Positions 1 to 64,000 of a DNA stretch of 64,000 bases are shown here, one piece after another. Location: contig NZ_JALAAD010000001.1 of assembly GCF_022984075.1 (NCBI RefSeq), positions 1,220,455-1,284,454 of the forward strand, in the 5' to 3' direction. Position 1 is the first letter of the stretch; every line of letters starts with the position of its first letter. A program made the position numbers and the translations under genes. The DNA comes from Synechococcus sp. C9. Its GTDB lineage: Bacteria; Cyanobacteriota; Cyanobacteriia; Gloeomargaritales; Gloeomargaritaceae. Under the pieces are notes generated by a model that worked only from the letters and a program-made list of their open reading frames with translations, ran no database searches and was not told the DNA's origin.

Positions 1-2178
1 GCTTTATCCCAAATCACCCTGGTTTACGATGCGTTCAACGATGTGTGGGAATTGGCGCCGAAAAATCCCTATGCCCAGGGGGTGATTGAGGCGTGGGCGA
101 CCGCCACCTGGTTTACCCGCAAGCCAGCGGTGCCGGAGGTGGTGACGGTGCGGGTCTTCAAGGTGCCGGGGGAGATTAACACCGATGATTTATCCCCGGC
201 GGTCCATGCCACCACCCGCCCGGATATTCCTCTCCATGCGTTGAGTATGCTGGAAACCCGGGCACCGGGGGCGATTGCCACGATCCGGGAACTGAAGGCG
301 TTGGGACTGCCGGTGGCGTTTGTGGGGGATGTGGTGGGCACGGGTTCGTCTCGCAAATCGGCGATCAATTCCCTGTTGTGGCACATTGGGGAGGACATTC
401 CGGGGGTGCCGAACAAGCGGCGGGGCGGGGTGATCCTGGGGGGGACGATTGCGCCCATTTTCTTCAATACCGCCGAGGATGCGGGAGCGTTGCCGATTGA
501 GTGTGACGTGACGGGGTTGACCACCGGGCAGGTGATCCGGATTTATCCCTACCGGGGGGAACTGCGGGATGAGCAGGGTCATGTCATTACCACATTTTGC
601 TTAAAGCCGGAGACGTTGTTGGATGAGGTACGGGCGGGGGGACGGATTCCCCTGTTGATCGGGCGGGGGTTGACGGACAAAACCCGCAGTCGTTTGGGCT
701 TGCCGCCGCATCCGGGGTTTGTGCGCCCCAGGCTTCCGGCGGATACGGGCAAGGGCTTTACCCTGGCGCAGAAAATCGTCGGGCGGGCCTGTGGGGTGGC
801 GGGGGTGCGGCCGGGGACCGCCTGTGAGCCGGTGATGACCACTGTGGGTTCCCAGGATACGACGGGGCCGATGACCCGGGATGAGTTGAAGGAATTGGCC
901 TGTTTGGGGTTTAGTGCGGATTTGGTACTGCAGAGTTTTTGTCATACGGCCGCCTATCCCAAGCCGGTGGACATTCAAACCCAGCGGGAATTGCCGGATT
1001 TTTTTGCGACCCGGGGCGGGGTGGCCCTGCGGCCGGGGGATGGGATTATCCATTCCTGGTTGAACCGGATGCTTCTGCCGGATACGGTGGGCACGGGCGG
1101 GGATTCCCACACCCGGTTTCCCTTGGGGATTTCCTTCCCGGCGGGGTCGGGGTTGGTGGCGTTTGCGGCGGCGATTGGCTCCATGCCGTTGAATATGCCG
1201 GAGTCGGTGCGGGTGCGGTTTACGGGCCGGTTGCAACCGGGGGTGACCCTGCGGGATATTGTCAATGCCATTCCCTACGTGGCACTGCAGACGGGATACC
1301 TGACCCTGGGCAAGGCGAATAAGCGCAACATTTTTGCCGGGCGGATTATGGAGATGGAGGGACTGCCGGATTTGCAGGTGGAGCAGGCGTTTGAACTCAC
1401 GGATGCGACGGCGGAACGCTCCTGTGCTGGCTGTACGATTCACCTGGGGGTGGCGACGGTGAGCGAATACCTGCGCTCGAATGTGGCGCTGATCCAGGAT
1501 ATGATCAGCCGGGGGTACGAGGACCGGCGGACATTGCAACGGCGCATGGAGAAAATGCAGGCCTGGTTGGCGAACCCCCAATTGCTGACGGCGGATCCGG
1601 ATGCGGAGTACGTGGCGACCCTGGCGGTGAATTTGGATGAGATTCGGGAACCTTTGGTGGCGGCTCCCAACGACCCGGACAATATCAAAACCCTGAGCGA
1701 ATGTGCGGGCGACCCCATTGATGAGGTATTTATCGGTTCCTGCATGACCAATATCGGCCACTACCGGGCGGCGGCCAAGGTACTGGAGGGAGCGGGGCAG
1801 GTCAAGGTGCGGTTGTGGGTCTGCCCTCCCACCCGGATGGATGAGCAGGTGTTACGGGAAGAGGGGTACTACAGCATTTTTGCGGCGGCGGGGGCCCGGT
1901 TGGAAATGCCCGGCTGTTCCCTGTGCATGGGCAATCAGGCCCGAGTGGCGGACAATACCACGGTGTTTTCCACCTCTACCCGCAATTTCAACAACCGCAT
2001 GGGGAACCATGCCCGGGTCTATTTAGGTTCAGCGGAATTGGCCGCCGTCTGTGCCCTCCTGGGACGCATCCCCACCCTGGCGGAATATCAGGCGATTGTC
2101 ACGGCAAAAATTGACCCCTTGGCGGCGGATATTTACCGCTATCTCAACTTTGACCGCATGGCGGCACACGCTGGTTGA
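1..2178 (+). CDS. acnB: Aconitate hydratase B, 5'-truncated by the window edge
   Basis: This is the C-terminal part, about 725 residues, of a bifunctional aconitate hydratase 2/2-methylisocitrate dehydratase, which isomerises citrate to isocitrate in the TCA cycle. The frame is open from base 1, so the true start lies upstream; family members are about 860 residues. The swivel domain ([15 protein letters not shown]) precedes the catalytic domain, the AcnB-specific order. The [4Fe-4S] ligands are visible as GSCMTNIGH and, near the C terminus, GCSLCMGNQ. It is followed convergently by pstA with only 13 bp between, and I see no clear terminator there. The assignment is firm. Confidence 0.95.
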
Positions 2179-2191
2179 CCCATCCACCCAA

Positions 2192-3172
2192 CTACTTCCG
2201 TTGCTGGAACAGGGCCCGGAGCAAAATGGCGACGGAATTCATGGCCACCAACAGCAACAACAACACAATAATTCCTGCCGCCGATACGGCGTGAAATTCC
2301 GCCTGGGGACGTGATGCCCAGTTAAAAATCTGAATGGGCAGAGCCGTGAACGGAGTTTGTAAGGCTTGAATAAAAGAACCAAGACCCGCCGACACCTTCT
2401 CCACAATCACCACCCCTTCCTCATTCACCGCCGTTGTCACCGGCCAAGGGGGTAAAAAGGCAATAAACGTCAACGCCCCCAGGGTAATCAAGGGTGCCGT
2501 CTCCCCAATCGCCCGGGAGAGAGCCAAAATCGTCCCCGTCAAAATCCCCGCAAACGCCATCGGCAAAACGTGATACCAAATCGCTTGCCACCTCGTACAG
2601 CCCACCGCATAGGCCGCCTCCCGAATGTCCCGCGGCACCGCCCGGATTGCCTCCCGGGAAGAAACAATCACCACCGGCAGTACCAGGGTCGCCAAGGTCA
2701 AGGCTCCCGCCAACAAGGTGCGTCCCTTCGTCAAAGGCTCCAAAATCCGCACATACAGCTCTAACCCCAGCAACCCATAAATGATCGAAGGCACACCGGC
2801 CAGGTTAGAAATATTAATTTCCAAGATGCGGTTGCGCCAAAGGTCCCGATCCGCATACTCTTCCATGTAAATCGCCGCCCCGATCCCCAAAGGAAAGGCA
2901 AAAAACGGGATCAAAAACATCAGCCAAATCGAACCCACCAACGCCGATAAAATCCCCGCATCGGTAGGATTACGGGAGGGGAATGTGGTCACAAACCGCC
3001 AATTGAAATAAGGTAAACCCTTGGTAAATACGTCGTAAAGGAGCAAACCCAGGAAAAAGAGACCGAAAATGGTAGCAAAAAAGGCCACGCCCATAAAAAT
3101 ATTGGTGGCCAGTTTGCGCCGGTCATAGTTAGAACGGAAATTTACCTCACTCGGGACAATGTCAACCGTCAT
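2192..3172 (-). CDS. pstA: Phosphate ABC transporter permease PstA
   Basis: A 326-residue inner-membrane permease of the high-affinity phosphate transporter, pairing with PstC to form the channel. It has about six hydrophobic segments and the binding-protein-dependent transport loop ([20 protein letters not shown]) that contacts the PstB ATPase. The start is supported by a GGAGGG ribosome site a few bases upstream. It follows pstC by 13 bp, so the two are cotranscribed. No pstB is found in this window, because the next gene is convergent acnB; the ATPase must be encoded elsewhere. Confidence 0.95.
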
Positions 3173-3185
3173 AAACCCTCCACCC

Positions 3186-4139
3186 CTAATACATCAACCG
3201 ATAGCGGCGCACAAACCAATCCGCCAAAATGTTCAAAATCAACGTCATTAAGAACAACACAAACCCAGCAAAGAAAATGGTATAGAATGCCAAAGAATTC
3301 GTCGGTGTGTCCCCTAGACTGACCTGCACAATAAACGCTGTGATGGTCATAACCGAGTCCAGAGGATTGAAATTCAAAATGGGACTTTGCCCCGCCGCCA
3401 AAGACACAATCATTGTTTCTCCCACCCCCCGGGACACCGCCAGAATAAATGCCGACACAATCCCGGAAAGTGCCGAGGGAATAACCACGCTTACGGTCGT
3501 TTCAAACTTGGTTGCCCCCAGCGCATAGGAACCTTCCCGCAATAAATTCGGCACCGCATAAATGGCATCTTCACTCAGGGAAGCCACCAGGGGAATAATC
3601 ATGATCCCCATCACAAAACCGGCACTCAAGGCATTCAGACCGGCAATCACCGAATCCCCCCCTGGAATAATCCGTTGCAAAATCGGTGTAATCACCAAAA
3701 GGGCAAAAAATCCATAGACCACCGTCGGCACACCCGCCAGAATTTCCAAAATGGGCTTTAGGACGGCACGCAACTTCGGCGGGGCATACTCACTCAGGAA
3801 AATGGCACTCATTAACCCGACAGGTAAAGCCACAATCATGGCAATCACTGTGGTCATTAATGTGCCCATGATGACCACAATCACCCCAAACTTAGGCGGC
3901 TCAAACAAGGGCGTCCATTCAGTTGCAGTGAAAATCTGCGTCCAGGATACCCCCTGCTTGGCTAATTTATCGAAAAAGAAAAAACTTTCGGCAACCAGAA
4001 TCAGAGTGATCCCCACCGTGATGATGATCGAAAAATAAGCGAATGCCCATGTCAGGTTTCGCATGATCAGGTTCATCCACTTACTGCGAAATCGCTGGGC
4101 TTCATAAGCGGCAAAGTTGGAATCGTGACTGGCTGTCAT
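3186..4139 (-). CDS. pstC: Phosphate ABC transporter permease PstC
   Basis: A 317-residue permease partner of PstA. It has several membrane segments and the permease loop near [15 protein letters not shown] chose ATG at 4139 (MTASHDSN) over an upstream TTG because a GAGGAG ribosome site sits about 10 bases before it. Upstream lies the displaced 3' tail of pstS and then an IS element, so the normal pstS-pstC transcript is interrupted. Expression may now depend on read-through from the transposase gene, which points the same way. Confidence 0.95.
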
Positions 4140-4208
4140 GGGTAGCAAACTCCTCAAGTAAGTACAAAATTGGGGGGAAAGTAAACCCCCTCCCCCCGCA
4201 TCATAACC

Positions 4209-4253
4209 CTAGTTGACCCGCTCCAACTTCATCAATTCGTCAATGGTCATACC
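4209..4253 (-). pseudogene. pstS: Displaced 3' end of pstS
   Basis: Reading the minus strand from the left target duplication gives GMTIDELMKLERVN followed by TAG. This joins in frame to the ...QNKVGMT end of PstS on the other side of the IS element. Removing the IS and one 9-bp duplicate restores a continuous pstS ending in these residues. This is the original C-terminal coding end, now separated by about 1.1 kb. Confidence 0.85.
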
Positions 4254-5340
4254 CAGTAGTGTTGAATGTCCGTAATAAAACTTAACATAAGGGGTCAGGG
4301 TTATCCTACGAGCGGCTCTACCCCTACGAGTTCCATGAAGCTACAGTGTCGGCCTATTTCTATTTGTAAATATCGCAACTTGTCAATCAATTCATAGGTC
4401 TTATTGTGACCTATCTCCAGCAATCTTAAAATTAGATAACCAATCAATACGGCATAAATCTGTAGCCGCACACCATTCTCATTCTTGGTAATGATTCTAT
4501 CCAATTTCAAGTGCATCTTTAGTGCCTTCCAAAGCAACTCAATTCGCCAGCGCAAACGATAGGCTGAACAAATCTCTTCATCCGTCATCGAAGTCACGTT
4601 AGTCGCTAGCCTATATTCTGTGTTTTCCTCTTCATTAAAAAATTGAATTACCCGAATATCCGGATTGTCAGGTTGCAACTTCATATTATTTCTAATCCGC
4701 ACAATAAACAATGTATTTCGTTTACACATTTCGTCCATTAATTTCCAGGAAGCAAAACCCCTATCCATGATACCAACGGCATTCTCAGGTATCGTCCCAA
4801 TCACAAGATGCCCAATTTTATGGTCATTAGTCTTTCCAAATATAATTGATTCGTCACCGATATTGCCCTCATTTATATCCAGGCCAAGCGTCAATTTTAC
4901 CTGCTTGTAGTGCCAGAATAATTTGCTGGTCAGGGTGATAATGGTAGAATCTAATGGGAATAAGTGCTTAAATTCACCTTGATGATGTTTAAGCCGTTTT
5001 TGCAGTTCTCTTAGGATCACTTGAAACGGCTCGGTGCTACGATGTTTACACGCCTTAGAAAACGTTGATATGTCAACTTTAAAATTGAGATGATTCAAGA
5101 GGAAGAATAAGCCCCGCATGGTGGCGACTCTTGCATCTAAAATGAAGTGCATCCATATGAGTACAAACAAGCGAGTATCCAAGACTGGATAGTCGTTTTT
5201 GGGAAGAAGGTTCAGCAAGGGCTTGATAAGTCCCTGAATTTGTCGTCTCATAAAAATACTGTTACTCGTGGTTTCTACCAATCTAAAATACCATTTTTAG
5301 TCTCCCTTTTCCACCCTTTCGTTAACATTCAACACTACTG
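4254..5340 (-). mobile_element. IS4-family insertion sequence, copy 1, inserted in pstS
   Basis: A 1087-bp element with perfect terminal inverted repeats beginning CAGTAGTGTTGAATGT and ending in the complement, flanked by a 9-bp target duplication GGTCATACC at 4245-4253 and 5341-5349. It carries one transposase gene. A second copy, apparently identical at the DNA level, lies at 38733-39819. Perfect target duplications and identical copies point to recent transposition. The IS4 assignment comes from transposase motifs and the 9-bp duplication. Confidence 0.95.
4301..5281 (-). CDS. IS4-family DDE transposase (copy 1)
   Basis: A 326-residue cut-and-paste transposase. Visible DDE elements are LDSTIITLT (first Asp), GIMDRGFAS (second Asp) and the YREK-like region YRLRWRIELLWKALK containing the catalytic Glu, typical of the IS4 family. 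The gene fills most of the element and has no frameshift, so it is probably active. The encoded protein is identical to that at 38780-39760. Its AT-rich composition contrasts with the surrounding pst genes. Confidence 0.95.
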   Translation of the reverse strand: MVETTSNSIFMRRQIQGLIKPLLNLLPKNDYPVLDTRLFVLIWMHFILDARVATMRGLFFLLNHLNFKVDISTFSKACKHRSTEPFQVILRELQKRLKHHQGEFKHLFPLDSTIITLTSKLFWHYKQVKLTLGLDINEGNIGDESIIFGKTNDHKIGHLVIGTIPENAVGIMDRGFASWKLMDEMCKRNTLFIVRIRNNMKLQPDNPDIRVIQFFNEEENTEYRLATNVTSMTDEEICSAYRLRWRIELLWKALKMHLKLDRIITKNENGVRLQIYAVLIGYLILRLLEIGHNKTYELIDKLRYLQIEIGRHCSFMELVGVEPLVG

Positions 5341-6318
5341 GGTCATACCCACTTTGTTCTGTCCACCAAACACGGTTCCGGTTTTCCCACGACGGATGTT
5401 CTCCAGGTTAGCCGCATAGGCCTTACTGGGTAAGGGAACGTAACCCGTGGGCGGTACCAATTTGCTGGCCTGACGCTGGTAAAATTCCACAAATTCTCGC
5501 ACTTCAGGGCGCTTGAGAGCTTCAGAGTTCACATAGATGAAAATGGGACGAGATAAGGGGTTGTAGGAGCCATCTTCCACCGATTTGCGGGAAGGAGCCA
5601 CCGCTCTTCCTTGGGCATTGACGATGGGTACCGCCTTCAACCGCTTTTTGTTTTCTTCGTAGTAGGCAAACCCAAAGAAGCCCAGGGCATTCTGATCGGT
5701 AGCGACCCCTTGCACCAGCACGTTGTCATCTTCACTGGCGGTAAAGTCCCCCCGGCTGGACTTGGATTTACCCACAATTGCCTCGGTGAAGTAGTCAAAC
5801 GTCCCGGAATCCGTACCGGCTCCAAACAACTTCAGGGGACGGTTCGGCCAGGCAGGATTTACCTGATTCCAAGTTCTAATTTTCCCCTGTGCCGCCGGTT
5901 CCCACATGGTCTTCAATTCAGCCACAGTCATCTGTTTAACCCAGTCGTTCCGGGGGTTGACCACCACGCTCAAGGCATCAAAGGCCACGGGGAGTTCCAC
6001 GTAGGAAATATTTTTGCTCCGGCAGATTTCCATCTCTTTCATCAGGATGGGACGGGAAGCATTGGAAATGTCGGTTTCCCCATTACAGAACTTTTTGAAG
6101 CCACCGCCGGTACCGGAAACCCCCACGGTTACCTGCACCTGGCCTTTTTTGGCCTTTTGGAATTCTTCCGCCACCGCTTCCGTAACCGGGAACACGGTAC
6201 TGGAGCCATCCACCTTCACTACCGGCCGATTTTGGGCGATCACCTGACCCGCACCAGCCAAACCAGCCGTCAGGGCGGCAACGGCAGTAAGGGCAAAAAA
6301 CTTGTGAGTCGTACGCAT
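5335..6318 (-). CDS. pstS: Phosphate-binding protein PstS, C terminus altered by IS insertion
   Basis: A 327-residue periplasmic phosphate-binding protein that feeds PstCA. It has a signal peptide ([19 protein letters not shown]...AQN) and the phosphate-binding motifs [18 protein letters not shown] and [17 protein letters not shown] ribosome site precedes the ATG. The last codons run into the IS end, whose CAGTAG supplies Gln-stop, so the native last eleven residues (IDELMKLERVN) are replaced by one Gln. The core fold should be intact, so the protein may still work. The larger effect may be polarity on pstC and pstA. Confidence 0.93.
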
Positions 6319-6429
6319 GATTTCAATCCTCCCCTAACTTTAGGAGCAATACATCACTGGGCATTTATCCCCCCTCTATTGTTCCAAAAAAATACGCCTT
6401 GTCAAGGGAAAATGCCTATTTTGTGGATT

Positions 6430-6459
6430 TTTAATCCATTCTTAACCGTATCTTAATGG
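6430..6459 (+). promoter_or_regulatory. Three Pho-box-like repeats upstream of pstS
   Basis: Three 8-bp units TTTAATCC, CTTAACCG and CTTAATGG occur at exact 11-bp spacing (3-bp gaps). They resemble the cyanobacterial SphR/PhoB box PyTTAAPyPy(T/A), with mismatches mainly at the last positions. They lie 112 bp upstream of the pstS start, in opposite orientation to the gene, and just overlap the 3' end of the next gene upstream. Phosphate-starvation control is inferred from the position and spacing. Confidence 0.55.
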
Positions 6460-6722
6460 GAATCCCATCTACCATTTGGGGTATCTAGGGCTGGGGGTTC
6501 GCTGTGATGGATTGACCAACGGTATTCGATGTTAAAACCGGCACGGCGGCATTCGGCTTCCAGATATTCCTGTTGCAGGGTGGCTTTGCGGAGGGTGGCG
6601 AGCAGGTCTTGCAATTGTTGGCGTTGGCTGGGGTAATGGTCGAGGGCACTTTGGGTATGCCGTTCCAGAAGTTGCATGAGGAGTTCGTAATGAATTGGAG
6701 CTGGTAAAACAACAGATTTCAT
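6453..6722 (-). CDS. Small cyanobacterial protein, DUF5340-like
   Basis: About 89 residues from ATG 6722 (MKSVVLPAPIHYELLMQLLE). An AAGGA ribosome site just upstream favours this start over an ATG at 6749. The pattern of an N-terminal HYELL...LLER segment, a helical TLRKATLQQEYLEAECRRAG region and a C-terminal YRWS motif resembles the small cyanobacterial DUF5340 family; I recall this rather than having searched. There are no membrane segments or known catalytic motif. The function is unknown. Its tail overlaps the Pho-box-like repeats of pstS. Confidence 0.6.
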   Translation of the reverse strand: MKSVVLPAPIHYELLMQLLERHTQSALDHYPSQRQQLQDLLATLRKATLQQEYLEAECRRAGFNIEYRWSIHHSEPPALDTPNGRWDSH

Positions 6723-6819
6723 GGTGTCCTTGGGAAACCGCATTTTCAATTTTAACCGCTTTTTAGACCAAATGATTTCCGACTCCCCGGCCTGGAGGCT
6801 GATAAGTTTCTTTAATTAG

Positions 6820-6950
6820 GGCACTTCTAAAAATAGGTCGCAGGGGCACTGCCCCCATCTATAGTTCTTGATAATATAGCAATCCTCGATGAAAATGGCA
6901 TAGGGGTCGCAGGGGCGTAGCCCCCGTCTTGGTTCTTGATAATATAAACG
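6820..6950. repeat. Two adjacent R1-type dispersed repeats
   Basis: Two tandem copies of a short repeat whose core is GGTCGCAGGGGC, a short linker, then GCCCCC, followed by a GTTCTTGATAATATA tail. The first starts with GGGCACTTCTAAAAAT, which is the reverse complement of the right end of the copy at 20471-20563. The GC-rich core is an imperfect palindrome. The family recurs many times across the window and never carries a gene. Confidence 0.75.
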
Positions 6951-7092
6951 TTTTAGCGAAATAATCTTCCAGTGGTGGTAATAATATAAAGGTATCCACT
7001 AGATAATTAATTAAAGATTCCCGCTCAGGTTCTTGGTCGGAAGTTATCAAAACGGGACTGTTAGTTTCCTGGCGGGCACCTGCGTCGCAATC

Positions 7093-7449
7093 TCAACCCG
7101 GTTGCTTCTGAGGGCTATCCTTTAACTTCTTGAGTTTTCGACATAAGGTGGGGGTACTGGTGACCATCCCGGTTCTCTCTGAAAAAAGCTTTTTATACTC
7201 AACCAAGGTGGCATTGGGGTACTCTTTGACTAGGTTCTGCAAAGCTTCATAATGTTGTGTTTGCCAACGGGAAATACGACCTCGCCGGGGTTTGGGGGCA
7301 ATCGAACCCTCCCGCTTCATCTGATAGACTAATTTTTGTACAAAAGAAGTACTCACATGAAACCGTTCTGCGAGTTGCTCAAATGTCAATTTTGATTCGT
7401 TGTACACAGCCAATATCTTTTGGCGCAACTCCATTGAGTATGCTCGCAT
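7093..7449 (-). pseudogene. IS630-type transposase N-terminal remnant
   Basis: 118 residues beginning MRAYSMELRQKILAVYNE with a helix-turn-helix (LAERFHVSTSFVQKLVYQMKREG) and a second HTH-like stretch, as in the first half of cyanobacterial IS630-family transposases. The DDE catalytic half is absent; downstream sequence is repeat-derived with short unrelated open frames. It is therefore a broken element. The protein is lysine- and arginine-rich with a basic PKPRRGRISRW linker, as usual for this family. Confidence 0.75.
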
Positions 7450-7560
7450 TTGCCCTGCTAATCGCTACTCTGTCATTATAACCTACTTATATGAAATAAG
7501 CGATCAAAAATGGTGCCTAACCCCTAAAGAATCTGCGGATTTCCTTGCCCTATCCCAACT

Positions 7561-7663
7561 ATACAGCAGTCCTAAATGAGAATGGCATAGGGGTCGCAGG
7601 GGCACCGCCCCCGTCCTTGGTTCTGGGAAATCTCTGTTCACTAATCAAGTAGGATTGCTATAG
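7561..7663. repeat. R1 dispersed repeat (MITE-like)
   Basis: A 103-bp unit with left end CAGTCCTAAATGAGAATGG, core GGTCGCAGGGGCACCGCCCCC and right end AAGTAGGATTGCTATAG, giving an imperfect terminal inverted repeat. The interior is nearly identical to the copy at 7728-7829, only 65 bp away. Confidence 0.8.
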
Positions 7664-7727
7664 TCATCTGATTAGGGATTGAAACAATAATTGCATGGGA
7701 AGGGCGCTGGAAGCTATTTTTTGTAAG

Positions 7728-7829
7728 TATAGAAATCCTAAATAAGAATGGCATAGGGGTCGCAGGGGCACCGCCCCCGTCCTTGGTTTTAAAGAATTTT
7801 TATTCGTTAATTGAATAGGATTTCTATAG
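7728..7829. repeat. R1 dispersed repeat with perfect 13-bp terminal inverted repeats
   Basis: The ends are TATAGAAATCCTA (7728-7740) and TAGGATTTCTATA (7816-7828), a perfect inverted repeat, enclosing the GC-rich palindromic core. TA-bounded ends and lack of coding capacity are what is expected of a miniature inverted-repeat element mobilised by an IS630/Tc1-type transposase; that link is inferred. Confidence 0.85.
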
Positions 7830-7953
7830 ATGGGATTAGGAATCTTAGCTCATTAACATCAAGTTATATGGTTACACCACGCAGGCGATGGGATTGGAGA
7901 TGATTCAAGGCTAAAAATTTTACTCACAATTCCGGTGAGATTGCTGTAGAAAA

Positions 7954-8931
7954 CTAAGTTTTGGGTGTGTGGTGACCTAACACAGATTTTATCTTATTTA
8001 ATTTGATCTGAGCTTCTACTTTTTCGGGGTACATATTCTGAACAAAATTGATTAGATCGTCAATGGTACAAGGTTTATCAAAGCCACCATTCCAGCAGTG
8101 AAATTCCTTGTGAACTGGCTCGGTGAGGGTAATCAGGTTATCCATACTCTCTGCTAAATCAGGGAAATGCTCTTTGGAATAAATATGATGCACGGTCATG
8201 TTAATCGGATTGTGTGGAGCCGGTTTCTGCCCCGTAATTTGACATGTGTCTTTATCCCGTCTCCTAGCTCTTTCCATTGCTTTTCTAATAGCGTTATCTC
8301 GCAGTTCAATTTTATGAGCAAGCGCAAGTAGAGTTTTCGGCGCAACAATTTCTGCCGCTTTACACCATTCCCTGCGATCCTTTGCTTTTAATTCTTGCCC
8401 TAAGGCACGTGCAATCCTTTCAAATCCTGAAAGTGAATAATACCATTCGCCTTCAAAATCATCAAAATCTTCACCCAGTGTCAGTGGACGAATAGTTCTC
8501 TGAAGGTCTTCAAATGCCTTATTAAAGCGGGCAGGGCTGGTACACAAAATGGCAATTGTTTCTTTCCTAGAAACAAACCACCGATTATTCCGGCGGGTCA
8601 AACTGCTAGAATTGTCAATTACCTTTTGACTAATAAAGCTATTGCGTAATCTTTCTTTGTGGCGAGTAATAAACTCTTTAATTCGTGCCCAAATAGAAGA
8701 CTGGGTATGGGCATCCAGGTACTTTGCTATGGCATACGCACCTATTTCTGAAAACAGCCGTGTTTTGGCACTTTTGGACAACCAAACAAAATGATCCCCT
8801 TCTTTCAAGTCCCACTCATCATCGGGGTCAGCGTCAAAAATATCAATGATCTCATACAGCCTTTCTAGGGTTATTTCCAAGGCTTTTGCCAAGTCATCGG
8901 CTTTGATTGTGAATTTGGATTTAGCAGGCAT
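7954..8931 (-). CDS. HNH endonuclease-domain protein
   Basis: A 325-residue cytosolic protein. The C-terminal third holds an HNH nuclease fold: CQITGQKPAP, then MTVHHIYSKEHFPDLAESMDNLITL and HKEFH, giving the HH, N and H metal-binding/catalytic residues. The N-terminal two thirds is helical and not recognised; it contains a DADPDDEWDLKEGDHFVW segment that could be a recognition or MerR-like module. It starts 4 bp after the J-domain gene, so the two are almost certainly coexpressed. Its AT-rich composition and flanking repeats suggest transfer. It could be a restriction-type or homing nuclease; the target is unknown. Confidence 0.8.
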   Translation of the reverse strand: MPAKSKFTIKADDLAKALEITLERLYEIIDIFDADPDDEWDLKEGDHFVWLSKSAKTRLFSEIGAYAIAKYLDAHTQSSIWARIKEFITRHKERLRNSFISQKVIDNSSSLTRRNNRWFVSRKETIAILCTSPARFNKAFEDLQRTIRPLTLGEDFDDFEGEWYYSLSGFERIARALGQELKAKDRREWCKAAEIVAPKTLLALAHKIELRDNAIRKAMERARRRDKDTCQITGQKPAPHNPINMTVHHIYSKEHFPDLAESMDNLITLTEPVHKEFHCWNGGFDKPCTIDDLINFVQNMYPEKVEAQIKLNKIKSVLGHHTPKT

Positions 8932-8935
8932 ATCG

Positions 8936-9472
8936 TTATGGCTCAGCGCAGATACTCTTGTACATGATGGTCAAACGCTCAGAGATACGGGGATCGCCAC
9001 CCATATCTGGATGATACTTTTTCTGAAGCTCTCGATATGCCCTTTTGATGTCATCTTTGGTTGCTACTTTGGGGTCAAGACCGAACACTCGCCAAGGATG
9101 AAAATACTTGAATATATTGATTCCGTTGATACAGTCTGGTCCTTTTTCTCCATCCTCTCCTGGTAAAATACCAATAAATTTACGATACATCCTTTCCCAA
9201 GATTCCTTTTGGGATAAATTCAAATCCATCCCGTCAGTCGCCATCTTAAAAGAACCAGAACGCTTTAATTCTGTAGTGTCGTTAACTTCAAAATACTGAT
9301 AAATCGCCTCTTTCAATTGGGTTAATGTTAACGGCTTAGGTTTCGGGTCTTTCTTTTTATGATTTTCAATGACGAACAAGGCAAACTGCTCAAGGTCAGC
9401 AACATCTAAAGATCGACCTGCTAGGTCATTGATTTTTTGTGTGATTAAAGTGTTAAGTTTCGTAACAGCCAT
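8936..9472 (-). CDS. J-domain (DnaJ-like) protein paired with the HNH nuclease
   Basis: A 178-residue protein with a C-terminal J domain: WRVFGLDPKVATKDDIKRAY, then LQKKYHPDMGGD containing the HPD motif that stimulates DnaK-type ATPases. The N-terminal 110 residues carry a Lys/Pro-rich KKKDPKPKPLTLTQL segment and no known domain. There is no Gly/Phe or zinc region, so this is a class C J protein. It is the first gene of a two-gene operon with the HNH protein. A role as chaperone targeting factor or regulator for the nuclease is inference. Confidence 0.82.
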   Translation of the reverse strand: MAVTKLNTLITQKINDLAGRSLDVADLEQFALFVIENHKKKDPKPKPLTLTQLKEAIYQYFEVNDTTELKRSGSFKMATDGMDLNLSQKESWERMYRKFIGILPGEDGEKGPDCINGINIFKYFHPWRVFGLDPKVATKDDIKRAYRELQKKYHPDMGGDPRISERLTIMYKSICAEP

Positions 9473-9573
9473 ACTACTTTAGTACCCACAAATCCTTAAT
9501 TAATATCCGCCATAGTAGCACGTCTCAAACATCCACCCATGCGACTTTTTTGTATCTTAGAAAGCAATTATCA

Positions 9574-11763
9574 TTACACCCCACCCATATATTCCCCCCA
9601 CAATTGGGCGGCTAGACCACTACTCCCCTGGGTCGGTTGATTCTTATCATTTCCCAGCCATACGCCCGTGACCCATTCCCCCGGCAGATACCCCACAAAC
9701 CACATATCCCGTGCCTCATTGGTGGTGCCGGTTTTGCCCGCTTCCCCCCGCCCCAAAAACGCCGCCCGCCCCGTCCCACTTGCCACCGCCGTTTGCAACA
9801 TACTGGTTAAGGTAGCCGCTAGTTCCGGCGCTATGACCGGTTCCCCGGCAGGACTGCGATAAATTTCTCGGCAGGTTTCCGGGCGGTTCATGTCGGTACA
9901 ATCACTGCTATCCCGGATACGGATAATCGCATGGGGTCGGTGTTTCACCCCCTGATTCGCCAAGGCGGTAAAGGCTCCGGTCAATTCCCAAGGGGTGACT
10001 TCGCTTTGTCCTAACACCAAACCGGGGACAGGTTGTAAAGGCGACTCAATCCCCAGCCGTCTTGCCCACTGCACCACCGCCGCCAACCCCACCTGCTGCG
10101 CCAGCCGCAACGCCACCACATTTTCCGAAAGGGCTAACCCCTGGGTCAAATCCAAGGGCGCACTGCCGGAACGACACCCCGCAAAGGACACCCCCTGCCA
10201 CACCAACGGCGTACATTCATAGGTGGTGCTTGGGGAAATCCCCTGCTCCAGCGCCGCCCCATAGACAAAGACCTTGAACACAGAACCCGGTTGTCGGCGG
10301 GCTTGGGTAATGCGATTGAACTGACTTTGTTGGTAATTTTTACCGCCTACTAGTGCTTTCACGGCACCGGTGCGGGCATCCAGGGTGACTAATGCACCCT
10401 GGTCAAAGCCGTAGGTTGCCCCGTAGGTGGTGACAAAGCGCGCCAGGTGGTCTTCCGCCCGTTTTTGCATACGGACATCCAAGGCGGTGTCAATGATAAA
10501 ATTACCTTCCGCCGCCAAGCGTTTGCCCAAGAGGGACTCCAGTTCCGCCAGCACCGTGTCGTAGAAGTAAGGGGCAATGGTGCTCTGTAAATTCCGGGTC
10601 GCCTGGGGGCTAATCTCAATCCGGGAACGCCGTGCCCGTTTCGCCTCCATCGCCGTAATCATCCCCTGGGCTTCCATCCGGTCAATCACCCGGTTGCGTA
10701 ACCCCAAAGCCGTGTCGTAGTCCTTGACCGGGTTGAACCGATTGGGTGCCGGGAGCATCCCCACCAAGGTCGCCGCCTCCGCCAAAGTTACATCCCGAGC
10801 CGATTTCCCAAAATAAAATTGCGCCGCATCCTCAAACCCGTAGCCCGCCACCCCCAAGTACACCTTATTTAAGTACACTGTTAGAATGGTTTTTTTATCA
10901 TAATGGGCTTCGAGTTTCAGCGCCACCACCATTTCCCGCAGTTTACGACCAGCGGAATCCTCCGTTCCCACGTATTCCCGGAACAGACTGCGTGCCACCT
11001 GCTGGGTAATGGTACTCGCCCCTTCCCGCACCCCGCCGCTGAGCAGGTTGATGCCCAATGCCCGCACCACCCCCACCGGGTCAACCCCCGGATGCCAATA
11101 AAAGCGGCTATCTTCCGAAGCGATCACCGCCTTGGGCAGGTAGGGGGAAAAGTCCTCCAAGCGGGCTAATTCCTGGTGATCATGATTCCAGGGGGAGCGC
11201 AGGGGGGTTTGCCCATCGCCGGATAAAATCATTAAGGGTGCCTGGGCGCCACTCGGCAGGGGAGTGACATCGAATTTTTGCCATTCCACCGCCACCCAAC
11301 CCACCGCCAGCGCCAGCCCCATCCCCGCCCCCCACAGTCCATAGCCCAACGCCCGCACATACCAACGGGGGGGATGCACATAGACCAACCGTACCACCTC
11401 CGCCAATTCCGGCGGTCCTAGGGTGAACTGATCCCCATGTCGGAGCGTGCGTTGTTGAATCGGGCGGCGACCCCGGTAAATGCCATTGGTGGATTTTTGA
11501 TCCAGCAACACATACCCCCGTCCCCGCCGTTGCAGTAACCCATGCACCTGGCTGACCAAATCGGAACGCACGGGAATATCACAGTTGCGGGTACTGCGCC
11601 CGATAAAATACCGTTCCCCCACCAAAGGCACCACTTCCGGTTGGGGGCGATCCGGGTAATAAATGTACAATCGGGGCACCCGTGCCTGGGGTTTCAGGGC
11701 GGCTTTACCCGCATAAAAGGTTTGGATCAGTTGACTCAACCCCAAGCGGGAGGGATGTGCCAT
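9574..11763 (-). CDS. FHA-domain class A penicillin-binding protein
   Basis: A 729-residue bifunctional peptidoglycan synthase. Residues about 40-115 form an FHA phosphothreonine-binding domain (YFIGRSTRNCDIPV, then SQVHGLL and STNGIYRG), cytosolic before a membrane anchor at about 135-155. A GT51 transglycosylase domain follows (EDSRFYWHPGVDPVG, GASTITQQVARSLF), then a transpeptidase with SVFK, SEN and KTGTT as the SxxK, SxN and KTG motifs. It is complete with all catalytic residues. The N-terminal FHA domain suggests control by a Ser/Thr kinase, and one is encoded 4 kb away. Confidence 0.93.
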   Translation of the reverse strand: MAHPSRLGLSQLIQTFYAGKAALKPQARVPRLYIYYPDRPQPEVVPLVGERYFIGRSTRNCDIPVRSDLVSQVHGLLQRRGRGYVLLDQKSTNGIYRGRRPIQQRTLRHGDQFTLGPPELAEVVRLVYVHPPRWYVRALGYGLWGAGMGLALAVGWVAVEWQKFDVTPLPSGAQAPLMILSGDGQTPLRSPWNHDHQELARLEDFSPYLPKAVIASEDSRFYWHPGVDPVGVVRALGINLLSGGVREGASTITQQVARSLFREYVGTEDSAGRKLREMVVALKLEAHYDKKTILTVYLNKVYLGVAGYGFEDAAQFYFGKSARDVTLAEAATLVGMLPAPNRFNPVKDYDTALGLRNRVIDRMEAQGMITAMEAKRARRSRIEISPQATRNLQSTIAPYFYDTVLAELESLLGKRLAAEGNFIIDTALDVRMQKRAEDHLARFVTTYGATYGFDQGALVTLDARTGAVKALVGGKNYQQSQFNRITQARRQPGSVFKVFVYGAALEQGISPSTTYECTPLVWQGVSFAGCRSGSAPLDLTQGLALSENVVALRLAQQVGLAAVVQWARRLGIESPLQPVPGLVLGQSEVTPWELTGAFTALANQGVKHRPHAIIRIRDSSDCTDMNRPETCREIYRSPAGEPVIAPELAATLTSMLQTAVASGTGRAAFLGRGEAGKTGTTNEARDMWFVGYLPGEWVTGVWLGNDKNQPTQGSSGLAAQLWGEYMGGV

Positions 11764-11910
11764 AGGACGTTAACCCATGAATAGAGGCTATTGTAGCGAG
11801 TTTGACCGCTGGGTAGGCTGGTTTCTCTGTTGGCTGGCACCCTTGAAAAGTTCCCGCCGGGGATGTCAGGATGATGGAAATAATGAATGTTGCAAAACTG
11901 AATCAAGATG

Positions 11911-12010
11911 TATAACAATCCTACTTGATTTGCAAACAGAAATTCTCCAGAACCAAGGGCGGGGTGCCCCCCTGCGACCGCTGTTCTAAACTCATTTAGG
12001 ATTGCTATAG
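11911..12010. repeat. R1 dispersed repeat
   Basis: 100 bp with ends TATAACAATCCTACTTGATT and TTTAGGATTGCTATAG and the core GGGGTGCCCCCCTGCGACCG. It is in inverted orientation relative to the copies at 7.6-7.8 kb. Confidence 0.8.
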
Positions 12011-12024
12011 AGATGCCCTAACGT

Positions 12025-12127
12025 TATAGCTAGGTAGGTTAAGGTTGTCGCCTTAAGATTCTGGAAAACCAATGTGGGGCTACGCCCAGCGACCCATATC
12101 ATGTCAACCTTTGTATGCTTAGCTATA
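12025..12127. repeat. R2 dispersed repeat, uninterrupted copy
   Basis: 103 bp beginning TATAGCTAGGTAGGTTAAGG and ending TGTATGCTTAGCTATA, with matching inverted ends TATAGCTA/TAGCTATA. It matches the 124-bp element at 28427-28550 almost base for base except that the latter has a 21-bp insertion. The TA-bounded ends and lack of genes fit a miniature inverted-repeat element. Confidence 0.85.
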
Positions 12128-12205
12128 GCTTGTATCCTGTAGGCATACAGCAATTTTCCAGCACCAAACCGCAACCCAAGTATTAACCAACAATTGATTA
12201 AATCC

Positions 12206-12898
12206 CTAGATGAGGTCGGTTAAGCTCGTCACCCGGTCCGGCATGGGGGTTCCCCCGGTTCGGCACAGGTGAATCCCCCGCCAACCCATCGCCCTGGCTC
12301 CCAACACATCCGCCGTCCAACTGTCCCCAATGTGCCAGATGGGGGGTTCGGGTTGCCCTTGGGCGTGCCAGGCGGACTGAAAAATCTCCCCCTGGGGTTT
12401 GGCGGCTCCCACCCGGCTGGAAATGGTCACGGTGCGGAACCAGGGCCTTAACCCCAACGCCTTTAGCACATCATACAAACGACCATCAAAATTAGAAATC
12501 ACCCCCAGGGGAATCCCCTGCCCGTGCCAGTGCTGTAAAACCGGCAGGACATCCGGGTACAATTCCCAGGGGTCGGCGGTGGCAAAAGTTTCATAGACCT
12601 GGGGGAAAAAGGCGGCAAAATCCCCAAGTTCCGCCAATCCCCCCGCCTGGGCAAAGGTTTGCTGGGTGATCCGATACCAATAGTCATACTCCGCCTGGGG
12701 AATGTCCTCGGGGGCAACTCCGGGAAAGGCTGGGGGCGGGGCACTGGCAAAACACTGCTGGAATGCCCGTTGCAAGTCCGCTGGCGGCACGATGACCCCC
12801 ACCCGCTGGGCACATGCGCTGTAGATGTCCCCCACCGAACCCCGCACGTCAAACAGGGTTCCCACCGCATCCAGGAAGATGGCTCCCGGTTGTCCCAT
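12206..12898 (-). CDS. HAD-superfamily hydrolase
   Basis: 230 residues. The N-terminal motif I is FLDAVGTLFDV, with the nucleophilic Asp but Val at the usual second Asp, as in haloacid-dehalogenase and HDHD3-like members. Motif II is the Ser in VISNFDG, motif III the Lys in GAAKPQGEIF, and motif IV is HIGDSWTADVLGAR. A helical cap lies between motifs I and II. It is a probable small-molecule phosphatase with unknown substrate. Its ATG overlaps the stop of the upstream gene (TGATG), so the pair is translationally coupled. Confidence 0.85.
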   Translation of the reverse strand: MGQPGAIFLDAVGTLFDVRGSVGDIYSACAQRVGVIVPPADLQRAFQQCFASAPPPAFPGVAPEDIPQAEYDYWYRITQQTFAQAGGLAELGDFAAFFPQVYETFATADPWELYPDVLPVLQHWHGQGIPLGVISNFDGRLYDVLKALGLRPWFRTVTISSRVGAAKPQGEIFQSAWHAQGQPEPPIWHIGDSWTADVLGARAMGWRGIHLCRTGGTPMPDRVTSLTDLI

Positions 12899-13314
12899 CA
12901 GGATTCCCGCACCGTCTGCACCTGCGCCAGGGTACGCAATCGCTGGTACTGGGGTTCCGTCACCGCCGCCGGGAGGAGGGGCAAGGGGGAACGGGGCAGT
13001 ACCCGGGGTAAAGGACTGCTCAAGCGTGGGGCGGGGGAGCGGCTCACCAACCGTTCAAAATCCCCGGAATAGTGGAGATGGGGACGACCCTGCCGTTGCC
13101 AAAGATTCAACACCTGTTCCACGGAAATGGTTTTGTAGCGGGCTTGATAGAGGGTTTCCACCACCGCCAGCCGCAGCCATTCCGCCGGATATTGCTCCGC
13201 CCAAGCCTGGGCAATCAACGTCGCCTGTGTCTCATCGGGTTCATAACGGTAGCGCACCAACAGGGGCACCACCTCCGCCACCACACGGGAAATGGGAGAC
13301 ACGGGGGAGAGCAT
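12898..13314 (-). CDS. Conserved cyanobacterial hypothetical protein
   Basis: About 138 residues from ATG 13314 (MLSPVSPISRVV); a GTG at 13341 is an alternative start. The N-terminal half is helical and ends in the distinctive stretch YQARYKTISVEQVLNLWQR, followed by FERLV, which I associate with a cyanobacteria-restricted family of unknown function. The C terminus is Pro/Ser/Arg-rich and likely disordered. It is coupled by overlap to the HAD gene downstream. Confidence 0.6.
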   Translation of the reverse strand: MLSPVSPISRVVAEVVPLLVRYRYEPDETQATLIAQAWAEQYPAEWLRLAVVETLYQARYKTISVEQVLNLWQRQGRPHLHYSGDFERLVSRSPAPRLSSPLPRVLPRSPLPLLPAAVTEPQYQRLRTLAQVQTVRES

Positions 13315-13429
13315 AAATACCACATAGCCCAGTGACGGCACTATACCAAGAGAAACCGGAAATGTCCACTGTTATCAAATTGGGGTAAAATATACTCGCC
13401 CGATTTAGGACACTGTACAGGCAAATTTC

Positions 13430-14563
13430 ATGATACCACCCCGAGGTTCATGCCTTTTTCGCCCAACCCTTGGGGCGTTCCTGCTGGCGGGGATGCTGGG
13501 GCTGGGTGGGTATCCTGCTCAAGCCAACAGCGACTACCTGGTGGTGGATGAATTTGGCAAAAGCCAGTACCGGGTGAATCCCCAGCAGATTTTCCAGGAG
13601 CAACCCCTGCCAGCGGGGCAGGTCACCTTTGACCCACAGGAACTGTTGATTGTGTTGATCAATACCCGCCGCTATTTTCGGGAACAGGAACAGCGGGATG
13701 CGGTGATCCAACGCCCAGGGGTGTTGGGGGCGCTGGGGGTAGAGGTGGCGGATGTGACCCGTACCTTGGATTTTATGATCGAGGTACTCCTGCACGACCT
13801 GACCCAAGCCCAGCCGATCCGGTTACAGAATCCCGACTTTATTCGCAGTCACTTCCGGGTCTGGGGCTGGCGGGCGCATCGTCCTGAAGGCGGCACTGTT
13901 CCCGAATTGCGGCTCACGAAATATGCCGTGTTTCGCCATGCGGGTACCCGGCAACCCCAGGGGGATTATGTCCATGCGTTGTACAGCATTAATGACGCAG
14001 AGGCGGGGTCAGAGTTTTACAAAAAATACACCAAGCAGGAGGTCTTGGCGGGTGCCTATGCCCCTGGTCAGCCCGATGCGGGGAAAGTCACACCCCTGGC
14101 TTATCTGACCCGGACGGGGCTGGAAGAGGCATTATTACAAGGTACAATTTTAATCCAATTTCCCGACCGCAGTACCAGTTATTTCAACGTGGATCGGAAT
14201 AATGGCATTGCCTTTGTGCGGGGGGTTGACCCCTGGGAGCAAAAACGCTACTGGTACTTCCGGGAGGTGAATGCCATCCGGGGCTATGGCAGTGAGATTG
14301 GCAACAAAATCGCCATCCGTCCGGGGGTGACCTTCGCCGGGGATGTGTGGAATGTGGGGCTGGGGCGGATCGTCCTGCTGGAACGGGCGCCGGGGCAGTG
14401 GATGCTGGGGGCGATTGCCGATACGGGGGGTGCTTTTTTGCCCAATTTGGCGCAGTTGGATTACCTGGCGGGGATTTTCCCCAGCCGTCAGGAATTTTTT
14501 GCCTACAACCGCCGTTTACCCGAATACACCCGGACTTATATTTTAATTAAGAAGGATGAATAA
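13430..14563 (+). CDS. MltA-like murein transglycosylase (3D domain), secreted
   Basis: 377 residues with an N-terminal signal peptide (LGAFLLAGMLGLGGYPAQA). The C-terminal part resembles the MltA 3D domain: GNKIAIRPGVTFAGDVWNVG, then the key ADTGGAF motif matching the catalytic Asp in DTGGAI of MltA, and a final YTRTYILIKK strand. MltA enzymes cleave the glycan strand to anhydromuropeptides. Overall similarity looks distant, so the enzymatic call is moderate. It lies just upstream of FHA-cyclase and kinase genes and close to a penicillin-binding protein, in line with a cell-wall role. Confidence 0.65.
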   Translation: MIPPRGSCLFRPTLGAFLLAGMLGLGGYPAQANSDYLVVDEFGKSQYRVNPQQIFQEQPLPAGQVTFDPQELLIVLINTRRYFREQEQRDAVIQRPGVLGALGVEVADVTRTLDFMIEVLLHDLTQAQPIRLQNPDFIRSHFRVWGWRAHRPEGGTVPELRLTKYAVFRHAGTRQPQGDYVHALYSINDAEAGSEFYKKYTKQEVLAGAYAPGQPDAGKVTPLAYLTRTGLEEALLQGTILIQFPDRSTSYFNVDRNNGIAFVRGVDPWEQKRYWYFREVNAIRGYGSEIGNKIAIRPGVTFAGDVWNVGLGRIVLLERAPGQWMLGAIADTGGAFLPNLAQLDYLAGIFPSRQEFFAYNRRLPEYTRTYILIKKDE

Positions 14564-14576
14564 CTAATGAACTGCC

Positions 14577-15629
14577 TTGGCGGTGCATACGGTGATTGCA
14601 ACGGCTCCCTCAGCCCAGTTGGTGCGCCTCTCCCCGGCGGGCAAACCGGCGGAGACCTTCAGCTTGGTCGGGGGGGGAACCTGGACGGTGGGGCGGAGTG
14701 ACCGGGCGGCGATTGTCCTGAATAATCCCTGGATTTCCCGGATGCACGCCCTGATCCAACGCCTGGAAGTGGATGAATTTTATGTGATTGATTTGGGGAG
14801 TCGCAATGGCACGTTTGTGAATGGACGGCGGGTGACGGTGCCAGTCCGTCTGCACCACCGGGATGACCTGATGTTTGGGGAAACCCGTCTGCAATTTACC
14901 TATGACGGGTCACGGGTGAGTTTGCCCCTGAAACCGGAGTTGGTCGCCGAGTGGGACCGGGTCACCTCCCAGATGAAGGTGCGCTGTTTGATTACGGTGG
15001 TGGTGATGGATTTGCGGGACTTTACCCCCCTAGTGCGGCAGGTGCCGGAGGAACTTTTGGCGCAGGTGGTGGGCACCTGGTTTCGCCAGGCGGGGGATAT
15101 TTTGCAACGCTACGGCTCCCGGGTAGATAAGTACATTGGCGATGCGGTGATGGCGGTCTGGCTCCACCCCCAAAACACCCCCCACCCCTACGACCTCCTG
15201 CGGATTCTCAAGGCGGTGCTGGCGATCCAAAAAACCACCGCTAATTTACATTTGCAGTACCCTTTACCCTTTCCTTTGCGGATGGGTACTGGGATCAATA
15301 CGGGGTTTGCGATGGTGGGCAATACGGGCAGTGGTCACCGTCCCGAATACACGGCGATTGGGGATACGGTGAATTTGGCGTTTCAGTTGGAAGCGGCGAC
15401 CCGTACCCTGGGCTTTGACCTGCTGGTGGGCGACACTACCCATAGCCATCTGGAGGCGGGCAGTTTGGCGGCTTGGCTCACCCCTGGGCAGACCACCTTG
15501 AAATATGCACCGGAGCCTCTGCCGGTTTGGGGCAGTACCTATGGGGATTTGCAGGAATTTTTGCACAGCTACGGCTTTGCCGAACCCCCCACCCAAAATC
15601 CCCTCTCTGATAGCCGTCGCTTTGTGTAG
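14577..15629 (+). CDS. FHA-domain class III adenylate/guanylate cyclase
   Basis: 350 residues from a TTG start (a GTG two codons later is possible). Residues about 30-100 form an FHA domain (WTVGRSDRAAIVLNNPWISR, GSRNGTFVNGRRV). Residues about 135-310 form a class III cyclase: VVMDLRDFTPLVR with the first metal Asp, YIGDAVMAVW with the second, and GTGINTGFAMVGNTGS plus GDTVNLAFQLEAATR. The architecture matches cyanobacterial FHA-cyclases that make cAMP. It starts 13 bp after the MltA-like gene and is followed 46 bp later by a Ser/Thr kinase, which may provide the phosphothreonine ligand. Confidence 0.9.
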   Translation: MAVHTVIATAPSAQLVRLSPAGKPAETFSLVGGGTWTVGRSDRAAIVLNNPWISRMHALIQRLEVDEFYVIDLGSRNGTFVNGRRVTVPVRLHHRDDLMFGETRLQFTYDGSRVSLPLKPELVAEWDRVTSQMKVRCLITVVVMDLRDFTPLVRQVPEELLAQVVGTWFRQAGDILQRYGSRVDKYIGDAVMAVWLHPQNTPHPYDLLRILKAVLAIQKTTANLHLQYPLPFPLRMGTGINTGFAMVGNTGSGHRPEYTAIGDTVNLAFQLEAATRTLGFDLLVGDTTHSHLEAGSLAAWLTPGQTTLKYAPEPLPVWGSTYGDLQEFLHSYGFAEPPTQNPLSDSRRFV

Positions 15630-15675
15630 GATAAAGGGAGAGGGACTGAGTCATGGGGCAGATGGGGGGACAGGC

Positions 15676-17193
15676 GTGACAAAGGTACAAGACCCCTGGA
15701 TCGGTCGGTTATTGGCCAAACGGTATAAGTTACAGGCCATTGTCGGTCGGGGCAGTATGGGTAAGGTGTACCAGGCGGCCGATACGGTGCTGGGCGGGGT
15801 GGCGGTGGCGGTAAAATTCCTCTCCCAAGCCCTGATGGATGAGAAGGGCAAGGAGCGGTTCGCCAGTGAGGCTCGGGCCTGCGCCCTTTTGGGGAATAAA
15901 AGCATTCACATTGTCCGGGTGATGGACTACGGGGTGGACGAGACGGAACTGCCCTTTTATGTGATGGAGTATCTGCAAGGGGAAAGCCTGCGGGAAATGA
16001 TTGATGTCCAGCCCTTGACCATAGAGCAGTTTTTGCCCCTAGCGCAACAGATTGCCCGGGGTTTGCAGGCCGCCCACCAGGGGATTGAAGTGGACGGACA
16101 GATTTGGAGTGTGGTGCATCGGGATATTAAGCCCAGCAATATTTTTGTGGTCAGGGACCCGGGGCTGGGGATGCTGGCGAAAATCCTAGACTTTGGGATT
16201 GCCAAATTTGTCAATGAAAACCCGGAGAGCAACCAAACGTCCCATTTCACCGGCACCTTGGCCTACTGTTCCCCGGAGCAACTGGAAGGCCGCAGTCTGG
16301 ATCAACGCTCGGACATCTATAGCCTGGGGGTGATGATGTTTGAGATGCTGACGGGGCAGGTGCCCATCCAAGCCCCCATCGAATCCATCGGTGCCTGGTA
16401 CCGGGCGCACCACATGCAGGCTCCCCCCTCCCTCCAGTCCATCAACCCCAAACTGCCCCCCAACCCGGAACTGGAACGCCTGATCCAGCATTGTCTCGCC
16501 AAGGACCCCCAGGACCGCCCCGCCAACATGGGGGAAGTCATCCAGGGGTTGGACCGGGTGGAACAAAGCCTCCGCGCCAAAGTCAGCCCTACCCCCCCAT
16601 CCGACCAGACCTACCATCCCCAGGTGTCCACCGGCCCCAGTTTAGAGCGCAGTGTGGATGCCTGGGATTTGCTCAGTTGGCCGCCGGATAAACCGGTTCA
16701 AAAAATTGTCTTTCCCAAGCTGATTCCCGTCGGTACCGCCCAAATCCCCAGCCTGTGGGCGATGTTACCCCAGGATGAAATTAACCAACGGGTGCTGAAC
16801 CGCTGTTACAACCAATTTCTCTTCATCTCCTCCCCCCACCCAATGGTGCTGTGGATCACCGCCCTGTACCAGGTCAAACAGGACCCCCGCTGGCTCCCCT
16901 GTTACTTAGACTTGAAACGCCCAGAGGGTCAGGAACTCTGCCGCTATCTGGGGGAAATCGGTCATTACTATCTCCTGCTGTTTAGCCTGGAGGAACCGGG
17001 GAAATTTCGCCATCGCCTGGAAGTGTCCATCGCCACCGGCCAACGCCCTCTGCTTCAGGAATGGGCTGACCAAGGACAAATTTCCCGCCTCGCCGCCGCC
17101 CCAGACTTGAGTAAAGACCTGCTCCGCCGGGAATACGAACGGCTCAAACCCCAGATCATCGCCCGCCTGTCCCAACAGGTGCAAATGTCCTAA
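15676..17193 (+). CDS. Serine/threonine protein kinase
   Basis: About 505 residues from GTG 15676 (MTKVQDPWIGRLLAKRY). This start avoids a long overlap with the cyclase. Kinase motifs are GRGSMGKVYQA (P-loop), VAVKFL (Lys), VVHRDIKPSN (HRD), KILDFGIAK (DFG) and GTLAYCSPEQLEGR (activation loop and APE equivalent). The kinase domain covers roughly residues 12-280. The remaining 220 residues are a soluble C-terminal region of unknown function; no membrane segment is evident. The likely partners are the neighbouring FHA proteins. Confidence 0.92.
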   Translation: MTKVQDPWIGRLLAKRYKLQAIVGRGSMGKVYQAADTVLGGVAVAVKFLSQALMDEKGKERFASEARACALLGNKSIHIVRVMDYGVDETELPFYVMEYLQGESLREMIDVQPLTIEQFLPLAQQIARGLQAAHQGIEVDGQIWSVVHRDIKPSNIFVVRDPGLGMLAKILDFGIAKFVNENPESNQTSHFTGTLAYCSPEQLEGRSLDQRSDIYSLGVMMFEMLTGQVPIQAPIESIGAWYRAHHMQAPPSLQSINPKLPPNPELERLIQHCLAKDPQDRPANMGEVIQGLDRVEQSLRAKVSPTPPSDQTYHPQVSTGPSLERSVDAWDLLSWPPDKPVQKIVFPKLIPVGTAQIPSLWAMLPQDEINQRVLNRCYNQFLFISSPHPMVLWITALYQVKQDPRWLPCYLDLKRPEGQELCRYLGEIGHYYLLLFSLEEPGKFRHRLEVSIATGQRPLLQEWADQGQISRLAAAPDLSKDLLRREYERLKPQIIARLSQQVQMS

Positions 17194-17250
17194 GTTTATG
17201 GCATTAAACTGCCCTGCTAAAGTGAACATAGTTGGTTTCAATGGGTTTTC

Positions 17251-17685
17251 ATGGAAGAACTGATGACCTTGAAAAACTACCTGCTCGCAGGGGACATCAC
17301 CGCAGCCCTAACCCTTGTGGATGAGATGGAAGAAATGAGCAAAGACGATAAAATTAGCACCATTGCTAGTTACGCTGTGATACTCCTATTACATCTCATC
17401 AAGCAACAAATAGAACAACATACGACTAAGTCTTGGGATGTCTCCATCCGCAATTGTGTCAGACAAATCAATCGCAAAAATAAACGCCGTAAAGCCGGGG
17501 GATATTACCTCACGAAAGAGGAACTGCTAAACATTCTTCAAGAAGTATTTAATGATGCAATCGATCAGGCATCCCTAGAGGTAGCGGATGGCAAGTATGA
17601 CTACGAACAATTGTCAGCCTTAGTAGATAAAAATCTCATCATTGACCAAGCCATGAACTTAATCAACCATGCCCAGTCCCTTTGA
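17251..17685 (+). CDS. DUF29-like small protein
   Basis: 144 residues, mainly helical. The stretch MEEMSKDDKISTIASYAVIL, LLHLIKQQIE and TTKSWDVSIRNCVRQINR resembles the cyanobacterial DUF29 family pattern. There is no signal peptide and no catalytic motif that I can name. It is more AT-rich than the upstream kinase and is followed by a partial R1 repeat. The family's function is unknown to me. Confidence 0.6.
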   Translation: MEELMTLKNYLLAGDITAALTLVDEMEEMSKDDKISTIASYAVILLLHLIKQQIEQHTTKSWDVSIRNCVRQINRKNKRRKAGGYYLTKEELLNILQEVFNDAIDQASLEVADGKYDYEQLSALVDKNLIIDQAMNLINHAQSL

Positions 17686-17737
17686 AAAATCTCAAAAGTG
17701 TTGCACTTGCTTCTGGTCTATGGGAATAACTAGCTTA

Positions 17738-17792
17738 CCGAGAACCAAGTACGGGGCACTGCCCTGCGACCCTTGTTTTTTTACTCACAATG
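17738..17792. repeat. Partial R1 repeat
   Basis: The sequence GAGAACCAAGTACGGGGCAC, then TGCCCTGCGACCC, is the core and right half of the R1 family; terminal repeats are not complete. Confidence 0.6.
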
Positions 17793-17825
17793 CCAGTGTG
17801 ATTGCCATATTTGTTGATATTCCAT

Positions 17826-18713
17826 CTACACCTGAAACAGGCACCAACAACCCATTAACGCCACCGCCACCCCCAACCAAGCCCGCCTGCTCACCCGTTC
17901 CCCCGCCCAGTACGCTAACAGCAGGGCAAACAGGGGACTGGTACTGCTCAGGGTTTGGGCAATCCCCGCCGGTGCCCATTTCAAGGCCGTTTGTTGCAAC
18001 CAAATCCCCACATAGGTACTCAAAAACGCCGTTCCCGCCAAACCCCACAGCCAACTCGGTTGCTGAACAATTGCCCGCCAACCCGGACGACACACCGGGC
18101 GAGTCACCCCCAAGCCCAGCGCCAACACCCCCGCCGACAGGCGAATCGTCGTACTCCACAGGGGCGTGACCGGAGAATCCACCAATGCCCAGCGGGACAG
18201 CACCACCCCCGCCGCCTGGGACAGGGCAAAAATTCCCCCCCACCCCAGCCCCGGCCACAGGTGAAACCGCTCCCGCACACTCACCGGGCGTTCCGTCACC
18301 ACCACCGCCACCCCCGTCACCGTCAGCACCATGCCCCCCAATTGCACCAATTGAATATCTTCCCCCAGGGTCACCCAGGCCAACAGCGTCACCAACATGG
18401 GCGACAGGGTATCCATCAGGAGCGTCCGTTGCACCCCCAGGGAATTCAAAGCCGCAAAAAACGCCGTATCCCCCACCCCAATCCCCAAAATGCCACTCAA
18501 CGCCAAGCCCAGCAGCGGCCACCCCCCCACCGGCGGCCACCATTCCCCCCGCCATGCCAAGGTGAGGGCAAACATCCCCAACGCCAAAATTCCCTTCAAC
18601 CAATTCAACAACAGGGGCGGAAACACCTTCCCCCACCGGGCATAAATCCGGGACACCCCAGCCCACAGAAACGCCGCCCCCAGTGCCGCCCATTCCCCCC
18701 GCCAGACCACAAA
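17826..18713 (-). CDS. EamA/DMT-family transporter
   Basis: About 295 residues with ten predicted membrane segments in two five-helix EamA repeats, as in drug/metabolite transporters. Repeat 1 includes WAALGAAFLWAGVSR and GDTAFFAALNSLG; repeat 2 includes GWGGIFALSQAAGVVLSRW and GTAFLSTYVGIWLQQTALKW, the usual paired signature. GTG 18713 is chosen because the preceding residues (from a TTG at 18764) look like intergenic sequence. The substrate cannot be read from the sequence. Confidence 0.87.
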   Translation of the reverse strand, partial: FVVWRGEWAALGAAFLWAGVSRIYARWGKVFPPLLLNWLKGILALGMFALTLAWRGEWWPPVGGWPLLGLALSGILGIGVGDTAFFAALNSLGVQRTLLMDTLSPMLVTLLAWVTLGEDIQLVQLGGMVLTVTGVAVVVTERPVSVRERFHLWPGLGWGGIFALSQAAGVVLSRWALVDSPVTPLWSTTIRLSAGVLALGLGVTRPVCRPGWRAIVQQPSWLWGLAGTAFLSTYVGIWLQQTALKWAPAGIAQTLSSTSPLFALLLAYWAGERVSRRAWLGVAVALMGCWCLFQV

Positions 18714-18776
18714 TGACCCCGCCGATTGCGTGATTGTAACCCTCTGTAACCCTATTGTAAACAAATGTAAATAAAG

Positions 18777-20126
18777 CTAGGGGCGGGCACGCCCTGGCAG
18801 TTCCTCTAACCCCTCCAAATAAGCCTCCAACCACCCCGTACCGGCAGTCATCGGCACCGAGTCCGGCAGTTCCACCACCAGCAGATAGCCCAAAAGGGTG
18901 CCCCCGCTTGCTTGATCCAACACCCGCAGAATGTCCCCCATATCCCCCTGGTGCAATTCCCCTTGGGGCGTGTACAATTCCAGGGCGGTCAAACACCCCA
19001 AAGCCGGGTTCCATTGGTGCTCCACCCCCGCCGGCCGGGTGAACAATTCCGGCGCATCCCCCGTGCCATGAATCCGCAGTAACCCCCGCCCCAACCGCCC
19101 CGCATAGTAACTCTGGTGCAGAGGAGCATAATCCCGCCAACTGGGGGGCAATCGTTCCTGGTAAGCAGTCAGGCTCGGAGCTGGTTCCCCAGGGAAAAAC
19201 TCCGGCGCTCCCGCCTCTAACGGTAAAAATAATTTCACCAGGGGAAACTGCCCATAGGCACGAAATAGCTCCCCCGGACGGGTGGCCGTAACGCCTGCGA
19301 CCCGTTGCAAACCCTGGGGGGTCTGGCCGTAGGTAAACGCCCAATCCAACCCATACACCGATTGCAACAGGAGTTGCCGTGACCACAATTGCCCCCCTTC
19401 CCGATAAAATTCCCCCTGGTAATCTTTGACAATGAAGGTACAGGGTTGCCAGCGATTGGTGCGACAAAATACATAAAGTTGCATCTCGCCGGGTTGGGCT
19501 TGCCAGGCCAAGAGTTCCGATAGGGGCGGCAGGGGTAACGGCGTTTGCGCCAGTTCTTGGAGTACGATTGCCAACAAGTCAGGAGGCTGGGGAAACCGCT
19601 GGCGAGTTTGGGTGAGCCATTGGCTGGTCTGCGCCGGGGTGAGGCTACCACTGCGAACGAGGGCATTCAACGCCAGGGCTACCCACCGGGGATGGGGGCT
19701 GGTCTGTACCACCTGTGTCAAACTGGCTTGGAGTTGGGGACGGGTCGCCGGATACTGCCGGATGTACAAATTACTGACTTGCAGGGCTTGGGTAATGATT
19801 TTGGTTTCGGTGGGAGTGGGATGTTGCGCCTGGGAACGTCCCAAAATGTCACGCAATGCCTGGAAGACATCGGGGTGTTGGGGTTGTTGCAAAGCGGTTG
19901 CCCACAGGAGTCGCCGCCAATGGGTTTCCCAGTCTGGCGTGAGGGGGTAACGGCGGCGGTCGTAGTGCTGGGGTTGCACGCGTTGCCGTTCCCGTGCTAG
20001 TTGCTCCTGACGGGCGGCTTGGGTGGCCAGGGGTTGGGGTTGTCCCTGGAGGGGTGGGGCGGTGGTGGCCCAAATCAGCATTGCGCCCACGCAGGTATTA
20101 AGATAAAACTTAAATACGCACATCAT
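18777..20126 (-). CDS. Cyanobacterial secreted protein of unknown function
   Basis: 449 residues from ATG 20126, with an N-terminal signal-like segment ([20 protein letters not shown]). The N-terminal half is helical and Gln/Arg-rich; the C-terminal half is beta-rich with aromatic residues. No catalytic motif was recognised. It diverges from ndhL with only 14 bp between start codons, so the two promoters must overlap or lie within the genes. Confidence 0.65.
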
Positions 20127-20140
20127 GGCGGGGTAAAGCG

Positions 20141-20350
20141 ATGGATGTCCTAATTTTGTATGGTGGTTTGGCTGTTGCTTATTTAATGGTATTCCCCCTA
20201 GCAACTTATTTCTATCTCAACAAACGCTGGTATGTGGCCAGTTCCTTGGAGCGGGCGTTTATGTATTTTCTCGTATTTTTCTTTTTCCCGGGCTTACTGC
20301 TATGGGGGCCCCTGCTCAATTTTCGGAATCAGCCCCGTTCTTTGCCTTAA
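20141..20350 (+). CDS. ndhL: NAD(P)H-quinone oxidoreductase subunit L
   Basis: 69 residues with two to three membrane segments and the highly characteristic [29 protein letters not shown] signature of NdhL. It is a small membrane subunit of the cyanobacterial NDH-1 complex used in cyclic electron flow, respiration and CO2 uptake. The length matches the family. The core ndhC-K-J genes lie at 58-59.6 kb. Confidence 0.93.
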
Positions 20351-20470
20351 GGGCATGGTTACAGTAGGGGAATTACGCCCTTACTACCGCTCCAGAACAT
20401 ATAGCTATCCGATTGGATTAACGTTAGCGGGTACCCCTGCACATTGCGTTTTCAATTCAGTGAGAACCGC

Positions 20471-20563
20471 TATAGCAATCCTACTTGATTAACGAACGGA
20501 AATTCCGCAGAACCAAATACGGGGGCGGTGCCCCTGCGACCCATTTTTAGAAGTGCCCTTTAG
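20471..20563. repeat. R1 dispersed repeat with alternative right end
   Basis: The left end TATAGCAATCCTACTTGATT and core CGGGGGCGGTGCCCCTGCGA match other R1 copies. The right end is TTTTTAGAAGTGCCC, the reverse complement of the start of the copy at 6820, defining a sub-variant. Confidence 0.75.
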
Positions 20564-20564
20564 G

Positions 20565-20681
20565 TACAGTCTTTTAAGTGCTTATGGGATACAGTTGAAC
20601 CCCACTTGCCGTGAGTCAATTATTCTGAGCCTTGAGAATGATGGAGGCTTTTTGTATCCTTTAATTGATAAATAGACTGTA
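20565..20681. repeat. R3 hairpin element, copy 1
   Basis: 117 bp bounded by TACAGTCTTTT and AATAGACTGTA (inverted). A nested inner inverted repeat is GGATACA/TGTATCC, so the element can fold into a long interrupted hairpin. Copy 2 is at 31342-31464 and a left half is at 35873-35914. It carries no coding sequence. Confidence 0.75.
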
Positions 20682-20904
20682 TGTGATAAAGGCTTATGGC
20701 TACACCACATTTTACTAGCGAAGAACTGCATTGTTTAACTATTTGGGAGCCGTTCTCCCAATGCCTGGGTTGGTAATCGAGTGAATTTTGAGGAATGCTC
20801 TGCCCGACTGTGATAGAACGCACAGGTCAATGTGAACTGACCTCACCCCCTGTCTGGGAACCTGAAGTATAGAATAAGGGCAAGTTATCAAGGAACAGCG
20901 AACG

Positions 20905-23900
20905 ATGAAGGGCAAGCATTTTGTAGGGTGGGCGTTGGCGGCGAGTGTTTTAGTGGGGGTGCCGGTGGGCATATATCCGTCCCAACCCGTGTTGGCACAA
21001 TCATTTGCACTGCAAGAAGCTGACCGGCTAAATGAATTGGGAATGGAACAATATCGAAAAGCTCAATATGCTCAAGCTCTGGAGTCATTTCAGCGCAGTT
21101 TGGCGATAAGGGAACAAGCCCTGGGTGCCAACCACCCGGATGTAGCTACTGCCCTCAACAACTTGGCGTTTTTGTATGAAGCCCAAGGGCAATACAGTAA
21201 GGCGGAACCGTTGTACCAGCGCAGTTTGGCGATTTTGGAACAAGCCCTGGGTGCCAACCACCCGGATGTGGCTGTGTCCCTCCACAACTTGGCGGGGTTG
21301 TATCGCTCCCAAGGGCAATACAGTAAGGCGGAACCGTTGTACCAGCGCAGTTTGGCGATCAGGGAACAAGCCCTGGGTGCCAACCACCCGGATGTGGCTG
21401 TGTCCCTCAACAACTTGGCGGTGTTGTATCGCTCCCAAGGGCAATACAGTAAGGCGGAACCGTTGGTCCAGCGCAGTTTGGCGATTTGGGAACAAGCCCT
21501 GGGTGCCAACCACCCGGATGTAGCTACTGCCCTCAACAACTTGGCGGGGTTGTATGAAGCCCAAGGGCAATACAGTAAGGCGGAACCGTTGTACCAGCGC
21601 AGTTTGGCGATTTGGGAACAAGCCCTGGGTGCCAACCACCCCAATGTAGCTACTGCCCTCAACAACTTGGCGGGGTTGTATCGCTCCCAAGGGCAATACA
21701 GTAAGGCGGAACCGTTGTACCAGCGCAGTTTGGCGATTTTGGAACAAGCCCTGGGTGCCAACCACCCCAATGTAGCTACTGCCCTCAACAACTTGGCGGG
21801 GTTGTATCGCTCCCAAGGGCAATACAGTAAGGCGGAACCGTTGTACCAGCGCAGTTTGGCGATTTGGGAACAAGCCCTGGGTGCCAACCACCCGGATGTG
21901 GCATCATCCCTCAACAACTTGGCGGTGTTGTATGAAGCCCAAGGGCAATACAGTAAGGCGGAACCGTTGTACCAGCGCAGTTTGGCGATCAGGGAACAAG
22001 CCCTGGGTGCCAACCACCCGGATGTGGCTGCGTCCCTCAACAACTTGGCGGCGTTGTATCGCTCCCAAGGGCAATACAGTAAGGCGGAACCGTTGTACCA
22101 GCGCAGTTTAGCGATTTTGGAACAAGCCCTGGGTGCCAACCACCCCAATGTAGCTACTGCCCTCAACAACTTGGCGAATTTGTACCAACGGCAAGGGCAA
22201 TACAGTAAGGCGGAACCGTTGGTCCAGCGCAGTTTGGCGATTTGGGAACAAGCCCTGGGTGCCAACCACCCGGATGTGGCTGTGTCCCTCAACAACTTGG
22301 CGGTGTTGTATGAAGCCCAAGGGCAATACAGTAAGGCGGAACCGTTGTACCAGCGCAGTTTGGCGATTTGGGAACAAGCCCTGGGTGCCAACCACCCGGA
22401 TGTGGCTAGGTCCCTCAACAACTTGGCGGGGTTGTATTGGAGCCAAAATCAAACAGAACCAGCCTTGATCCGTTTGGCACGGGCGTTAGACATTGAAGAA
22501 ACCAACCTGGCACAAAACTTGGTCATCGGCTCGGAAGAGGACAAACGTGCGTACCTCAAGACCTTTTCTGGCTCAACTCATGCAGCCATTTCGTTTCACC
22601 TGCAATTTGCTCCCACCAACCCCCAAGCGGCTCGTCTGGCTCTGACCACGATTCTGCGCCGCAAAGGACGGGTACTCGATGCCCTCAGCCAAAACTTGAA
22701 TCGCTTGCGCCAACAACTCAGCCCTGCTGACCAGGAACGGCTCACCCGCCTGTCCGCCCTGCGCACTCAAGTCGCTCAAATCGCCTTCAACCCCAACCCC
22801 ACCGACCAGCAACGTCAGCAATTGCAACTTTTGAACACCCAAGCGGAACAAATTGAAGCGGAACTCAACCGGAGCAGTAGCGCCTTTGCCCAAACCACTC
22901 AAAAAGTCACCCTGGAAGCCGTTCAAAAAGCCATCCCTGCCAATGCCGCTTTGGTCGAGTTTATCGAGTACCAACCCTTCAATCCCAAAGCACCCCAAGG
23001 TCAACGTTGGGGTTCCCCCCGCTATGCGGTCTATGTTCTCACCGCTACGGGTGAACCCCGGTTTGCGGATTTAGGCAGTGCCAGTGAGATAGATGCCTTG
23101 GTGAGCCAGTACTACAATGTGATCCGTGATCCTAGGCTTCCCCGTGAGCCATTGCGGAATCTTGATGCCAAAATCATGGCACCCGTGCGGCAATGGGTGG
23201 GTAACAATGTTAACCATCTGCTTATCGCCCCCGACGGTCAACTCAACCTGGTGTCCTTCGCCGCCTTAGTGGACGAAAAAAACCGATACCTCGTTGAAAA
23301 CTATTTAATTACCTACCTGACTTCCGGGCGGGATTTACTGCGCTTGCAGAGTACCGCTCCCAAAGCCAATCCCCCCTTGATTGTCGCCGATCCCGTTTTT
23401 GACAAACCCGGCAGTAATCCAGTGCAAATTGCCAGTGCCGACCGAGGTAATTTACGTTCTGTTGATTTGACTACCTTGAAATTTGGTGCCTTACCTGGCA
23501 CCGCTATTGAAGGGGAAACCATTACCAAGTTACTTCCTAATAGCCGGTTGTTTACCCAAGCCCAGGCAACAGAAGCGGTAGTAAAAACCAGTAGCAACCC
23601 CCGGATATTGCACCTGGCGACCCACGGCTTTTTCCTCAAATCTGCCCCCACCACCCAAGCCAAGGATGGCAGTCGGAATTTACCGAATGAGAACCCACTG
23701 TTGCGCTCCGGGTTAGCCTTTTCCGGGTTCAACGTGCGGCAGGGGGGCGGAGACGACGGGGTGTTGACCGCTTTAGAAATCACCGGCATGGACTTGCGGG
23801 GCACCCAGTTGGTTGTGTTATCCGCCTGTGAGACGGGATTGGGGGATGTGCAGAGTGGGGAAGGGGTGTACGGATTGCGGCGGGCGTTTACATTAGCAGG

Positions 23901-24114
23901 GGCGCAGTCCCAAGTGATGACCCTGTGGCGGGTGGATGACGAAGCGACCAAAGACTTGATGGTGAACTATTACCAGCGGCTGAGCAAAGGGGAAGGCAGG
24001 GGGGAAGCCCTGCGGCAAGCCCAATTGACCATGCTGAGAAGCCCGAATTATGCCCATCCCAAATACTGGTCAGGGATGATTCCCGTCGGAGATTGGCGGG
24101 GGATGAGTCCTTAG
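20905..24114 (+). CDS. Secreted TPR-CHAT caspase-like protein
   Basis: 1069 residues. A signal peptide (MKGKHFVGWALAASVLVGVP...VLAQ) is followed by eleven near-identical 42-residue kinesin-light-chain-type TPR units (consensus YSKAEPLYQRSLAIxEQALG, ANHPDVAxxLNNLAxLY). A coiled-coil-rich linker (about 530-680) follows, then a C-terminal CHAT protease domain with the His in LHLATHGFF and the Cys in LSACETGLGD, and a terminal SPNYAHPKYWSGMIPVGDW motif. CHAT proteins are caspase-like proteases. The signal peptide implies action outside the cytoplasm. An R3 element lies 224 bp upstream. Confidence 0.93.
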   Translation: MKGKHFVGWALAASVLVGVPVGIYPSQPVLAQSFALQEADRLNELGMEQYRKAQYAQALESFQRSLAIREQALGANHPDVATALNNLAFLYEAQGQYSKAEPLYQRSLAILEQALGANHPDVAVSLHNLAGLYRSQGQYSKAEPLYQRSLAIREQALGANHPDVAVSLNNLAVLYRSQGQYSKAEPLVQRSLAIWEQALGANHPDVATALNNLAGLYEAQGQYSKAEPLYQRSLAIWEQALGANHPNVATALNNLAGLYRSQGQYSKAEPLYQRSLAILEQALGANHPNVATALNNLAGLYRSQGQYSKAEPLYQRSLAIWEQALGANHPDVASSLNNLAVLYEAQGQYSKAEPLYQRSLAIREQALGANHPDVAASLNNLAALYRSQGQYSKAEPLYQRSLAILEQALGANHPNVATALNNLANLYQRQGQYSKAEPLVQRSLAIWEQALGANHPDVAVSLNNLAVLYEAQGQYSKAEPLYQRSLAIWEQALGANHPDVARSLNNLAGLYWSQNQTEPALIRLARALDIEETNLAQNLVIGSEEDKRAYLKTFSGSTHAAISFHLQFAPTNPQAARLALTTILRRKGRVLDALSQNLNRLRQQLSPADQERLTRLSALRTQVAQIAFNPNPTDQQRQQLQLLNTQAEQIEAELNRSSSAFAQTTQKVTLEAVQKAIPANAALVEFIEYQPFNPKAPQGQRWGSPRYAVYVLTATGEPRFADLGSASEIDALVSQYYNVIRDPRLPREPLRNLDAKIMAPVRQWVGNNVNHLLIAPDGQLNLVSFAALVDEKNRYLVENYLITYLTSGRDLLRLQSTAPKANPPLIVADPVFDKPGSNPVQIASADRGNLRSVDLTTLKFGALPGTAIEGETITKLLPNSRLFTQAQATEAVVKTSSNPRILHLATHGFFLKSAPTTQAKDGSRNLPNENPLLRSGLAFSGFNVRQGGGDDGVLTALEITGMDLRGTQLVVLSACETGLGDVQSGEGVYGLRRAFTLAGAQSQVMTLWRVDDEATKDLMVNYYQRLSKGEGRGEALRQAQLTMLRSPNYAHPKYWSGMIPVGDWRGMSP
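21067..22452 (+). repeat. Eleven tandem 126-bp TPR-coding repeats
   Basis: Eleven uninterrupted 126-bp units within the CHAT gene. Units differ mainly at a few positions (Leu/Arg/Trp after SLAI; Asp/Asn in NHPDVA; EA/RS/QR before QGQ). DNA identity between units is very high, so copy number can change by slippage or recombination, and assembly across it needs long reads. Confidence 0.97.
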
Positions 24115-24432
24115 TCAAATTTTGAGAATGCTAATTGGGCGGCACTCAGCTCAGTGTCAAAGGGGAGCTTATCCTGGCAATATGTCCGTGGTGAAGGCAC
24201 AAAGTAACCCTAACTGAGTCCAGAACATGAGTTGCATGCGGGACACTGCCCCTGTATAATGAAAGATTTTTTGTGGAAATCAAACCTTTTTACACCAAAG
24301 GAATGCAAAATTTAAGAGTACCTAAAAAGTGTCTTTTTCTATGTAGAATAACCATATCTAAAATCGTGGAATCCTAAACAAAGCTACTGAGCGTTGTGCC
24401 CCTAGAAGGATGTGCTATTCTGAGGATTAGGC
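24115..24432. other. Intergenic region without a recognised feature
   Basis: About 320 AT-rich bp between the CHAT gene and the methylase fragment. A short GGGACACTGCCCCTG stretch resembles the R1 core. I see no gene, RNA or certain promoter. Confidence 0.5.
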
Positions 24433-24828
24433 GTGAGCGCCGCGGTGGATCGGGAAATTACGGCCCTGGGCATCGAACACGACGAACAGGGCAACCGCGC
24501 CAAAGCCTATTTGTATTGCTTAGAAACCCGCTGCCCCCATACCGGCTGGATGGTGCCCCTCGCCCCCAGTTGGATTGTTTCTAAACAAAGAAACGTCATC
24601 GCCAAGTTAATTCCCAATTACGAACAAAAACGTTTTGAAATTGAAGAAGTGGATAGCGATGAAGTGATGGCGCACCTGCGGGATTTGGTGCCGGATTATC
24701 ACCATCGCCGGGAAGATTTAATGGTGTTTTGTCAATACATTACTCAGAAACGAAAACAGCGCTTTCCCGAAGAGGCTTCAGCCGCTGGGATATTGCTTGC
24801 CCTCATTAGAAATGAACGCTTGGGGTAA
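24433..24828 (+). pseudogene. Fragment of a COG1743/DUF1156-type DNA methylase
   Basis: 131 residues from GTG. The stretch GIEHDEQGNRAKAYLYCLET, RCPHTGWMVPLAPSWIVSK and AKLIPNYEQKRFEIE resembles an internal, zinc-ribbon-containing portion of large adenine-specific DNA methylases (COG1743), which are about 900 residues. Catalytic methylase motifs (DPPY, SAM-binding) are absent. The final 50 residues are unlike the methylase. It is most likely a remnant of a lost modification gene, next to a helicase of a kind that accompanies such methylases. Confidence 0.65.
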
Positions 24829-24833
24829 AGAGT

Positions 24834-25202
24834 TCACTTCTGAATAGGGAGAATGCGCACCCTAGAGTTGAGATAATCTATGCTCATCAAAGCACCACTT
24901 TCCAAGTAGTCCTGAAATTCTCGCAATGCTTCTATCACCACAGTGCCTATTTTGTTTGGCAATAGGTCTTGGGTTCTCAGTTGAATAACACTAGGGGCAT
25001 TTGCTTGAGTTGCTGCTAAGATTGCTCCAAAATCCAGATCATTGGTAAAAACTACATACCCCTGCTCTTTTGCCCATTGCAAAATTGTGGAATCACTTGC
25101 CCTTGGATCTCCTACACTTGACCAATGTAGAGCCTCTATGTTCTGGTCAGCAAACATTTGAATCCAATCAGGGGATAAGTTCATATCCACTAAAATTTTC
25201 AT
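24834..25202 (-). CDS. DUF5615 PIN-like toxin
   Basis: 122 residues beginning MKILVDMNLSPDW, with acidic residues in VDMN, ASDSTILQWA and FTNDLDFGAILA that match the Mut7-C/DUF5615 PIN-like nuclease pattern (Asp in the first strand, the NDxDF motif). These proteins act as predicted RNase toxins with a DUF433 antitoxin. Its ATG overlaps the stop of the DUF433 gene (ATGA), so they are coupled. It points opposite to the flanking methylase fragment and helicase. Confidence 0.85.
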   Translation of the reverse strand: MKILVDMNLSPDWIQMFADQNIEALHWSSVGDPRASDSTILQWAKEQGYVVFTNDLDFGAILAATQANAPSVIQLRTQDLLPNKIGTVVIEALREFQDYLESGALMSIDYLNSRVRILPIQK

Positions 25203-25435
25203 CGTACAATGAGAGGCAATTCTACTTCCTCAGCCCGCCATGCCGCATAAGCCAAAGCTTCATAAATATCCTCCAATTCCAAATAAGGATAGGCTTTTAA
25301 GATGTCCTCTGGAGAATGCCCTGCCGCTATCAGCCCGACAATTGTTCCAACCGTAACCCGTAAGCCTCTAATACAGGGCTTACCACCCATCACGGCTGGG
25401 TCGAAGGTAATTCGGGATAAGTGGACTGGATACAT
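25199..25435 (-). CDS. DUF433 antitoxin
   Basis: 78 residues with the DUF433 signature: ITFDPAVMGGKPCIRGLRVT, TVGTIVGLIAAGHSPEDIL and YPYLELEDIYEALAYAAWR. This is a winged-helix/HTH-type antitoxin (VapB45-like) that neutralises and autoregulates with DUF5615. It is the first gene of the pair, as usual for type II toxin-antitoxin systems. Confidence 0.9.
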   Translation of the reverse strand: MYPVHLSRITFDPAVMGGKPCIRGLRVTVGTIVGLIAAGHSPEDILKAYPYLELEDIYEALAYAAWRAEEVELPLIVR

Positions 25436-25634
25436 TTGCTTTGCGTGCTGTCTTTGTTTAATATACTAGAAACTCAAAGTGCCAAAAAGTTTCCTTTGAT
25501 AATCCTTAGCTTTTGGGCAAATTATTCCAGTTATAATACAGTTAACTGATTAATGGGAATGTTGCTATGCCAGAACTTGGTCTAAATGAAGCTCAACTGA
25601 AAGAGTTATCGCTAATTTTCCCTGATCTATAGCC

Positions 25635-28346
25635 ATGTCCAGCACTGCTTTTCTGCACCGTTTCAGTTCCCGCCAACAACGCCTCAGTCATGTCTTTCTC
25701 AAAGACCGTTTGGCAAAGGCACGAACCTATAAGCGCATTGCCGGTTATTTTCGCTCTTCCATTTTTGAATTAGTTACTGAAGAAATTGCTCATCTGGAAC
25801 AGGTGCAAATTGTCTGTAACAGTGACTTAGACCCCCACGATATTGCCATTGGTAAGGCTTCTCGACAAACCCGTGAAATGGCACTCAAAGAAAAATGGAA
25901 CCAAGAAACCGGAGAATTAATCACCAGCCTGTTGCAACGTCCCCGCTACCGTCAACTCTATGAGATTCTCAAAAGCGGCAAAGTCGAAGTGCGAGTGGTT
26001 TCAGCCGTAGATGCCCCCTTTCTCCACGGCAAAGCAGGTGTGATTGAGGCGAGGGACGGCACCAAATCCGCTTTTATCGGTAGCCTCAACGAAACCCGAC
26101 AGGGATGGCAAGAACACTATGAAATTGTCTGGGAAGACCAGTCGCCGGAGGGGGTCGCTTGGGTGGAGGCAGAGTTTCAGTATCTGTGGGAACGGAGTGT
26201 TCCTCTGCCTGAAGCGATTGTGGAAGAGGTAGGGCGACTCTCCCGCAAAGTGGAGGTATCTCTGGGAGATTTACAGCCCCTTGATGTTCCCAGAGCCGCA
26301 ATGGTAGAAGCACCTCTCTATCGTCGGGGTGAAGTTCTTAAACCGTGGCAACAATCGTTTGTGGAAATGTTCCTCGAACACCGAGAGTTGTATGGTGTAG
26401 TGCGACTCATTCTGGCAGATGAGGTGGGGCTGGGTAAAACCTTGTCTTTAGGGGTTGCGGCCATGGTGGCGTGCCTTTTGGCAGATGGCCCGGCTCTGAT
26501 TCTTTGTCCGGCTACCCTCTGTCAGCAGTGGCAAGTGGAACTTAAAGATAAGCTGGGCATTCCCTCGGCTGTTTGGCTTTCTAACCGCAAGGTATGGCAA
26601 GATGCCAACGGTCATATTATTAAAACCAAGGGAGCTGAAGATATTGGCCGTTGCCCCTATCAAATCGGCATTGTTTCCACAGGTTTGATCGTTCACAACG
26701 CCCCCGAAGCCCAATTCCTTTTGGAGCGACGCTTTGGGACTATTGTGTTGGATGAAGCTCATCGTGCTCGTTGTAGTCGCGGAGTCACGGTAAAAGAGCC
26801 GCAACCCAACAACCTTTTGAAGTTTATGGATAGAGCGGCCACCCAGTCCAAGCACGTCCTTTTGGGTACAGCTACCCCCATCCAAACCCATGTTGAGGAA
26901 CTGTGGGATCTGCTGGGAGTGCTCAACAGCGGTGCCGAGCATGTGTTGGGACGACGGCATCAGCAGTTGTGGCAGCAGACGCAAAGGATCCTGCCCATCT
27001 TGACAGGACAACAAGCAGTTACCGATGAATACTTTGCCTGGAACTTGCTCCGCAATCCCCTGCCGCCGTCCGTTGATGATCCCCTGTTTGACCACATCCG
27101 CAGTGACCTGAAACTCTCAAACAATCAATTCTTTACAGATAAACCCCTAACAGAATTAGAAGACTTTACCCGTCAAGAACTGCAAGATGCCTTAGCAGAG
27201 CGTCGGCAAGGACTGAGTTTTTTCCAACGACATAACCCCATTCTTCGCCATACCGTACTGCGTAAACGTGCCACGCTGGAGGAATTGGGTTTGCTGGAGC
27301 GGATTGCGGTTGACATCTGGCCGAGCGAGGGAGAACAATTGCCCATGTTCTCTGGACTAGGATTGCTCACCTCTCCTGAATTTGATGTCGCCTATGAAGC
27401 CGCCCAAGATTTTGCCACAGCCTTGCGCCAGCGTACCCAATCTGCTGGGTTTATGAAAACCATGATGCAAAGCCGGATTTGCTCCAGTATTGCCAGCGGC
27501 CTATCTACGGCTCAGAGACTGCTGGAAAAACGGCATTTTTTTGAGGAGGAAGAAGAAGATACCTGGTTGTTAGACAATCGCCCAGAGATTTTGGAGGCAG
27601 AATGCACCCATTTGGAACGCATTGTTAACACTTTGAGCCAAAAAAACACCGATCCCAAACTCGATGCCGTCCTCTATTTTCTCCAAGAACGGCACTGGTT
27701 GAATTTAGGGTGCATTATTTTCAGTCAGTATTTTGACACTGCCCATTGGGTCGCAACTAGCCTGACCGAGCGTCTGCCCCAGGAAAGTGTCGCCCTCTAT
27801 GCCGGTGTTGGCAAATCCGGTTTGTTTTTTGCGGGGGAATGGCGTAGTGTCGAGCGAGAAGACATCAAAAAAGCCGTGCGCGAGCGCACCATTCGGTTGG
27901 TGGTCGCCACCGATGCCGCCTGTGAAGGGCTGAACCTGCAAACCTTGGGTACGTTGATCAATGTCGATCTGCCCTGGAACCCCTCCCGCCTGGAGCAACG
28001 CATCGGACGGATCAAGCGCTTTGGACAAACCCGTGAGCGGGTGGATATGCTCAACCTCGTGTACCACGGCACCCGCGACGAAAAGGTATATGAGGTGCTT
28101 TCCCAGCGGATGAAAGACCGTTACGACTTGTTTGGTTCCCTACCCGATACCATCGAAGATGAATGGATTGAAGATATTGAAACCCTAGAGACTAAATTAC
28201 AAGAGTTTACAGAACGAAAGAAGCGTGCCAATGCTTTCGATTTGCGCTATGCCAGCACCGTAGAACCCAAAGGTTCCAAATGGGAAACCTGCGAAAAGGT
28301 ATTGTCCCGCCGAGATATTGTGGAACGGCTGTCGGAGGGATGGTAA
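25635..28346 (+). CDS. PLD-nuclease/SNF2 helicase fusion
   Basis: 903 residues. The N-terminal 200 residues form a phospholipase D-like nuclease half (HGKAGVIEARDGTKSAFIG, then SLNETRQG: the HxK...SxN motif). A SNF2-type SF2 helicase follows: ADEVGLGKTLSLG (Walker A), VLDEAHRARC (DEAH), LLGTATPIQT (motif III), FSQYFDTAHWV and ATDAACEGLNLQ with WNPSRLEQRIGRIKRFGQ (motif VI). Such helicases occur in phage-defence loci beside DNA methylases. A tiny frame at 25567-25632 (MPELGLNEAQLKELS...) immediately upstream may be a remnant or leader. The gene itself appears intact. Confidence 0.9.
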   Translation: MSSTAFLHRFSSRQQRLSHVFLKDRLAKARTYKRIAGYFRSSIFELVTEEIAHLEQVQIVCNSDLDPHDIAIGKASRQTREMALKEKWNQETGELITSLLQRPRYRQLYEILKSGKVEVRVVSAVDAPFLHGKAGVIEARDGTKSAFIGSLNETRQGWQEHYEIVWEDQSPEGVAWVEAEFQYLWERSVPLPEAIVEEVGRLSRKVEVSLGDLQPLDVPRAAMVEAPLYRRGEVLKPWQQSFVEMFLEHRELYGVVRLILADEVGLGKTLSLGVAAMVACLLADGPALILCPATLCQQWQVELKDKLGIPSAVWLSNRKVWQDANGHIIKTKGAEDIGRCPYQIGIVSTGLIVHNAPEAQFLLERRFGTIVLDEAHRARCSRGVTVKEPQPNNLLKFMDRAATQSKHVLLGTATPIQTHVEELWDLLGVLNSGAEHVLGRRHQQLWQQTQRILPILTGQQAVTDEYFAWNLLRNPLPPSVDDPLFDHIRSDLKLSNNQFFTDKPLTELEDFTRQELQDALAERRQGLSFFQRHNPILRHTVLRKRATLEELGLLERIAVDIWPSEGEQLPMFSGLGLLTSPEFDVAYEAAQDFATALRQRTQSAGFMKTMMQSRICSSIASGLSTAQRLLEKRHFFEEEEEDTWLLDNRPEILEAECTHLERIVNTLSQKNTDPKLDAVLYFLQERHWLNLGCIIFSQYFDTAHWVATSLTERLPQESVALYAGVGKSGLFFAGEWRSVEREDIKKAVRERTIRLVVATDAACEGLNLQTLGTLINVDLPWNPSRLEQRIGRIKRFGQTRERVDMLNLVYHGTRDEKVYEVLSQRMKDRYDLFGSLPDTIEDEWIEDIETLETKLQEFTERKKRANAFDLRYASTVEPKGSKWETCEKVLSRRDIVERLSEGW

Positions 28347-28426
28347 CCCTTCCTAGGAAATGTTGATCTTTTACTTAGAGGTTTGGCTGAGGGTAGCGAT
28401 GAGATTTTCTAATCAGACCGGGTATT

Positions 28427-28550
28427 TATAGCTAGGTAGGTTAAGGTTGTCGCCTTAAAATTCATGGCTACGCCACGCAAGCTATGGGAAACCAATGTGG
28501 GGCTACGCCCAGCGACCCATATCATGTCAACCTTTGTATGCTTAGCTATA
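28427..28550. repeat. R2 dispersed repeat interrupted by a 21-bp small repeat
   Basis: The same element as 12025-12127 (ends TATAGCTA and TAGCTATA) but 124 bp long, because a 21-bp unit ATGGCTACGCCACGCAAGCT+A is inserted at 28464-28484. Outside the insertion the copies differ at only a few bases. Its right end abuts the integrase remnant. Confidence 0.88.
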
Positions 28551-28680
28551 CCCCTCCGGGTCATCCAGGAAATTAGTGGGCACCGCAGTCTGGATGTCCT
28601 GCAAGGCTACCTGGAAGTCCAGCCCCACCACCTCCACCAGGCCATCCGCCAGCTCGACTTCCCTAACTATGAATCCTCAT
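28551..28680 (+). pseudogene. Tyrosine recombinase C-terminal remnant
   Basis: Right after the R2 element the frame reads PLRVIQEISGHRSLDVLQGY, LEVQPHHLHQAIRQL. This is the C-terminal part of a phage-type integrase, with the GHRSL...Y pattern containing the box II His-Arg and the nucleophilic Tyr in QGYL. All upstream domains are missing. It marks a former mobile-element end at the edge of the helicase gene. Confidence 0.75.
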
Positions 28681-28726
28681 CAGTTAGGAACTCTGGTTTC
28701 AAAACTTGCCGACAACAGAGATTGCC

Positions 28727-29352
28727 TCAACCCAGCAGATGCTCCAACTCCTCCAGGGCAGAGATGTCAATAATCGCCTCAGCAATTTCCCCCAGTTGGT
28801 CTAACGATAGCTGTGCCAGTTTGGTGTTTAGATCATCGGGTACTCTGCCAAACTTGCGGGCGATTTGCTTGGTTATTACATTTCTTAACACCAAACAACC
28901 CCTCTGTTCTCCCTCTTGCTTGGCTTCTTGATACACCTTCGTCTGCCGTAAATCTCCCAAGGTAAACATCCGCTCTATCTCCTCTCGGCTCAAGGTCTTT
29001 AACTTGTAAATCAATATCGTCTCCACAAATTCTAGCAAACCATCCACCCCCCAATCCTGCACCGGGCGGTACTGTTGCAAAAATAGAAATATCTCGCTAA
29101 ATAACTGGCTGTAAAATTCATGCACCTTTTGGAACTGCACTTCCACAAACCAGATAGTTTTATCCTCACTTTGGGGCAGGAATACGCCATCAAAGCGAAA
29201 GGCTTTTTCCTTCACTTCTACCGAGGTAAATTGATAACTGGCGATGCTAGCAGGGTCTTCACCCAATAGCTCCAATGGCTAACGCCACGCTCCGCTATCA
29301 ATAGGGTAGGAAAGGTCTGGAACAGTTGATAGAAAATCGTGTCGGTACGCAA
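28727..29352 (-). pseudogene. DUF2887/Rpn-type nuclease, frameshifted by a 26-bp insertion
   Basis: The start region (TTG 29352, RTDTIFYQLFQTFPTLL) is separated from the rest (ELLGEDPASIASYQFTSVEV, FRFDGVFLP, IWFVEVQFQK) by a 26-bp insertion at 29273-29298. Deleting it restores the frame exactly. The PD-(D/E)XK nuclease core residues FDGV and EVQ are present. After VQDW the protein jumps to LLEFVETILIYKLKTLSREE, about 80-90 residues earlier than I expect in the family, suggesting an internal deletion. The gene is probably inactive. Confidence 0.75.
29273..29298. repeat. 26-bp small dispersed repeat inserted in the Rpn-type gene
   Basis: The inserted sequence contains ATGGCTAACGCCACGCTCCG, then CTAT, and leaves CAA on both sides. 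It is a relative of the 21-bp unit inside the R2 copy at 28464-28484 and of shorter matches near 7868 and 20696. Confidence 0.75.
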
Positions 29353-29375
29353 CGGATTTGTTTAAGTTGTTAGGT

Positions 29376-29939
29376 TTAATCCCCAAAGTCAATGCCTGCA
29401 TAAATTTCAGCAATAGGAATGTCCAGATTGATGCTCTGTAGTTGAATGGTTTCCCCGGTGGTGTAGGTCTGCAGGAGCCATAGTTTGCTATTGTAACGGC
29501 GAAAGACTTCTATTCGTTGTGCCGATTGACTGATGAGAACATATTCTTGCAACGATTCAATGGTTTGATAGTGGGCAAATTTCACACCCCGGTCCCGTGC
29601 TTCTGTGGATTCCGATAGTACTTCCATAATCAGGCAAGGATAGCTTTTGTAATTTCTATGCAGGCAGTCCCGCTCGTCGCAGGTAATTAACAGGTCGGGA
29701 TAGTAATAGATGTTTTCAGTTATGTTAACCCGCATATCTGAGGAAAAAGGGTAACATGTACCGCCTCGCAGTTTCGGGACAAGGAAGGCGGTGCAGTTAT
29801 CGGTGATAATGATGTGATTTTCGGTGGCTCCCGCCATGGCATAAATTCTGCCGTCTTCGTATTCATGTTTCTCTTCCTGTTGCTCCTCCCATGCCAAGTA
29901 TTCGGCGGTGGAAAGATGTTGGGTGAGTACTTCCTGCAT
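29376..29939 (-). CDS. Uma2-family (DUF820) endonuclease-like protein
   Basis: 187 residues. The pattern LSTAEYLAWEEQQEEKHEYE, AMAGATENHIIITDN, SSDMRVNI, YYPDLLITCD and LIMEVLSESTEARDRGVKFA is the Uma2/DUF820 fold, a PD-(D/E)XK-related nuclease very numerous in cyanobacteria. The catalytic Asp (PDLL) and Glu (MEVLS) are present. It is a stand-alone gene; the biological role of the family is unclear. Confidence 0.88.
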   Translation of the reverse strand: MQEVLTQHLSTAEYLAWEEQQEEKHEYEDGRIYAMAGATENHIIITDNCTAFLVPKLRGGTCYPFSSDMRVNITENIYYYPDLLITCDERDCLHRNYKSYPCLIMEVLSESTEARDRGVKFAHYQTIESLQEYVLISQSAQRIEVFRRYNSKLWLLQTYTTGETIQLQSINLDIPIAEIYAGIDFGD

Positions 29940-30356
29940 GGATATTTATTAATCCCAGCCAAATATACATTGACAAGTTAGCATATTTTCTGCCCCGTTC
30001 ACCGGGATTACTTGATTGAGACACATATATCCGTTCAGGATAAATGATGAAAAAATGGCTTCAGTTCACCCCCACCTGCGTCGGGACAACATTTTTTTAC
30101 GACTTCTGGTTCTGTTGTGAAGTTTACCTTCTAAGACCTCTTCCAGGTAATGCCTGCTTCTAAGAACAAGTCTTGGTAAATTACATCATAATTCATGTCA
30201 ATATGGGTTACAGTCTTTTTGTTGATTACAGGGTACAACTTGAATCCTTCCCATCAGTGTATGGACAAGTCCCCTATACCCCAAAATCCCTGATTCTAAA
30301 ATTAGTTAAGATCGCTATCGTTAACAGATGAAAGTAACCCCTGTGGGAGTTCAGCC
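29940..30356. other. Intergenic region with a transposase scrap
   Basis: 417 bp between divergent Uma2 genes. On the minus strand about 30080-30215 reads MNYDVIYQDLFLEAGITWKR, stop, then FTTEPEVVKK, resembling an internal piece of an IS630-type transposase. Nothing else is recognised. Confidence 0.5.
30080..30215 (-). pseudogene. IS630-type transposase fragment
   Basis: The short frame NYDVIYQDLFLEAGITWKRS, an in-frame stop, then KVNFTTEPEVVKK matches the linker between the HTH and catalytic domains of cyanobacterial IS630 transposases as I know them. It is too short and broken to function. Confidence is limited because only about 45 residues remain. Confidence 0.4.
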
Positions 30357-31100
30357 ATGACGATTGCAACGGCTCACCCCAACCTCACCCTCCCCGACCA
30401 CACGCAGTTACCGGAGAGCGATGGTACCTTTGTGAAAAATTTTCAGGAACACCCCCAGAGTTTGCTCTTGACGGATTCCATTTATCCGGTTTTGGACAGT
30501 CTGCACCCGGATGGACAGTATGCGATTGGGCAGGATTGCGGCATCTATTGGCGGCTGGTAGAACCGCCGGAGCGGGGAGCGGAAGCCCCAGACTGGTTTT
30601 ATGTCCCCCATGTGCCCCCCCTGTTGGACGGTAAACGGCGGCGTTCCTATGTGCTGTGGCAGGAAGTGGTTGCCCCCTTGATTGTGATTGAATTTGTGTC
30701 TGGGGATGGCACGGCGGAGCGGGATACAGCCCCCCCTTGGGAGCGGGAAAACGGTAAACCGGGTAAATTCTGGGTGTACGAGCAGGCGATTCGGGTGCCA
30801 TTTTACGCCATTTATGAAGTGGACAAAGCCTCGGTTGAGGTGTACGAATTGGTGGGGAATCGTTACCAGCGGTGTGAGCCAAACCAACGGGGGCATTTTC
30901 CCATTGAGCCGTTGGGTGTGGAGCTAGGGATTTGGCAGGGTACTTATTTGCATCAATCATTGCCCTGGTTACGGTGGTGGGATCAGGACGGGAATTTATT
31001 GCTCACTGGGGATGAACGGGCGGAGCAGGAAAAACAACGGGCAGAACGTTTGGCGGCGAAGCTGAGAGACCTGGGGGTTGACCCGGATGAGTACTCGTGA
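30357..31100 (+). CDS. Uma2-family (DUF820) endonuclease-like protein
   Basis: 247 residues. The core PDWFYVPHVPPLLDGKRRRS, APLIVIEFVSGDG and FWVYEQAIRVPFYAIYEVDK, followed by VEVYELVGNRYQ, is the longer Uma2 subgroup, with PDW Asp and IEF Glu as likely active-site residues. The C terminus is a charged helix (ERAEQEKQRAERLAAKLRDL). It is divergent from the other Uma2 gene and not similar enough to be a recent duplicate. Confidence 0.88.
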   Translation: MTIATAHPNLTLPDHTQLPESDGTFVKNFQEHPQSLLLTDSIYPVLDSLHPDGQYAIGQDCGIYWRLVEPPERGAEAPDWFYVPHVPPLLDGKRRRSYVLWQEVVAPLIVIEFVSGDGTAERDTAPPWERENGKPGKFWVYEQAIRVPFYAIYEVDKASVEVYELVGNRYQRCEPNQRGHFPIEPLGVELGIWQGTYLHQSLPWLRWWDQDGNLLLTGDERAEQEKQRAERLAAKLRDLGVDPDEYS

Positions 31101-31170
31101 CGCACCCCTAACTTGCGGCTAGGAACTTGAATTGTGCATAACAATGCGGGGAGGCGCACCCCCCATAACG

Positions 31171-31292
31171 AGAGCAATCCCACTGGGTTAACGTTAGCTG
31201 GCGTGCCGGAGGCATACAAAAATTTCCCAGAACTAAGTACGGGGGCGGTGTCCCTGCGACCCCTGTTCCATTCTCATTTAGGATTGTTATAG
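31171..31292. repeat. R1 dispersed repeat, enlarged
   Basis: The left end AGAGCAATCC and right end ATTTAGGATTGTTATAG enclose the core GGGGGCGGTGTCCCTGCGAC. An extra segment with GTTAGCTGGCGTGCCGGAGG makes it longer than the typical 100 bp, as if another small repeat is nested inside. Confidence 0.7.
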
Positions 31293-31341
31293 AGGTACCC
31301 AGAATACATTGGTTGCCCCGGAATAAAATGGTATTTTAATT

Positions 31342-31464
31342 TACAGTCTTTTGTGTGGATATGAAATACATTTGCACCCCACTGATTGCAGGTTAATCAT
31401 GTTGAGCCATTGGGATAATCAAGGTTTGTTGTATCCTTTAATTATAATTAATAAATAGACTGCA
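31342..31464. repeat. R3 hairpin element, copy 2
   Basis: 123 bp bounded by TACAGTCTTTT and AATAGACTGCA, the same ends and order of conserved blocks as copy 1 (CACCCCACTG, TTGAGCC, TTGTATCCTTTAATT). The two copies are diverged in the middle, so they are not a recent duplication. It ends 25 bp upstream of the large helicase gene. Confidence 0.72.
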
Positions 31465-31488
31465 GATGCTTCATGCAATAATGCGCCT

Positions 31489-34400
31489 ATGTATGTATAT
31501 TGTCCACGGTGGGTTCAAGACGACAGCGCCGCATACAACGCAGAGAAACACTTAAGCAGGTTGATCACTCGCCTGGAGAGGGGAGATCGCATCCTGTTAA
31601 GTCAGTTATTTGACATCCGCTATCCCTATTGGAAGCGCAACCTCCTCAAAAATCTTCGTTTGTTGGGTCAGTTGCGCTATCTCGGAGAGGTACCGGTTTT
31701 GGTCTTGTTTGCACTCTGGCTAAGAGGTAGTCATGAGTACCACTACTTCCTCGAGCAACGGCAGAATCTTGATTATCAACAGCGGGTGGAAGACTTGGTG
31801 CCCGATGATGAGTTACAGGTTTGGTTGGCACAACGGCAACAAGAACATTCGCAAAACCTACTACCTGCTCTGCCGGAAGCACTTTTTGCATGGACGCAGT
31901 TTTTGAATGCCTCCCATCCCAAAGAGCGGCTGGTGTTGGAAAGCGGGGAATGGGTTCGGCAAGGACAGGCGCTGACGGTGGTGCAACGGCGTCAGGCTTA
32001 TCAGGCGGTGATACAGTTGGTTGACGATGAGGAGGGTAGGTTGTACCAGCAACTCCCCAGATTTTATCAAGGGGCGGAACTCAGATGTTGGCAGGAGGGG
32101 TCGCTCCATCTAGCGGTCAGTTTGGTGCAGGTGCGTGAGTACCAGGGGAAACGGTTTCCGTTCCTCATTGGAATTTATGACCACGCTCCAGAACAAAAGG
32201 AACGATTTGCTTTGGGACGCCAAACTCGTCTATTTGGGATCGGAGCCGACCAGCCCGATATACTTCGACATCCTCAACCGTTGGAAGTGTGGAAACAGTA
32301 TAGCTACCGTGCCTACCCAGATTACATGGTGGCGGATGAGACCATTTGGTTGGAGATGCAAGAGACTAAGGAGGGAAACTTAGCTTTGTCTATGGAGGAG
32401 GAAGCAGTCCTCCAGAGCCGCTCCATGCCCTTGCTCATTAACGGGCGGGCTGGTAGCGGTAAATCCCTGATGTTGTACTATTGCTTTGCCGAATATTGCA
32501 GTCACTACCTGAAAACTGCAAGACAGGAATCGCCCCAGTACTACCCTCTGTTTTTGACCTACAGCCCGGCTTTAGTCCAACAAGCCTGGGAGAAGGTGAG
32601 TGTAATTTTGCGCGTCAGCCACCGCTATCGTCAAGATGAACGTAGTTTCTCACCAGCAGAGATTCAGCAGTGTCGCGCTTTTTTCAGCACGTTTCAGGAT
32701 TATCTGTTCAGGTGTCTCCCGACCGAGCGGCAAGAGCACTATCAACCGGATAAGTATGTCAATTTTTACCAATTTCAGAGCTGGTACCGCGGTCGCCGTG
32801 ATGTAGAACTCGCTTGGCATACCCTACGCACGTTGATCAAAGGTTATGAGGTCAGCGATTATCTGGACCCCGATAGCTACCGGGAATTGCCCGAAGCGGA
32901 TCGCAGTGTCGATATAGCCGTTTTCGACCAAATTTACAGCGAATTGTGGCCAGGTTATCTGGAACGAACTACCCACGCGGGTTATTGGGATGACCAAGAT
33001 TTGGTTAGAGATGTGCTGAAAAATGGCACAATCAACCCGATTCATCCGGTCATTTTTTGTGACGAAGTTCAAGACTTTACTCAGATTGAACTGAATGTCA
33101 TTTTTTGCCTATCTCCCTGGGGAAAATACAAACTAGACTGGATAATCGAGCGGTTGCCTTATGCGTTTGCTGGAGACCCTTTGCAAACGATTAATCCTAC
33201 AGGCTTCCGTTGGGCCGCTCTAAAAAAATATCTCCATGAGCATATTCGTGCGTATTTACCACAAGACCACCGCTTTGAGATTCAAAGCCCCCAGGAGTTA
33301 AAAAATAACTATCGCTCTAGCCCGCAGATTACTCGTTTCAGTAATGTGGTTAACCTCTGGCGACGTATTCTCAGCAACAATCGGGAAATCACTCCACAAC
33401 TGCCTTGGCGTCCGCAAGAACAGGGCAGGTCAGTACAAAAATTGGTACTGGATGGGCAGGGCCAAAACTTAACTGATGGGGAACTGAAAAATATGCTCAG
33501 CACAAGCACTGGTACGGTGTGTATTCTACCCTGTTGTGTGGGAGAGGAGCTGAGTTATGTGGCACAAGACCCAAAACTTCAGAAAATATTTGCTGAAGAA
33601 TTGGCACAGAATCTGAAGCCAGCACAGCTACAGACCGTTACGGCTGTCAAGGGGATGGAGTTCAAAAAAATAATCCTCTACAAGTTTGGGGACTATTATC
33701 AGCAGAATTTCAAAAAACAGCTTAAGCATTATGCGCAAGGGACTGAAAACCAGGTGTCCCTGCAATTACAGTATTTTCTTAACCAGTTGTATGTTGGGAT
33801 TACGCGTCCTATAGAAGCTTTGGCGATTATGGATACCTCTTGTGGTTGGCAAAAGTTCTGGGAGCCGAATTTGGCAACCGACTTTTGGCTCAATCATCCT
33901 TCTCTGAAACAGGATCAATCCCAATGGCAAACCCATCCCCCTAGATTGAATAGCACCACCGAAAGCATAGGAGGTATCCAGTATTGGACAGATACGAACC
34001 TGCAAGAGGTACTGAGTTTGGCTCTGGAGTTCCTCAAGCGTGGTGTGGCGGAGGAAAACCTGAATTTTTTGGCAGATGCACGCATATTTGCACGGCAGGC
34101 AGAGGATGGGTGCTTGGAACAAGAATGTCAGGCTTGGCTCCTCAAGTTCCAGCGGGACTATATATCGGCAGGACATCAGTTCTTAAAGTTAGAGAAGTCA
34201 GCTCTGCCCGATAAAAATCCTAAGCGAGAAGCTTGGGAGTGCTTCTGGAGAGCAAAAGCTTGGTCGGAGCTACAACAGTACCGTGAAACTTTTGATGGTT
34301 GCCCAGACATTCCTGACTATAGTCCCTTAGTGGGGCTGATGTTGGACATCCGCAATAAAGTTACCAAGCCATCACGCTTTGACAAACTGGTACGGGTACG

Positions 34401-35574
34401 AGATTGGTTGTGTGTTGAAGTCAGTCCCCAAAATGCAGATGTCACCTGGAAAACCTGTGTGCAGGAATTTTTGACAGAGTTCCAGCGCGTGTTGAATGAT
34501 TTGGAGGCTCACTGTCCTGAGGAAGAGGCACGCAAGCGATTGTTGCAGGAGACTTATGAGGCTTGGGTGGGACATCTGGCTTTTCTCGGCCAGCAACAAC
34601 CGTTTGTGGAGCAGTTTCACATGCTTTTGGGCACTTGTCATTTTCACCAAGGGAAATTTGCTGACGCAGTGAAGGCTTGGGAGCACATCGGCAGAACAGA
34701 GCATTCCTACTACTACCGAAGTAAGATTCACTTGGAAACTCTACCTGGAAAGGTAAAATGGTTGGCTAAGGATCGCCAAGATGCGGAGGTAGTGCGGTTA
34801 TGGCAGGAGGCAGGACAGCCCCTGACAGAAGCGTGGGAGGAGTACAGCAATGTTGTGCTTACAAGTCTGGAGCATTTACGCCAATGGTCATTGTTGATGC
34901 GCATTTTGATCCAGCGCCGCAATTGGGGGCGACTTTGGACAACCGTGCAACGGCATCCGCGAGCATGGCAACGTGGCCATGATTACGAGCTGGTAGCCGC
35001 CTTGGCACGGGATATTGAAACAAATTGGGAGGAACTAAAGCAAGAGTCTCCAGATTTGCTAGATTTTCTACAGGCAGTTCTAGCCAGTGTGCAGGTAGAA
35101 CAAGCTTGGTGGCTACAACGCCTGGAAGTGGGCTTAGCCTATGAGCATCTCGGCCACCATCGCAATAGCCTGATGTTTTATGAACGCTTTATTGAATCTA
35201 AAACTGGCATAATTACAGAACAGGAACGTGCCCAAATGCGGCAACGCTGGTTGTTTGTCCACAAAAAATATCAGGCTTTCCTTGAAGCGCAGGGACGCAG
35301 TACCCAGTTAGAACAAGAGAAAAAAAAGTTTCAGCGCAGGGAAACCGACTGGAAGGCGCAAGTACCGGTGGAGGAACCTGAACTAGCACAATGGGAGCCT
35401 TGGACATTAGACTTCGTTGAGCATCCCAGTCCTGTGCAAAATTGGGTACTCGAGCAGGTGCAAACTGCAACCCCAACCCAACTACTCAAAGAAGAAATTC
35501 GCCAGGCACTTGAACGGCTCAACGAAACAAAATTGCAACGAATTCACAGAATCATACAGGATTTCCATAGTTAA
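31489..35574 (+). CDS. Large UvrD-like SF1 helicase with N-terminal and TPR-like extensions
   Basis: 1361 residues. SF1 motifs: LLINGRAGSGKSLMLYY (Walker A, about residue 320), VIFCDEVQDFTQIE (motif II), AFAGDPLQTINPTGFRW (III), LKNNYRSSPQITRF (IV), VTAVKGMEFKKI (V) and LYVGITRPIEAL (VI). The N-terminal 300 residues are unusual; the first 110 (PYWKRNLLKNLRLLGQLRYL, VPVLVLFALWLRGS) resemble a RelE-type toxin strand pattern, a weak call. The C-terminal 500 residues are helical with TPR-like units (LLGTCHFHQGKFADAVKAWE, VGLAYEHLGHHRNSLMFYER). A small antitoxin-like gene follows 63 bp downstream. No SD precedes the ATG; an R3 element does. Confidence 0.85.
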   Translation: MYVYCPRWVQDDSAAYNAEKHLSRLITRLERGDRILLSQLFDIRYPYWKRNLLKNLRLLGQLRYLGEVPVLVLFALWLRGSHEYHYFLEQRQNLDYQQRVEDLVPDDELQVWLAQRQQEHSQNLLPALPEALFAWTQFLNASHPKERLVLESGEWVRQGQALTVVQRRQAYQAVIQLVDDEEGRLYQQLPRFYQGAELRCWQEGSLHLAVSLVQVREYQGKRFPFLIGIYDHAPEQKERFALGRQTRLFGIGADQPDILRHPQPLEVWKQYSYRAYPDYMVADETIWLEMQETKEGNLALSMEEEAVLQSRSMPLLINGRAGSGKSLMLYYCFAEYCSHYLKTARQESPQYYPLFLTYSPALVQQAWEKVSVILRVSHRYRQDERSFSPAEIQQCRAFFSTFQDYLFRCLPTERQEHYQPDKYVNFYQFQSWYRGRRDVELAWHTLRTLIKGYEVSDYLDPDSYRELPEADRSVDIAVFDQIYSELWPGYLERTTHAGYWDDQDLVRDVLKNGTINPIHPVIFCDEVQDFTQIELNVIFCLSPWGKYKLDWIIERLPYAFAGDPLQTINPTGFRWAALKKYLHEHIRAYLPQDHRFEIQSPQELKNNYRSSPQITRFSNVVNLWRRILSNNREITPQLPWRPQEQGRSVQKLVLDGQGQNLTDGELKNMLSTSTGTVCILPCCVGEELSYVAQDPKLQKIFAEELAQNLKPAQLQTVTAVKGMEFKKIILYKFGDYYQQNFKKQLKHYAQGTENQVSLQLQYFLNQLYVGITRPIEALAIMDTSCGWQKFWEPNLATDFWLNHPSLKQDQSQWQTHPPRLNSTTESIGGIQYWTDTNLQEVLSLALEFLKRGVAEENLNFLADARIFARQAEDGCLEQECQAWLLKFQRDYISAGHQFLKLEKSALPDKNPKREAWECFWRAKAWSELQQYRETFDGCPDIPDYSPLVGLMLDIRNKVTKPSRFDKLVRVRDWLCVEVSPQNADVTWKTCVQEFLTEFQRVLNDLEAHCPEEEARKRLLQETYEAWVGHLAFLGQQQPFVEQFHMLLGTCHFHQGKFADAVKAWEHIGRTEHSYYYRSKIHLETLPGKVKWLAKDRQDAEVVRLWQEAGQPLTEAWEEYSNVVLTSLEHLRQWSLLMRILIQRRNWGRLWTTVQRHPRAWQRGHDYELVAALARDIETNWEELKQESPDLLDFLQAVLASVQVEQAWWLQRLEVGLAYEHLGHHRNSLMFYERFIESKTGIITEQERAQMRQRWLFVHKKYQAFLEAQGRSTQLEQEKKKFQRRETDWKAQVPVEEPELAQWEPWTLDFVEHPSPVQNWVLEQVQTATPTQLLKEEIRQALERLNETKLQRIHRIIQDFHS

Positions 35575-35637
35575 AAGGCTAACAGTAGGTTTTTATAATG
35601 ATAAGGCTCCCAACAGGAAAATCATCAGATAAACCCT

Positions 35638-35865
35638 ATGGAAACCAAAACGATAACAATTCGCGTTAATGCTGAGGTCGCCCGCATTTTTGAGACGGCA
35701 TCTGAGGAGGAACGTCGCAAGTTAGAAGCATTACTCAGCCTCAAACTTGGGGATGTGACTCGACGCAAAAAAACTTTGGAAGCAGTGATGCATGATATTA
35801 GTCAAAATGCTCAAACACGAGGGTTAACCCCAGAAATTTTGAACTCCATTTTAGCGGAAGAATGA
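35638..35865 (+). CDS. Antitoxin-like small protein without adjacent toxin
   Basis: 75 residues: METKTITIRVNAEVARIFET, EERRKLEALLSLKLGD, and a C-terminal MHDISQNAQTRGLTPEILNS. This matches the small cyanobacterial antitoxins that normally precede a PIN-domain toxin gene. Here the following 250 bp contain an R3 left half and R1-like sequence but no toxin gene. It could be an orphan, or it could act with the helicase upstream. Confidence 0.7.
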   Translation: METKTITIRVNAEVARIFETASEEERRKLEALLSLKLGDVTRRKKTLEAVMHDISQNAQTRGLTPEILNSILAEE

Positions 35866-35872
35866 AGTGCGC

Positions 35873-35914
35873 TACAGTCTTTTAAGTAGTTATGGGATAC
35901 AGTTGAACCCCACA
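35873..35914. repeat. R3 element, left half only
   Basis: TACAGTCTTTTAAGTAGTTA, then TGGGATACAGTTGAACCCCAC, is nearly identical to the left half of copy 1 at 20565; the right half is missing and is replaced by partial R1-like sequence (CCGCCGGGGTACTGCCCTGC) up to about 35965. Confidence 0.7.
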
Positions 35915-36122
35915 AGTAACAAGGCGATGAAAACCCCGCCGGGGTACTGCCCTGCGACTCTTGATTTTCTAGGATGATTCTTCGTATTTTCAGTCTAAAA
36001 TTTAGCCAGAATTCAAGCGTGATTGCCGTTTTTAGCCTGCAACGAGCGAGACTTAAAATTATAAAACCACCCCATCGGGAGGGGGCAAGGATGGGCAATA
36101 CAAACAGGGAATGCCCTAACGG

Positions 36123-37445
36123 TCAACGCACATAGCGTAAACTTTCGGTTTGGCGGGTGAATAAATCCGTGAAGATGCTGAGTACCGTACGGTTGCGGGT
36201 GCGGATATTCGCTGTCACACTCATCCCCGACTGTAGGGGCACCACCCGGTCTTTTACCCGCATGGTTTGGGATGATAATTCAATCCGAGCCGGAAATCGG
36301 AAAAAATTGTAGGTTTGGTCAGGGGGTAAGGCATCAGAACCAATGCGGACTAATTTCCCTTTCACATCCCCAAATTCACTAAACGGAAAGGAATCAATCC
36401 GCACATCCGCTTCCATTCCCGGCTCTACAAAACCAATATCCCGATTGGTAATAAAGACTTCCGCCACCAAATAGTTGGTTGGCACAATTTTCACAATGGG
36501 ACGGGTATCATTCACGTTGGCGACAAATCCGGGGGTATGCGCCTGCAATTCAAAAATAATTCCTGTCTCCGGGGCCCGCACTTCTTGATATTGCCTTGCC
36601 ACTTCCGCTTGTTCCAGTTGACGGGTTAGTTCAGAAATGCGCCGTTCATTTTCGTTGATCCGCAACAGCAAATCCCGCCGGGTGGTGGCGATGGTATTAT
36701 TCATTTCTTCCGTGGCTTGGCGGATGCTACTTTCCAAACGGGGTTTTTCTTCCTGGAGACGTTTAATTTCCCCTTCCTGCCGAAGCACTTCCTGTTGCAA
36801 ACGGACGTACTGTACCCGGGCCAAACCCCCCTCTTCCATCAGAGATTTCAAGTCCTTCAGCAGTTCCTGATTCAGGGCCAGGACTTCCTGATTGCTGGCG
36901 AGGAGAATGTCATTTTGCCGCAGTTGATCCTGGAACTGACGGATGCGCTCTTTCGCCGCCGTGACCCGACTGGCAAATTCCCGGTGACTTTCGCTCAAGG
37001 TGGCCTGCTGTTCGGGACTCAATTCGGCAACCTGGAGGGTGCCATTCAGCAAGGCCCGATTGATACGATTTTCCGCAAGCAACGTGTCCCGCACCCGCCG
37101 ACTCGCTTCCAGTTCCGCCTGATTCACCCGGGGGTCAAGGGTAAACAGCACCTGCCCTTTGTCAACCCGCTGACCCTCTTTCACATAAACATCCCGCACC
37201 ACACCGGTGAGGGGCACCCGCACCTCCTTGACCTGCCCCGCTGGTTCCAAATCCCCCTGGGCCTGTACCGCCTGTTCGAGAGGGGCATAGGCCGCCCACG
37301 TAATCAACCCCGCCGCACTCGCCACCAAGGACCACAAAATCACATGGGACCAAAGACCGGTTTGCCGCAAAACCACCGGTTGATCAAATTCCGGCTTGGC
37401 GGGAGGGTTGGAAACCGAAGGGGTGATCTGCGGATTCGTGGCCAT
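36123..37445 (-). CDS. HlyD-family type 1 secretion adaptor
   Basis: 440 residues. A short cytosolic N terminus is followed by one membrane segment (VILWSLVASAAGLITWAAYA), a lipoyl-like half motif (VKEVRVPLTGVVRDVYVKEG), a long coiled coil (about 120-290) and the second lipoyl/beta-barrel half (EVRAPETGIIFELQAHTPG) ending in RTRNRTVLSIFTDLF. This is the periplasmic membrane-fusion protein of type 1 secretion, linking the exporter ATPase to a TolC-like channel. It lies 9 bp after the exporter gene, in the same operon. No TolC homologue is in the window. Confidence 0.93.
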   Translation of the reverse strand: MATNPQITPSVSNPPAKPEFDQPVVLRQTGLWSHVILWSLVASAAGLITWAAYAPLEQAVQAQGDLEPAGQVKEVRVPLTGVVRDVYVKEGQRVDKGQVLFTLDPRVNQAELEASRRVRDTLLAENRINRALLNGTLQVAELSPEQQATLSESHREFASRVTAAKERIRQFQDQLRQNDILLASNQEVLALNQELLKDLKSLMEEGGLARVQYVRLQQEVLRQEGEIKRLQEEKPRLESSIRQATEEMNNTIATTRRDLLLRINENERRISELTRQLEQAEVARQYQEVRAPETGIIFELQAHTPGFVANVNDTRPIVKIVPTNYLVAEVFITNRDIGFVEPGMEADVRIDSFPFSEFGDVKGKLVRIGSDALPPDQTYNFFRFPARIELSSQTMRVKDRVVPLQSGMSVTANIRTRNRTVLSIFTDLFTRQTESLRYVR

Positions 37446-37454
37446 AAATATCCC

Positions 37455-38732
37455 CTACATTTGTTTTTGATACAGCGAGTAATAGCGGCCTTTCAATTTT
37501 AACAGTTGGTCGTGGGTGCCATCCTCCACAATTCTACCCTGATCCATCAGAATAATCCGGTCGGCTTGACGGATGGTGCTGAGGCGATGGGTGACAAACA
37601 GGACGGTACGCCCCTGTAATGCCTTGGCTAAATTCCGACACACCTGAAATTCCGTATCGTAATCCAGGGCACTGGTGGCCTCATCCAAAATCAGTAAACG
37701 GGGGTGTTGCACCAAGACCCGGGCGAGGGCAATCCGTTGCCGCTGGCCCCCCGACAGGGCGCTCCCCCGTTCCCCAACCCGGGTATTGTACCCCTGGGGC
37801 AAACCCATAATAAAATCATGGGCACAGGCGATTTTGGCCGCTTCAATAATCTCCTCTACCGCAATATCCGGGCTGGCTTGGGCGATATTGTCCTGCACGG
37901 TGCCATCAAATAAAAGCGGTTCCTGGAGTACCATGCCAATCTGTTGCCGCAGGGAATATAAATCCACCTTGCCAATGTCGTAATTATCAATAAAAATCCG
38001 TCCCGATTCCGGGGCATACAACCGGGCAATCAGTTTGGTTAAGGTACTTTTCCCCGCCCCGCTCTGCCCCACAATCCCCACAAAAGTGCCGGGGGCAATA
38101 TCCAGGGAAACGTTCACCAATTGCAGGGGGCCATCGGGATTAAACCGGAAATTCACCTCTTCAAAACGAATGGCACCCACAATGGGAGGCATGGGAATAT
38201 TACGCCGGTCATTTTCATCCACTTCCTGGGGCGTATCCACAATATCCGCCAAACGTTCCAAGGAGAGGGCCGTTTCCTGGAAATTCTGCCAGAGCTGTAC
38301 CAGGCGCAACAGGGGGCTGGTGGTATAGCTGGCAATAATCCGAAAGGCGATCAATTGCCCTAGGGTTAACTGCCCTTTGAGCACCAAAAATGCCCCCACC
38401 CATAGCAACAACAGCCCCGACATTTGATTCAAAAACTGACTAATGGAACTCGCCGTCGTGGAGGTGACCACGGTTTGAAAACCGGCACTGATATAGCGGG
38501 CATAGCGGGACTGCCATTGCCAACGGGAATTGAGTTCTAAATTTTGCGCTTTCACGGTTTGAATCCCGGACAGCACTTCCACAAAATAAGCCTGGGTTTC
38601 CGCATTGCGTTCGGCTTTGGTGCGAAGCTGTTTGCGAATAATCGGGGCGGCTAAAAGGGTTAAGAGGGCGAACAGGGGGACGGTGGCCAGGGCGATGAGG
38701 GTCAACAACCAACTGTAAATCACCATCACCAC
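37455..38732 (-). pseudogene. HlyB-like exporter, 3' part cut off by the IS
   Basis: The C-terminal part (about 425 residues) of the type 1 secretion ABC transporter. It covers the last membrane helices (VIYSWLLTLIALATVPLFAL) and the ATPase domain: GIVGQSGAGKSTLTKLI (Walker A), LSGGQRQRIALARVLVQ (signature), RLLILDEATSALD (Walker B) and FVTHRLSTI (H-loop). Any translation product starting at the internal GTG/ATG would lack most of the membrane domain. It joins in frame to 39820-41493 when the IS and one target duplicate are removed. Confidence 0.92.
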
Positions 38733-39819
38733 CAGTAGTGTTGAATGTCCGTAATAAAACTTAACATAAGGGGTCAGGGTTATCCTACGAGCGGCTCTAC
38801 CCCTACGAGTTCCATGAAGCTACAGTGTCGGCCTATTTCTATTTGTAAATATCGCAACTTGTCAATCAATTCATAGGTCTTATTGTGACCTATCTCCAGC
38901 AATCTTAAAATTAGATAACCAATCAATACGGCATAAATCTGTAGCCGCACACCATTCTCATTCTTGGTAATGATTCTATCCAATTTCAAGTGCATCTTTA
39001 GTGCCTTCCAAAGCAACTCAATTCGCCAGCGCAAACGATAGGCTGAACAAATCTCTTCATCCGTCATCGAAGTCACGTTAGTCGCTAGCCTATATTCTGT
39101 GTTTTCCTCTTCATTAAAAAATTGAATTACCCGAATATCCGGATTGTCAGGTTGCAACTTCATATTATTTCTAATCCGCACAATAAACAATGTATTTCGT
39201 TTACACATTTCGTCCATTAATTTCCAGGAAGCAAAACCCCTATCCATGATACCAACGGCATTCTCAGGTATCGTCCCAATCACAAGATGCCCAATTTTAT
39301 GGTCATTAGTCTTTCCAAATATAATTGATTCGTCACCGATATTGCCCTCATTTATATCCAGGCCAAGCGTCAATTTTACCTGCTTGTAGTGCCAGAATAA
39401 TTTGCTGGTCAGGGTGATAATGGTAGAATCTAATGGGAATAAGTGCTTAAATTCACCTTGATGATGTTTAAGCCGTTTTTGCAGTTCTCTTAGGATCACT
39501 TGAAACGGCTCGGTGCTACGATGTTTACACGCCTTAGAAAACGTTGATATGTCAACTTTAAAATTGAGATGATTCAAGAGGAAGAATAAGCCCCGCATGG
39601 TGGCGACTCTTGCATCTAAAATGAAGTGCATCCATATGAGTACAAACAAGCGAGTATCCAAGACTGGATAGTCGTTTTTGGGAAGAAGGTTCAGCAAGGG
39701 CTTGATAAGTCCCTGAATTTGTCGTCTCATAAAAATACTGTTACTCGTGGTTTCTACCAATCTAAAATACCATTTTTAGTCTCCCTTTTCCACCCTTTCG
39801 TTAACATTCAACACTACTG
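38733..39819 (-). mobile_element. IS4-family insertion sequence, copy 2, inserted in the exporter gene
   Basis: 1087 bp, the same ends as copy 1, flanked by a perfect 9-bp target duplication CATCACCAC at 38724-38732 and 39820-39828. It has the same orientation as copy 1 and, as there, its CAGTAG end supplies Gln-stop to the interrupted gene. Confidence 0.95.
38780..39760 (-). CDS. IS4-family DDE transposase (copy 2)
   Basis: 326 residues, identical in sequence to the product of 4301-5281, with the same DDE elements (LDSTIITLT, IMDRGFAS, YRLRWRIELLWKALK). It is intact and presumably active. Being in the same direction as the secretion operon, it could drive downstream transcription into the exporter 3' part and hlyD. 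Confidence 0.95.
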   Translation of the reverse strand: MVETTSNSIFMRRQIQGLIKPLLNLLPKNDYPVLDTRLFVLIWMHFILDARVATMRGLFFLLNHLNFKVDISTFSKACKHRSTEPFQVILRELQKRLKHHQGEFKHLFPLDSTIITLTSKLFWHYKQVKLTLGLDINEGNIGDESIIFGKTNDHKIGHLVIGTIPENAVGIMDRGFASWKLMDEMCKRNTLFIVRIRNNMKLQPDNPDIRVIQFFNEEENTEYRLATNVTSMTDEEICSAYRLRWRIELLWKALKMHLKLDRIITKNENGVRLQIYAVLIGYLILRLLEIGHNKTYELIDKLRYLQIEIGRHCSFMELVGVEPLVG

Positions 39820-41493
39820 CATCACCACAATATAAACCACCGAAAATACCGCATCCAAAACCACGGTCAGGGCCGTACCCGTGAGGAATTGGCGGATATG
39901 TTCTAGTTCGTTCACCCGGGTGGAGAGTTCCCCCACTGGCCGCCGTTCGTAATACCGCAAGGGCAGGCGCAGGAGGTGGTCAATCACCTCGGAACCCAAG
40001 GCCATATCAATCCGATTGGTGGTATCCACAAACAAATAGGTACGAATGGCCCCCAAAACCGCTTCGGCCACCGCCACCCCAATCAACAAAATGCCCAAAA
40101 CATTCAGGGTACTGACGCTATTTTGGATCAAAACCTTATCAATGATGATCTGAATCATCAACGGGTTCGCCAGACTAAAAAGCTGGACAAAAAATGAGGC
40201 GATAAATACTTCCAACAAAACCCGCCGGTACCGCCAAATCGAAGGCCAAAACCAACTCAACCCAAACCGCACCTGGGGCGTATGAGCCGTCTTTTTCAGG
40301 GTTAACAGGGCAACCTCATCGCCCCACGTCGGGAGCAATTCCGCCGGTCGGCGCCGCAGAATCCCCTGGTCGGGCACCCCCATCACAATTTCCTGGGGAG
40401 AAATGCGGAACAGCACCACCAATTTCCCCTGCCATTCCACCAACGCCGGGCCTTCCGCCCTGGTCAACAGTTGGCTGGGCAATCTGAGCAATTGGGTATC
40501 CATCCCCATCAACTGGGCAACCGCCCCCGCCAGTTGCAGATTCACGCCCCCTGTCTGCCGACTGCGATTTTCCAAGACCCGCCGCAGTAATTCCCGGCGA
40601 AAGGGGATATTGAGTAGTTTGGCCACCATCTGAAAACAGGCCAGGGCCCCCCCCAGTTCCCCTTCCCCCCGGAAATAGGGGTAGTCCTGGGTCGTTGACT
40701 TGGCATCCGTAGCCTGGAAACTCACCGCCGGGGCATAGGGAATCTCCGCCGCCGACTGGGGCAAGGCTGGACTGACCTCGGCAGGGGCTGGTGATGGGGT
40801 TGGTGATGGGGGAATGACGGAGCCGATCACCCCCAACAGCCGGGTGTAGCCCTGTACCCGCAGGTTGGCACCCTCCAGATTCAGCCAACTGCCCTGGTGA
40901 TGGGGGCCCACCTGTCCCAAACTCACCCACCAGCGACCATCGGGAATATCGGGCAAGACCAGCGGGCCGGGGGCGAGGGGGATCAACTTCACTTCCAACT
41001 GGGCGACCCAATCCTTGAGGGGTAGGGGGACGGACTGCTCCGCCCTTTGCCCCAACTCCGCCACAATCATTTCCGCAATTTCCACCGCCGTTGGTTTTTG
41101 ATTGAAATAGTTTTGCCAACTGGGTTGGGTCTTCCACAGTTCTTGGAATAAATCAGCGGGAATCGTCAGTCCAATGGATTCATCCGTCGCAATCACGGTT
41201 TCACAGGTGCGTCCCCGCAACACCCCCAGCCAGCCGACCACATCCCCGGGTTGAAAGCGTTGGATCGTCACCAATCTCTGGGTGCGGGGGTCCAAAAAGA
41301 GGGAACGGGCAGACCCTTGGTACAGGAAAAGAACGTGGTCAGCGATTTGGTTCGCCGCCATCATGGGTTGCCCCATGCGATACTTCCACGCCTGGACTTG
41401 GCTGAGAAACTGTTGCTGGGCCGCCGTTGGCAAGTCTTGCACGAAGGGCTGGCTGAGCAAAAAGGTTTGTAGGGGGGATTGGGTGGCGGTCAT
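39820..41493 (-). pseudogene. HlyB-like exporter, 5' part (cNMP-binding, C39-like and membrane domains)
   Basis: The N-terminal 558 residues of an exporter that would be about 980 residues intact. Residues about 10-140 form a cyclic-nucleotide-binding-like domain (VLFLYQGSARSLFLDP, FQPGDVVGWLGVLRG). Residues about 250-400 form a peptidase C39-like domain lacking the usual Cys-Gly and active-site His (GGALACFQMV, WQGKLVVLFRIS). Membrane helices follow (FIASFFVQLFSLANPLMIQI), ending ...VVYIVVM at the IS. ATG 41493 overlaps the PpiC stop (ATGA). The frame gains only Gln-stop from the IS. Confidence 0.92.
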
Positions 41494-42233
41494 ACCTGTA
41501 CTCCGGGGGCAGAAGGATTGATCTGATTTTCGAGCCAATTGTGAAACAACTCATCTAATAATTGTTGCCGGGTGGCCTCATCCAGTTGGGCGGGGAGCAA
41601 TTGTTCTAAGCGTACCACCACCCACCAGTTGGCGAGTTGCACCGGCGGCCACACCTGACCCGGTTGGCTGACCGAGAGGAGTTTGGTCAAACTGGGATGG
41701 AGCTTGCCCAGGGGCATCGGCCCAATCAGTCCCCCGGTACTCGCCTCCGGGCCCTGGGAAAATTGCTTGGCCGCCTCCGCAAAGGACTGCTCCCCCTCGC
41801 TGATGCGAAAGTACAATTCCTGGGCGATGCCGGGTTGATGGGTGCGGATCAGGGAATACACCACCCGGTCAAGCTGGGCTTTGCGCTTGAGAAAATAGCT
41901 TTCCACCTCTGCCCCCCAGGTGACCTCCTTGAAGCGTTGTAACCGCTGGGGACGGGTCGCCACTACCACCACCTGTTCCGGGGTGAGATGATGCCGTTTC
42001 AGCCACGCCTGTTGCTGTTCCGGGGTCGTCACCTGCTGTTGTTGCCAAAATTCCTGCACCCATTGCGCCTGTTCTTCCGGTGTGCATTCCACCCCCCGGA
42101 GCGCCTGTTCCGTGACAATGCCCTGGATCAACGGCACCAATAACTGATGTTCCGCTAGGGAGCGCACCAACTCCGCCGCCGTCAAGACCTGCTCGCCCAC
42201 CTGCAAAATCCCAGCCGTTTCCGCCACAGTCAC
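41490..42233 (-). CDS. PpiC/SurA-type peptidyl-prolyl isomerase
   Basis: 247 residues. An N-terminal helical SurA-like region (QALRGVECTPEEQAQWVQEF, LKRHHLTPEQVV) is followed by a parvulin domain (AQELYFRISEGEQSFAEAAK, QFSQGPEASTGGLIGPMPLG, VQLANWWVVVRLEQLLP). There is no obvious signal peptide, so it probably acts in the cytosol on the export cargo. Such isomerases are regular neighbours of cyanobacterial HlyB/HlyD genes. Its stop overlaps the exporter start, so it is the first gene of the secretion operon. Confidence 0.88.
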   Translation of the reverse strand: MTVAETAGILQVGEQVLTAAELVRSLAEHQLLVPLIQGIVTEQALRGVECTPEEQAQWVQEFWQQQQVTTPEQQQAWLKRHHLTPEQVVVVATRPQRLQRFKEVTWGAEVESYFLKRKAQLDRVVYSLIRTHQPGIAQELYFRISEGEQSFAEAAKQFSQGPEASTGGLIGPMPLGKLHPSLTKLLSVSQPGQVWPPVQLANWWVVVRLEQLLPAQLDEATRQQLLDELFHNWLENQINPSAPGVQV

Positions 42234-42407
42234 CCCGGATTGATCAATTTATTGACACTGCCATGTGTATTGAGCCATGAGTTAATCCTAGGGCCTTGGT
42301 TGCCCAAATGTTCAACGGGAAGAGCCAAAGTTGCGCCAATGGCATAGATTAGTAGTAGTGTGTAGTATAATGCGGTAAGCTGGTGTGTGTGTGAGTGAAG
42401 TTTAATT

Positions 42408-43913
42408 ATGACCTGGAATGAAGGGTACGTCACTGATATCCCCTATACCCCGGGGTTTTACCATCACCTCAGTCCCGCCAACCTCCGGCTGGTTCTGCTG
42501 ATGAAGCGGGTGAATGTAACCCCCCTGACGGCACCCTTCACCTACTGCGAATTGGCCTGTGGACTCGGTATCACCACAAACATATTGGCGGCGGCGTACC
42601 CCCACGCCCAGTTCTATGGCATGGATTTTAATCCCACCCATATTCTAACGGCTCGCTCCCTGGCTAAAGCGGCGGGGCTGACCAATGTGACCTTTGCGGA
42701 TAAAAGTTTTAAGGAATATATCAACGAGGACTTGCCGGAATTTGATTTTATTTGTCTGCATGGGATTTATAGCTGGATCAGTGAGGAAAACCGCCAGGCG
42801 ATTGTGGATTTTATTAGCAAAAAACTCAAAATCGGCGGGGTGGTCTATGTGTCCTACAATACCATGCCCGGTTGGGCGGTGACGGCTCCCCTCCAGCGGT
42901 TGATGTTGCAGTACAAGTCGGCGGTCAATACTTCGATTGAACAGCGGCTCAGTGGGGCATTGGCATTTTTAGAACAGTTGAAAAATACCAAATCCGTCTA
43001 TCTCCAAAACCCGGCGGCAGTTCGCCGACTGGAGCAACTCAAATCCCAAAATCGCTCTTACTTGGTGCATGAATATTTCAATGAGCATTGGACGGCGCTC
43101 TACTTTGACCAGGTACACGACAGCATGGACCGGGCGAAGCTGACCTACATCGGCTCGGCGCACCTGATTGACAATATGGATAACCTGAATCTCACCGGCG
43201 AAGCTATCCAGGAGTTGGCGAAAATCCATGACCCGGTGTATCGGGAAGTGGTGCGGGATTTTTATTTGAATAGCACGTTCCGGCGGGATGTCTATGTGCG
43301 GGGGGTGGATATGCTCACCCCAGCGGCGCAAACGGAGCAATTTCGAGCCATGAAATTCATGTTGACCGTGGAGCCGGACCAGGTCAAGCTGGAGCATCAA
43401 ACGGCGCTGGGCAAACTGCAACTCCAGGAAAATGTCTATCAGCCCATCACCAACTGTCTCCGGGAAGCGGGGGTTCTGAGCATTGCCGAACTGGAAGCCA
43501 AACTGAGTGCCCAGGGGATCAACCTCCAGCGTCTGATTCAGTCGTTGATTGTGATGACGGGCATGAGCTACACCCATCCCTTGGTGGAAGGGACGGACCC
43601 GACGGCGGCACAGCGGTTCAACCAGGCGGTGATCCAACGCTCGCTCCAGGATGGCAGTATCAGCTACCTCTGTAGCCCGGTAATCGGCAATGGGGTGATG
43701 GTACCCCGGTTGGAACAGTGGTGTTTGCTGGGGGAATTGGACCCACAGCAGAGCCTAGAGCATCTCTGGGACAGCCTGAAAGCCAGCGGTGTGAAATTCA
43801 CCAAAGAGGGCAAGACCCTGGAAACCCCCGAGGAGAACTGGCAATTTTTACAAGAGAGTGCGGAAAAATTCGCCCTGAACCGCCGACCCATCCTCAAAAA
43901 ATTGGGAATTTGA
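42408..43913 (+). CDS. SAM-dependent methyltransferase with regulatory domain
   Basis: 501 residues. The N-terminal 180 residues form a class I methyltransferase: FTYCELACGLGITTNILAAA (SAM-binding loop), FYGMDFNPTHILTAR and FDFICLHGIYSWI. The middle (about 215-300) matches the methyltransferase regulatory domain found in bacterial enzymes of this type (YLVHEYFNEHWTALYFDQVH). The C-terminal 200 residues are helical. It sits between the secretion operon and the RTX gene, so it might modify the secreted protein or a surface component; that is inference. Confidence 0.88.
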   Translation: MTWNEGYVTDIPYTPGFYHHLSPANLRLVLLMKRVNVTPLTAPFTYCELACGLGITTNILAAAYPHAQFYGMDFNPTHILTARSLAKAAGLTNVTFADKSFKEYINEDLPEFDFICLHGIYSWISEENRQAIVDFISKKLKIGGVVYVSYNTMPGWAVTAPLQRLMLQYKSAVNTSIEQRLSGALAFLEQLKNTKSVYLQNPAAVRRLEQLKSQNRSYLVHEYFNEHWTALYFDQVHDSMDRAKLTYIGSAHLIDNMDNLNLTGEAIQELAKIHDPVYREVVRDFYLNSTFRRDVYVRGVDMLTPAAQTEQFRAMKFMLTVEPDQVKLEHQTALGKLQLQENVYQPITNCLREAGVLSIAELEAKLSAQGINLQRLIQSLIVMTGMSYTHPLVEGTDPTAAQRFNQAVIQRSLQDGSISYLCSPVIGNGVMVPRLEQWCLLGELDPQQSLEHLWDSLKASGVKFTKEGKTLETPEENWQFLQESAEKFALNRRPILKKLGI

Positions 43914-44248
43914 GCCTCGGGGAAATATCGCCAAAAAATCGCTCCTGCGTAGATTAGTTTTATAGTAAGATAAGCCCTATATGTTATGAGTATGCGGTTA
44001 TATATTGAACTATGTCCCTATAGGGGTAAGCCCGGTTGCTGTACAAGTTGCGTGGGGTGACGGTCAATTTGGGTATGTTAATCTGATAACCTGCCAAGGG
44101 GGTATAAGCAGAGGTTCACATAAATTAATGGATGAGAAAACGAGTGATAACGAAAACTTAATTGTGGGGGGGTTGCATAACGAAAATAAATCGCTTATGA
44201 TTGGCGTTGACCATGTAAACTCGAATTTTTTTGAGGAGAGTAACGGAA
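43914..44248. promoter_or_regulatory. Leader and promoter region of the RTX gene
   Basis: 335 AT-rich bp. A TATAGTAAGATAA stretch near 43961 could hold a -10 element. A GAGGAG ribosome site at 44233-44238 precedes the RTX ATG by about 10 bases. A short open frame at 44005-44274 overlaps the RTX start out of frame and is not convincing. Confidence 0.4.
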
Positions 44249-46633
44249 ATGGCTACTATTATCCCAATTACTAGTGCTACCGGTGTTTTAACCAATGGGA
44301 CGTCTGGTGATGACATAATTTCAAGAACTACTCCCAACACTGGTACTGTAGACACTGTCAATGGACTCGGTGGCGATGACCTGATTGACCTCGATAAAAA
44401 TAATGCGGGGGCGATAGATGGTGCCATTATTGATGGCGGGGGTGGGAGTGATACCATCACTGGCAGTCCTCAGGCGGACACTATTTTTGGCGGTACTGGG
44501 GATGACATCATCATTGGGTTTACCGCTGGGGATAAGGTCGATGGGGGTGCTGGGACGGATACGATTGCAATCATCACTCCCGGGACTGATGATACCAATG
44601 TGAGTAATGCGACTAATCCAGAGATCACGAATGTCGAGATCATTGATGCCTCTGGGGCGACGGGTGCGGTGACCATTAGCCTGGCGAATCAGAGTGATAG
44701 TGAATCCTTCACGGTCATTGGTAGTAACAACGCTGGTGATACCATTACTCTCAATAATGCCCCTAACGGAAACAAAGTTATTGGCGGTACCGGGGATGAC
44801 AACATCACTGGCGGTACTGGCAACGACTACATCGAAGGCGGCGAGGGCGATGACGTCATTAATGGCGGTGCTGGCAATGACACCATCATTGGCGGGGATG
44901 GAGCTGATAATATTAATGGTGGTGCTGGGAATGACCTCATCATTGGTTTCACAACGGGGGATATCGTTAATGGGGGTGCTGGTACGAATACGCTCAAAAT
45001 CACCGACCCTGCTGATGGTGCTGCCATAACTGCTGCGGGTAATAACGACATCCAGAACATCAAGATCATTGATGCCTCTGGGGCGACGGCTGGGCTGATC
45101 GGTGCGAATGCCCTGGACCTCGCCGCCTTTCAGACCGAAGCCTTCACGGTCATTGGTAGTGCTTTTGGTGACACCATCACGCTCAACAATGCTGCAGGCA
45201 ACAAGGTCAATGGCGGCAATGGGGATGACAGCATCACTGGCGATACTGGGGCTGACTTCATCGAGGGCGGCGATGGAGATGACCTGATCACGGGTGGTGG
45301 TGGTGGAGATACCATTAATGGCGGTGCTGGCAATGACACTATCTTTGGTTTCAAAACGGGAGACAAAGTAGATGGTGGTGCTGGACTAGATACGCTTCAG
45401 ATTAACAATGCCGCTGATGCCGCTGCCCTAGCTACTGTCGGTGATAGTTCCATCGTAAGTATTGAAATCATTGATGGCTCTGCCTCACTGGCTCCGTTGG
45501 ATATTACCCTTGTAGATCAAACTGAAGGCTTCACGATCATTGGCAGTGCTCAAGCCGATACCATCAAAGCGGGTGCTGGCGATGATGTCATTGTTGGTTT
45601 TGTCGGGGCAGATACGGTAGATGGGGGTGGGGGTACGGCTAATTCGATTTTTCTAGCCGCTACCTCTACTGACTTGAACAGCGCTACCGATGCTCAGATT
45701 AAAAATATTCAGGTCATTGGTGCCTCTACAGCAGTAGCTGGGGTGAACATTAACCTCCAGAACCAGACTGAGGGCTTTGTGATCGTGGGCAGTGCTCAAG
45801 CGGATACCCTCACGGGTGGTTCTGGAAATGACTTCTTCTTCGGCTTCAAAGGGGCAGATACGGTAGATGGGAAGGGTGGTCAGAATGCGATTGTGCTCGA
45901 CGCTAACGCTCCTGACTTGAACAGTGCCACTGATGATCAGGTCAAGAATATTCAGGTCGTTTATGCCGCTACCGCAACGGCTGGAGTAACCATTGACCTC
46001 AAAAATCAGACTGAGGCAATCATAGTTCAGGGCAGTGATTTCAACGATGTGATCACCGGTACCACTGCCAATGACAAGTATCTGGCTGGCGGCAAAGGCT
46101 CTGACACCATTGATGGGGGTAAGGGCAATGACACTATCGTTGGTGAAGACGGCAATGATGTCATCTTTGGCGGCGATGGCGATGATGGTTACCTCGATGG
46201 TGGTGCTGGGGATGATGTGATTGTTGGTGGCTTGGGCAACGACGCACTGGTGGGTGGCGCAGGCAATGACCGGTTTGCGTTCTCTACCGGTGCCCTGTTC
46301 GACCCCGTTACTATCGGCAACGATTTGATTGCCGACCTGGAGGCGGGTGACTTCATCGTCTTGAGCAAAACCACCTTCACTGCCTTCACTGCTTCCAGTG
46401 GGGATGTGATCAGTGGCGGCACGGCGATTGCGGCGGCGGACTTTGAGACGATTGCTACCGGCGGTGCGGCGGCGGCTGGTGCTTCCTCTGCCCTGATCGT
46501 CTATGAGACCTCGACCGGTGCGTTGTACTACAACCAGGATCGGGCTACCGCTGGTTTGGGTACGGGTGGGCAATTTGCTACCATCAGCGGTGCGCCTACG
46601 TTGACCGCAAGCCAAATCCTGATTGTTGGTTAG
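44249..46633 (+). CDS. RTX calcium-binding protein, likely type 1 secretion cargo
   Basis: 794 residues from ATG 44249, chosen for the GAGGAG site upstream. It has about five blocks of glycine-rich RTX nonapeptides (GGxGxDxxx; e.g. GGTGDDNITGGTGNDYIEGG, GGDGDDGYLDGGAGDDVIVG) that bind Ca2+ and fold outside the cell, separated by repeated modules such as NIQVIGASTAVAGVNINLQN. There is no signal peptide. The C terminus (ALYYNQDRATAGLGTGGQFA, TLTASQILIVG) is the typical cyanobacterial type 1 secretion end. It is acidic and lacks an evident enzymatic domain, so it may be an S-layer-like or adhesin protein. Confidence 0.93.
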   Translation: MATIIPITSATGVLTNGTSGDDIISRTTPNTGTVDTVNGLGGDDLIDLDKNNAGAIDGAIIDGGGGSDTITGSPQADTIFGGTGDDIIIGFTAGDKVDGGAGTDTIAIITPGTDDTNVSNATNPEITNVEIIDASGATGAVTISLANQSDSESFTVIGSNNAGDTITLNNAPNGNKVIGGTGDDNITGGTGNDYIEGGEGDDVINGGAGNDTIIGGDGADNINGGAGNDLIIGFTTGDIVNGGAGTNTLKITDPADGAAITAAGNNDIQNIKIIDASGATAGLIGANALDLAAFQTEAFTVIGSAFGDTITLNNAAGNKVNGGNGDDSITGDTGADFIEGGDGDDLITGGGGGDTINGGAGNDTIFGFKTGDKVDGGAGLDTLQINNAADAAALATVGDSSIVSIEIIDGSASLAPLDITLVDQTEGFTIIGSAQADTIKAGAGDDVIVGFVGADTVDGGGGTANSIFLAATSTDLNSATDAQIKNIQVIGASTAVAGVNINLQNQTEGFVIVGSAQADTLTGGSGNDFFFGFKGADTVDGKGGQNAIVLDANAPDLNSATDDQVKNIQVVYAATATAGVTIDLKNQTEAIIVQGSDFNDVITGTTANDKYLAGGKGSDTIDGGKGNDTIVGEDGNDVIFGGDGDDGYLDGGAGDDVIVGGLGNDALVGGAGNDRFAFSTGALFDPVTIGNDLIADLEAGDFIVLSKTTFTAFTASSGDVISGGTAIAAADFETIATGGAAAAGASSALIVYETSTGALYYNQDRATAGLGTGGQFATISGAPTLTASQILIVG

Positions 46634-46683
46634 TCCACTTCCACTTAATCTCACCAGTCTCTCACTGAGACATTAGCCAACGG

Positions 46684-46716
46684 CTCCCCAGGTACTCCTT
46701 GGGGGGTCGTTTTTCT
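46684..46716 (+). terminator. Probable intrinsic terminator of the RTX gene
   Basis: The stem CCCCAGG/CCTTGGGG with a TACT loop and one bulge is followed by GTCGTTTTTCTT. It lies about 50 bp after the RTX stop codon. Confidence 0.55.
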
Positions 46717-46800
46717 TCTCTATAAAAATGTCCCGGTCAAACTCACCCCGACCGATTGGCGAGAATGTTACACCCCTGCGACCGTTTATTTCTAAATATC

Positions 46801-47067
46801 CTAAATAGAGGTTTCCTTATGTTTCACATACCGATATAACCAGGATTTGGAAATCCCTGTCGCCCGGGATATAGCGGCAATTGAAACCCGTTTTGTTAAC
46901 ATTTCATCCACTAATTGTTTTTGCTCCTCGGAAATATATTTCTTCTGGGCATCCGGGGTAAATTGCCGATGACAGTCGTAGCACATATACCGTTTTTTCC
47001 CGTTGTGAATGCGCCCGTACTTGACCACGTTCTCGGACTGGCAATAACGGCACACAACTGCGCTCAT
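46801..47067 (-). pseudogene. IS1-type InsA-like zinc-ribbon/HTH protein remnant
   Basis: 88 residues: CRYCQSENVVKYGRIHNGKK, RYMCYDCHRQF (two CxxC zinc knuckles), then a helix-turn-helix ISRATGISKSWLYRYVK. This is the InsA part of IS1-family elements, which bind DNA and normally frameshift into InsB. No InsB catalytic domain follows, so the element is incomplete. An R1-like scrap (ACACCCCTGCGACCG) lies immediately downstream. Confidence 0.75.
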
Positions 47068-47128
47068 CGGTTCACCTATTCCGCTTGACTACGATTGGAC
47101 TACTATGGTAACCATTACAAGGATAGCA

Positions 47129-48400
47129 CTACCGAAAGTTCTTTTGCCAGAAGGTCGCATCCCGAAACCCGTTGGGGAACGTCACGATTTCTTGCACCCC
47201 GGTTGCCAGCCATTTCACCGGAATTTGCCCCGTGGTGACTTCCGTTTCCCCCACGATCACACAGGCTTTGCTCCCCAATTTATCCGCCCGTTTGATTTGC
47301 TTGCCCAGACTGCTTTGACTCACGTCCATTTCCACCCGCAGACCGTGCCCCCTAAGCATCTGGCTGATTTGTAAGGAGAGGGTCGCCGTCCCTGCCCCTT
47401 GCGAAACGACATATATATCCAGTTCGGGGGCTGGGGGTTCCCCCTGTTTTTGCAACAGCACCACCAACCGTTCCAAGCCCATCGCCCAACCCACCGCCGG
47501 GGTTGCCGTGCCCCCCAATTCCTCCACCAGGTGGTCGTAGCGTCCCCCGCCCCCCACCGCCGACTGCGCCCCCAAATCCTGGGTGGTGATTTCAAACGCC
47601 GTCCGGGTGTAATAGTCCAACCCCCGCACCAATCGGGGATTCAATTCATACGCCAAGCCCAACGCCTGTAAGCCCTCTTGCACCTGCTCAAAATGCTGTT
47701 GCGCCGCCTTGCCCAGGTATTGGGGGAGGAGGGGAGCCGTGCGGAGAATGGCTTGGGTGGCGGGGTCTTTGCTGTCCAGGATACGCAGGGGGTTTTTGGT
47801 CAACCGCACCTGGGAATCCGGGTCCAAATCGGCGGCGTAGGGGGTTAAATACTCGACCAGGGCGGCTTTGTAGCGTTGCCGGTCCGCTGGGTCGCCCACG
47901 GAATTTAGTTCTAAAGTTAAATTGGGTATCCCCAGAGCTTGCAAAAACTCCAAGGCAACCGCCATCACCTCCACATCCACCCGGGGGTCTTCACTGCCAA
48001 AGACTTCCACGCCCAGTTGGTGAAATTGCCGCTGTCGCCCCGCCTGCGGACGTTCGTAGCGGAACATGGCTCCCTGGTACCAGCACCGTTGCACCCCCTG
48101 GGAGAGCCGCTTGTGTTCGATCAAACTCCGCACCACCCCCGCCGTTCCCTCCGGGCGTAGGGTCAAACTCCGTTCCCCCCGGTCCGTGAAGGTGTACATT
48201 TCTTTACTAACAATGTCGGTACCCTCGCCGATGCCCCGCTGGAATAATTCCGTGGCTTCAAACAGGGGGGTACGGATTTCCTGGTAATTGGCTCGCCCTA
48301 GGATGTCCCTGGCGTGTTGTTCCAGGTATTGCCACAGGCGGATTTCGGTGCCCCAAATATCCCGGGTACCCCGGATGGCTTGCAGGGGTGCGCTGGTCAT
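47129..48400 (-). CDS. hisS: Histidyl-tRNA synthetase
   Basis: 423 residues from ATG 48400 (MTSAPLQAIRGTRDIWGTE); a longer frame to 48448 is open but carries no family sequence. Class II motifs are FRYERPQAGRQRQFHQLGVE (motif 2), the histidine-specific LVRGLDYYTRTAFEI, GGGRYDHLVEELGG and AVGWAMGLERLV (motif 3). The C-terminal anticodon-binding domain includes LGKQIKRADKLGSKACVIVG. It charges tRNA-His in the cytosol. Length is normal. Confidence 0.96.
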   Translation of the reverse strand: MTSAPLQAIRGTRDIWGTEIRLWQYLEQHARDILGRANYQEIRTPLFEATELFQRGIGEGTDIVSKEMYTFTDRGERSLTLRPEGTAGVVRSLIEHKRLSQGVQRCWYQGAMFRYERPQAGRQRQFHQLGVEVFGSEDPRVDVEVMAVALEFLQALGIPNLTLELNSVGDPADRQRYKAALVEYLTPYAADLDPDSQVRLTKNPLRILDSKDPATQAILRTAPLLPQYLGKAAQQHFEQVQEGLQALGLAYELNPRLVRGLDYYTRTAFEITTQDLGAQSAVGGGGRYDHLVEELGGTATPAVGWAMGLERLVVLLQKQGEPPAPELDIYVVSQGAGTATLSLQISQMLRGHGLRVEMDVSQSSLGKQIKRADKLGSKACVIVGETEVTTGQIPVKWLATGVQEIVTFPNGFRDATFWQKNFR

Positions 48401-48485
48401 GGTGGACGCTGAGGTTAACCCCCTTGTTCTAACACGTTCTGGGGGCAAAATCCCTCCCCGGTTGCCCAGGAAGGGAAGCGAACCG

Positions 48486-49136
48486 TTACAGGTCTTTTTT
48501 CACCAGGTAAAAGTCCACCTTTTCGGGGTAGTCGGTTTCCCGCCGTTTTTGCAATTCCTCTACGGTTTTCGGGGGTGGTTCGATCACCCGTTCCCCTTTT
48601 TGCCAGTTGGCGGGGGTGGCGACTTTGTTGGCACGGCTGGTCTGTAAGGAGTCCAAAAGCCGCAGAATTTCATCCAAATTGCGCCCGTTGGTCAGGGGAT
48701 AGTAAATCAGGGCTTGGATGATCCCATCCGGGTCAATGAAAAAGACCGCCCGCACCGTAGCGGTGGAACTGGCTCCTGGATGCACCATGCCATACAGGCT
48801 CGCCACCTGCATATCCAGGTCGGCAATGATGGGGAAGGGCAATTCAATGTTGAAATTCTGACGGATATTTTCCACCCAGGCGATGTGGGCGTGGATGCTG
48901 TCAATGCTCAAGCCCAGCAGTTTGGCGCCCCGTTTTTCAAATTCCTCATTCATTCGGGCTAAGCCCACCATCTCCGTGGTACAGACTGGGGTAAAGTCCG
49001 CCGGATGGGAAAACAAAATCACCCAATTCCCCCGGTAATCCGAGAGTTTTTTCATGCCGTGGGTGGTCATCACCTCAAAATCCGGGGCGGGGTCCCCAAT
49101 GCGGGGAATGGGTTTGAGCGCCACTGCTTCAGTCAT
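48486..49136 (-). CDS. 1-Cys peroxiredoxin (Prx6-type)
   Basis: 216 residues from ATG 49136, preceded by a strong GGAGGT site (the longer frame to 49190 is discarded). The motif FSHPADFTPVCTTEMVGLAR holds the peroxidatic Cys; this is the only Cys in the protein, so it is a 1-Cys enzyme. The C-terminal PxxxWQxGERVI region and length fit the Prx6 subfamily, as in the cyanobacterial 1-Cys Prx. It reduces peroxides in the cytosol. Confidence 0.93.
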   Translation of the reverse strand: MTEAVALKPIPRIGDPAPDFEVMTTHGMKKLSDYRGNWVILFSHPADFTPVCTTEMVGLARMNEEFEKRGAKLLGLSIDSIHAHIAWVENIRQNFNIELPFPIIADLDMQVASLYGMVHPGASSTATVRAVFFIDPDGIIQALIYYPLTNGRNLDEILRLLDSLQTSRANKVATPANWQKGERVIEPPPKTVEELQKRRETDYPEKVDFYLVKKDL

Positions 49137-49224
49137 TGCGACACCTCCAAATTGATTTGGGCACTTATCATCACCTAATAGGATACTCAAAAAACTCGCA
49201 TTTTCCGATCAAGTTAAGGGATTT

Positions 49225-49569
49225 TTAAGACAGCCAGTGGTGGAGGGCGACCCCGAGGACGAACCCCAAGCCCCCGAAGCGTACCGCCTGCCAAAAGGGT
49301 TGTTTGAAGCTACTCCAGGTGAGTAGTTGGCTTTCCAGGGTCACTTCCAGTTCCGCCAGTTGTCGTTGGAGTTGCTGGAGTTCCGCCTGGGCTTCCCGGT
49401 TTTTGTAGCGGCGCAGATGTTCCCGGACTTGGGTGTGCCGTGGTTGCAGTTCGGAGCGGGCTTTTTGAGCGGTCTGCACCTGGTGATAGCGGGCTTTGAG
49501 TGCCATCAGGTCGTTTTCCAGTTGGGCGAGGGCTTGTTCCCAGTCCGCCGCTGACGGTGGTTCGCTCAC
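49225..49569 (-). CDS. Coiled-coil protein with C-terminal membrane anchor
   Basis: 114 residues. Residues 10-85 are a charged, Gln-rich coiled coil (LEVTLESQLL at its end) and residues about 93-112 form one membrane helix (AVRFGGLGFVLGVALHHWL). It looks like a tail-anchored protein conserved in cyanobacteria; the function is unknown. It starts divergently from the next gene. Confidence 0.6.
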   Translation of the reverse strand: MSEPPSAADWEQALAQLENDLMALKARYHQVQTAQKARSELQPRHTQVREHLRRYKNREAQAELQQLQRQLAELEVTLESQLLTWSSFKQPFWQAVRFGGLGFVLGVALHHWLS

Positions 49570-49609
49570 GTGGATTACAATTGAGGAAATGCACCTTCAT
49601 TGTATCCCG

Positions 49610-49852
49610 ATGGCTGGCATGGAACCCGAGACGCAACAATTGGCGCAAGCCCTGTGTGACCGCCTGCGGATTACGCCGGAGCAGTGGCATCGTTTGAAAA
49701 ATAATCGCCATGCCCGTGCCGCTGAGCAGTTAGCCGCCGCTTTGAGCTATCTCCTGCATGACCAGCCGGAACAGGCTTTGGCTCATACCCAGCAGGCGCA
49801 GGGTTGGTTAGACCGTTCCCTGAAAGCCCCCCCCTGCCCAGAGCATGGTTGA
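49610..49852 (+). CDS. Small cyanobacterial protein, DUF6439-like
   Basis: About 80 residues from ATG 49610 (in-frame ATGs at 49589 and 49619 are alternatives). The pattern LAQALCDRLRITPEQWHRLK, RARAAEQLAAAL and GWLDRSLKAPPCPEHG resembles the cyanobacterial DUF6439 family as I recall it. It is helical and soluble; function unknown. Confidence 0.6.
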   Translation: MAGMEPETQQLAQALCDRLRITPEQWHRLKNNRHARAAEQLAAALSYLLHDQPEQALAHTQQAQGWLDRSLKAPPCPEHG

Positions 49853-49889
49853 ACCCTGGGCAACCCCACTGATTTTTGGTTAAAATCAC

Positions 49890-49895
49890 TATAAT
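49890..49895 (+). promoter_or_regulatory. Possible -10 element for nadD-nrtR-nadE
   Basis: A consensus TATAAT lies 22 bp before the nadD start. A matching -35 hexamer is not clear (TTTTTGG near 49873), as often in cyanobacteria. This region would be where NrtR acts if the operon is autoregulated. Confidence 0.4.
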
Positions 49896-49916
49896 TTACC
49901 CTTACCGAGGCGGACG

Positions 49917-50507
49917 ATGGCAGTTCCCCAACGGTTAGCCTTATTTGGCACCAGTGCTGACCCCCCGACGTTGGCACACCGGCAGATTATCCAGTGGTTG
50001 GGGCAGGAATTTGACCTCGCCTTGGTCTGGGCGGCGGACAATCCCTTGAAAACGGGGCAAACCCCCTTGGCGCATCGGATGGCGATGTTGGACTGTCTGC
50101 TACGGGAATTGGGGGAACCCCGGGTGCAGTTGTGCCCGGAATTGAGCCATCGGTTCACCCGGGTGAGTGTGGCGCGGGCGCAGGCGCAGTGGCCCCAGGC
50201 GAGTTTGACCCTGGCGTTGGGGGCGGATTTACTGCCCCAGTTGCCCCGGTGGCATCAGGCGGAGGAATTGTTCCCCCAGGTGAATGTGGTGATCATTCCC
50301 CGCACCGGTTATCCCCTTGCCCCAGCGGCGTTGGATTGGTTACACGAGCATAGCCCCCAGGTGAGCATTGCCCCGATTACGGTGCCGGATTGGTCGTCCC
50401 GGGCGTTTCGGGAGGGGCAAGGGCAGGCGGAACTGAGTCCGGCGGTATTGGACTACATCCATCGCCATCAGCTTTATCAGGAGGCGGCACTCCCCTCAAC
50501 CGTATGA
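49917..50507 (+). CDS. nadD: Nicotinate-nucleotide adenylyltransferase family protein
   Basis: 196 residues. The nucleotidyltransferase start RLALFGTSADPPTLAHRQII carries the (H/T)xxH-like motif (TLAH), and LGADLLPQLPRWHQAEELF and the terminal SSRAFREGQGQAELSPAVLDYI fit NadD (the ISSTxIR-like end). It adenylates nicotinate mononucleotide in NAD synthesis. Its stop codon overlaps the nrtR start (ATGA), and nrtR in turn overlaps nadE. Confidence 0.9.
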   Translation: MAVPQRLALFGTSADPPTLAHRQIIQWLGQEFDLALVWAADNPLKTGQTPLAHRMAMLDCLLRELGEPRVQLCPELSHRFTRVSVARAQAQWPQASLTLALGADLLPQLPRWHQAEELFPQVNVVIIPRTGYPLAPAALDWLHEHSPQVSIAPITVPDWSSRAFREGQGQAELSPAVLDYIHRHQLYQEAALPSTV

Positions 50508-51175
50508 CCCCCCTCCAGGTTACCGTTGATGTGGTGACGGTGATTTTTTCCGTGGATACGGCGGCGCATCGCCTGTTGGTGCTGGTGTGTGGGGGGGAAC
50601 CGGCTCGCCTACCGGGGATGGGTTTGGCGGGGGAATTGACCCTGGCGGAACAAGCCTATCAGGTGTTGGCGACCAAACTGCGGGTGGAACATCTGTACTT
50701 AGAACAGCTTTACACCTTTGGGGGACCAGGGCGGGATGAACGGGAAACCCCCGAACGCCGGTGCCTGTGCGTCGCCTATTTTGCTCTGGTGCAGTACCAG
50801 GAAACCGTCCTTTTGCCGGAGCCGGAACCGGTGGAATGGGTAGCGGTGTCCCAATTGCCCTCCCTGTGGGGGGATCACGCCCAGATCGTCCGCTATGGCT
50901 ATCAACGGCTACGCAATAAATTAGAGTACAGTCCGATTGCGTTTCAGGTTCTGCCGGAGTTGTTTACCCTGGGAGAATTGTATCAGTTATATACGATTAT
51001 TTTGGGGGAAGATTTTAGCGATTATTCTAATTTTCGTTCCCGGTTATTGAAGCTGGGTTTTTTACAAGATACGGGGCAAAAAGTTTGTCGGGGGGCGGGT
51101 CGTCCCGCCAGTTTATATCGGTTTGACCAGCACGCTTTTTTACCCTACAAAGATAAACCGATGGTATTTATATGA
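50504..51175 (+). CDS. nrtR: Nudix-related NAD-metabolism regulator NrtR
   Basis: 223 residues. The N-terminal Nudix-like domain (VTVIFSVDTAAHRLLVLVCG, LEQLYTFGGPGRDERE, CLCVAYFALVQ) lacks the full catalytic Nudix box, as in NrtR regulators that sense ADP-ribose. The C-terminal winged-helix domain includes LFTLGELYQLYTIILGEDFS, NFRSRLLKLGFLQDTG and GRPASLYRF. Position between nadD and nadE with overlaps on both sides strongly supports a repressor of NAD biosynthesis. Confidence 0.92.
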   Translation: MTPLQVTVDVVTVIFSVDTAAHRLLVLVCGGEPARLPGMGLAGELTLAEQAYQVLATKLRVEHLYLEQLYTFGGPGRDERETPERRCLCVAYFALVQYQETVLLPEPEPVEWVAVSQLPSLWGDHAQIVRYGYQRLRNKLEYSPIAFQVLPELFTLGELYQLYTIILGEDFSDYSNFRSRLLKLGFLQDTGQKVCRGAGRPASLYRFDQHAFLPYKDKPMVFI

Positions 51176-52875
51176 GCGAATTGCGTTTGGGTTTAGCCCA
51201 GTTGAATCCCACAGTGGGGGATTTGGTTGGCAATAGTCAAAAAATTCTCCAGGCGGCAAAACACTGCGCTTTTCAGGGGATTTCTTTACTGATCACCCCG
51301 GAATTGTCCCTGTGTGGGTATCCGCCCCAAGACCTGTTGCTTGACCCTTTATTTGTGGAAAATTGCCAAACCGCCCTGCACCATCTCGCCCTCCGCATTC
51401 CCCCGAAAATTGGCGTATTGGTGGGTACGATTTTTCCCAATCCCGATTGGTGGCAAAAGGGGGAAAAACCACTCTTTAATGGGGCGGCTTTATTATTAGA
51501 CGGGCGGATTCGCTACAGCTTTTATAAACAATTGCTCCCGGACTACGATGTCTTTGATGAACATCGGTATTTCCAACCCGGTGTCCAAGTGAATATCCTG
51601 CGCTGGCAGGGGGTACATTTTGGGGTCACCATTTGTGAGGATTTATGGAACGATGAGCAATTTTGGAGCGGCAAACGCTACCCCCAAAATCCCATTCCTA
51701 CCCTCATGGAACGGGGCATTGATATTTTGATCAATATGTCCGCATCCCCCTATTGGCAAGGGAAAGGTGCCCTGCGGGAAGCCCTTTTAGCCCACTGCGC
51801 CCGTAAGTACCAAGTGCCGGTGCTGTATGTCAATCAGGTGGGTGCGACGGATCAGTTGATTTTTGATGGGCGCAATCTAATTTTGGATGGCACGGGGCAG
51901 GTGGTGCAACGGGGACGGGCGTTCACCCAAGAGGTGCAGACGGTGCGCTACGTCCAGGGGCAATGGCAGGATACCCGGGTGCAGACCCCCCCGGCACCTT
52001 GGGCGGAGGTGTGGCAGGCGTTGGCGTTGGGGATTCGGGACTACGTCCACAAAAGCGGCTTTCAGCGGGTGGTGCTGGGGCTGAGCGGGGGGATTGACTC
52101 GGCGGTGGTGGCGGCGTTGGCGGTGCAAGCACTGGGAGCAGAGCAGGTGCTGGGGGTGCTGATGCCTTCCCCCTACAGTTCCGACCACTCCGTGACCGAT
52201 GCCCTGGCGTTGGCGGCGAATTTGGGGATCAAAACCGAGAAAATTCCCATCCACCCGCTCATGGATGCCTACGCCCAGAGCCTCAACCCCCTCTTCCAGG
52301 GCTACGCCAGCGATGTGACCGAGGAAAATATCCAGTCCCGCATCCGGGGCACCCTGCTGATGGCACTGGCGAATAAATTCCACGCCCTGGTGCTGGCAAC
52401 GGGCAACAAATCCGAACTGGCGGTGGGATACTGCACCCTGTATGGGGATATGTGCGGCGCATTAGCACCCATCGGGGACCTGTTCAAAACCCAGGTGTAC
52501 GCCCTCGCCCGCTGGTACAATGACGATACGAAGCAACGAGGCGAAAACCGGTGCATTCCCGAATCCATCTTAACCAAAGCGCCCAGTGCGGAATTAAAAC
52601 CCCACCAAACCGACCAGGAGAGCCTGCCCCCCTACGAGGTGCTGGATGATATTCTCCAGCGGTGGCTGAGTGAACGGCAAACCCCGGAGCAGATCGCCCA
52701 AGCGGGTTATGACCTCACCTTGGTAGAACAGGTATTGCAACTGGTGCAACGGGCGGAATTTAAGCGGTTCCAAGCCGCCCCCGTCCTGAAAATGTCCGAA
52801 CGGGGATTTGACCGGGGCTGGCGGGTACCCAACATTGCCCAACCCCCCCGGCGCAAACTGCCCTTGAACCCCTAG
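51172..52875 (+). CDS. nadE: Glutamine-dependent NAD+ synthetase
   Basis: 567 residues. The N-terminal nitrilase-type glutaminase has the Glu (TPELSLCGYPP), Lys (YKQLLPDYDVFDE) and Cys (VTICEDLWN) triad; the C-terminal ammonia-dependent synthetase has the P-loop LGLSGGIDSAVVAALAV and LATGNKSELAVGYCTLYGD. It converts nicotinic acid adenine dinucleotide to NAD+. The start overlaps the nrtR stop by 4 bp, so all three genes are translationally coupled. Confidence 0.96.
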   Translation: MSELRLGLAQLNPTVGDLVGNSQKILQAAKHCAFQGISLLITPELSLCGYPPQDLLLDPLFVENCQTALHHLALRIPPKIGVLVGTIFPNPDWWQKGEKPLFNGAALLLDGRIRYSFYKQLLPDYDVFDEHRYFQPGVQVNILRWQGVHFGVTICEDLWNDEQFWSGKRYPQNPIPTLMERGIDILINMSASPYWQGKGALREALLAHCARKYQVPVLYVNQVGATDQLIFDGRNLILDGTGQVVQRGRAFTQEVQTVRYVQGQWQDTRVQTPPAPWAEVWQALALGIRDYVHKSGFQRVVLGLSGGIDSAVVAALAVQALGAEQVLGVLMPSPYSSDHSVTDALALAANLGIKTEKIPIHPLMDAYAQSLNPLFQGYASDVTEENIQSRIRGTLLMALANKFHALVLATGNKSELAVGYCTLYGDMCGALAPIGDLFKTQVYALARWYNDDTKQRGENRCIPESILTKAPSAELKPHQTDQESLPPYEVLDDILQRWLSERQTPEQIAQAGYDLTLVEQVLQLVQRAEFKRFQAAPVLKMSERGFDRGWRVPNIAQPPRRKLPLNP

Positions 52876-52878
52876 ACC

Positions 52879-53631
52879 CTACCTGCGACGGGGCACGGCG
52901 GCGAGGAAATCCTCGGGAATGGTGGCGGTGGCGGGCGGCGTTTTCACCGAGTAAATGACCAAGCGTGCCAAATCCCGGTAGTCCGTCGGGTCTCCCCCCC
53001 GGCGTCCCCGGTCGGGAATCCGTTTGGCGGGTAGCCCCGCCCCCAATTGGGGGAAGCCCAGTTTTTTCCGGTAGTACGCCCCATAACGGGGGGTTTTCAG
53101 ATTAAAAGGCGTTTCTCCTTGGGCACGCTGGGGCAGAATCCGCCGCCGTTGGTAGGGCACCGTATTGTCCCCAAAATTTTCCATGTATTCGGGGCTGTTG
53201 ATCAGCGCATCCACAAAGCCTTTAATGCCCTTGGTGCCCAAGACAATGGACCAGGCGATTTTTTCCCGCTCGCTGTACACATCCCGCCCCAACACCCGTT
53301 GCACCACCAATTCCACAAACCGATAATTGTCGTTGAACTCATAGTTATAACGGCGGAAGGTCTCTGACAGCACCAACCCCCGGATAAAATCCCGCACCGT
53401 AATCTGCCCGTAGCGCAACTGCGACTCCAGAATGGTCTGCCGGTTAGCTTTGAGCAGTTGATGCTCGCTGAAAATCTGCCGGTAGGCCGCCCAAATCAAC
53501 CCATCCATATCGCTGGCGGACAACAAATTCTCCGTCGTAAACACCCGGGGTTGTTCGTCCCCCCCGACCTCATAGCCCACCACCCGCTGATTTTGGCTGG
53601 TCGGCCCGTAGCTGAGCAAAGGTAACGCCAT
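52879..53631 (-). CDS. cpcG: Phycobilisome rod-core linker CpcG
   Basis: 250 residues. A phycobilisome linker domain fills residues about 15-180 ([78 protein letters not shown]). The C-terminal 70 residues, basic and without a membrane helix, are typical of soluble CpcG that joins phycocyanin rods to the allophycocyanin core. It ends 3 bp from the convergent nadE stop and diverges from cpcB. Confidence 0.92.
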
Positions 53632-54168
53632 CGGTATTTCTCCAAAAAAATATCATGCTTGGGGTCGCACGCGCGGTTGCGTTCTGCCTTCTGATGATAC
53701 TCAAGAATGGCTCCCCCATCCCCAGTTTCTGAAAATGTTAAGCAGTTTGATGCTATCTATTAAGAAATACAAAAGAAATTGCCCCCTATCCCCCCCAATT
53801 CCGCCCGAATCCTCATTTTTGGTGAACTATTGTTAACTTTTATTGCAAAAATCTGGGAGTTTGGTTCTTAGGATTTTCAGGGAAAACAGGCGTAATACCC
53901 TTTCCGTATGGGTTACAGCCGGTTTGTGTCCAGGTTGACCATCTGAGTCAGCCCGCAATCATTCTTAAAAAAGTTGGTTCTAATCTTCAGTTATAAAAGT
54001 TTTTGGAGGTGATGTGGTGCAGGCCGGGAATTTGGTTCCCCATCCCTTTGGGACGATTCTGAGAAACCCAAGGTTTTTGAGAATGGTGCTGAGGGGAGGT
54101 TATGCCCAACCCAACTTCCGTCATGAAAACCGTCTAATGCAGATTCCGTTTTAAGGAGATTCACATCC
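53632..54168. promoter_or_regulatory. Divergent cpcG/cpcB leader region
   Basis: A 537-bp non-coding stretch between divergent phycobilisome genes. It contains AT-rich blocks (53740-53880, 53960-54005) suited to promoters, and an AAGGAG ribosome site at 54153-54158, 10 bp before cpcB. I cannot place the -10/-35 elements with confidence; long cpcB leaders are usual for this operon. Confidence 0.5.
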
Positions 54169-54687
54169 ATGTTGGACGCATTTGCCAAAGTCGTTGCCCA
54201 AGCGGACACCCGGGGGGAATTCATCAGTGCTTCCCAAATTGATGCCCTGGCTGCCATGGTGGCAGAGAGCAACAAGCGGATGGATGCCGTCAACCGTCTC
54301 ACCTCGAATGCCGCCGCTATTGTCACCAATGCGGCGCGTAGCCTGTTTGCGGAACAGCCCCAATTGATCCAACCGGGCGGCAACGCTTATACCAGTCGGC
54401 GGATGGCGGCCTGTCTGCGGGATATGGAAATCATCCTGCGCTACGTGACCTATGCGGTGTTGGCTGGGGATGCCAGCGTGCTGGATGACCGGTGTTTGAA
54501 TGGTCTGCGGGAAACCTACCAAGCTCTGGGTACCCCCGGTGCTTCTGTAGCGGTGGGGATTCAAAAAATGAAGGAAGCGGCTGTTTCCATCGTCAACGAC
54601 CCCACGGGTATCACCAAGGGGGATTGTAGCCAGATCGTCTCTGAGATCGCCAGCTACTTTGACCGGGCCGCTGCTGCTGTCGTCTAA
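54169..54687 (+). CDS. cpcB: Phycocyanin beta subunit
   Basis: 172 residues, the normal length. It begins [20 protein letters not shown], and has the two phycocyanobilin attachment cysteines: Cys in [13 protein letters not shown] (beta-84 type) and in [13 protein letters not shown] (beta-153/155 type), plus the Asn-bearing [11 protein letters not shown] segment. It forms alpha-beta hexamers in the light-harvesting rods. It is the first gene of cpcB-cpcA-cpcC, with a strong AAGGAG site. Confidence 0.97.
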
Positions 54688-54746
54688 GCCTTGGCGCTGG
54701 CTCTGATTGTTGTGTTGAAACCTTTATCTTTAGGAGTTGACCGATC

Positions 54747-55235
54747 ATGAAAACCCCTCTGACCGAGATCATTGCTTCCGCCGACAGCGAAGGCCGTTTC
54801 CTGAGCAACACCGAACTGCAAGCCGCTTTTGGTCGCTTTGGCCGGGCGCAAGCGGGTCTGCAAGCCGCCAAGGAATTGACCGCTAAGGCGGATCAGTTAA
54901 TCAACCAAGCGGCACAGGCGGTGTACAGCAAGTTTCCTTACACCACTCAAATGCAGGGCAACGAGTATGCTTCCGACGAGCGGGGCAAGGCCAAGTGCGC
55001 TCGGGACATCGGCTACTATCTGCGGATGATCACCTACTGCCTGATCGTGGGTGGGACTGGCCCGATGGATGAGTACCTGATCGCCGGTTTGGACGAAATC
55101 AACAGTAGCTTCAACCTGTCCCCCAGTTGGTATGTGGAAGCCCTGAAGAGCATCAAAGCCAATCACGGGCTGACCGGTCAACCGGCCACGGAAGCCAACA
55201 ATTACATTGACTACGCCATCAATGCCCTGAGCTAG
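54747..55235 (+). CDS. cpcA: Phycocyanin alpha subunit
   Basis: 162 residues, the normal length. It begins [20 protein letters not shown], and carries one chromophore Cys in [14 protein letters not shown] (alpha-84). It ends with [15 protein letters not shown]. It lies 59 bp after cpcB with an AGGAG ribosome site. No phycoerythrin or phycoerythrocyanin genes are adjacent. Confidence 0.97.
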
Positions 55236-55251
55236 TCCATTCCTTTGGTCG

Positions 55252-55296
55252 CAAACCCGGTGGGAATAGCCTTTGGGGTGGTTCTTGCCGGGTTTG
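55252..55296 (+). promoter_or_regulatory. Hairpin between cpcA and cpcC (partial terminator/attenuator)
   Basis: A 9-bp perfect stem CAAACCCGG/CCGGGTTTG with a 27-nt loop, followed by TTATTGGTAATT. It lies right after cpcA. Such an element would lower or stabilise downstream linker transcript relative to the abundant cpcBA message. The effect is inferred. Confidence 0.6.
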
Positions 55297-55338
55297 TTAT
55301 TGGTAATTATTTGCATTTTTTTGGGGGAACAGCAGGCC

Positions 55339-56190
55339 ATGACCACATCCACTTCGGCGCAAAATTTAGGCATCAGCGAATTTGAGCGCAATAGCCGGGT
55401 TGAACTGCGGAGCCAGCCCACGGAAACCGATTACGACCGGGTGATCCGGGCGGCCTACCGGCAGGTGATTGGGAACGACTATATTATGGGGGCGGAGCGG
55501 TTGAAATTCGCCGAGTCCCAACTGCGCAATGGCAATATCACCGTCCGGGAATTTGTGCGGGCGTTGGCGAAATCCGAACTGTACAAAAACAAATTTTTCT
55601 ATCCCCTGCCCCAGGTGCGGTTTATCGAGTTAAATTACAAGCATCTTTTGGGGCGGGCACCCTACGATGAGATGGAAATCAGCCTGCACAATGACCTGTA
55701 CGTTAACCAGGGCTACGATGCGGAGATTGATTCCTACATTGACAGCCGGGAGTATCAAGATAATTTTGGCGAGCATATCGTGCCCTACTACCGGGGTTTT
55801 TGGTCTCAAACCGGGCAAAAAACCGTGGGCTTTACCCGGATGTTCCGCCTGTATCGGGGCTATGCCAACAGTGACCGGGCGCAGGTGGAGCAACGCAACC
55901 CCCGCCTCACCTGGGATTTAGCCCGCAATACGGCCAACACGGTGATTGCCCCCTCTGGGGTAAACGATGCCTGGTCGTTCCGTCCGACCCCCAACCAAAC
56001 GGGGCCTGCCCGTCAAGGGGCATTGGTGGGGGAAAGCAGTCGGGTGTACCGGGTGGAAATTACGGGTGTAACGGGTGCTCGGGTGCGTCGCAGTACCCAA
56101 ACCCTGTTGGTGCCCTACGAGCAACTTTCCATGCGGATGCAACAAATCCAACGCCAAGGGGGGCGGATCGCCAGCATTACCCCCGCCTAA
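55339..56190 (+). CDS. cpcC: Phycocyanin rod linker CpcC
   Basis: 283 residues from ATG 55339 ([20 protein letters not shown]); the preceding open frame is hydrophobic leader read-through. A linker domain ([78 protein letters not shown]) is followed by a CpcD-like C-terminal domain ([40 protein letters not shown]). It joins phycocyanin hexamers within the rod. Confidence 0.93.
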
Positions 56191-56283
56191 TGGGTTCCCA
56201 AACCTGAATCATCTATCACCGATGATTGGTGAATAGATATTTGGGAAAATTATTGCAACCGTTACTCTCCACGCCATGAAGAT

Positions 56284-56309
56284 ATACCCCCGGTGGGGTA
56301 TTTTTTTTG
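56284..56309 (+). terminator. Intrinsic terminator of cpcB-cpcA-cpcC
   Basis: A perfect 7-bp stem ATACCCC/GGGGTAT with a CGGT loop and a run of T residues, 93 bp after cpcC. Confidence 0.85.
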
Positions 56310-56394
56310 TGGTGGTTAGCGCATAGTTTATATGGGCACCTCTATTTATTTGCACCCATTGACGTTTATCTCGCTGGAATGCCCATAGTATCGA

Positions 56395-56440
56395 GAACCA
56401 AGACGGGGGCTACGCCCCTGCGACCCCTATTCTCACAGAA
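56395..56440. repeat. Partial R1 repeat
   Basis: GAGAACCAAGACGGGGGCTA, then CGCCCCTGCGACCCC: core only, without the usual terminal inverted repeats. Confidence 0.65.
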
Positions 56441-56481
56441 CTTAGCCAGATATGGCGAGTGTAATGAACATGAACCCGTTA

Positions 56482-57120
56482 TTAGGAAATGCGCTCTAAT
56501 TTATTCAATTTGCCCCCAGCCAAACACCACACCTGATCCGCCATCCCACTCAATTCCCGGGTATCGTGGCTGACCACCAACAAAGACCAAGTATTTTTTA
56601 ATTCTTGCAATAATTGCATGACCTGCTGGCGCATGGACCAGTCCAACCCCGCCAAGGGTTCATCAAGCAATAACAAATAGGGTTGCCGAATCAATTGCAC
56701 CGCCAGAGCCAACCGCCGTTGTTGCCCGCCGCTCAGGTGATGGGGGGGCTGATGCAGGGGTACCTCGCCCAAATGCACCGTATTTAAGACCTGCTGTACC
56801 TGCTCCAGGGTGAGTTCGGGATGCCCAAGCCGCAATTCCTCCAAGAGGGTCAGACCGCAAAAATGCCGCTCGGGGAACTGAAACACCAGCCCCGCCAATT
56901 CCTGCAAATCCGTCGCCTGTAATGCCTGTTCCTGCCAGAGAATCTGCCCCTGCGTGGGGGTGGCTAGTCCGGCGATTAATTCCAATAGGGTGGTTTTGCC
57001 CGCCCCACTCACCCCAACAATCAAGGTCAAGGATTGGGGGGACACCGTAAAACTGACCTGATGCAAAATCGGGCGGGGAGCGGCGGGTGGATGATAGGTG
57101 ACCTCAACCAAGGAGAGCAT
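56482..57120 (-). CDS. ABC transporter ATP-binding protein
   Basis: 212 residues, a single ATPase domain: VGVSGAGKTTLLELI (Walker A), the Q-loop in LVFQFPERHF, LSGGQQRRLALAVQLI (signature), LLLLDEPLAGLDW (Walker B) and VVSHD (H-loop). The FPERHFCG segment is like the energy-coupling (CbiO/EcfA) type ATPases, but no permease is adjacent, so the substrate is unknown. Its start overlaps the stop of the upstream secreted-protein gene (TAATG). Confidence 0.87.
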   Translation of the reverse strand: MLSLVEVTYHPPAAPRPILHQVSFTVSPQSLTLIVGVSGAGKTTLLELIAGLATPTQGQILWQEQALQATDLQELAGLVFQFPERHFCGLTLLEELRLGHPELTLEQVQQVLNTVHLGEVPLHQPPHHLSGGQQRRLALAVQLIRQPYLLLLDEPLAGLDWSMRQQVMQLLQELKNTWSLLVVSHDTRELSGMADQVWCLAGGKLNKLERIS

Positions 57121-57467
57121 TACTGGGGAGCAACCACCACCACATAGCCCTGACGTGCCGGGTCGTAGATGTAATACACCCCATTGGCAACGTAGTAGGT
57201 CACCCCTGCCACGACCACTGTTTGATAGTTGGGGGGCAAGGTCTTCAACAGGACGGGGTTATTCAGTCCCGCCGGCCCAGGAACGGGACGGACACGCCGG
57301 GGACCTACAACGGGATTAACGACGGGATTGACTTCTGTAACCGGGTCAACCCCCGCAGGCCCCGGTACCGTATTCACCCGCCGCCGTTGGGCAAAAGCGG
57401 ATTCTGCAAAGCCCGCTCCCCCCAACCAAAGCATGACCGCAAACGCTAAAGCGTACCGATGTACCAT
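57120..57467 (-). CDS. Small secreted protein of unknown function
   Basis: 115 residues with a signal peptide (YALAFAVMLWLGGAGFAESA, then FAQ). A Pro/Val/Gly-rich repeat follows (VPGPAGVDPV, VNPVVGPRR, VPGPAGLNN) and then a short beta-rich C-terminal unit (YQTVVVAGVTYYVANGVYYI, YDPARQGYVVV) resembling DUF6515-type domains of envelope proteins. It is coupled to the ABC ATPase downstream. Confidence 0.6.
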   Translation of the reverse strand: MVHRYALAFAVMLWLGGAGFAESAFAQRRRVNTVPGPAGVDPVTEVNPVVNPVVGPRRVRPVPGPAGLNNPVLLKTLPPNYQTVVVAGVTYYVANGVYYIYDPARQGYVVVVAPQ

Positions 57468-57580
57468 AAAATCTAACTCCTGAAAAAATAAATCCCTATG
57501 CTCTTCCGAGCAATTTATGACTTATCCATCATAAAGGTACACGGGGAATCACCATCTAATCTGTTGTAATTGTTTATAAC

Positions 57581-57677
57581 TATAGCAATCTTAAATAAGA
57601 ATGGAACAGGGGTCGCAGGGGGGCACCGCCCCCGTCCTTGGTTCTGGGGAATTTCTGTAATTAAGTAGGATTGCTAT
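57581..57677. repeat. R1 dispersed repeat, complete
   Basis: The ends TATAGCAATCTTAAATAAG and AAGTAGGATTGCTATG flank the core GGTCGCAGGGGGGCACCGCC, the clearest copy outside the 7.5-7.8 kb pair. It lies between the secreted protein gene and hxlR. Confidence 0.82.
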
Positions 57678-57682
57678 GTCCT

Positions 57683-58072
57683 TTAATCATCCCCGGCGAC
57701 CCACTGCTCCGAGCGGTCGGGATGAAGGGTAAGATAAGCGTGCCCCCATTGGTGCAGGTGGTGCAGGACAGGATGCAGTTGCTGACCCAAGGGCGTGAGG
57801 GCGTATTCCACCCGGAGGGGCAATTCCGCAAATTCCTGACGGTGGATAATCCCATCTTGCTCCATTTGGCGTAATTGTTCCGCCAACACCTTGCTACTGA
57901 TGCCCACCAAGGCTCGTTGGAGTTGGTTAAACCGTTGCGGAGTAGGCAAAAGTTCCCGCAGGATCAACACTTTCCACCGCCCCGCAATTACCCGCAAGGT
58001 CGCCGCCACCGCACAGGTGAGCCGCTCGTCCTGCCAAAAGGTTTCGTAGGTCAAGGGCAGGTCAGTAGGCAT
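57683..58072 (-). CDS. HxlR-family transcriptional regulator
   Basis: 129 residues with a winged helix-turn-helix: [76 protein letters not shown]. It is a DNA-binding regulator; many HxlR proteins respond to redox or electrophiles. Its ATG lies inside the ndhJ 3' end (11-bp overlap), so it belongs to the ndhC-K-J transcript. Confidence 0.9.
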
Positions 58073-58574
58073 CCTGCAATTCGTAAAAGTCCGGGGTAAC
58101 GTAATCTTTCCGCATCGGCCAGCCCACCCAGTCCTCCGGCAAGAGAATCCGCTTCAGATGGGGATGCCCCACGTATTCAATGCCGTACAGATCGTAGGTT
58201 TCCCGTTCCTGCCAGTCCGCCGTGCGCCAAATCCAATACACCGAGGGCACCTTCGGGTCGTGACGGGGTAAAAATACCTTGACACATACCTCCTCCGGGC
58301 GATCCGCATTGTCCGCCAGCTTGACCAGGTAATAAAAACTCACCAACTCCTGCCCCGGCCCGACATCGTAGCCCCCTTGACAGCGCAGGTAATTAAACCC
58401 ATAGCCGTACAAAGCCGTCGCAATCGGCAACAGCACCTCCCGATCCACCTGGAGGATTTCCACCCCCTGGTGATCCCGCCCCAGAAAGCGATGCTCAAAC
58501 CCCTGACTGGTCAACCACTGGGAAACCGAGCCAACCTCAACCGGGGCTAACTCCTGACCGGTCGTTTCAGCCAC
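58062..58574 (-). CDS. ndhJ: NAD(P)H-quinone oxidoreductase subunit J
   Basis: 170 residues from GTG 58574, which overlaps the ndhK stop. Characteristic NdhJ segments are [60 protein letters not shown] and [14 protein letters not shown]. It is part of the peripheral arm of thylakoid NDH-1. Confidence 0.95.
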
Positions 58575-59283
58575 CCGCCACCTCCTCGGTTTGGGGAGCC
58601 AGAGCACCAACAGGAACCCCCATCGCTTGGGCTAACTCCTGGGGCGGCGCTTGCCGGGTCGGGCTTTGCAGGTATTCCCCGGTCAAAATCGGCGGCACCA
58701 CCTTCAACTCATGCTTCACCGTGAAATAGCGGTGGGTTTGCTCATAGAGACTGCGCTCCCGGGCATCCTCCTGGGCAATTTTTTTCCGCAGTTTGATAAT
58801 GGCATCAATAATTGCCTCCGGTTTGGGGGGACACCCGGGCAGATACACATCCACCGGAATAATTTTATCCACCCCCCGCACCACCGTGTAGGAGTCCGTG
58901 CTGAACATCCCGCCGGTGATCGTACAGGCTCCCATGGCAATCACATACTTGGGGTCAGGCATTTGTTCATACAACCGCACCAACGCTGGCGCCATCTTCA
59001 TCGTCACCGTCCCCGCCGTGATAATCAAATCCGCCTGCCGGGGGCTAGAGCGGGGGATCAGACCAAACCGGTCAAAATCAAACCGGGAGCCGATCAGTGC
59101 CGCAAATTCGATAAAACAGCAACTCGTCCCGTACAGCAGGGGCCACAGACTGGACAACCGCGCCCAATCGTACAGGTCATTCAAAGTGGTCAAAATCACA
59201 TTATTCGCCAGGTCTTGGGTCACCTGGGGTCGCTCAATCGGATTCAAAATTTTGGCTTCGCCAAAGGTGGGGGTCATGACCAT
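58567..59283 (-). CDS. ndhK: NAD(P)H-quinone oxidoreductase subunit K
   Basis: 238 residues from ATG 59283, supported by an AAGGAG site 7 bases upstream; an ATG at 59277 overlapping the ndhC stop is an alternative. Iron-sulfur N2 ligands are visible as [13 protein letters not shown] (tandem Cys), [10 protein letters not shown] and [10 protein letters not shown]. This subunit carries the terminal 4Fe-4S cluster. It is the middle gene of ndhC-K-J. Confidence 0.96.
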
Positions 59284-59636
59284 TCCAAAGCTCCTTTGCG
59301 CCACGCATAGACCAGGGCAATTACCAGGATAGCAATAAAAATTAATGCTTCCACAAACGCCAGCAGTCCCAACTGGTGAAACGCCACCGCCCAGGGATAG
59401 AGGAACACGGTTTCCACATCAAACACCACAAACACCAGGGCGAACATATAGTAACGGATGTTGAACTGTACCCAGGCTTCTCCCTGGGGTTCCATCCCCG
59501 ATTCATAACTGGTGCGGCGTTCCGGCCCAGTTCCCTTGGGGCGGAGCAGACCAGACAGGCTCAAAGCGGCAATCGGCACCACGCTACACACCAACAAAAA
59601 CACCAGCACATAGTCGTAGCCTTGCAATTCAAACAC
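59274..59636 (-). CDS. ndhC: NAD(P)H-quinone oxidoreductase subunit 3 (C)
   Basis: 120 residues with three membrane helices and the conserved [33 protein letters not shown] segments of NdhC. It is a small membrane-arm subunit. Its stop overlaps the ndhK start region. Confidence 0.96.
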
Positions 59637-59809
59637 AACCCCAACCCCAGGTAACGGCTATCCCCCATGATGCCACAGCCCTCCTTAAATAGGGAAGAAA
59701 ATTCCAGGAAATTACCACCCAGTGAGCTTTGGGGTCGGTCAGTGATCTGGCACACCAGAAAAAAGGGGCTATGATAAAAGTGACCGGGCGCACCACTGCA
59801 TATAACCCC

Positions 59810-61903
59810 ATGAGCTATTGTCTCAACCCCGACTGTCCCGCCCCCGAAAATGCGGCTACGGAAAACTCCTGTCGTGCGTGTGGCAGTCCCTTGGTGCTCA
59901 AAGGGCGTTATCGGGCGGTCAAACCCATTGGGCAGGGGAATTTTGGGCGTACCTTTCAGGCGGTGGATGAAAGCATTCCCTCCCGTCCCCCCTGTGTGAT
60001 TAAACTTTTTCAGCCCCAGGTGATCCAATCCCCGGAGGCGATGCAAAAAGCCATGACCCTGTTTGAACAGGAGGCGGTGCAACTGGAACGCCTGGGCAAC
60101 CATCCGCAAATACCTGATTTATTAGCCTATTTCATCCTGGATGGCAAATCCTATCTGGTGCAAAAATTTATTGACGGTCAAGATTTAGCGGACGAACTGT
60201 TGCGGAAAGGTACCTTTGATGAAACCAAAATCCGGCAATTACTGGCTGATTTACTCCCGGTGCTGGACTATATTCACCAGCAAAATGTCATTCACCGGGA
60301 CGTGAAGCCGAAAAATATCATTCGCCAAAAATCCGACCAAAAGCTATTTCTGGTGGACTTTGGGGCTGTGAAGTTTGTGCGGGAATCGGGTTTATTCAAA
60401 ACGGGTACGGCGATTGGGAGCAGTGGGTTTGCCGCCCCGGAACAGATGATGGGCAAGGCGGTGTTTGCCAGCGATTTATACAGTTTGGGCGCCACCTGCA
60501 TTTATCTCCTGACGGGTATTTCCCCCAGTAAATTATTTAATATCCGGGAAAATGTGTGGCTCTGGCGGCAAGCGGTCAAACAACCCCTGAGCGAAGGGTT
60601 GATGCAGTTTTTGGATAAATTATTACAGCGGTTACCGGGGCAACGATTTGCTTCGGCGTCGGTAGCCTGGGAGGCATTCCAAGCCCTGGAGCAACCCACC
60701 CGCTCGGTGAGCACCTTGGGGCGTTTGGGGGTACCGGGGGCGGGTTTGAGCAATCCCTTGAATCCTTTACCGGGGCTGGGGCGACTTGGGGGCTTGGGCA
60801 CTGGTGGCACGAATCCTCCGGTCACACCCGTGCGTACCACTGGAGGTACCATTCCCCCCACCGGGGCAGGTCGTCCTGCCAGTCGGCTCAATCCCGATAC
60901 GGGTCGTTTGTCCCAAACCCCACCTTCCCGCCTTGGCACCCGCACCCCACCCCCCCAGACGACGACGGTGCAGGTCGATCCAACCTGGCCTTGTGTTCAT
61001 ACGTTAGCTGGTCATAGTAATTGGGTCAAGGCCTTGGGTTTCAGTCCCGATAGCCGTTATCTATTTAGCTGTGGTCGGGACGGTCTGGTGCTGTGTTGGG
61101 GGCTAAGTTCCCTGAGTTATCCCCGCCAGTTGAGTTGGGGGAGCAACAATCCGGCGGGATTACACGCTTTGGCGCTCAGTCCTGATGGGCGGTTGTTGGC
61201 GGCGGCGGGGGAAGAACGGGTGATTAAACTCTGGCAACTGCCGGGGGACAAACCCATCCGTACCCTGGGCAATTTATTTAACAAGCACGGGGGCACCATT
61301 GACTCCCTGGCGATGCGTCCCGATGGGCTGGTACTGGCGAGTGCGAGCGAGGACAAGACGATTAAACTTTGGCAGGTGGACAATGGGGCGTTGTTGACCA
61401 CCCTTACGGGTCATGCCAGCCATGTGCGTTCCGTCACCTTTACCCCGGATGGGCGGTTGTTGGTCACGGGCAGTTGGGACAATTCGATCAAGGTATGGCT
61501 GACGGATGGGGGCGACCCCCTGCGGAATATCCTTGGCCCCTCTAGTTTCAGCGGCAGTGGGTTCAATGTGGTGGTGGTCAGTCCCGACGGGCGAGTAATT
61601 GTGGCTGGCAGTGAAGATACCGCCGCCCATCTGTGGCATCTCCATAACGGCGACCCGATTACCACCCTCACGGGGCACAAGGAAGGGGTGCGGGCGGTGG
61701 CCTATAGTCCCAATGGGCGCTATCTGGTAACCGGTGGTTGGGAAGGGAGCATCCGGGTGTGGGATGGGCAGTCCTATGGGTTGCTGATGACCTTGGCGGG
61801 GCATGAAAAAGGGATTACGTCCCTGGCGTTTAGCCCAGACCAGCGGTGGCTGGCCAGTGGTAGCCGGGATAATACGATCAAACTCTGGCAGATCGCCAAG
61901 TAG
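59810..61903 (+). CDS. Zinc-ribbon Ser/Thr kinase with seven WD40 repeats
   Basis: 697 residues from ATG 59810 (MSYCLNPDCPAPENA); the earlier open frame has no matching sequence. Residues 1-28 are a CxxxxC...CxxC zinc-ribbon-like motif. The kinase domain (about 35-300) has GQGNFGRTFQAVD, CVIKLF, VIHRDVKPKNI, FLVDFGAVK and GSSGFAAPEQMMG. A Gly/Pro/Thr-rich linker leads to seven WD40 units (e.g. TLTGHASHVRSVTFTPDGRL, SASEDKTIKLWQ), enough for one propeller. This architecture is common in filamentous and other cyanobacteria. Confidence 0.93.
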   Translation: MSYCLNPDCPAPENAATENSCRACGSPLVLKGRYRAVKPIGQGNFGRTFQAVDESIPSRPPCVIKLFQPQVIQSPEAMQKAMTLFEQEAVQLERLGNHPQIPDLLAYFILDGKSYLVQKFIDGQDLADELLRKGTFDETKIRQLLADLLPVLDYIHQQNVIHRDVKPKNIIRQKSDQKLFLVDFGAVKFVRESGLFKTGTAIGSSGFAAPEQMMGKAVFASDLYSLGATCIYLLTGISPSKLFNIRENVWLWRQAVKQPLSEGLMQFLDKLLQRLPGQRFASASVAWEAFQALEQPTRSVSTLGRLGVPGAGLSNPLNPLPGLGRLGGLGTGGTNPPVTPVRTTGGTIPPTGAGRPASRLNPDTGRLSQTPPSRLGTRTPPPQTTTVQVDPTWPCVHTLAGHSNWVKALGFSPDSRYLFSCGRDGLVLCWGLSSLSYPRQLSWGSNNPAGLHALALSPDGRLLAAAGEERVIKLWQLPGDKPIRTLGNLFNKHGGTIDSLAMRPDGLVLASASEDKTIKLWQVDNGALLTTLTGHASHVRSVTFTPDGRLLVTGSWDNSIKVWLTDGGDPLRNILGPSSFSGSGFNVVVVSPDGRVIVAGSEDTAAHLWHLHNGDPITTLTGHKEGVRAVAYSPNGRYLVTGGWEGSIRVWDGQSYGLLMTLAGHEKGITSLAFSPDQRWLASGSRDNTIKLWQIAK

Positions 61904-61931
61904 TGGCAAGGGTTATGCCTGACCCAATGCC

Positions 61932-63086
61932 CTAAATTTTGGGCATGACCAAGATAGCACTCCCGGCACCACCTGACCAGAGGGATTCGATGCGCTCAAC
62001 CCAGGACTGGATTTCCTCAGGATGGCAATCTCGGAGGGTGATGTGCCCGAGTTTGCGCCCCGGTCGGGATTGGGTTTTGCCGTACCAGTACACCTTGCCC
62101 CATTGCGCCAGCTGTTGCCGTTGAGCTAAATACTCACAGGTGGCGGTTTCATAGCCCAGTAGGTTGACCATCAAGGCACCGGGGGTGGTCAGGGCGGTAC
62201 TGCCTAAGGATTGCCCGGTGATGGCTCGTAAATGCTGGTGAAATTGGGAAGTGACGCAGGCATCCAGGGTGTAGTGACCGGAGTTGTGGGTGCGGGGGGC
62301 GATTTCATTAAGCAGTATCTTGTCATCACCATTGCCTTCCCTGAGATAAAACCATTCCGTCGCCAAAATCCCCTGGTAGTCCAGGGCGGTGAGCAGGGTG
62401 TGGGTGTGCTGTTGGAGTTGCTGGCTGACCGCATCGGGGAGGGGGGCGGGGGCATAGACCCACCGGCAAACCTGGTTGACTTGGTGGGTGCGGCTGACGG
62501 GGTAGGCGGCAATAGTGCCCTGGCAGTCCCGGGCGGCGACGAGTGCCAATTCCTGCTCAAACGGCACATAGGCTTCAGCCAAAACGGTGGGAACAGCCCA
62601 TTCCTGCCACAGGGCGGTTAACTCTGCCGGGGTGCGAATGATCCGGGTACCCAAACCGTCATAACCGTGGCGGCGGGCTTTCACGACCAGGGGTAGGGTG
62701 GGTGGGGGGTCACCCTGGGACAGAAGCCAAAATTCCGGTTGGGGGATGCCCAAATCCCGGACATAACAGCGTTGATCGTATTTATCCAAAAGGGGGGCAA
62801 GGCTGGCTAAATTGGGGCGAAACATGACCCCAGGGCGGGCAGAGCGGGCAAGTAATTCCCAGTTGATAAATTCATTTTCAAAAGTAATCAGGTCGCATTT
62901 TTGCATCAGTTGGGCAAGACCTGACGGGTCATCCAGGGGCGCAATCACCTGCCCAGCACTGAGGGAAACGGCGGCATCCTGGGGGTCGGGGGTTTGTACC
63001 CACAAAGTAATTCCCAAATCCTGAGCCGCCTGTGCCAACATCCACGCCAGTTGTCCCCCGCCCAAAACGCCTACGGTCGGATTCAC
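61932..63086 (-). CDS. purK: N5-carboxyaminoimidazole ribonucleotide synthase
   Basis: 384 residues from GTG 63086. An ATP-grasp enzyme: VGVLGGGQLAWMLAQAA, FENEFINWELL, LVVKARRHGYDGLGTRI, FEQELALVAARDCQG and LLNEIAPRTHNSGHYTLDAC with the metal-binding ENEF and NEIAPR sets. It makes N5-CAIR in purine synthesis. It follows rnhA by only 3 bp, so they share a transcript. Confidence 0.96.
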   Translation of the reverse strand: MNPTVGVLGGGQLAWMLAQAAQDLGITLWVQTPDPQDAAVSLSAGQVIAPLDDPSGLAQLMQKCDLITFENEFINWELLARSARPGVMFRPNLASLAPLLDKYDQRCYVRDLGIPQPEFWLLSQGDPPPTLPLVVKARRHGYDGLGTRIIRTPAELTALWQEWAVPTVLAEAYVPFEQELALVAARDCQGTIAAYPVSRTHQVNQVCRWVYAPAPLPDAVSQQLQQHTHTLLTALDYQGILATEWFYLREGNGDDKILLNEIAPRTHNSGHYTLDACVTSQFHQHLRAITGQSLGSTALTTPGALMVNLLGYETATCEYLAQRQQLAQWGKVYWYGKTQSRPGRKLGHITLRDCHPEEIQSWVERIESLWSGGAGSAILVMPKI

Positions 63087-63089
63087 AGC

Positions 63090-63686
63090 CTATTTCCGCC
63101 CAAAATCCGCTGGGATTTGCCCCCAACGACGGGTGTCCCACTTCAACAGGGGGTTGGGGTAGGGGTGGGTGCGGAGCCAGCGTTCGGCGGCACGAATTTC
63201 CGCACCTAAGGGGGTGTTCTCTAACGCCAAATTGGTACGGCATTGGCGTTTTTGCACCCAACCCAGGGCGATCTGGGAGTCGGAATAGATTGGCCAATCA
63301 CAGCCCCGTGCCGCACACCATTGCAATGCGGTGACAATCGCCAGAAATTCAGCGATGTTGTTGGTTCCCAGGGGATAGGGGCCCCGGTGAAAAATTTCTA
63401 CCCCGCTCTCGGTGAGCACACCCCGGTATTCCATCACCCCCGGATTGCCGGAGCAGGCTCCATCCACGGCGTAACTTTGGCGCACATAGTCCGTTTTGCT
63501 AGGGGAATCAGGCATGGGTAAATCGCCGCCATTTTCGTAAAAAGCTCGGTCGGCGGTCGCCTGGTCGGGATAGCTTTTGTACTGCGCCCCGCTAAAGCCC
63601 CGCACCTGTGCCCAACAGTCATCCCAAGTACGATAAACACCGGGTTTACGTCCCCGCCACACCACATAGGCTTTGCTACGGGTCAT
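63090..63686 (-). CDS. rnhA: Ribonuclease H1 with N-terminal hybrid-binding domain
   Basis: 198 residues. The N-terminal 45 residues are the RNA-DNA hybrid-binding (viroplasmin-like) domain: AYVVWRGRKPGVYRTWDDCW, GFSGAQYKSYPDQATADRAF. The RNase H domain carries the catalytic acids in YAVDGACSGNPG (Asp), NNIAEFLAIV (Glu), IYSDSQIALGWVQK (Asp) and a C-terminal LKWDTRRWG. It removes RNA from RNA-DNA hybrids. A GGAGG site precedes the ATG, which overlaps the upstream stop. Confidence 0.93.
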   Translation of the reverse strand: MTRSKAYVVWRGRKPGVYRTWDDCWAQVRGFSGAQYKSYPDQATADRAFYENGGDLPMPDSPSKTDYVRQSYAVDGACSGNPGVMEYRGVLTESGVEIFHRGPYPLGTNNIAEFLAIVTALQWCAARGCDWPIYSDSQIALGWVQKRQCRTNLALENTPLGAEIRAAERWLRTHPYPNPLLKWDTRRWGQIPADFGRK

Positions 63687-64000
63687 GATGCCTCCAAAAA
63701 TGGGGCGAGCAAGGGGCGGAGTTCCGGTTCATGGACGTACATATAGCGGACGGTAGCCCGCAAACGGGGTAATTCCGAGGGGGGAGCCGTGCGAAATAGT
63801 TGCGTCAAAGTGGGCGCATCCCATGCCCGTTGCCCCGTGAGTAGTTGGGTGAATGTTTGTTCAAAGTAATGCTTTTGTTTGGCATTGGAACGGTGGAATT
63901 GTGGCCAGAGGATCAATCCCCCCAGGGCAAAGGCACCTGCCCCCGCCATTGCACCGGGTAAAGTGTTGCCGGTTTCCAGCCAAACGCCTGTCCCCAAAAT
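63683..64000 (-). CDS. Hypothetical protein, 5'-truncated by the window edge
   Basis: At least 105 residues; the frame is still open at base 64000, so the start lies beyond the window. An N-terminal hydrophobic segment (LPGAMAGAGAFALGGLILWP) precedes a soluble helical region (YFEQTFTQLLTGQRAWDAPT, LRATVRYMYVHEPELRPLLA). The function is not recognised. Its stop overlaps the rnhA start (ATGA), so it heads the operon with rnhA and purK. Confidence 0.6.
   Translation of the reverse strand: MLGTGVWLETGNTLPGAMAGAGAFALGGLILWPQFHRSNAKQKHYFEQTFTQLLTGQRAWDAPTLTQLFRTAPPSELPRLRATVRYMYVHEPELRPLLAPFLEAS

Follow-up and report, generated by a model that had tools for sequence, protein, structure and literature searches.

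TPR, ANK and WD40 repeats of high internal conservation occur in fungal NOD-like receptors; according to the available sections of two papers (PMC4986451, PMC12222747), groove-type change takes place there on a preserved scaffold and is rapid both in residues and in length. Craspase is a known example of proteolysis by a TPR-CHAT protein under the control of a ligand, as far as the accessible part of its literature goes. HetF of Anabaena is also a cyanobacterial protein with CHAT and TPR domains, and conflict sensors diversified by DGRs likewise link a variable sensor to CHAT or other effectors, one target being predicted to be secreted (available excerpts of PMC8406250 and PMC10907252). A search of the open-access literature returned, among its top matches, no report of secreted CHAT proteins with homogenised arrays of TPRs.

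We have analyzed a stretch of 64,000 nucleotides from Synechococcus sp. C9 (hereafter the window), which belongs to a genome of 2.96 Mb in four contigs (G000) and encodes a TPR-CHAT protein with a highly uniform repeat array. Near-identical units, copy-number variation, concerted evolution and variation at interaction-surface codons are features which this protein has in common with the fungal receptors, as these are described in the excerpts of PMC4986451 and PMC12222747. It differs from them in being bacterial and predicted to be exported, in lacking NACHT/NB-ARC, and in having its effector, a CHAT protease, at the C-terminus of the same chain; furthermore, copy numbers are compared here between species only, with one genome per species, and selection is suggested. 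Unlike the window protein, HetF has its CHAT region at residues 1-555 as well as a transmembrane domain and acts in the divisome (PMC8406250, available excerpt), and the DGR sensors vary by reverse transcription into CLec domains, whereas the window protein would vary by TPR repeat shuffling (PMC10907252, available excerpt).

Architecture and predicted export of the TPR-CHAT protein

The gene product consists of a signal-like N-terminus followed by a TPR superhelix, a linker and a CHAT protease (Table 1). Pfam families TPR_12 and TPR_10 matched 11 stretches each, CHAT (PF12770) scored 293.8 bits at a curated cut-off of 24, and a NACHT or NB-ARC module was absent among the best 25 of 26 Pfam families. 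An AlphaFold2 model (mean pLDDT 83.5, pTM 0.74) contains two helices of 16 and 19 residues per repeat unit; the helices at its N-terminus comprise residues 27-51 and 55-73. Residues His907 and Cys975, which we take from knowledge of the CHAT family to be catalytic, are both present, Cys975 being the sole cysteine of the protein; model confidence is low directly past it (residues 978-981). Judged from the sequence, the catalytic pair is intact, and the protein is presumed to be proteolytically active.

Table 1. Features of the TPR-CHAT gene; positions refer to the window.
Feature	Position	Strand	Basis
TPR-CHAT gene, 1069 aa	20905..24114, stop codon included	+	Open reading frame; Pfam; AlphaFold2 model
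Predicted Sec signal sequence, residues 1-32 (...PVLA/QS)	20905..21000	+	Hydrophobicity heuristic, not SignalP
N-terminal capping helices, residues 33-62, outside the repeat	21001..21090	+	Model; 34% identity
Repeat units 1-10, near-identical, 126 bp each	21091..22350	+	TRF; anchors; pairwise identities
Unit 11, end cap; first half unit-like, second half diverged	22351..22476	+	67-75% identity to other units
Linker connecting the TPR superhelix to CHAT, largely helical up to residue 676	22477..23145	+	Model helices 517-676, partly of low confidence
CHAT (caspase-like) protease domain, residues 748-1063	23146..24093	+	PF12770, E 2e-87
Codon of His907 (ATHGFF), presumed catalytic	23623..23625	+	Invariant in 23 of 23 aligned sequences
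Codon of Cys975 (SACETG), presumed catalytic	23827..23829	+	Invariant in 23 of 23 aligned sequences

The 126-bp period, the TPR_10 and TPR_12 matches and a match to KLC1 (2.5e-60) identify the units as 42-residue TPRs of the kinesin light chain type. Indeed, kinesin light chains were the best matches of the TPR part among PDB sequences (7ai4, 2.5e-60; 4y6w, 3.7e-23); their TPRs have the same 42-residue period but are not protease fusions. The fold of the whole protein was matched by separase over 840 residues (Z 22.9, 15% identity), which also occupied the first Foldseek row. Separase, the eukaryotic cohesin protease, similarly combines a helical superhelix with a caspase-like protease, but is larger than the window protein. 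TPR-like repeats of 42 residues are reportedly the subject of a paper by Marold from 2015.

The N-terminus was scored by a home-made hydrophobicity heuristic. The most hydrophobic 19-mer is found at residues 6-24 (mean 1.87) and is followed by VLA-QS, whereas the best value past residue 40 is 1.24. The VLAQ motif is also present in the orthologues from two relatives of the same genus, G002 and G004. The heuristic was positive for 24 of 31 CHAT frames, the window's included, as compared to 2 of 620 internal control pieces. The TPR-CHAT protein is thus probably secreted, with predicted Sec export; the extracytoplasmic location proposed in the original prediction is upheld as a prediction by the signal-sequence heuristic only.

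Uniformity and descent of the repeat units

TRF reported a repeat of period 126 at 21091-22437 with 10.7 copies (91% matches, score 2136), and anchor sequences recurred 11 times at a spacing of exactly 126 bp. Mean identity among units 1-10 was 0.913 for nucleotides (range 0.833-0.992) and 0.878 for amino acids; for all 11 units the means were 0.879 and 0.846, respectively, and the array phased as 21067-22452 gave 0.888. The array has a sharp edge, as the 126 nt in front of unit 1 share only 34% identity with that unit. An array of eleven near-identical 126-bp units had been predicted; the array is real, but with the second half of unit 11 diverged, "ten and a half" describes it better. High internal conservation is defined in the available part of Dyrka 2014 (PMC4986451) as >85% identity over at least 100 aa. 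Units 1-10 exceed this value over 420 aa, while inclusion of unit 11 brings the mean slightly below it; the amino-acid means of the orthologous arrays minus their last unit were 0.857 (G002) and 0.839 (G004).

Three orthologues of the same genus, from the window genome, G002 and G004 (one genome per species), were comparatively analyzed. The last, half-diverged unit of each array was left out so that 27 units were compared. Copy number differs between the three species, namely 11 units in G000, 7 in G002 and 12 in G004. Within arrays, pS amounted to 0.117 (G000), 0.168 (G002) and 0.278 (G004), as compared to 0.308-0.516 between arrays; pS of the linker and CHAT region between orthologues was 0.385-0.488, the comparison with G004 covering only the 289-293 codons ahead of a stretch of its CHAT part for which no sequence was available, and which lies downstream of its array. 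The nearest unit belonged to the same genome for 27 of 27 units, a value reached in none of 10000 label shuffles. With 2 label changes, a tree of the units reached the lowest number possible for three genomes (mean after shuffling, 12.6). In this tree the G004 units formed one well-supported group and the G002 units another, the latter emerging among the G000 units with low support. Furthermore, the framework residue at unit position 36 is genome-specific: S in G000, Q in G002 and A in G004. Given that units of one array differ less at silent sites than units of different species, and that each is closest to a unit of its own genome, the arrays evolve in concert.

Incompatible site pairs were found in all three arrays (51 of 78 in G000, 7 of 15 in G002, 84 of 136 in G004). 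In G000, six-base cassettes occur as ACTGCC or GTGTCC at codons 20-21 and, 24 bases apart, as GAAGCC or CGCTCC at codons 30-31, in all four combinations. The incompatible pairs and the combined cassettes show that units have been reassorted. A search with two units revealed no donor array in the rest of the genome; outside the gene it detected only the single unit of a broken paralogue on contig C2, so exchange is most simply placed within the gene. Unit DNA was not found in the viral contigs searched. Taken together, concerted evolution of the array by intragenic recombination is very probable from the sequence comparison. The recent expansion or gene conversion that had been predicted agrees well with these data: pS within the window array contrasts with 0.31-0.46 to the units of the other two species and with the values for linker and CHAT, in line with the own-genome neighbours and the reassorted cassettes.

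Variation at contact positions and in related arrays

According to the available part of Magliery and Regan 2005 (PMC1261162), TPR positions 2, 5, 9, 12, 13, 33 and 34 are the most variable ones and lie on the concave, ligand-binding face. The register was taken from the Pfam TPR_1 match, in which residues 333-364 align with model positions 1-32, so that TPR positions 2, 5, 9, 12 and 13 correspond to unit positions 20, 23, 27, 30 and 31; positions 33 and 34, which have no plain counterpart in the 42-residue unit, were left out. On the structural model, the five positions lie on one face of helix A, and 0.8% of random helix-A sets were as clustered.

Variation among the units is located mainly at these canonical contact positions, a feature absent from the original prediction. 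In G000, 5 of 5 contact positions were variable in amino acid as compared to 4 of the 37 others (Fisher 0.00015), namely unit positions 7, 17, 21 and 42; the corresponding numbers were 5 of 5 and 5 of 37 in G002 (Fisher 0.0003). The effect was weaker in G004, with 4 of 5 and 12 of 37 (Fisher 0.061; entropy rank test 0.0027). Only 1 of 20000 random five-position sets matched the observed pN in all three arrays. At the five contact codons, pN/pS was 1.43 in G000, 2.26 in G002 and 1.31 in G004; at the remaining codons it was 0.35, 0.23 and 0.24, respectively. Among units 1-10 of G000, 27 of 42 codons are identical even at silent sites, whereas the contact codons differ.

Neutral simulations were run under four settings with 150 runs each. 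The fraction of runs with a pN/pS at least as high as observed was 0.027-0.140 for G000, 0.000-0.040 for G002 and 0.027-0.133 for G004. Because neutral runs partly reach the observed values, diversifying selection is suggested, not proven; on balance we lean slightly towards selection favouring diversity at the contact codons. Silent variation was raised at these codons as well (0.31 as compared to 0.09 elsewhere in G000), so that old variants which have persisted, or a mutation bias at these sites, may play a part. Silent changes clustered near variable codons only in G000 (0.030), but not in G002 (0.374) or G004 (0.497).

A survey of 53 scanned sources yielded 38 arrays of at least four units, 4 short runs and 11 sources without a match; in 28 of the 38 arrays the same frame also encodes CHAT. 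The sample is biased towards similar arrays, because its loci are those that matched the window protein best and because the three same-genus arrays served to construct the scanner. Mean identities within this sample ranged from 0.501 to 0.879, the window array being the most homogeneous with 0.879. Mean unit identity was at least 0.78 in 15 arrays, 12 of them outside the window's genus. Contact positions were more variable than the rest in all 38 arrays (p < 0.05 in 37), and since diverged, non-homogenised arrays are among them, this variability is a general TPR property. Among the 14 homogenised arrays (framework pS < 0.35), contact pN/pS exceeded 1 in 10, in three of these only just (1.01-1.03). 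A correlation across arrays between identity and entropy ratio was set aside, as it is partly built in.

In genus g29 of family f26, each of the 9 loci compared has six units with a within-array identity of 0.568, and for 53 of 54 units the nearest one occupies the same position in another genome. These nine loci were chosen from ten; L069, the one left out, is a gene of greater divergence and likewise has six units. Homogenised arrays occur in two other genera of f26 (L050, L053), so the regime changes within the family. Judged from the arrays, one protein family shows both a frozen and a shuffling regime: a constant repeat number with ordinary divergence, named in the original prediction as the case that would speak against it, is found in g29, but not in the window's genus.

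Gene neighbourhood and candidate functions

Seven CHAT places were found in the window genome, the window gene counted. Among them, the broken TPR-CHAT paralogue on contig C2 (86.9 kb; L048 3817-5697, minus strand) contains exactly one unit and both a TGA and a TAA in frame; a single unit is what exchange between first and last unit would be expected to leave. G002 has a second TPR-CHAT copy (L046 7186-9892) with one full unit and part of another. It is broken off beside an insertion element like one in an ABC gene of the window, and its other end is truncated too. No close match to the window protein was found in three of six relatives of the same genus (G001, G005, G006), and a match in G003 was only 53% identical. 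Among the genomes of named relatives there were two matching loci, both in Gloeomargaritales cyanobacterium VI4D9.

In G002, the TPR-CHAT gene starts 85 bp past a ppiC-hlyB-hlyD operon. The window also contains a type I secretion operon (36123-42233, minus strand) encoding HlyD, an HlyB-type ABC transporter and PpiC, which is located 12 kb from the TPR-CHAT gene on the opposite strand. Its ABC gene is split at about 38732-39819 by an element with an IS4-family transposase, and window positions 4246-5343 match the same G002 insertion element at about 85%. An 800-aa RTX-type calcium-binding repeat protein encoded nearby (44231-46633, plus strand) is a plausible cargo of the operon. Type I secretion was dropped as a general partner of TPR-CHAT proteins, because a PpiC or HlyD match (E 1e-5) was found in none of 16 other TPR-CHAT neighbourhoods, two of which had weak ABC matches, nor in the G003 and G004 regions. 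No shared partner gene emerged when 10 neighbouring proteins from 7 regions were spot-checked. The expectation that substrates are encoded nearby was not borne out, as no shared neighbour was found in the neighbourhoods examined. Among the neighbours checked, TPR plus RTX-repeat proteins adjoin CHAT genes in G028 and G183.

Directly downstream of the TPR-CHAT gene lies an eroded defence island (24433-28346). Besides a DUF5615 gene, it contains a PLD-helicase of full length (PADLOC PLD_Helicase, E 0) and a 131-aa remnant that matches residues 247-315 of a 960-aa model of a DUF1156 anti-phage methyltransferase (2.3e-36). Dispersed short repeats, about 65-120 bp long, occur in the window at about 6873, 7561, 7716, 11911, 20466, 31213 and 57576. 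They are common to the window and G002, one lying upstream of the TPR-CHAT gene in the window and one just downstream of it in G002. Additionally, 117 bp at 20565-20681 are 100% identical to a stretch of contig C2, which also harbors an open frame (L012 11283-11963, plus strand) in which a unit of about 46 residues, RSRNLGYIRLSCLGKEQEHITILL..., is repeated in tandem in nearly identical copies.

The explanation we favour, and consider rather probable, is that shuffling of the repeats renews the recognition groove of a TPR-CHAT protease predicted to be exported. The protease would be exported by Sec, and its superhelix of eleven units would form a concave groove that accommodates a peptide or protein as its ligand; CHAT would cut a substrate once the groove is engaged, or cut what the groove holds. 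Recombination between units in the gene, by unequal exchange and short gene conversion, would homogenise the array and at the same time add, remove and reorder units, while the ligand-contact codons of each unit would resist homogenisation. Groove specificity and length could thus change quickly, and the scaffold would not. Ligand binding by the superhelix, like export, proteolysis and selection for diversity, is what we infer. A role of the molecule as a recognition receptor in conflict or self/non-self discrimination, instead of a housekeeping adaptor, is put forward tentatively; its purpose might be defence, recognition of self or adjustment to a partner that changes. The more specific notion of an extracytoplasmic bacterial counterpart of the fungal recognition receptors, a one-chain periplasmic receptor-protease with protected contact codons that would renew its specificity through intragenic shuffling of TPR units, recognise phage, toxin, neighbour-cell or variable self proteins outside the cytoplasm and then cut its target, is speculative and rather improbable.

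As the foremost alternative, homogenisation might be purely mechanical, caused by slippage and unequal exchange, with contact positions varying under weak constraint in an ordinary envelope adaptor-protease of nearly neutral length. The contact-position variability in all 38 surveyed arrays, non-homogenised ones included, would fit this, as would the observed pN/pS being reached in up to 14% of neutral runs and the two broken copies in the genus, one of them down to a single unit. Identity of most codons at silent sites, in which the contact codons do not share, and a contact pN/pS above 1 in all three orthologues argue against it, and other exposed positions seem hardly to vary; we regard purely mechanical homogenisation as somewhat unlikely. 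The constancy of g29, with same-position neighbours and six units even at L069, would suit a stable housekeeping protease with a fixed ligand, the array of the window's genus being a recent, transient expansion without functional meaning. However, homogenisation is seen in all three orthologues of that genus, and the framework residue at position 36 differs among them, so that more than one homogenisation event is needed, and the uniform arrays outside the genus, including L050 and L053 of f26 itself, also oppose a single transient expansion; this account appears improbable.

An effector of the type III-E CRISPR-like (Craspase) kind is suggested by Csx29, which is among the best matches spanning TPR and CHAT (Z 26.6 over 575 residues) and likewise has a TPR superhelix followed by a CHAT protease, as described in the accessible Craspase literature. 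The window protein differs from Csx29 by its signal sequence and its KLC-like 42-residue repeats, and the sequence match is not significant (phmmer E 0.059). No RAMP gene lies within 500 kb; because the five RAMP-domain (PF03787) places, with frames of 264-639 aa, are more than 500 kb away from the gene, a Craspase component is extremely unlikely.

Under the favoured explanation of a groove renewed by shuffling, the array looks like a rapidly changeable recognition surface, and with its concerted evolution shown, it is more informative than originally supposed. Fast-evolving repeat receptors have been described for fungal NOD-like receptors inside the cell. A similar pattern is seen here in a predicted exported bacterial protease without an ATPase switch: a homogenised scaffold, variable contact codons and a changing copy number. 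Genus g29 with its six constant units, where this protein family appears frozen, can serve as a natural control. If the explanation is true, the locus would offer a simple single-gene system for how repeat shuffling creates specificity, and it would raise the question of which role a caspase-like protease plays in the envelope of a cyanobacterium.
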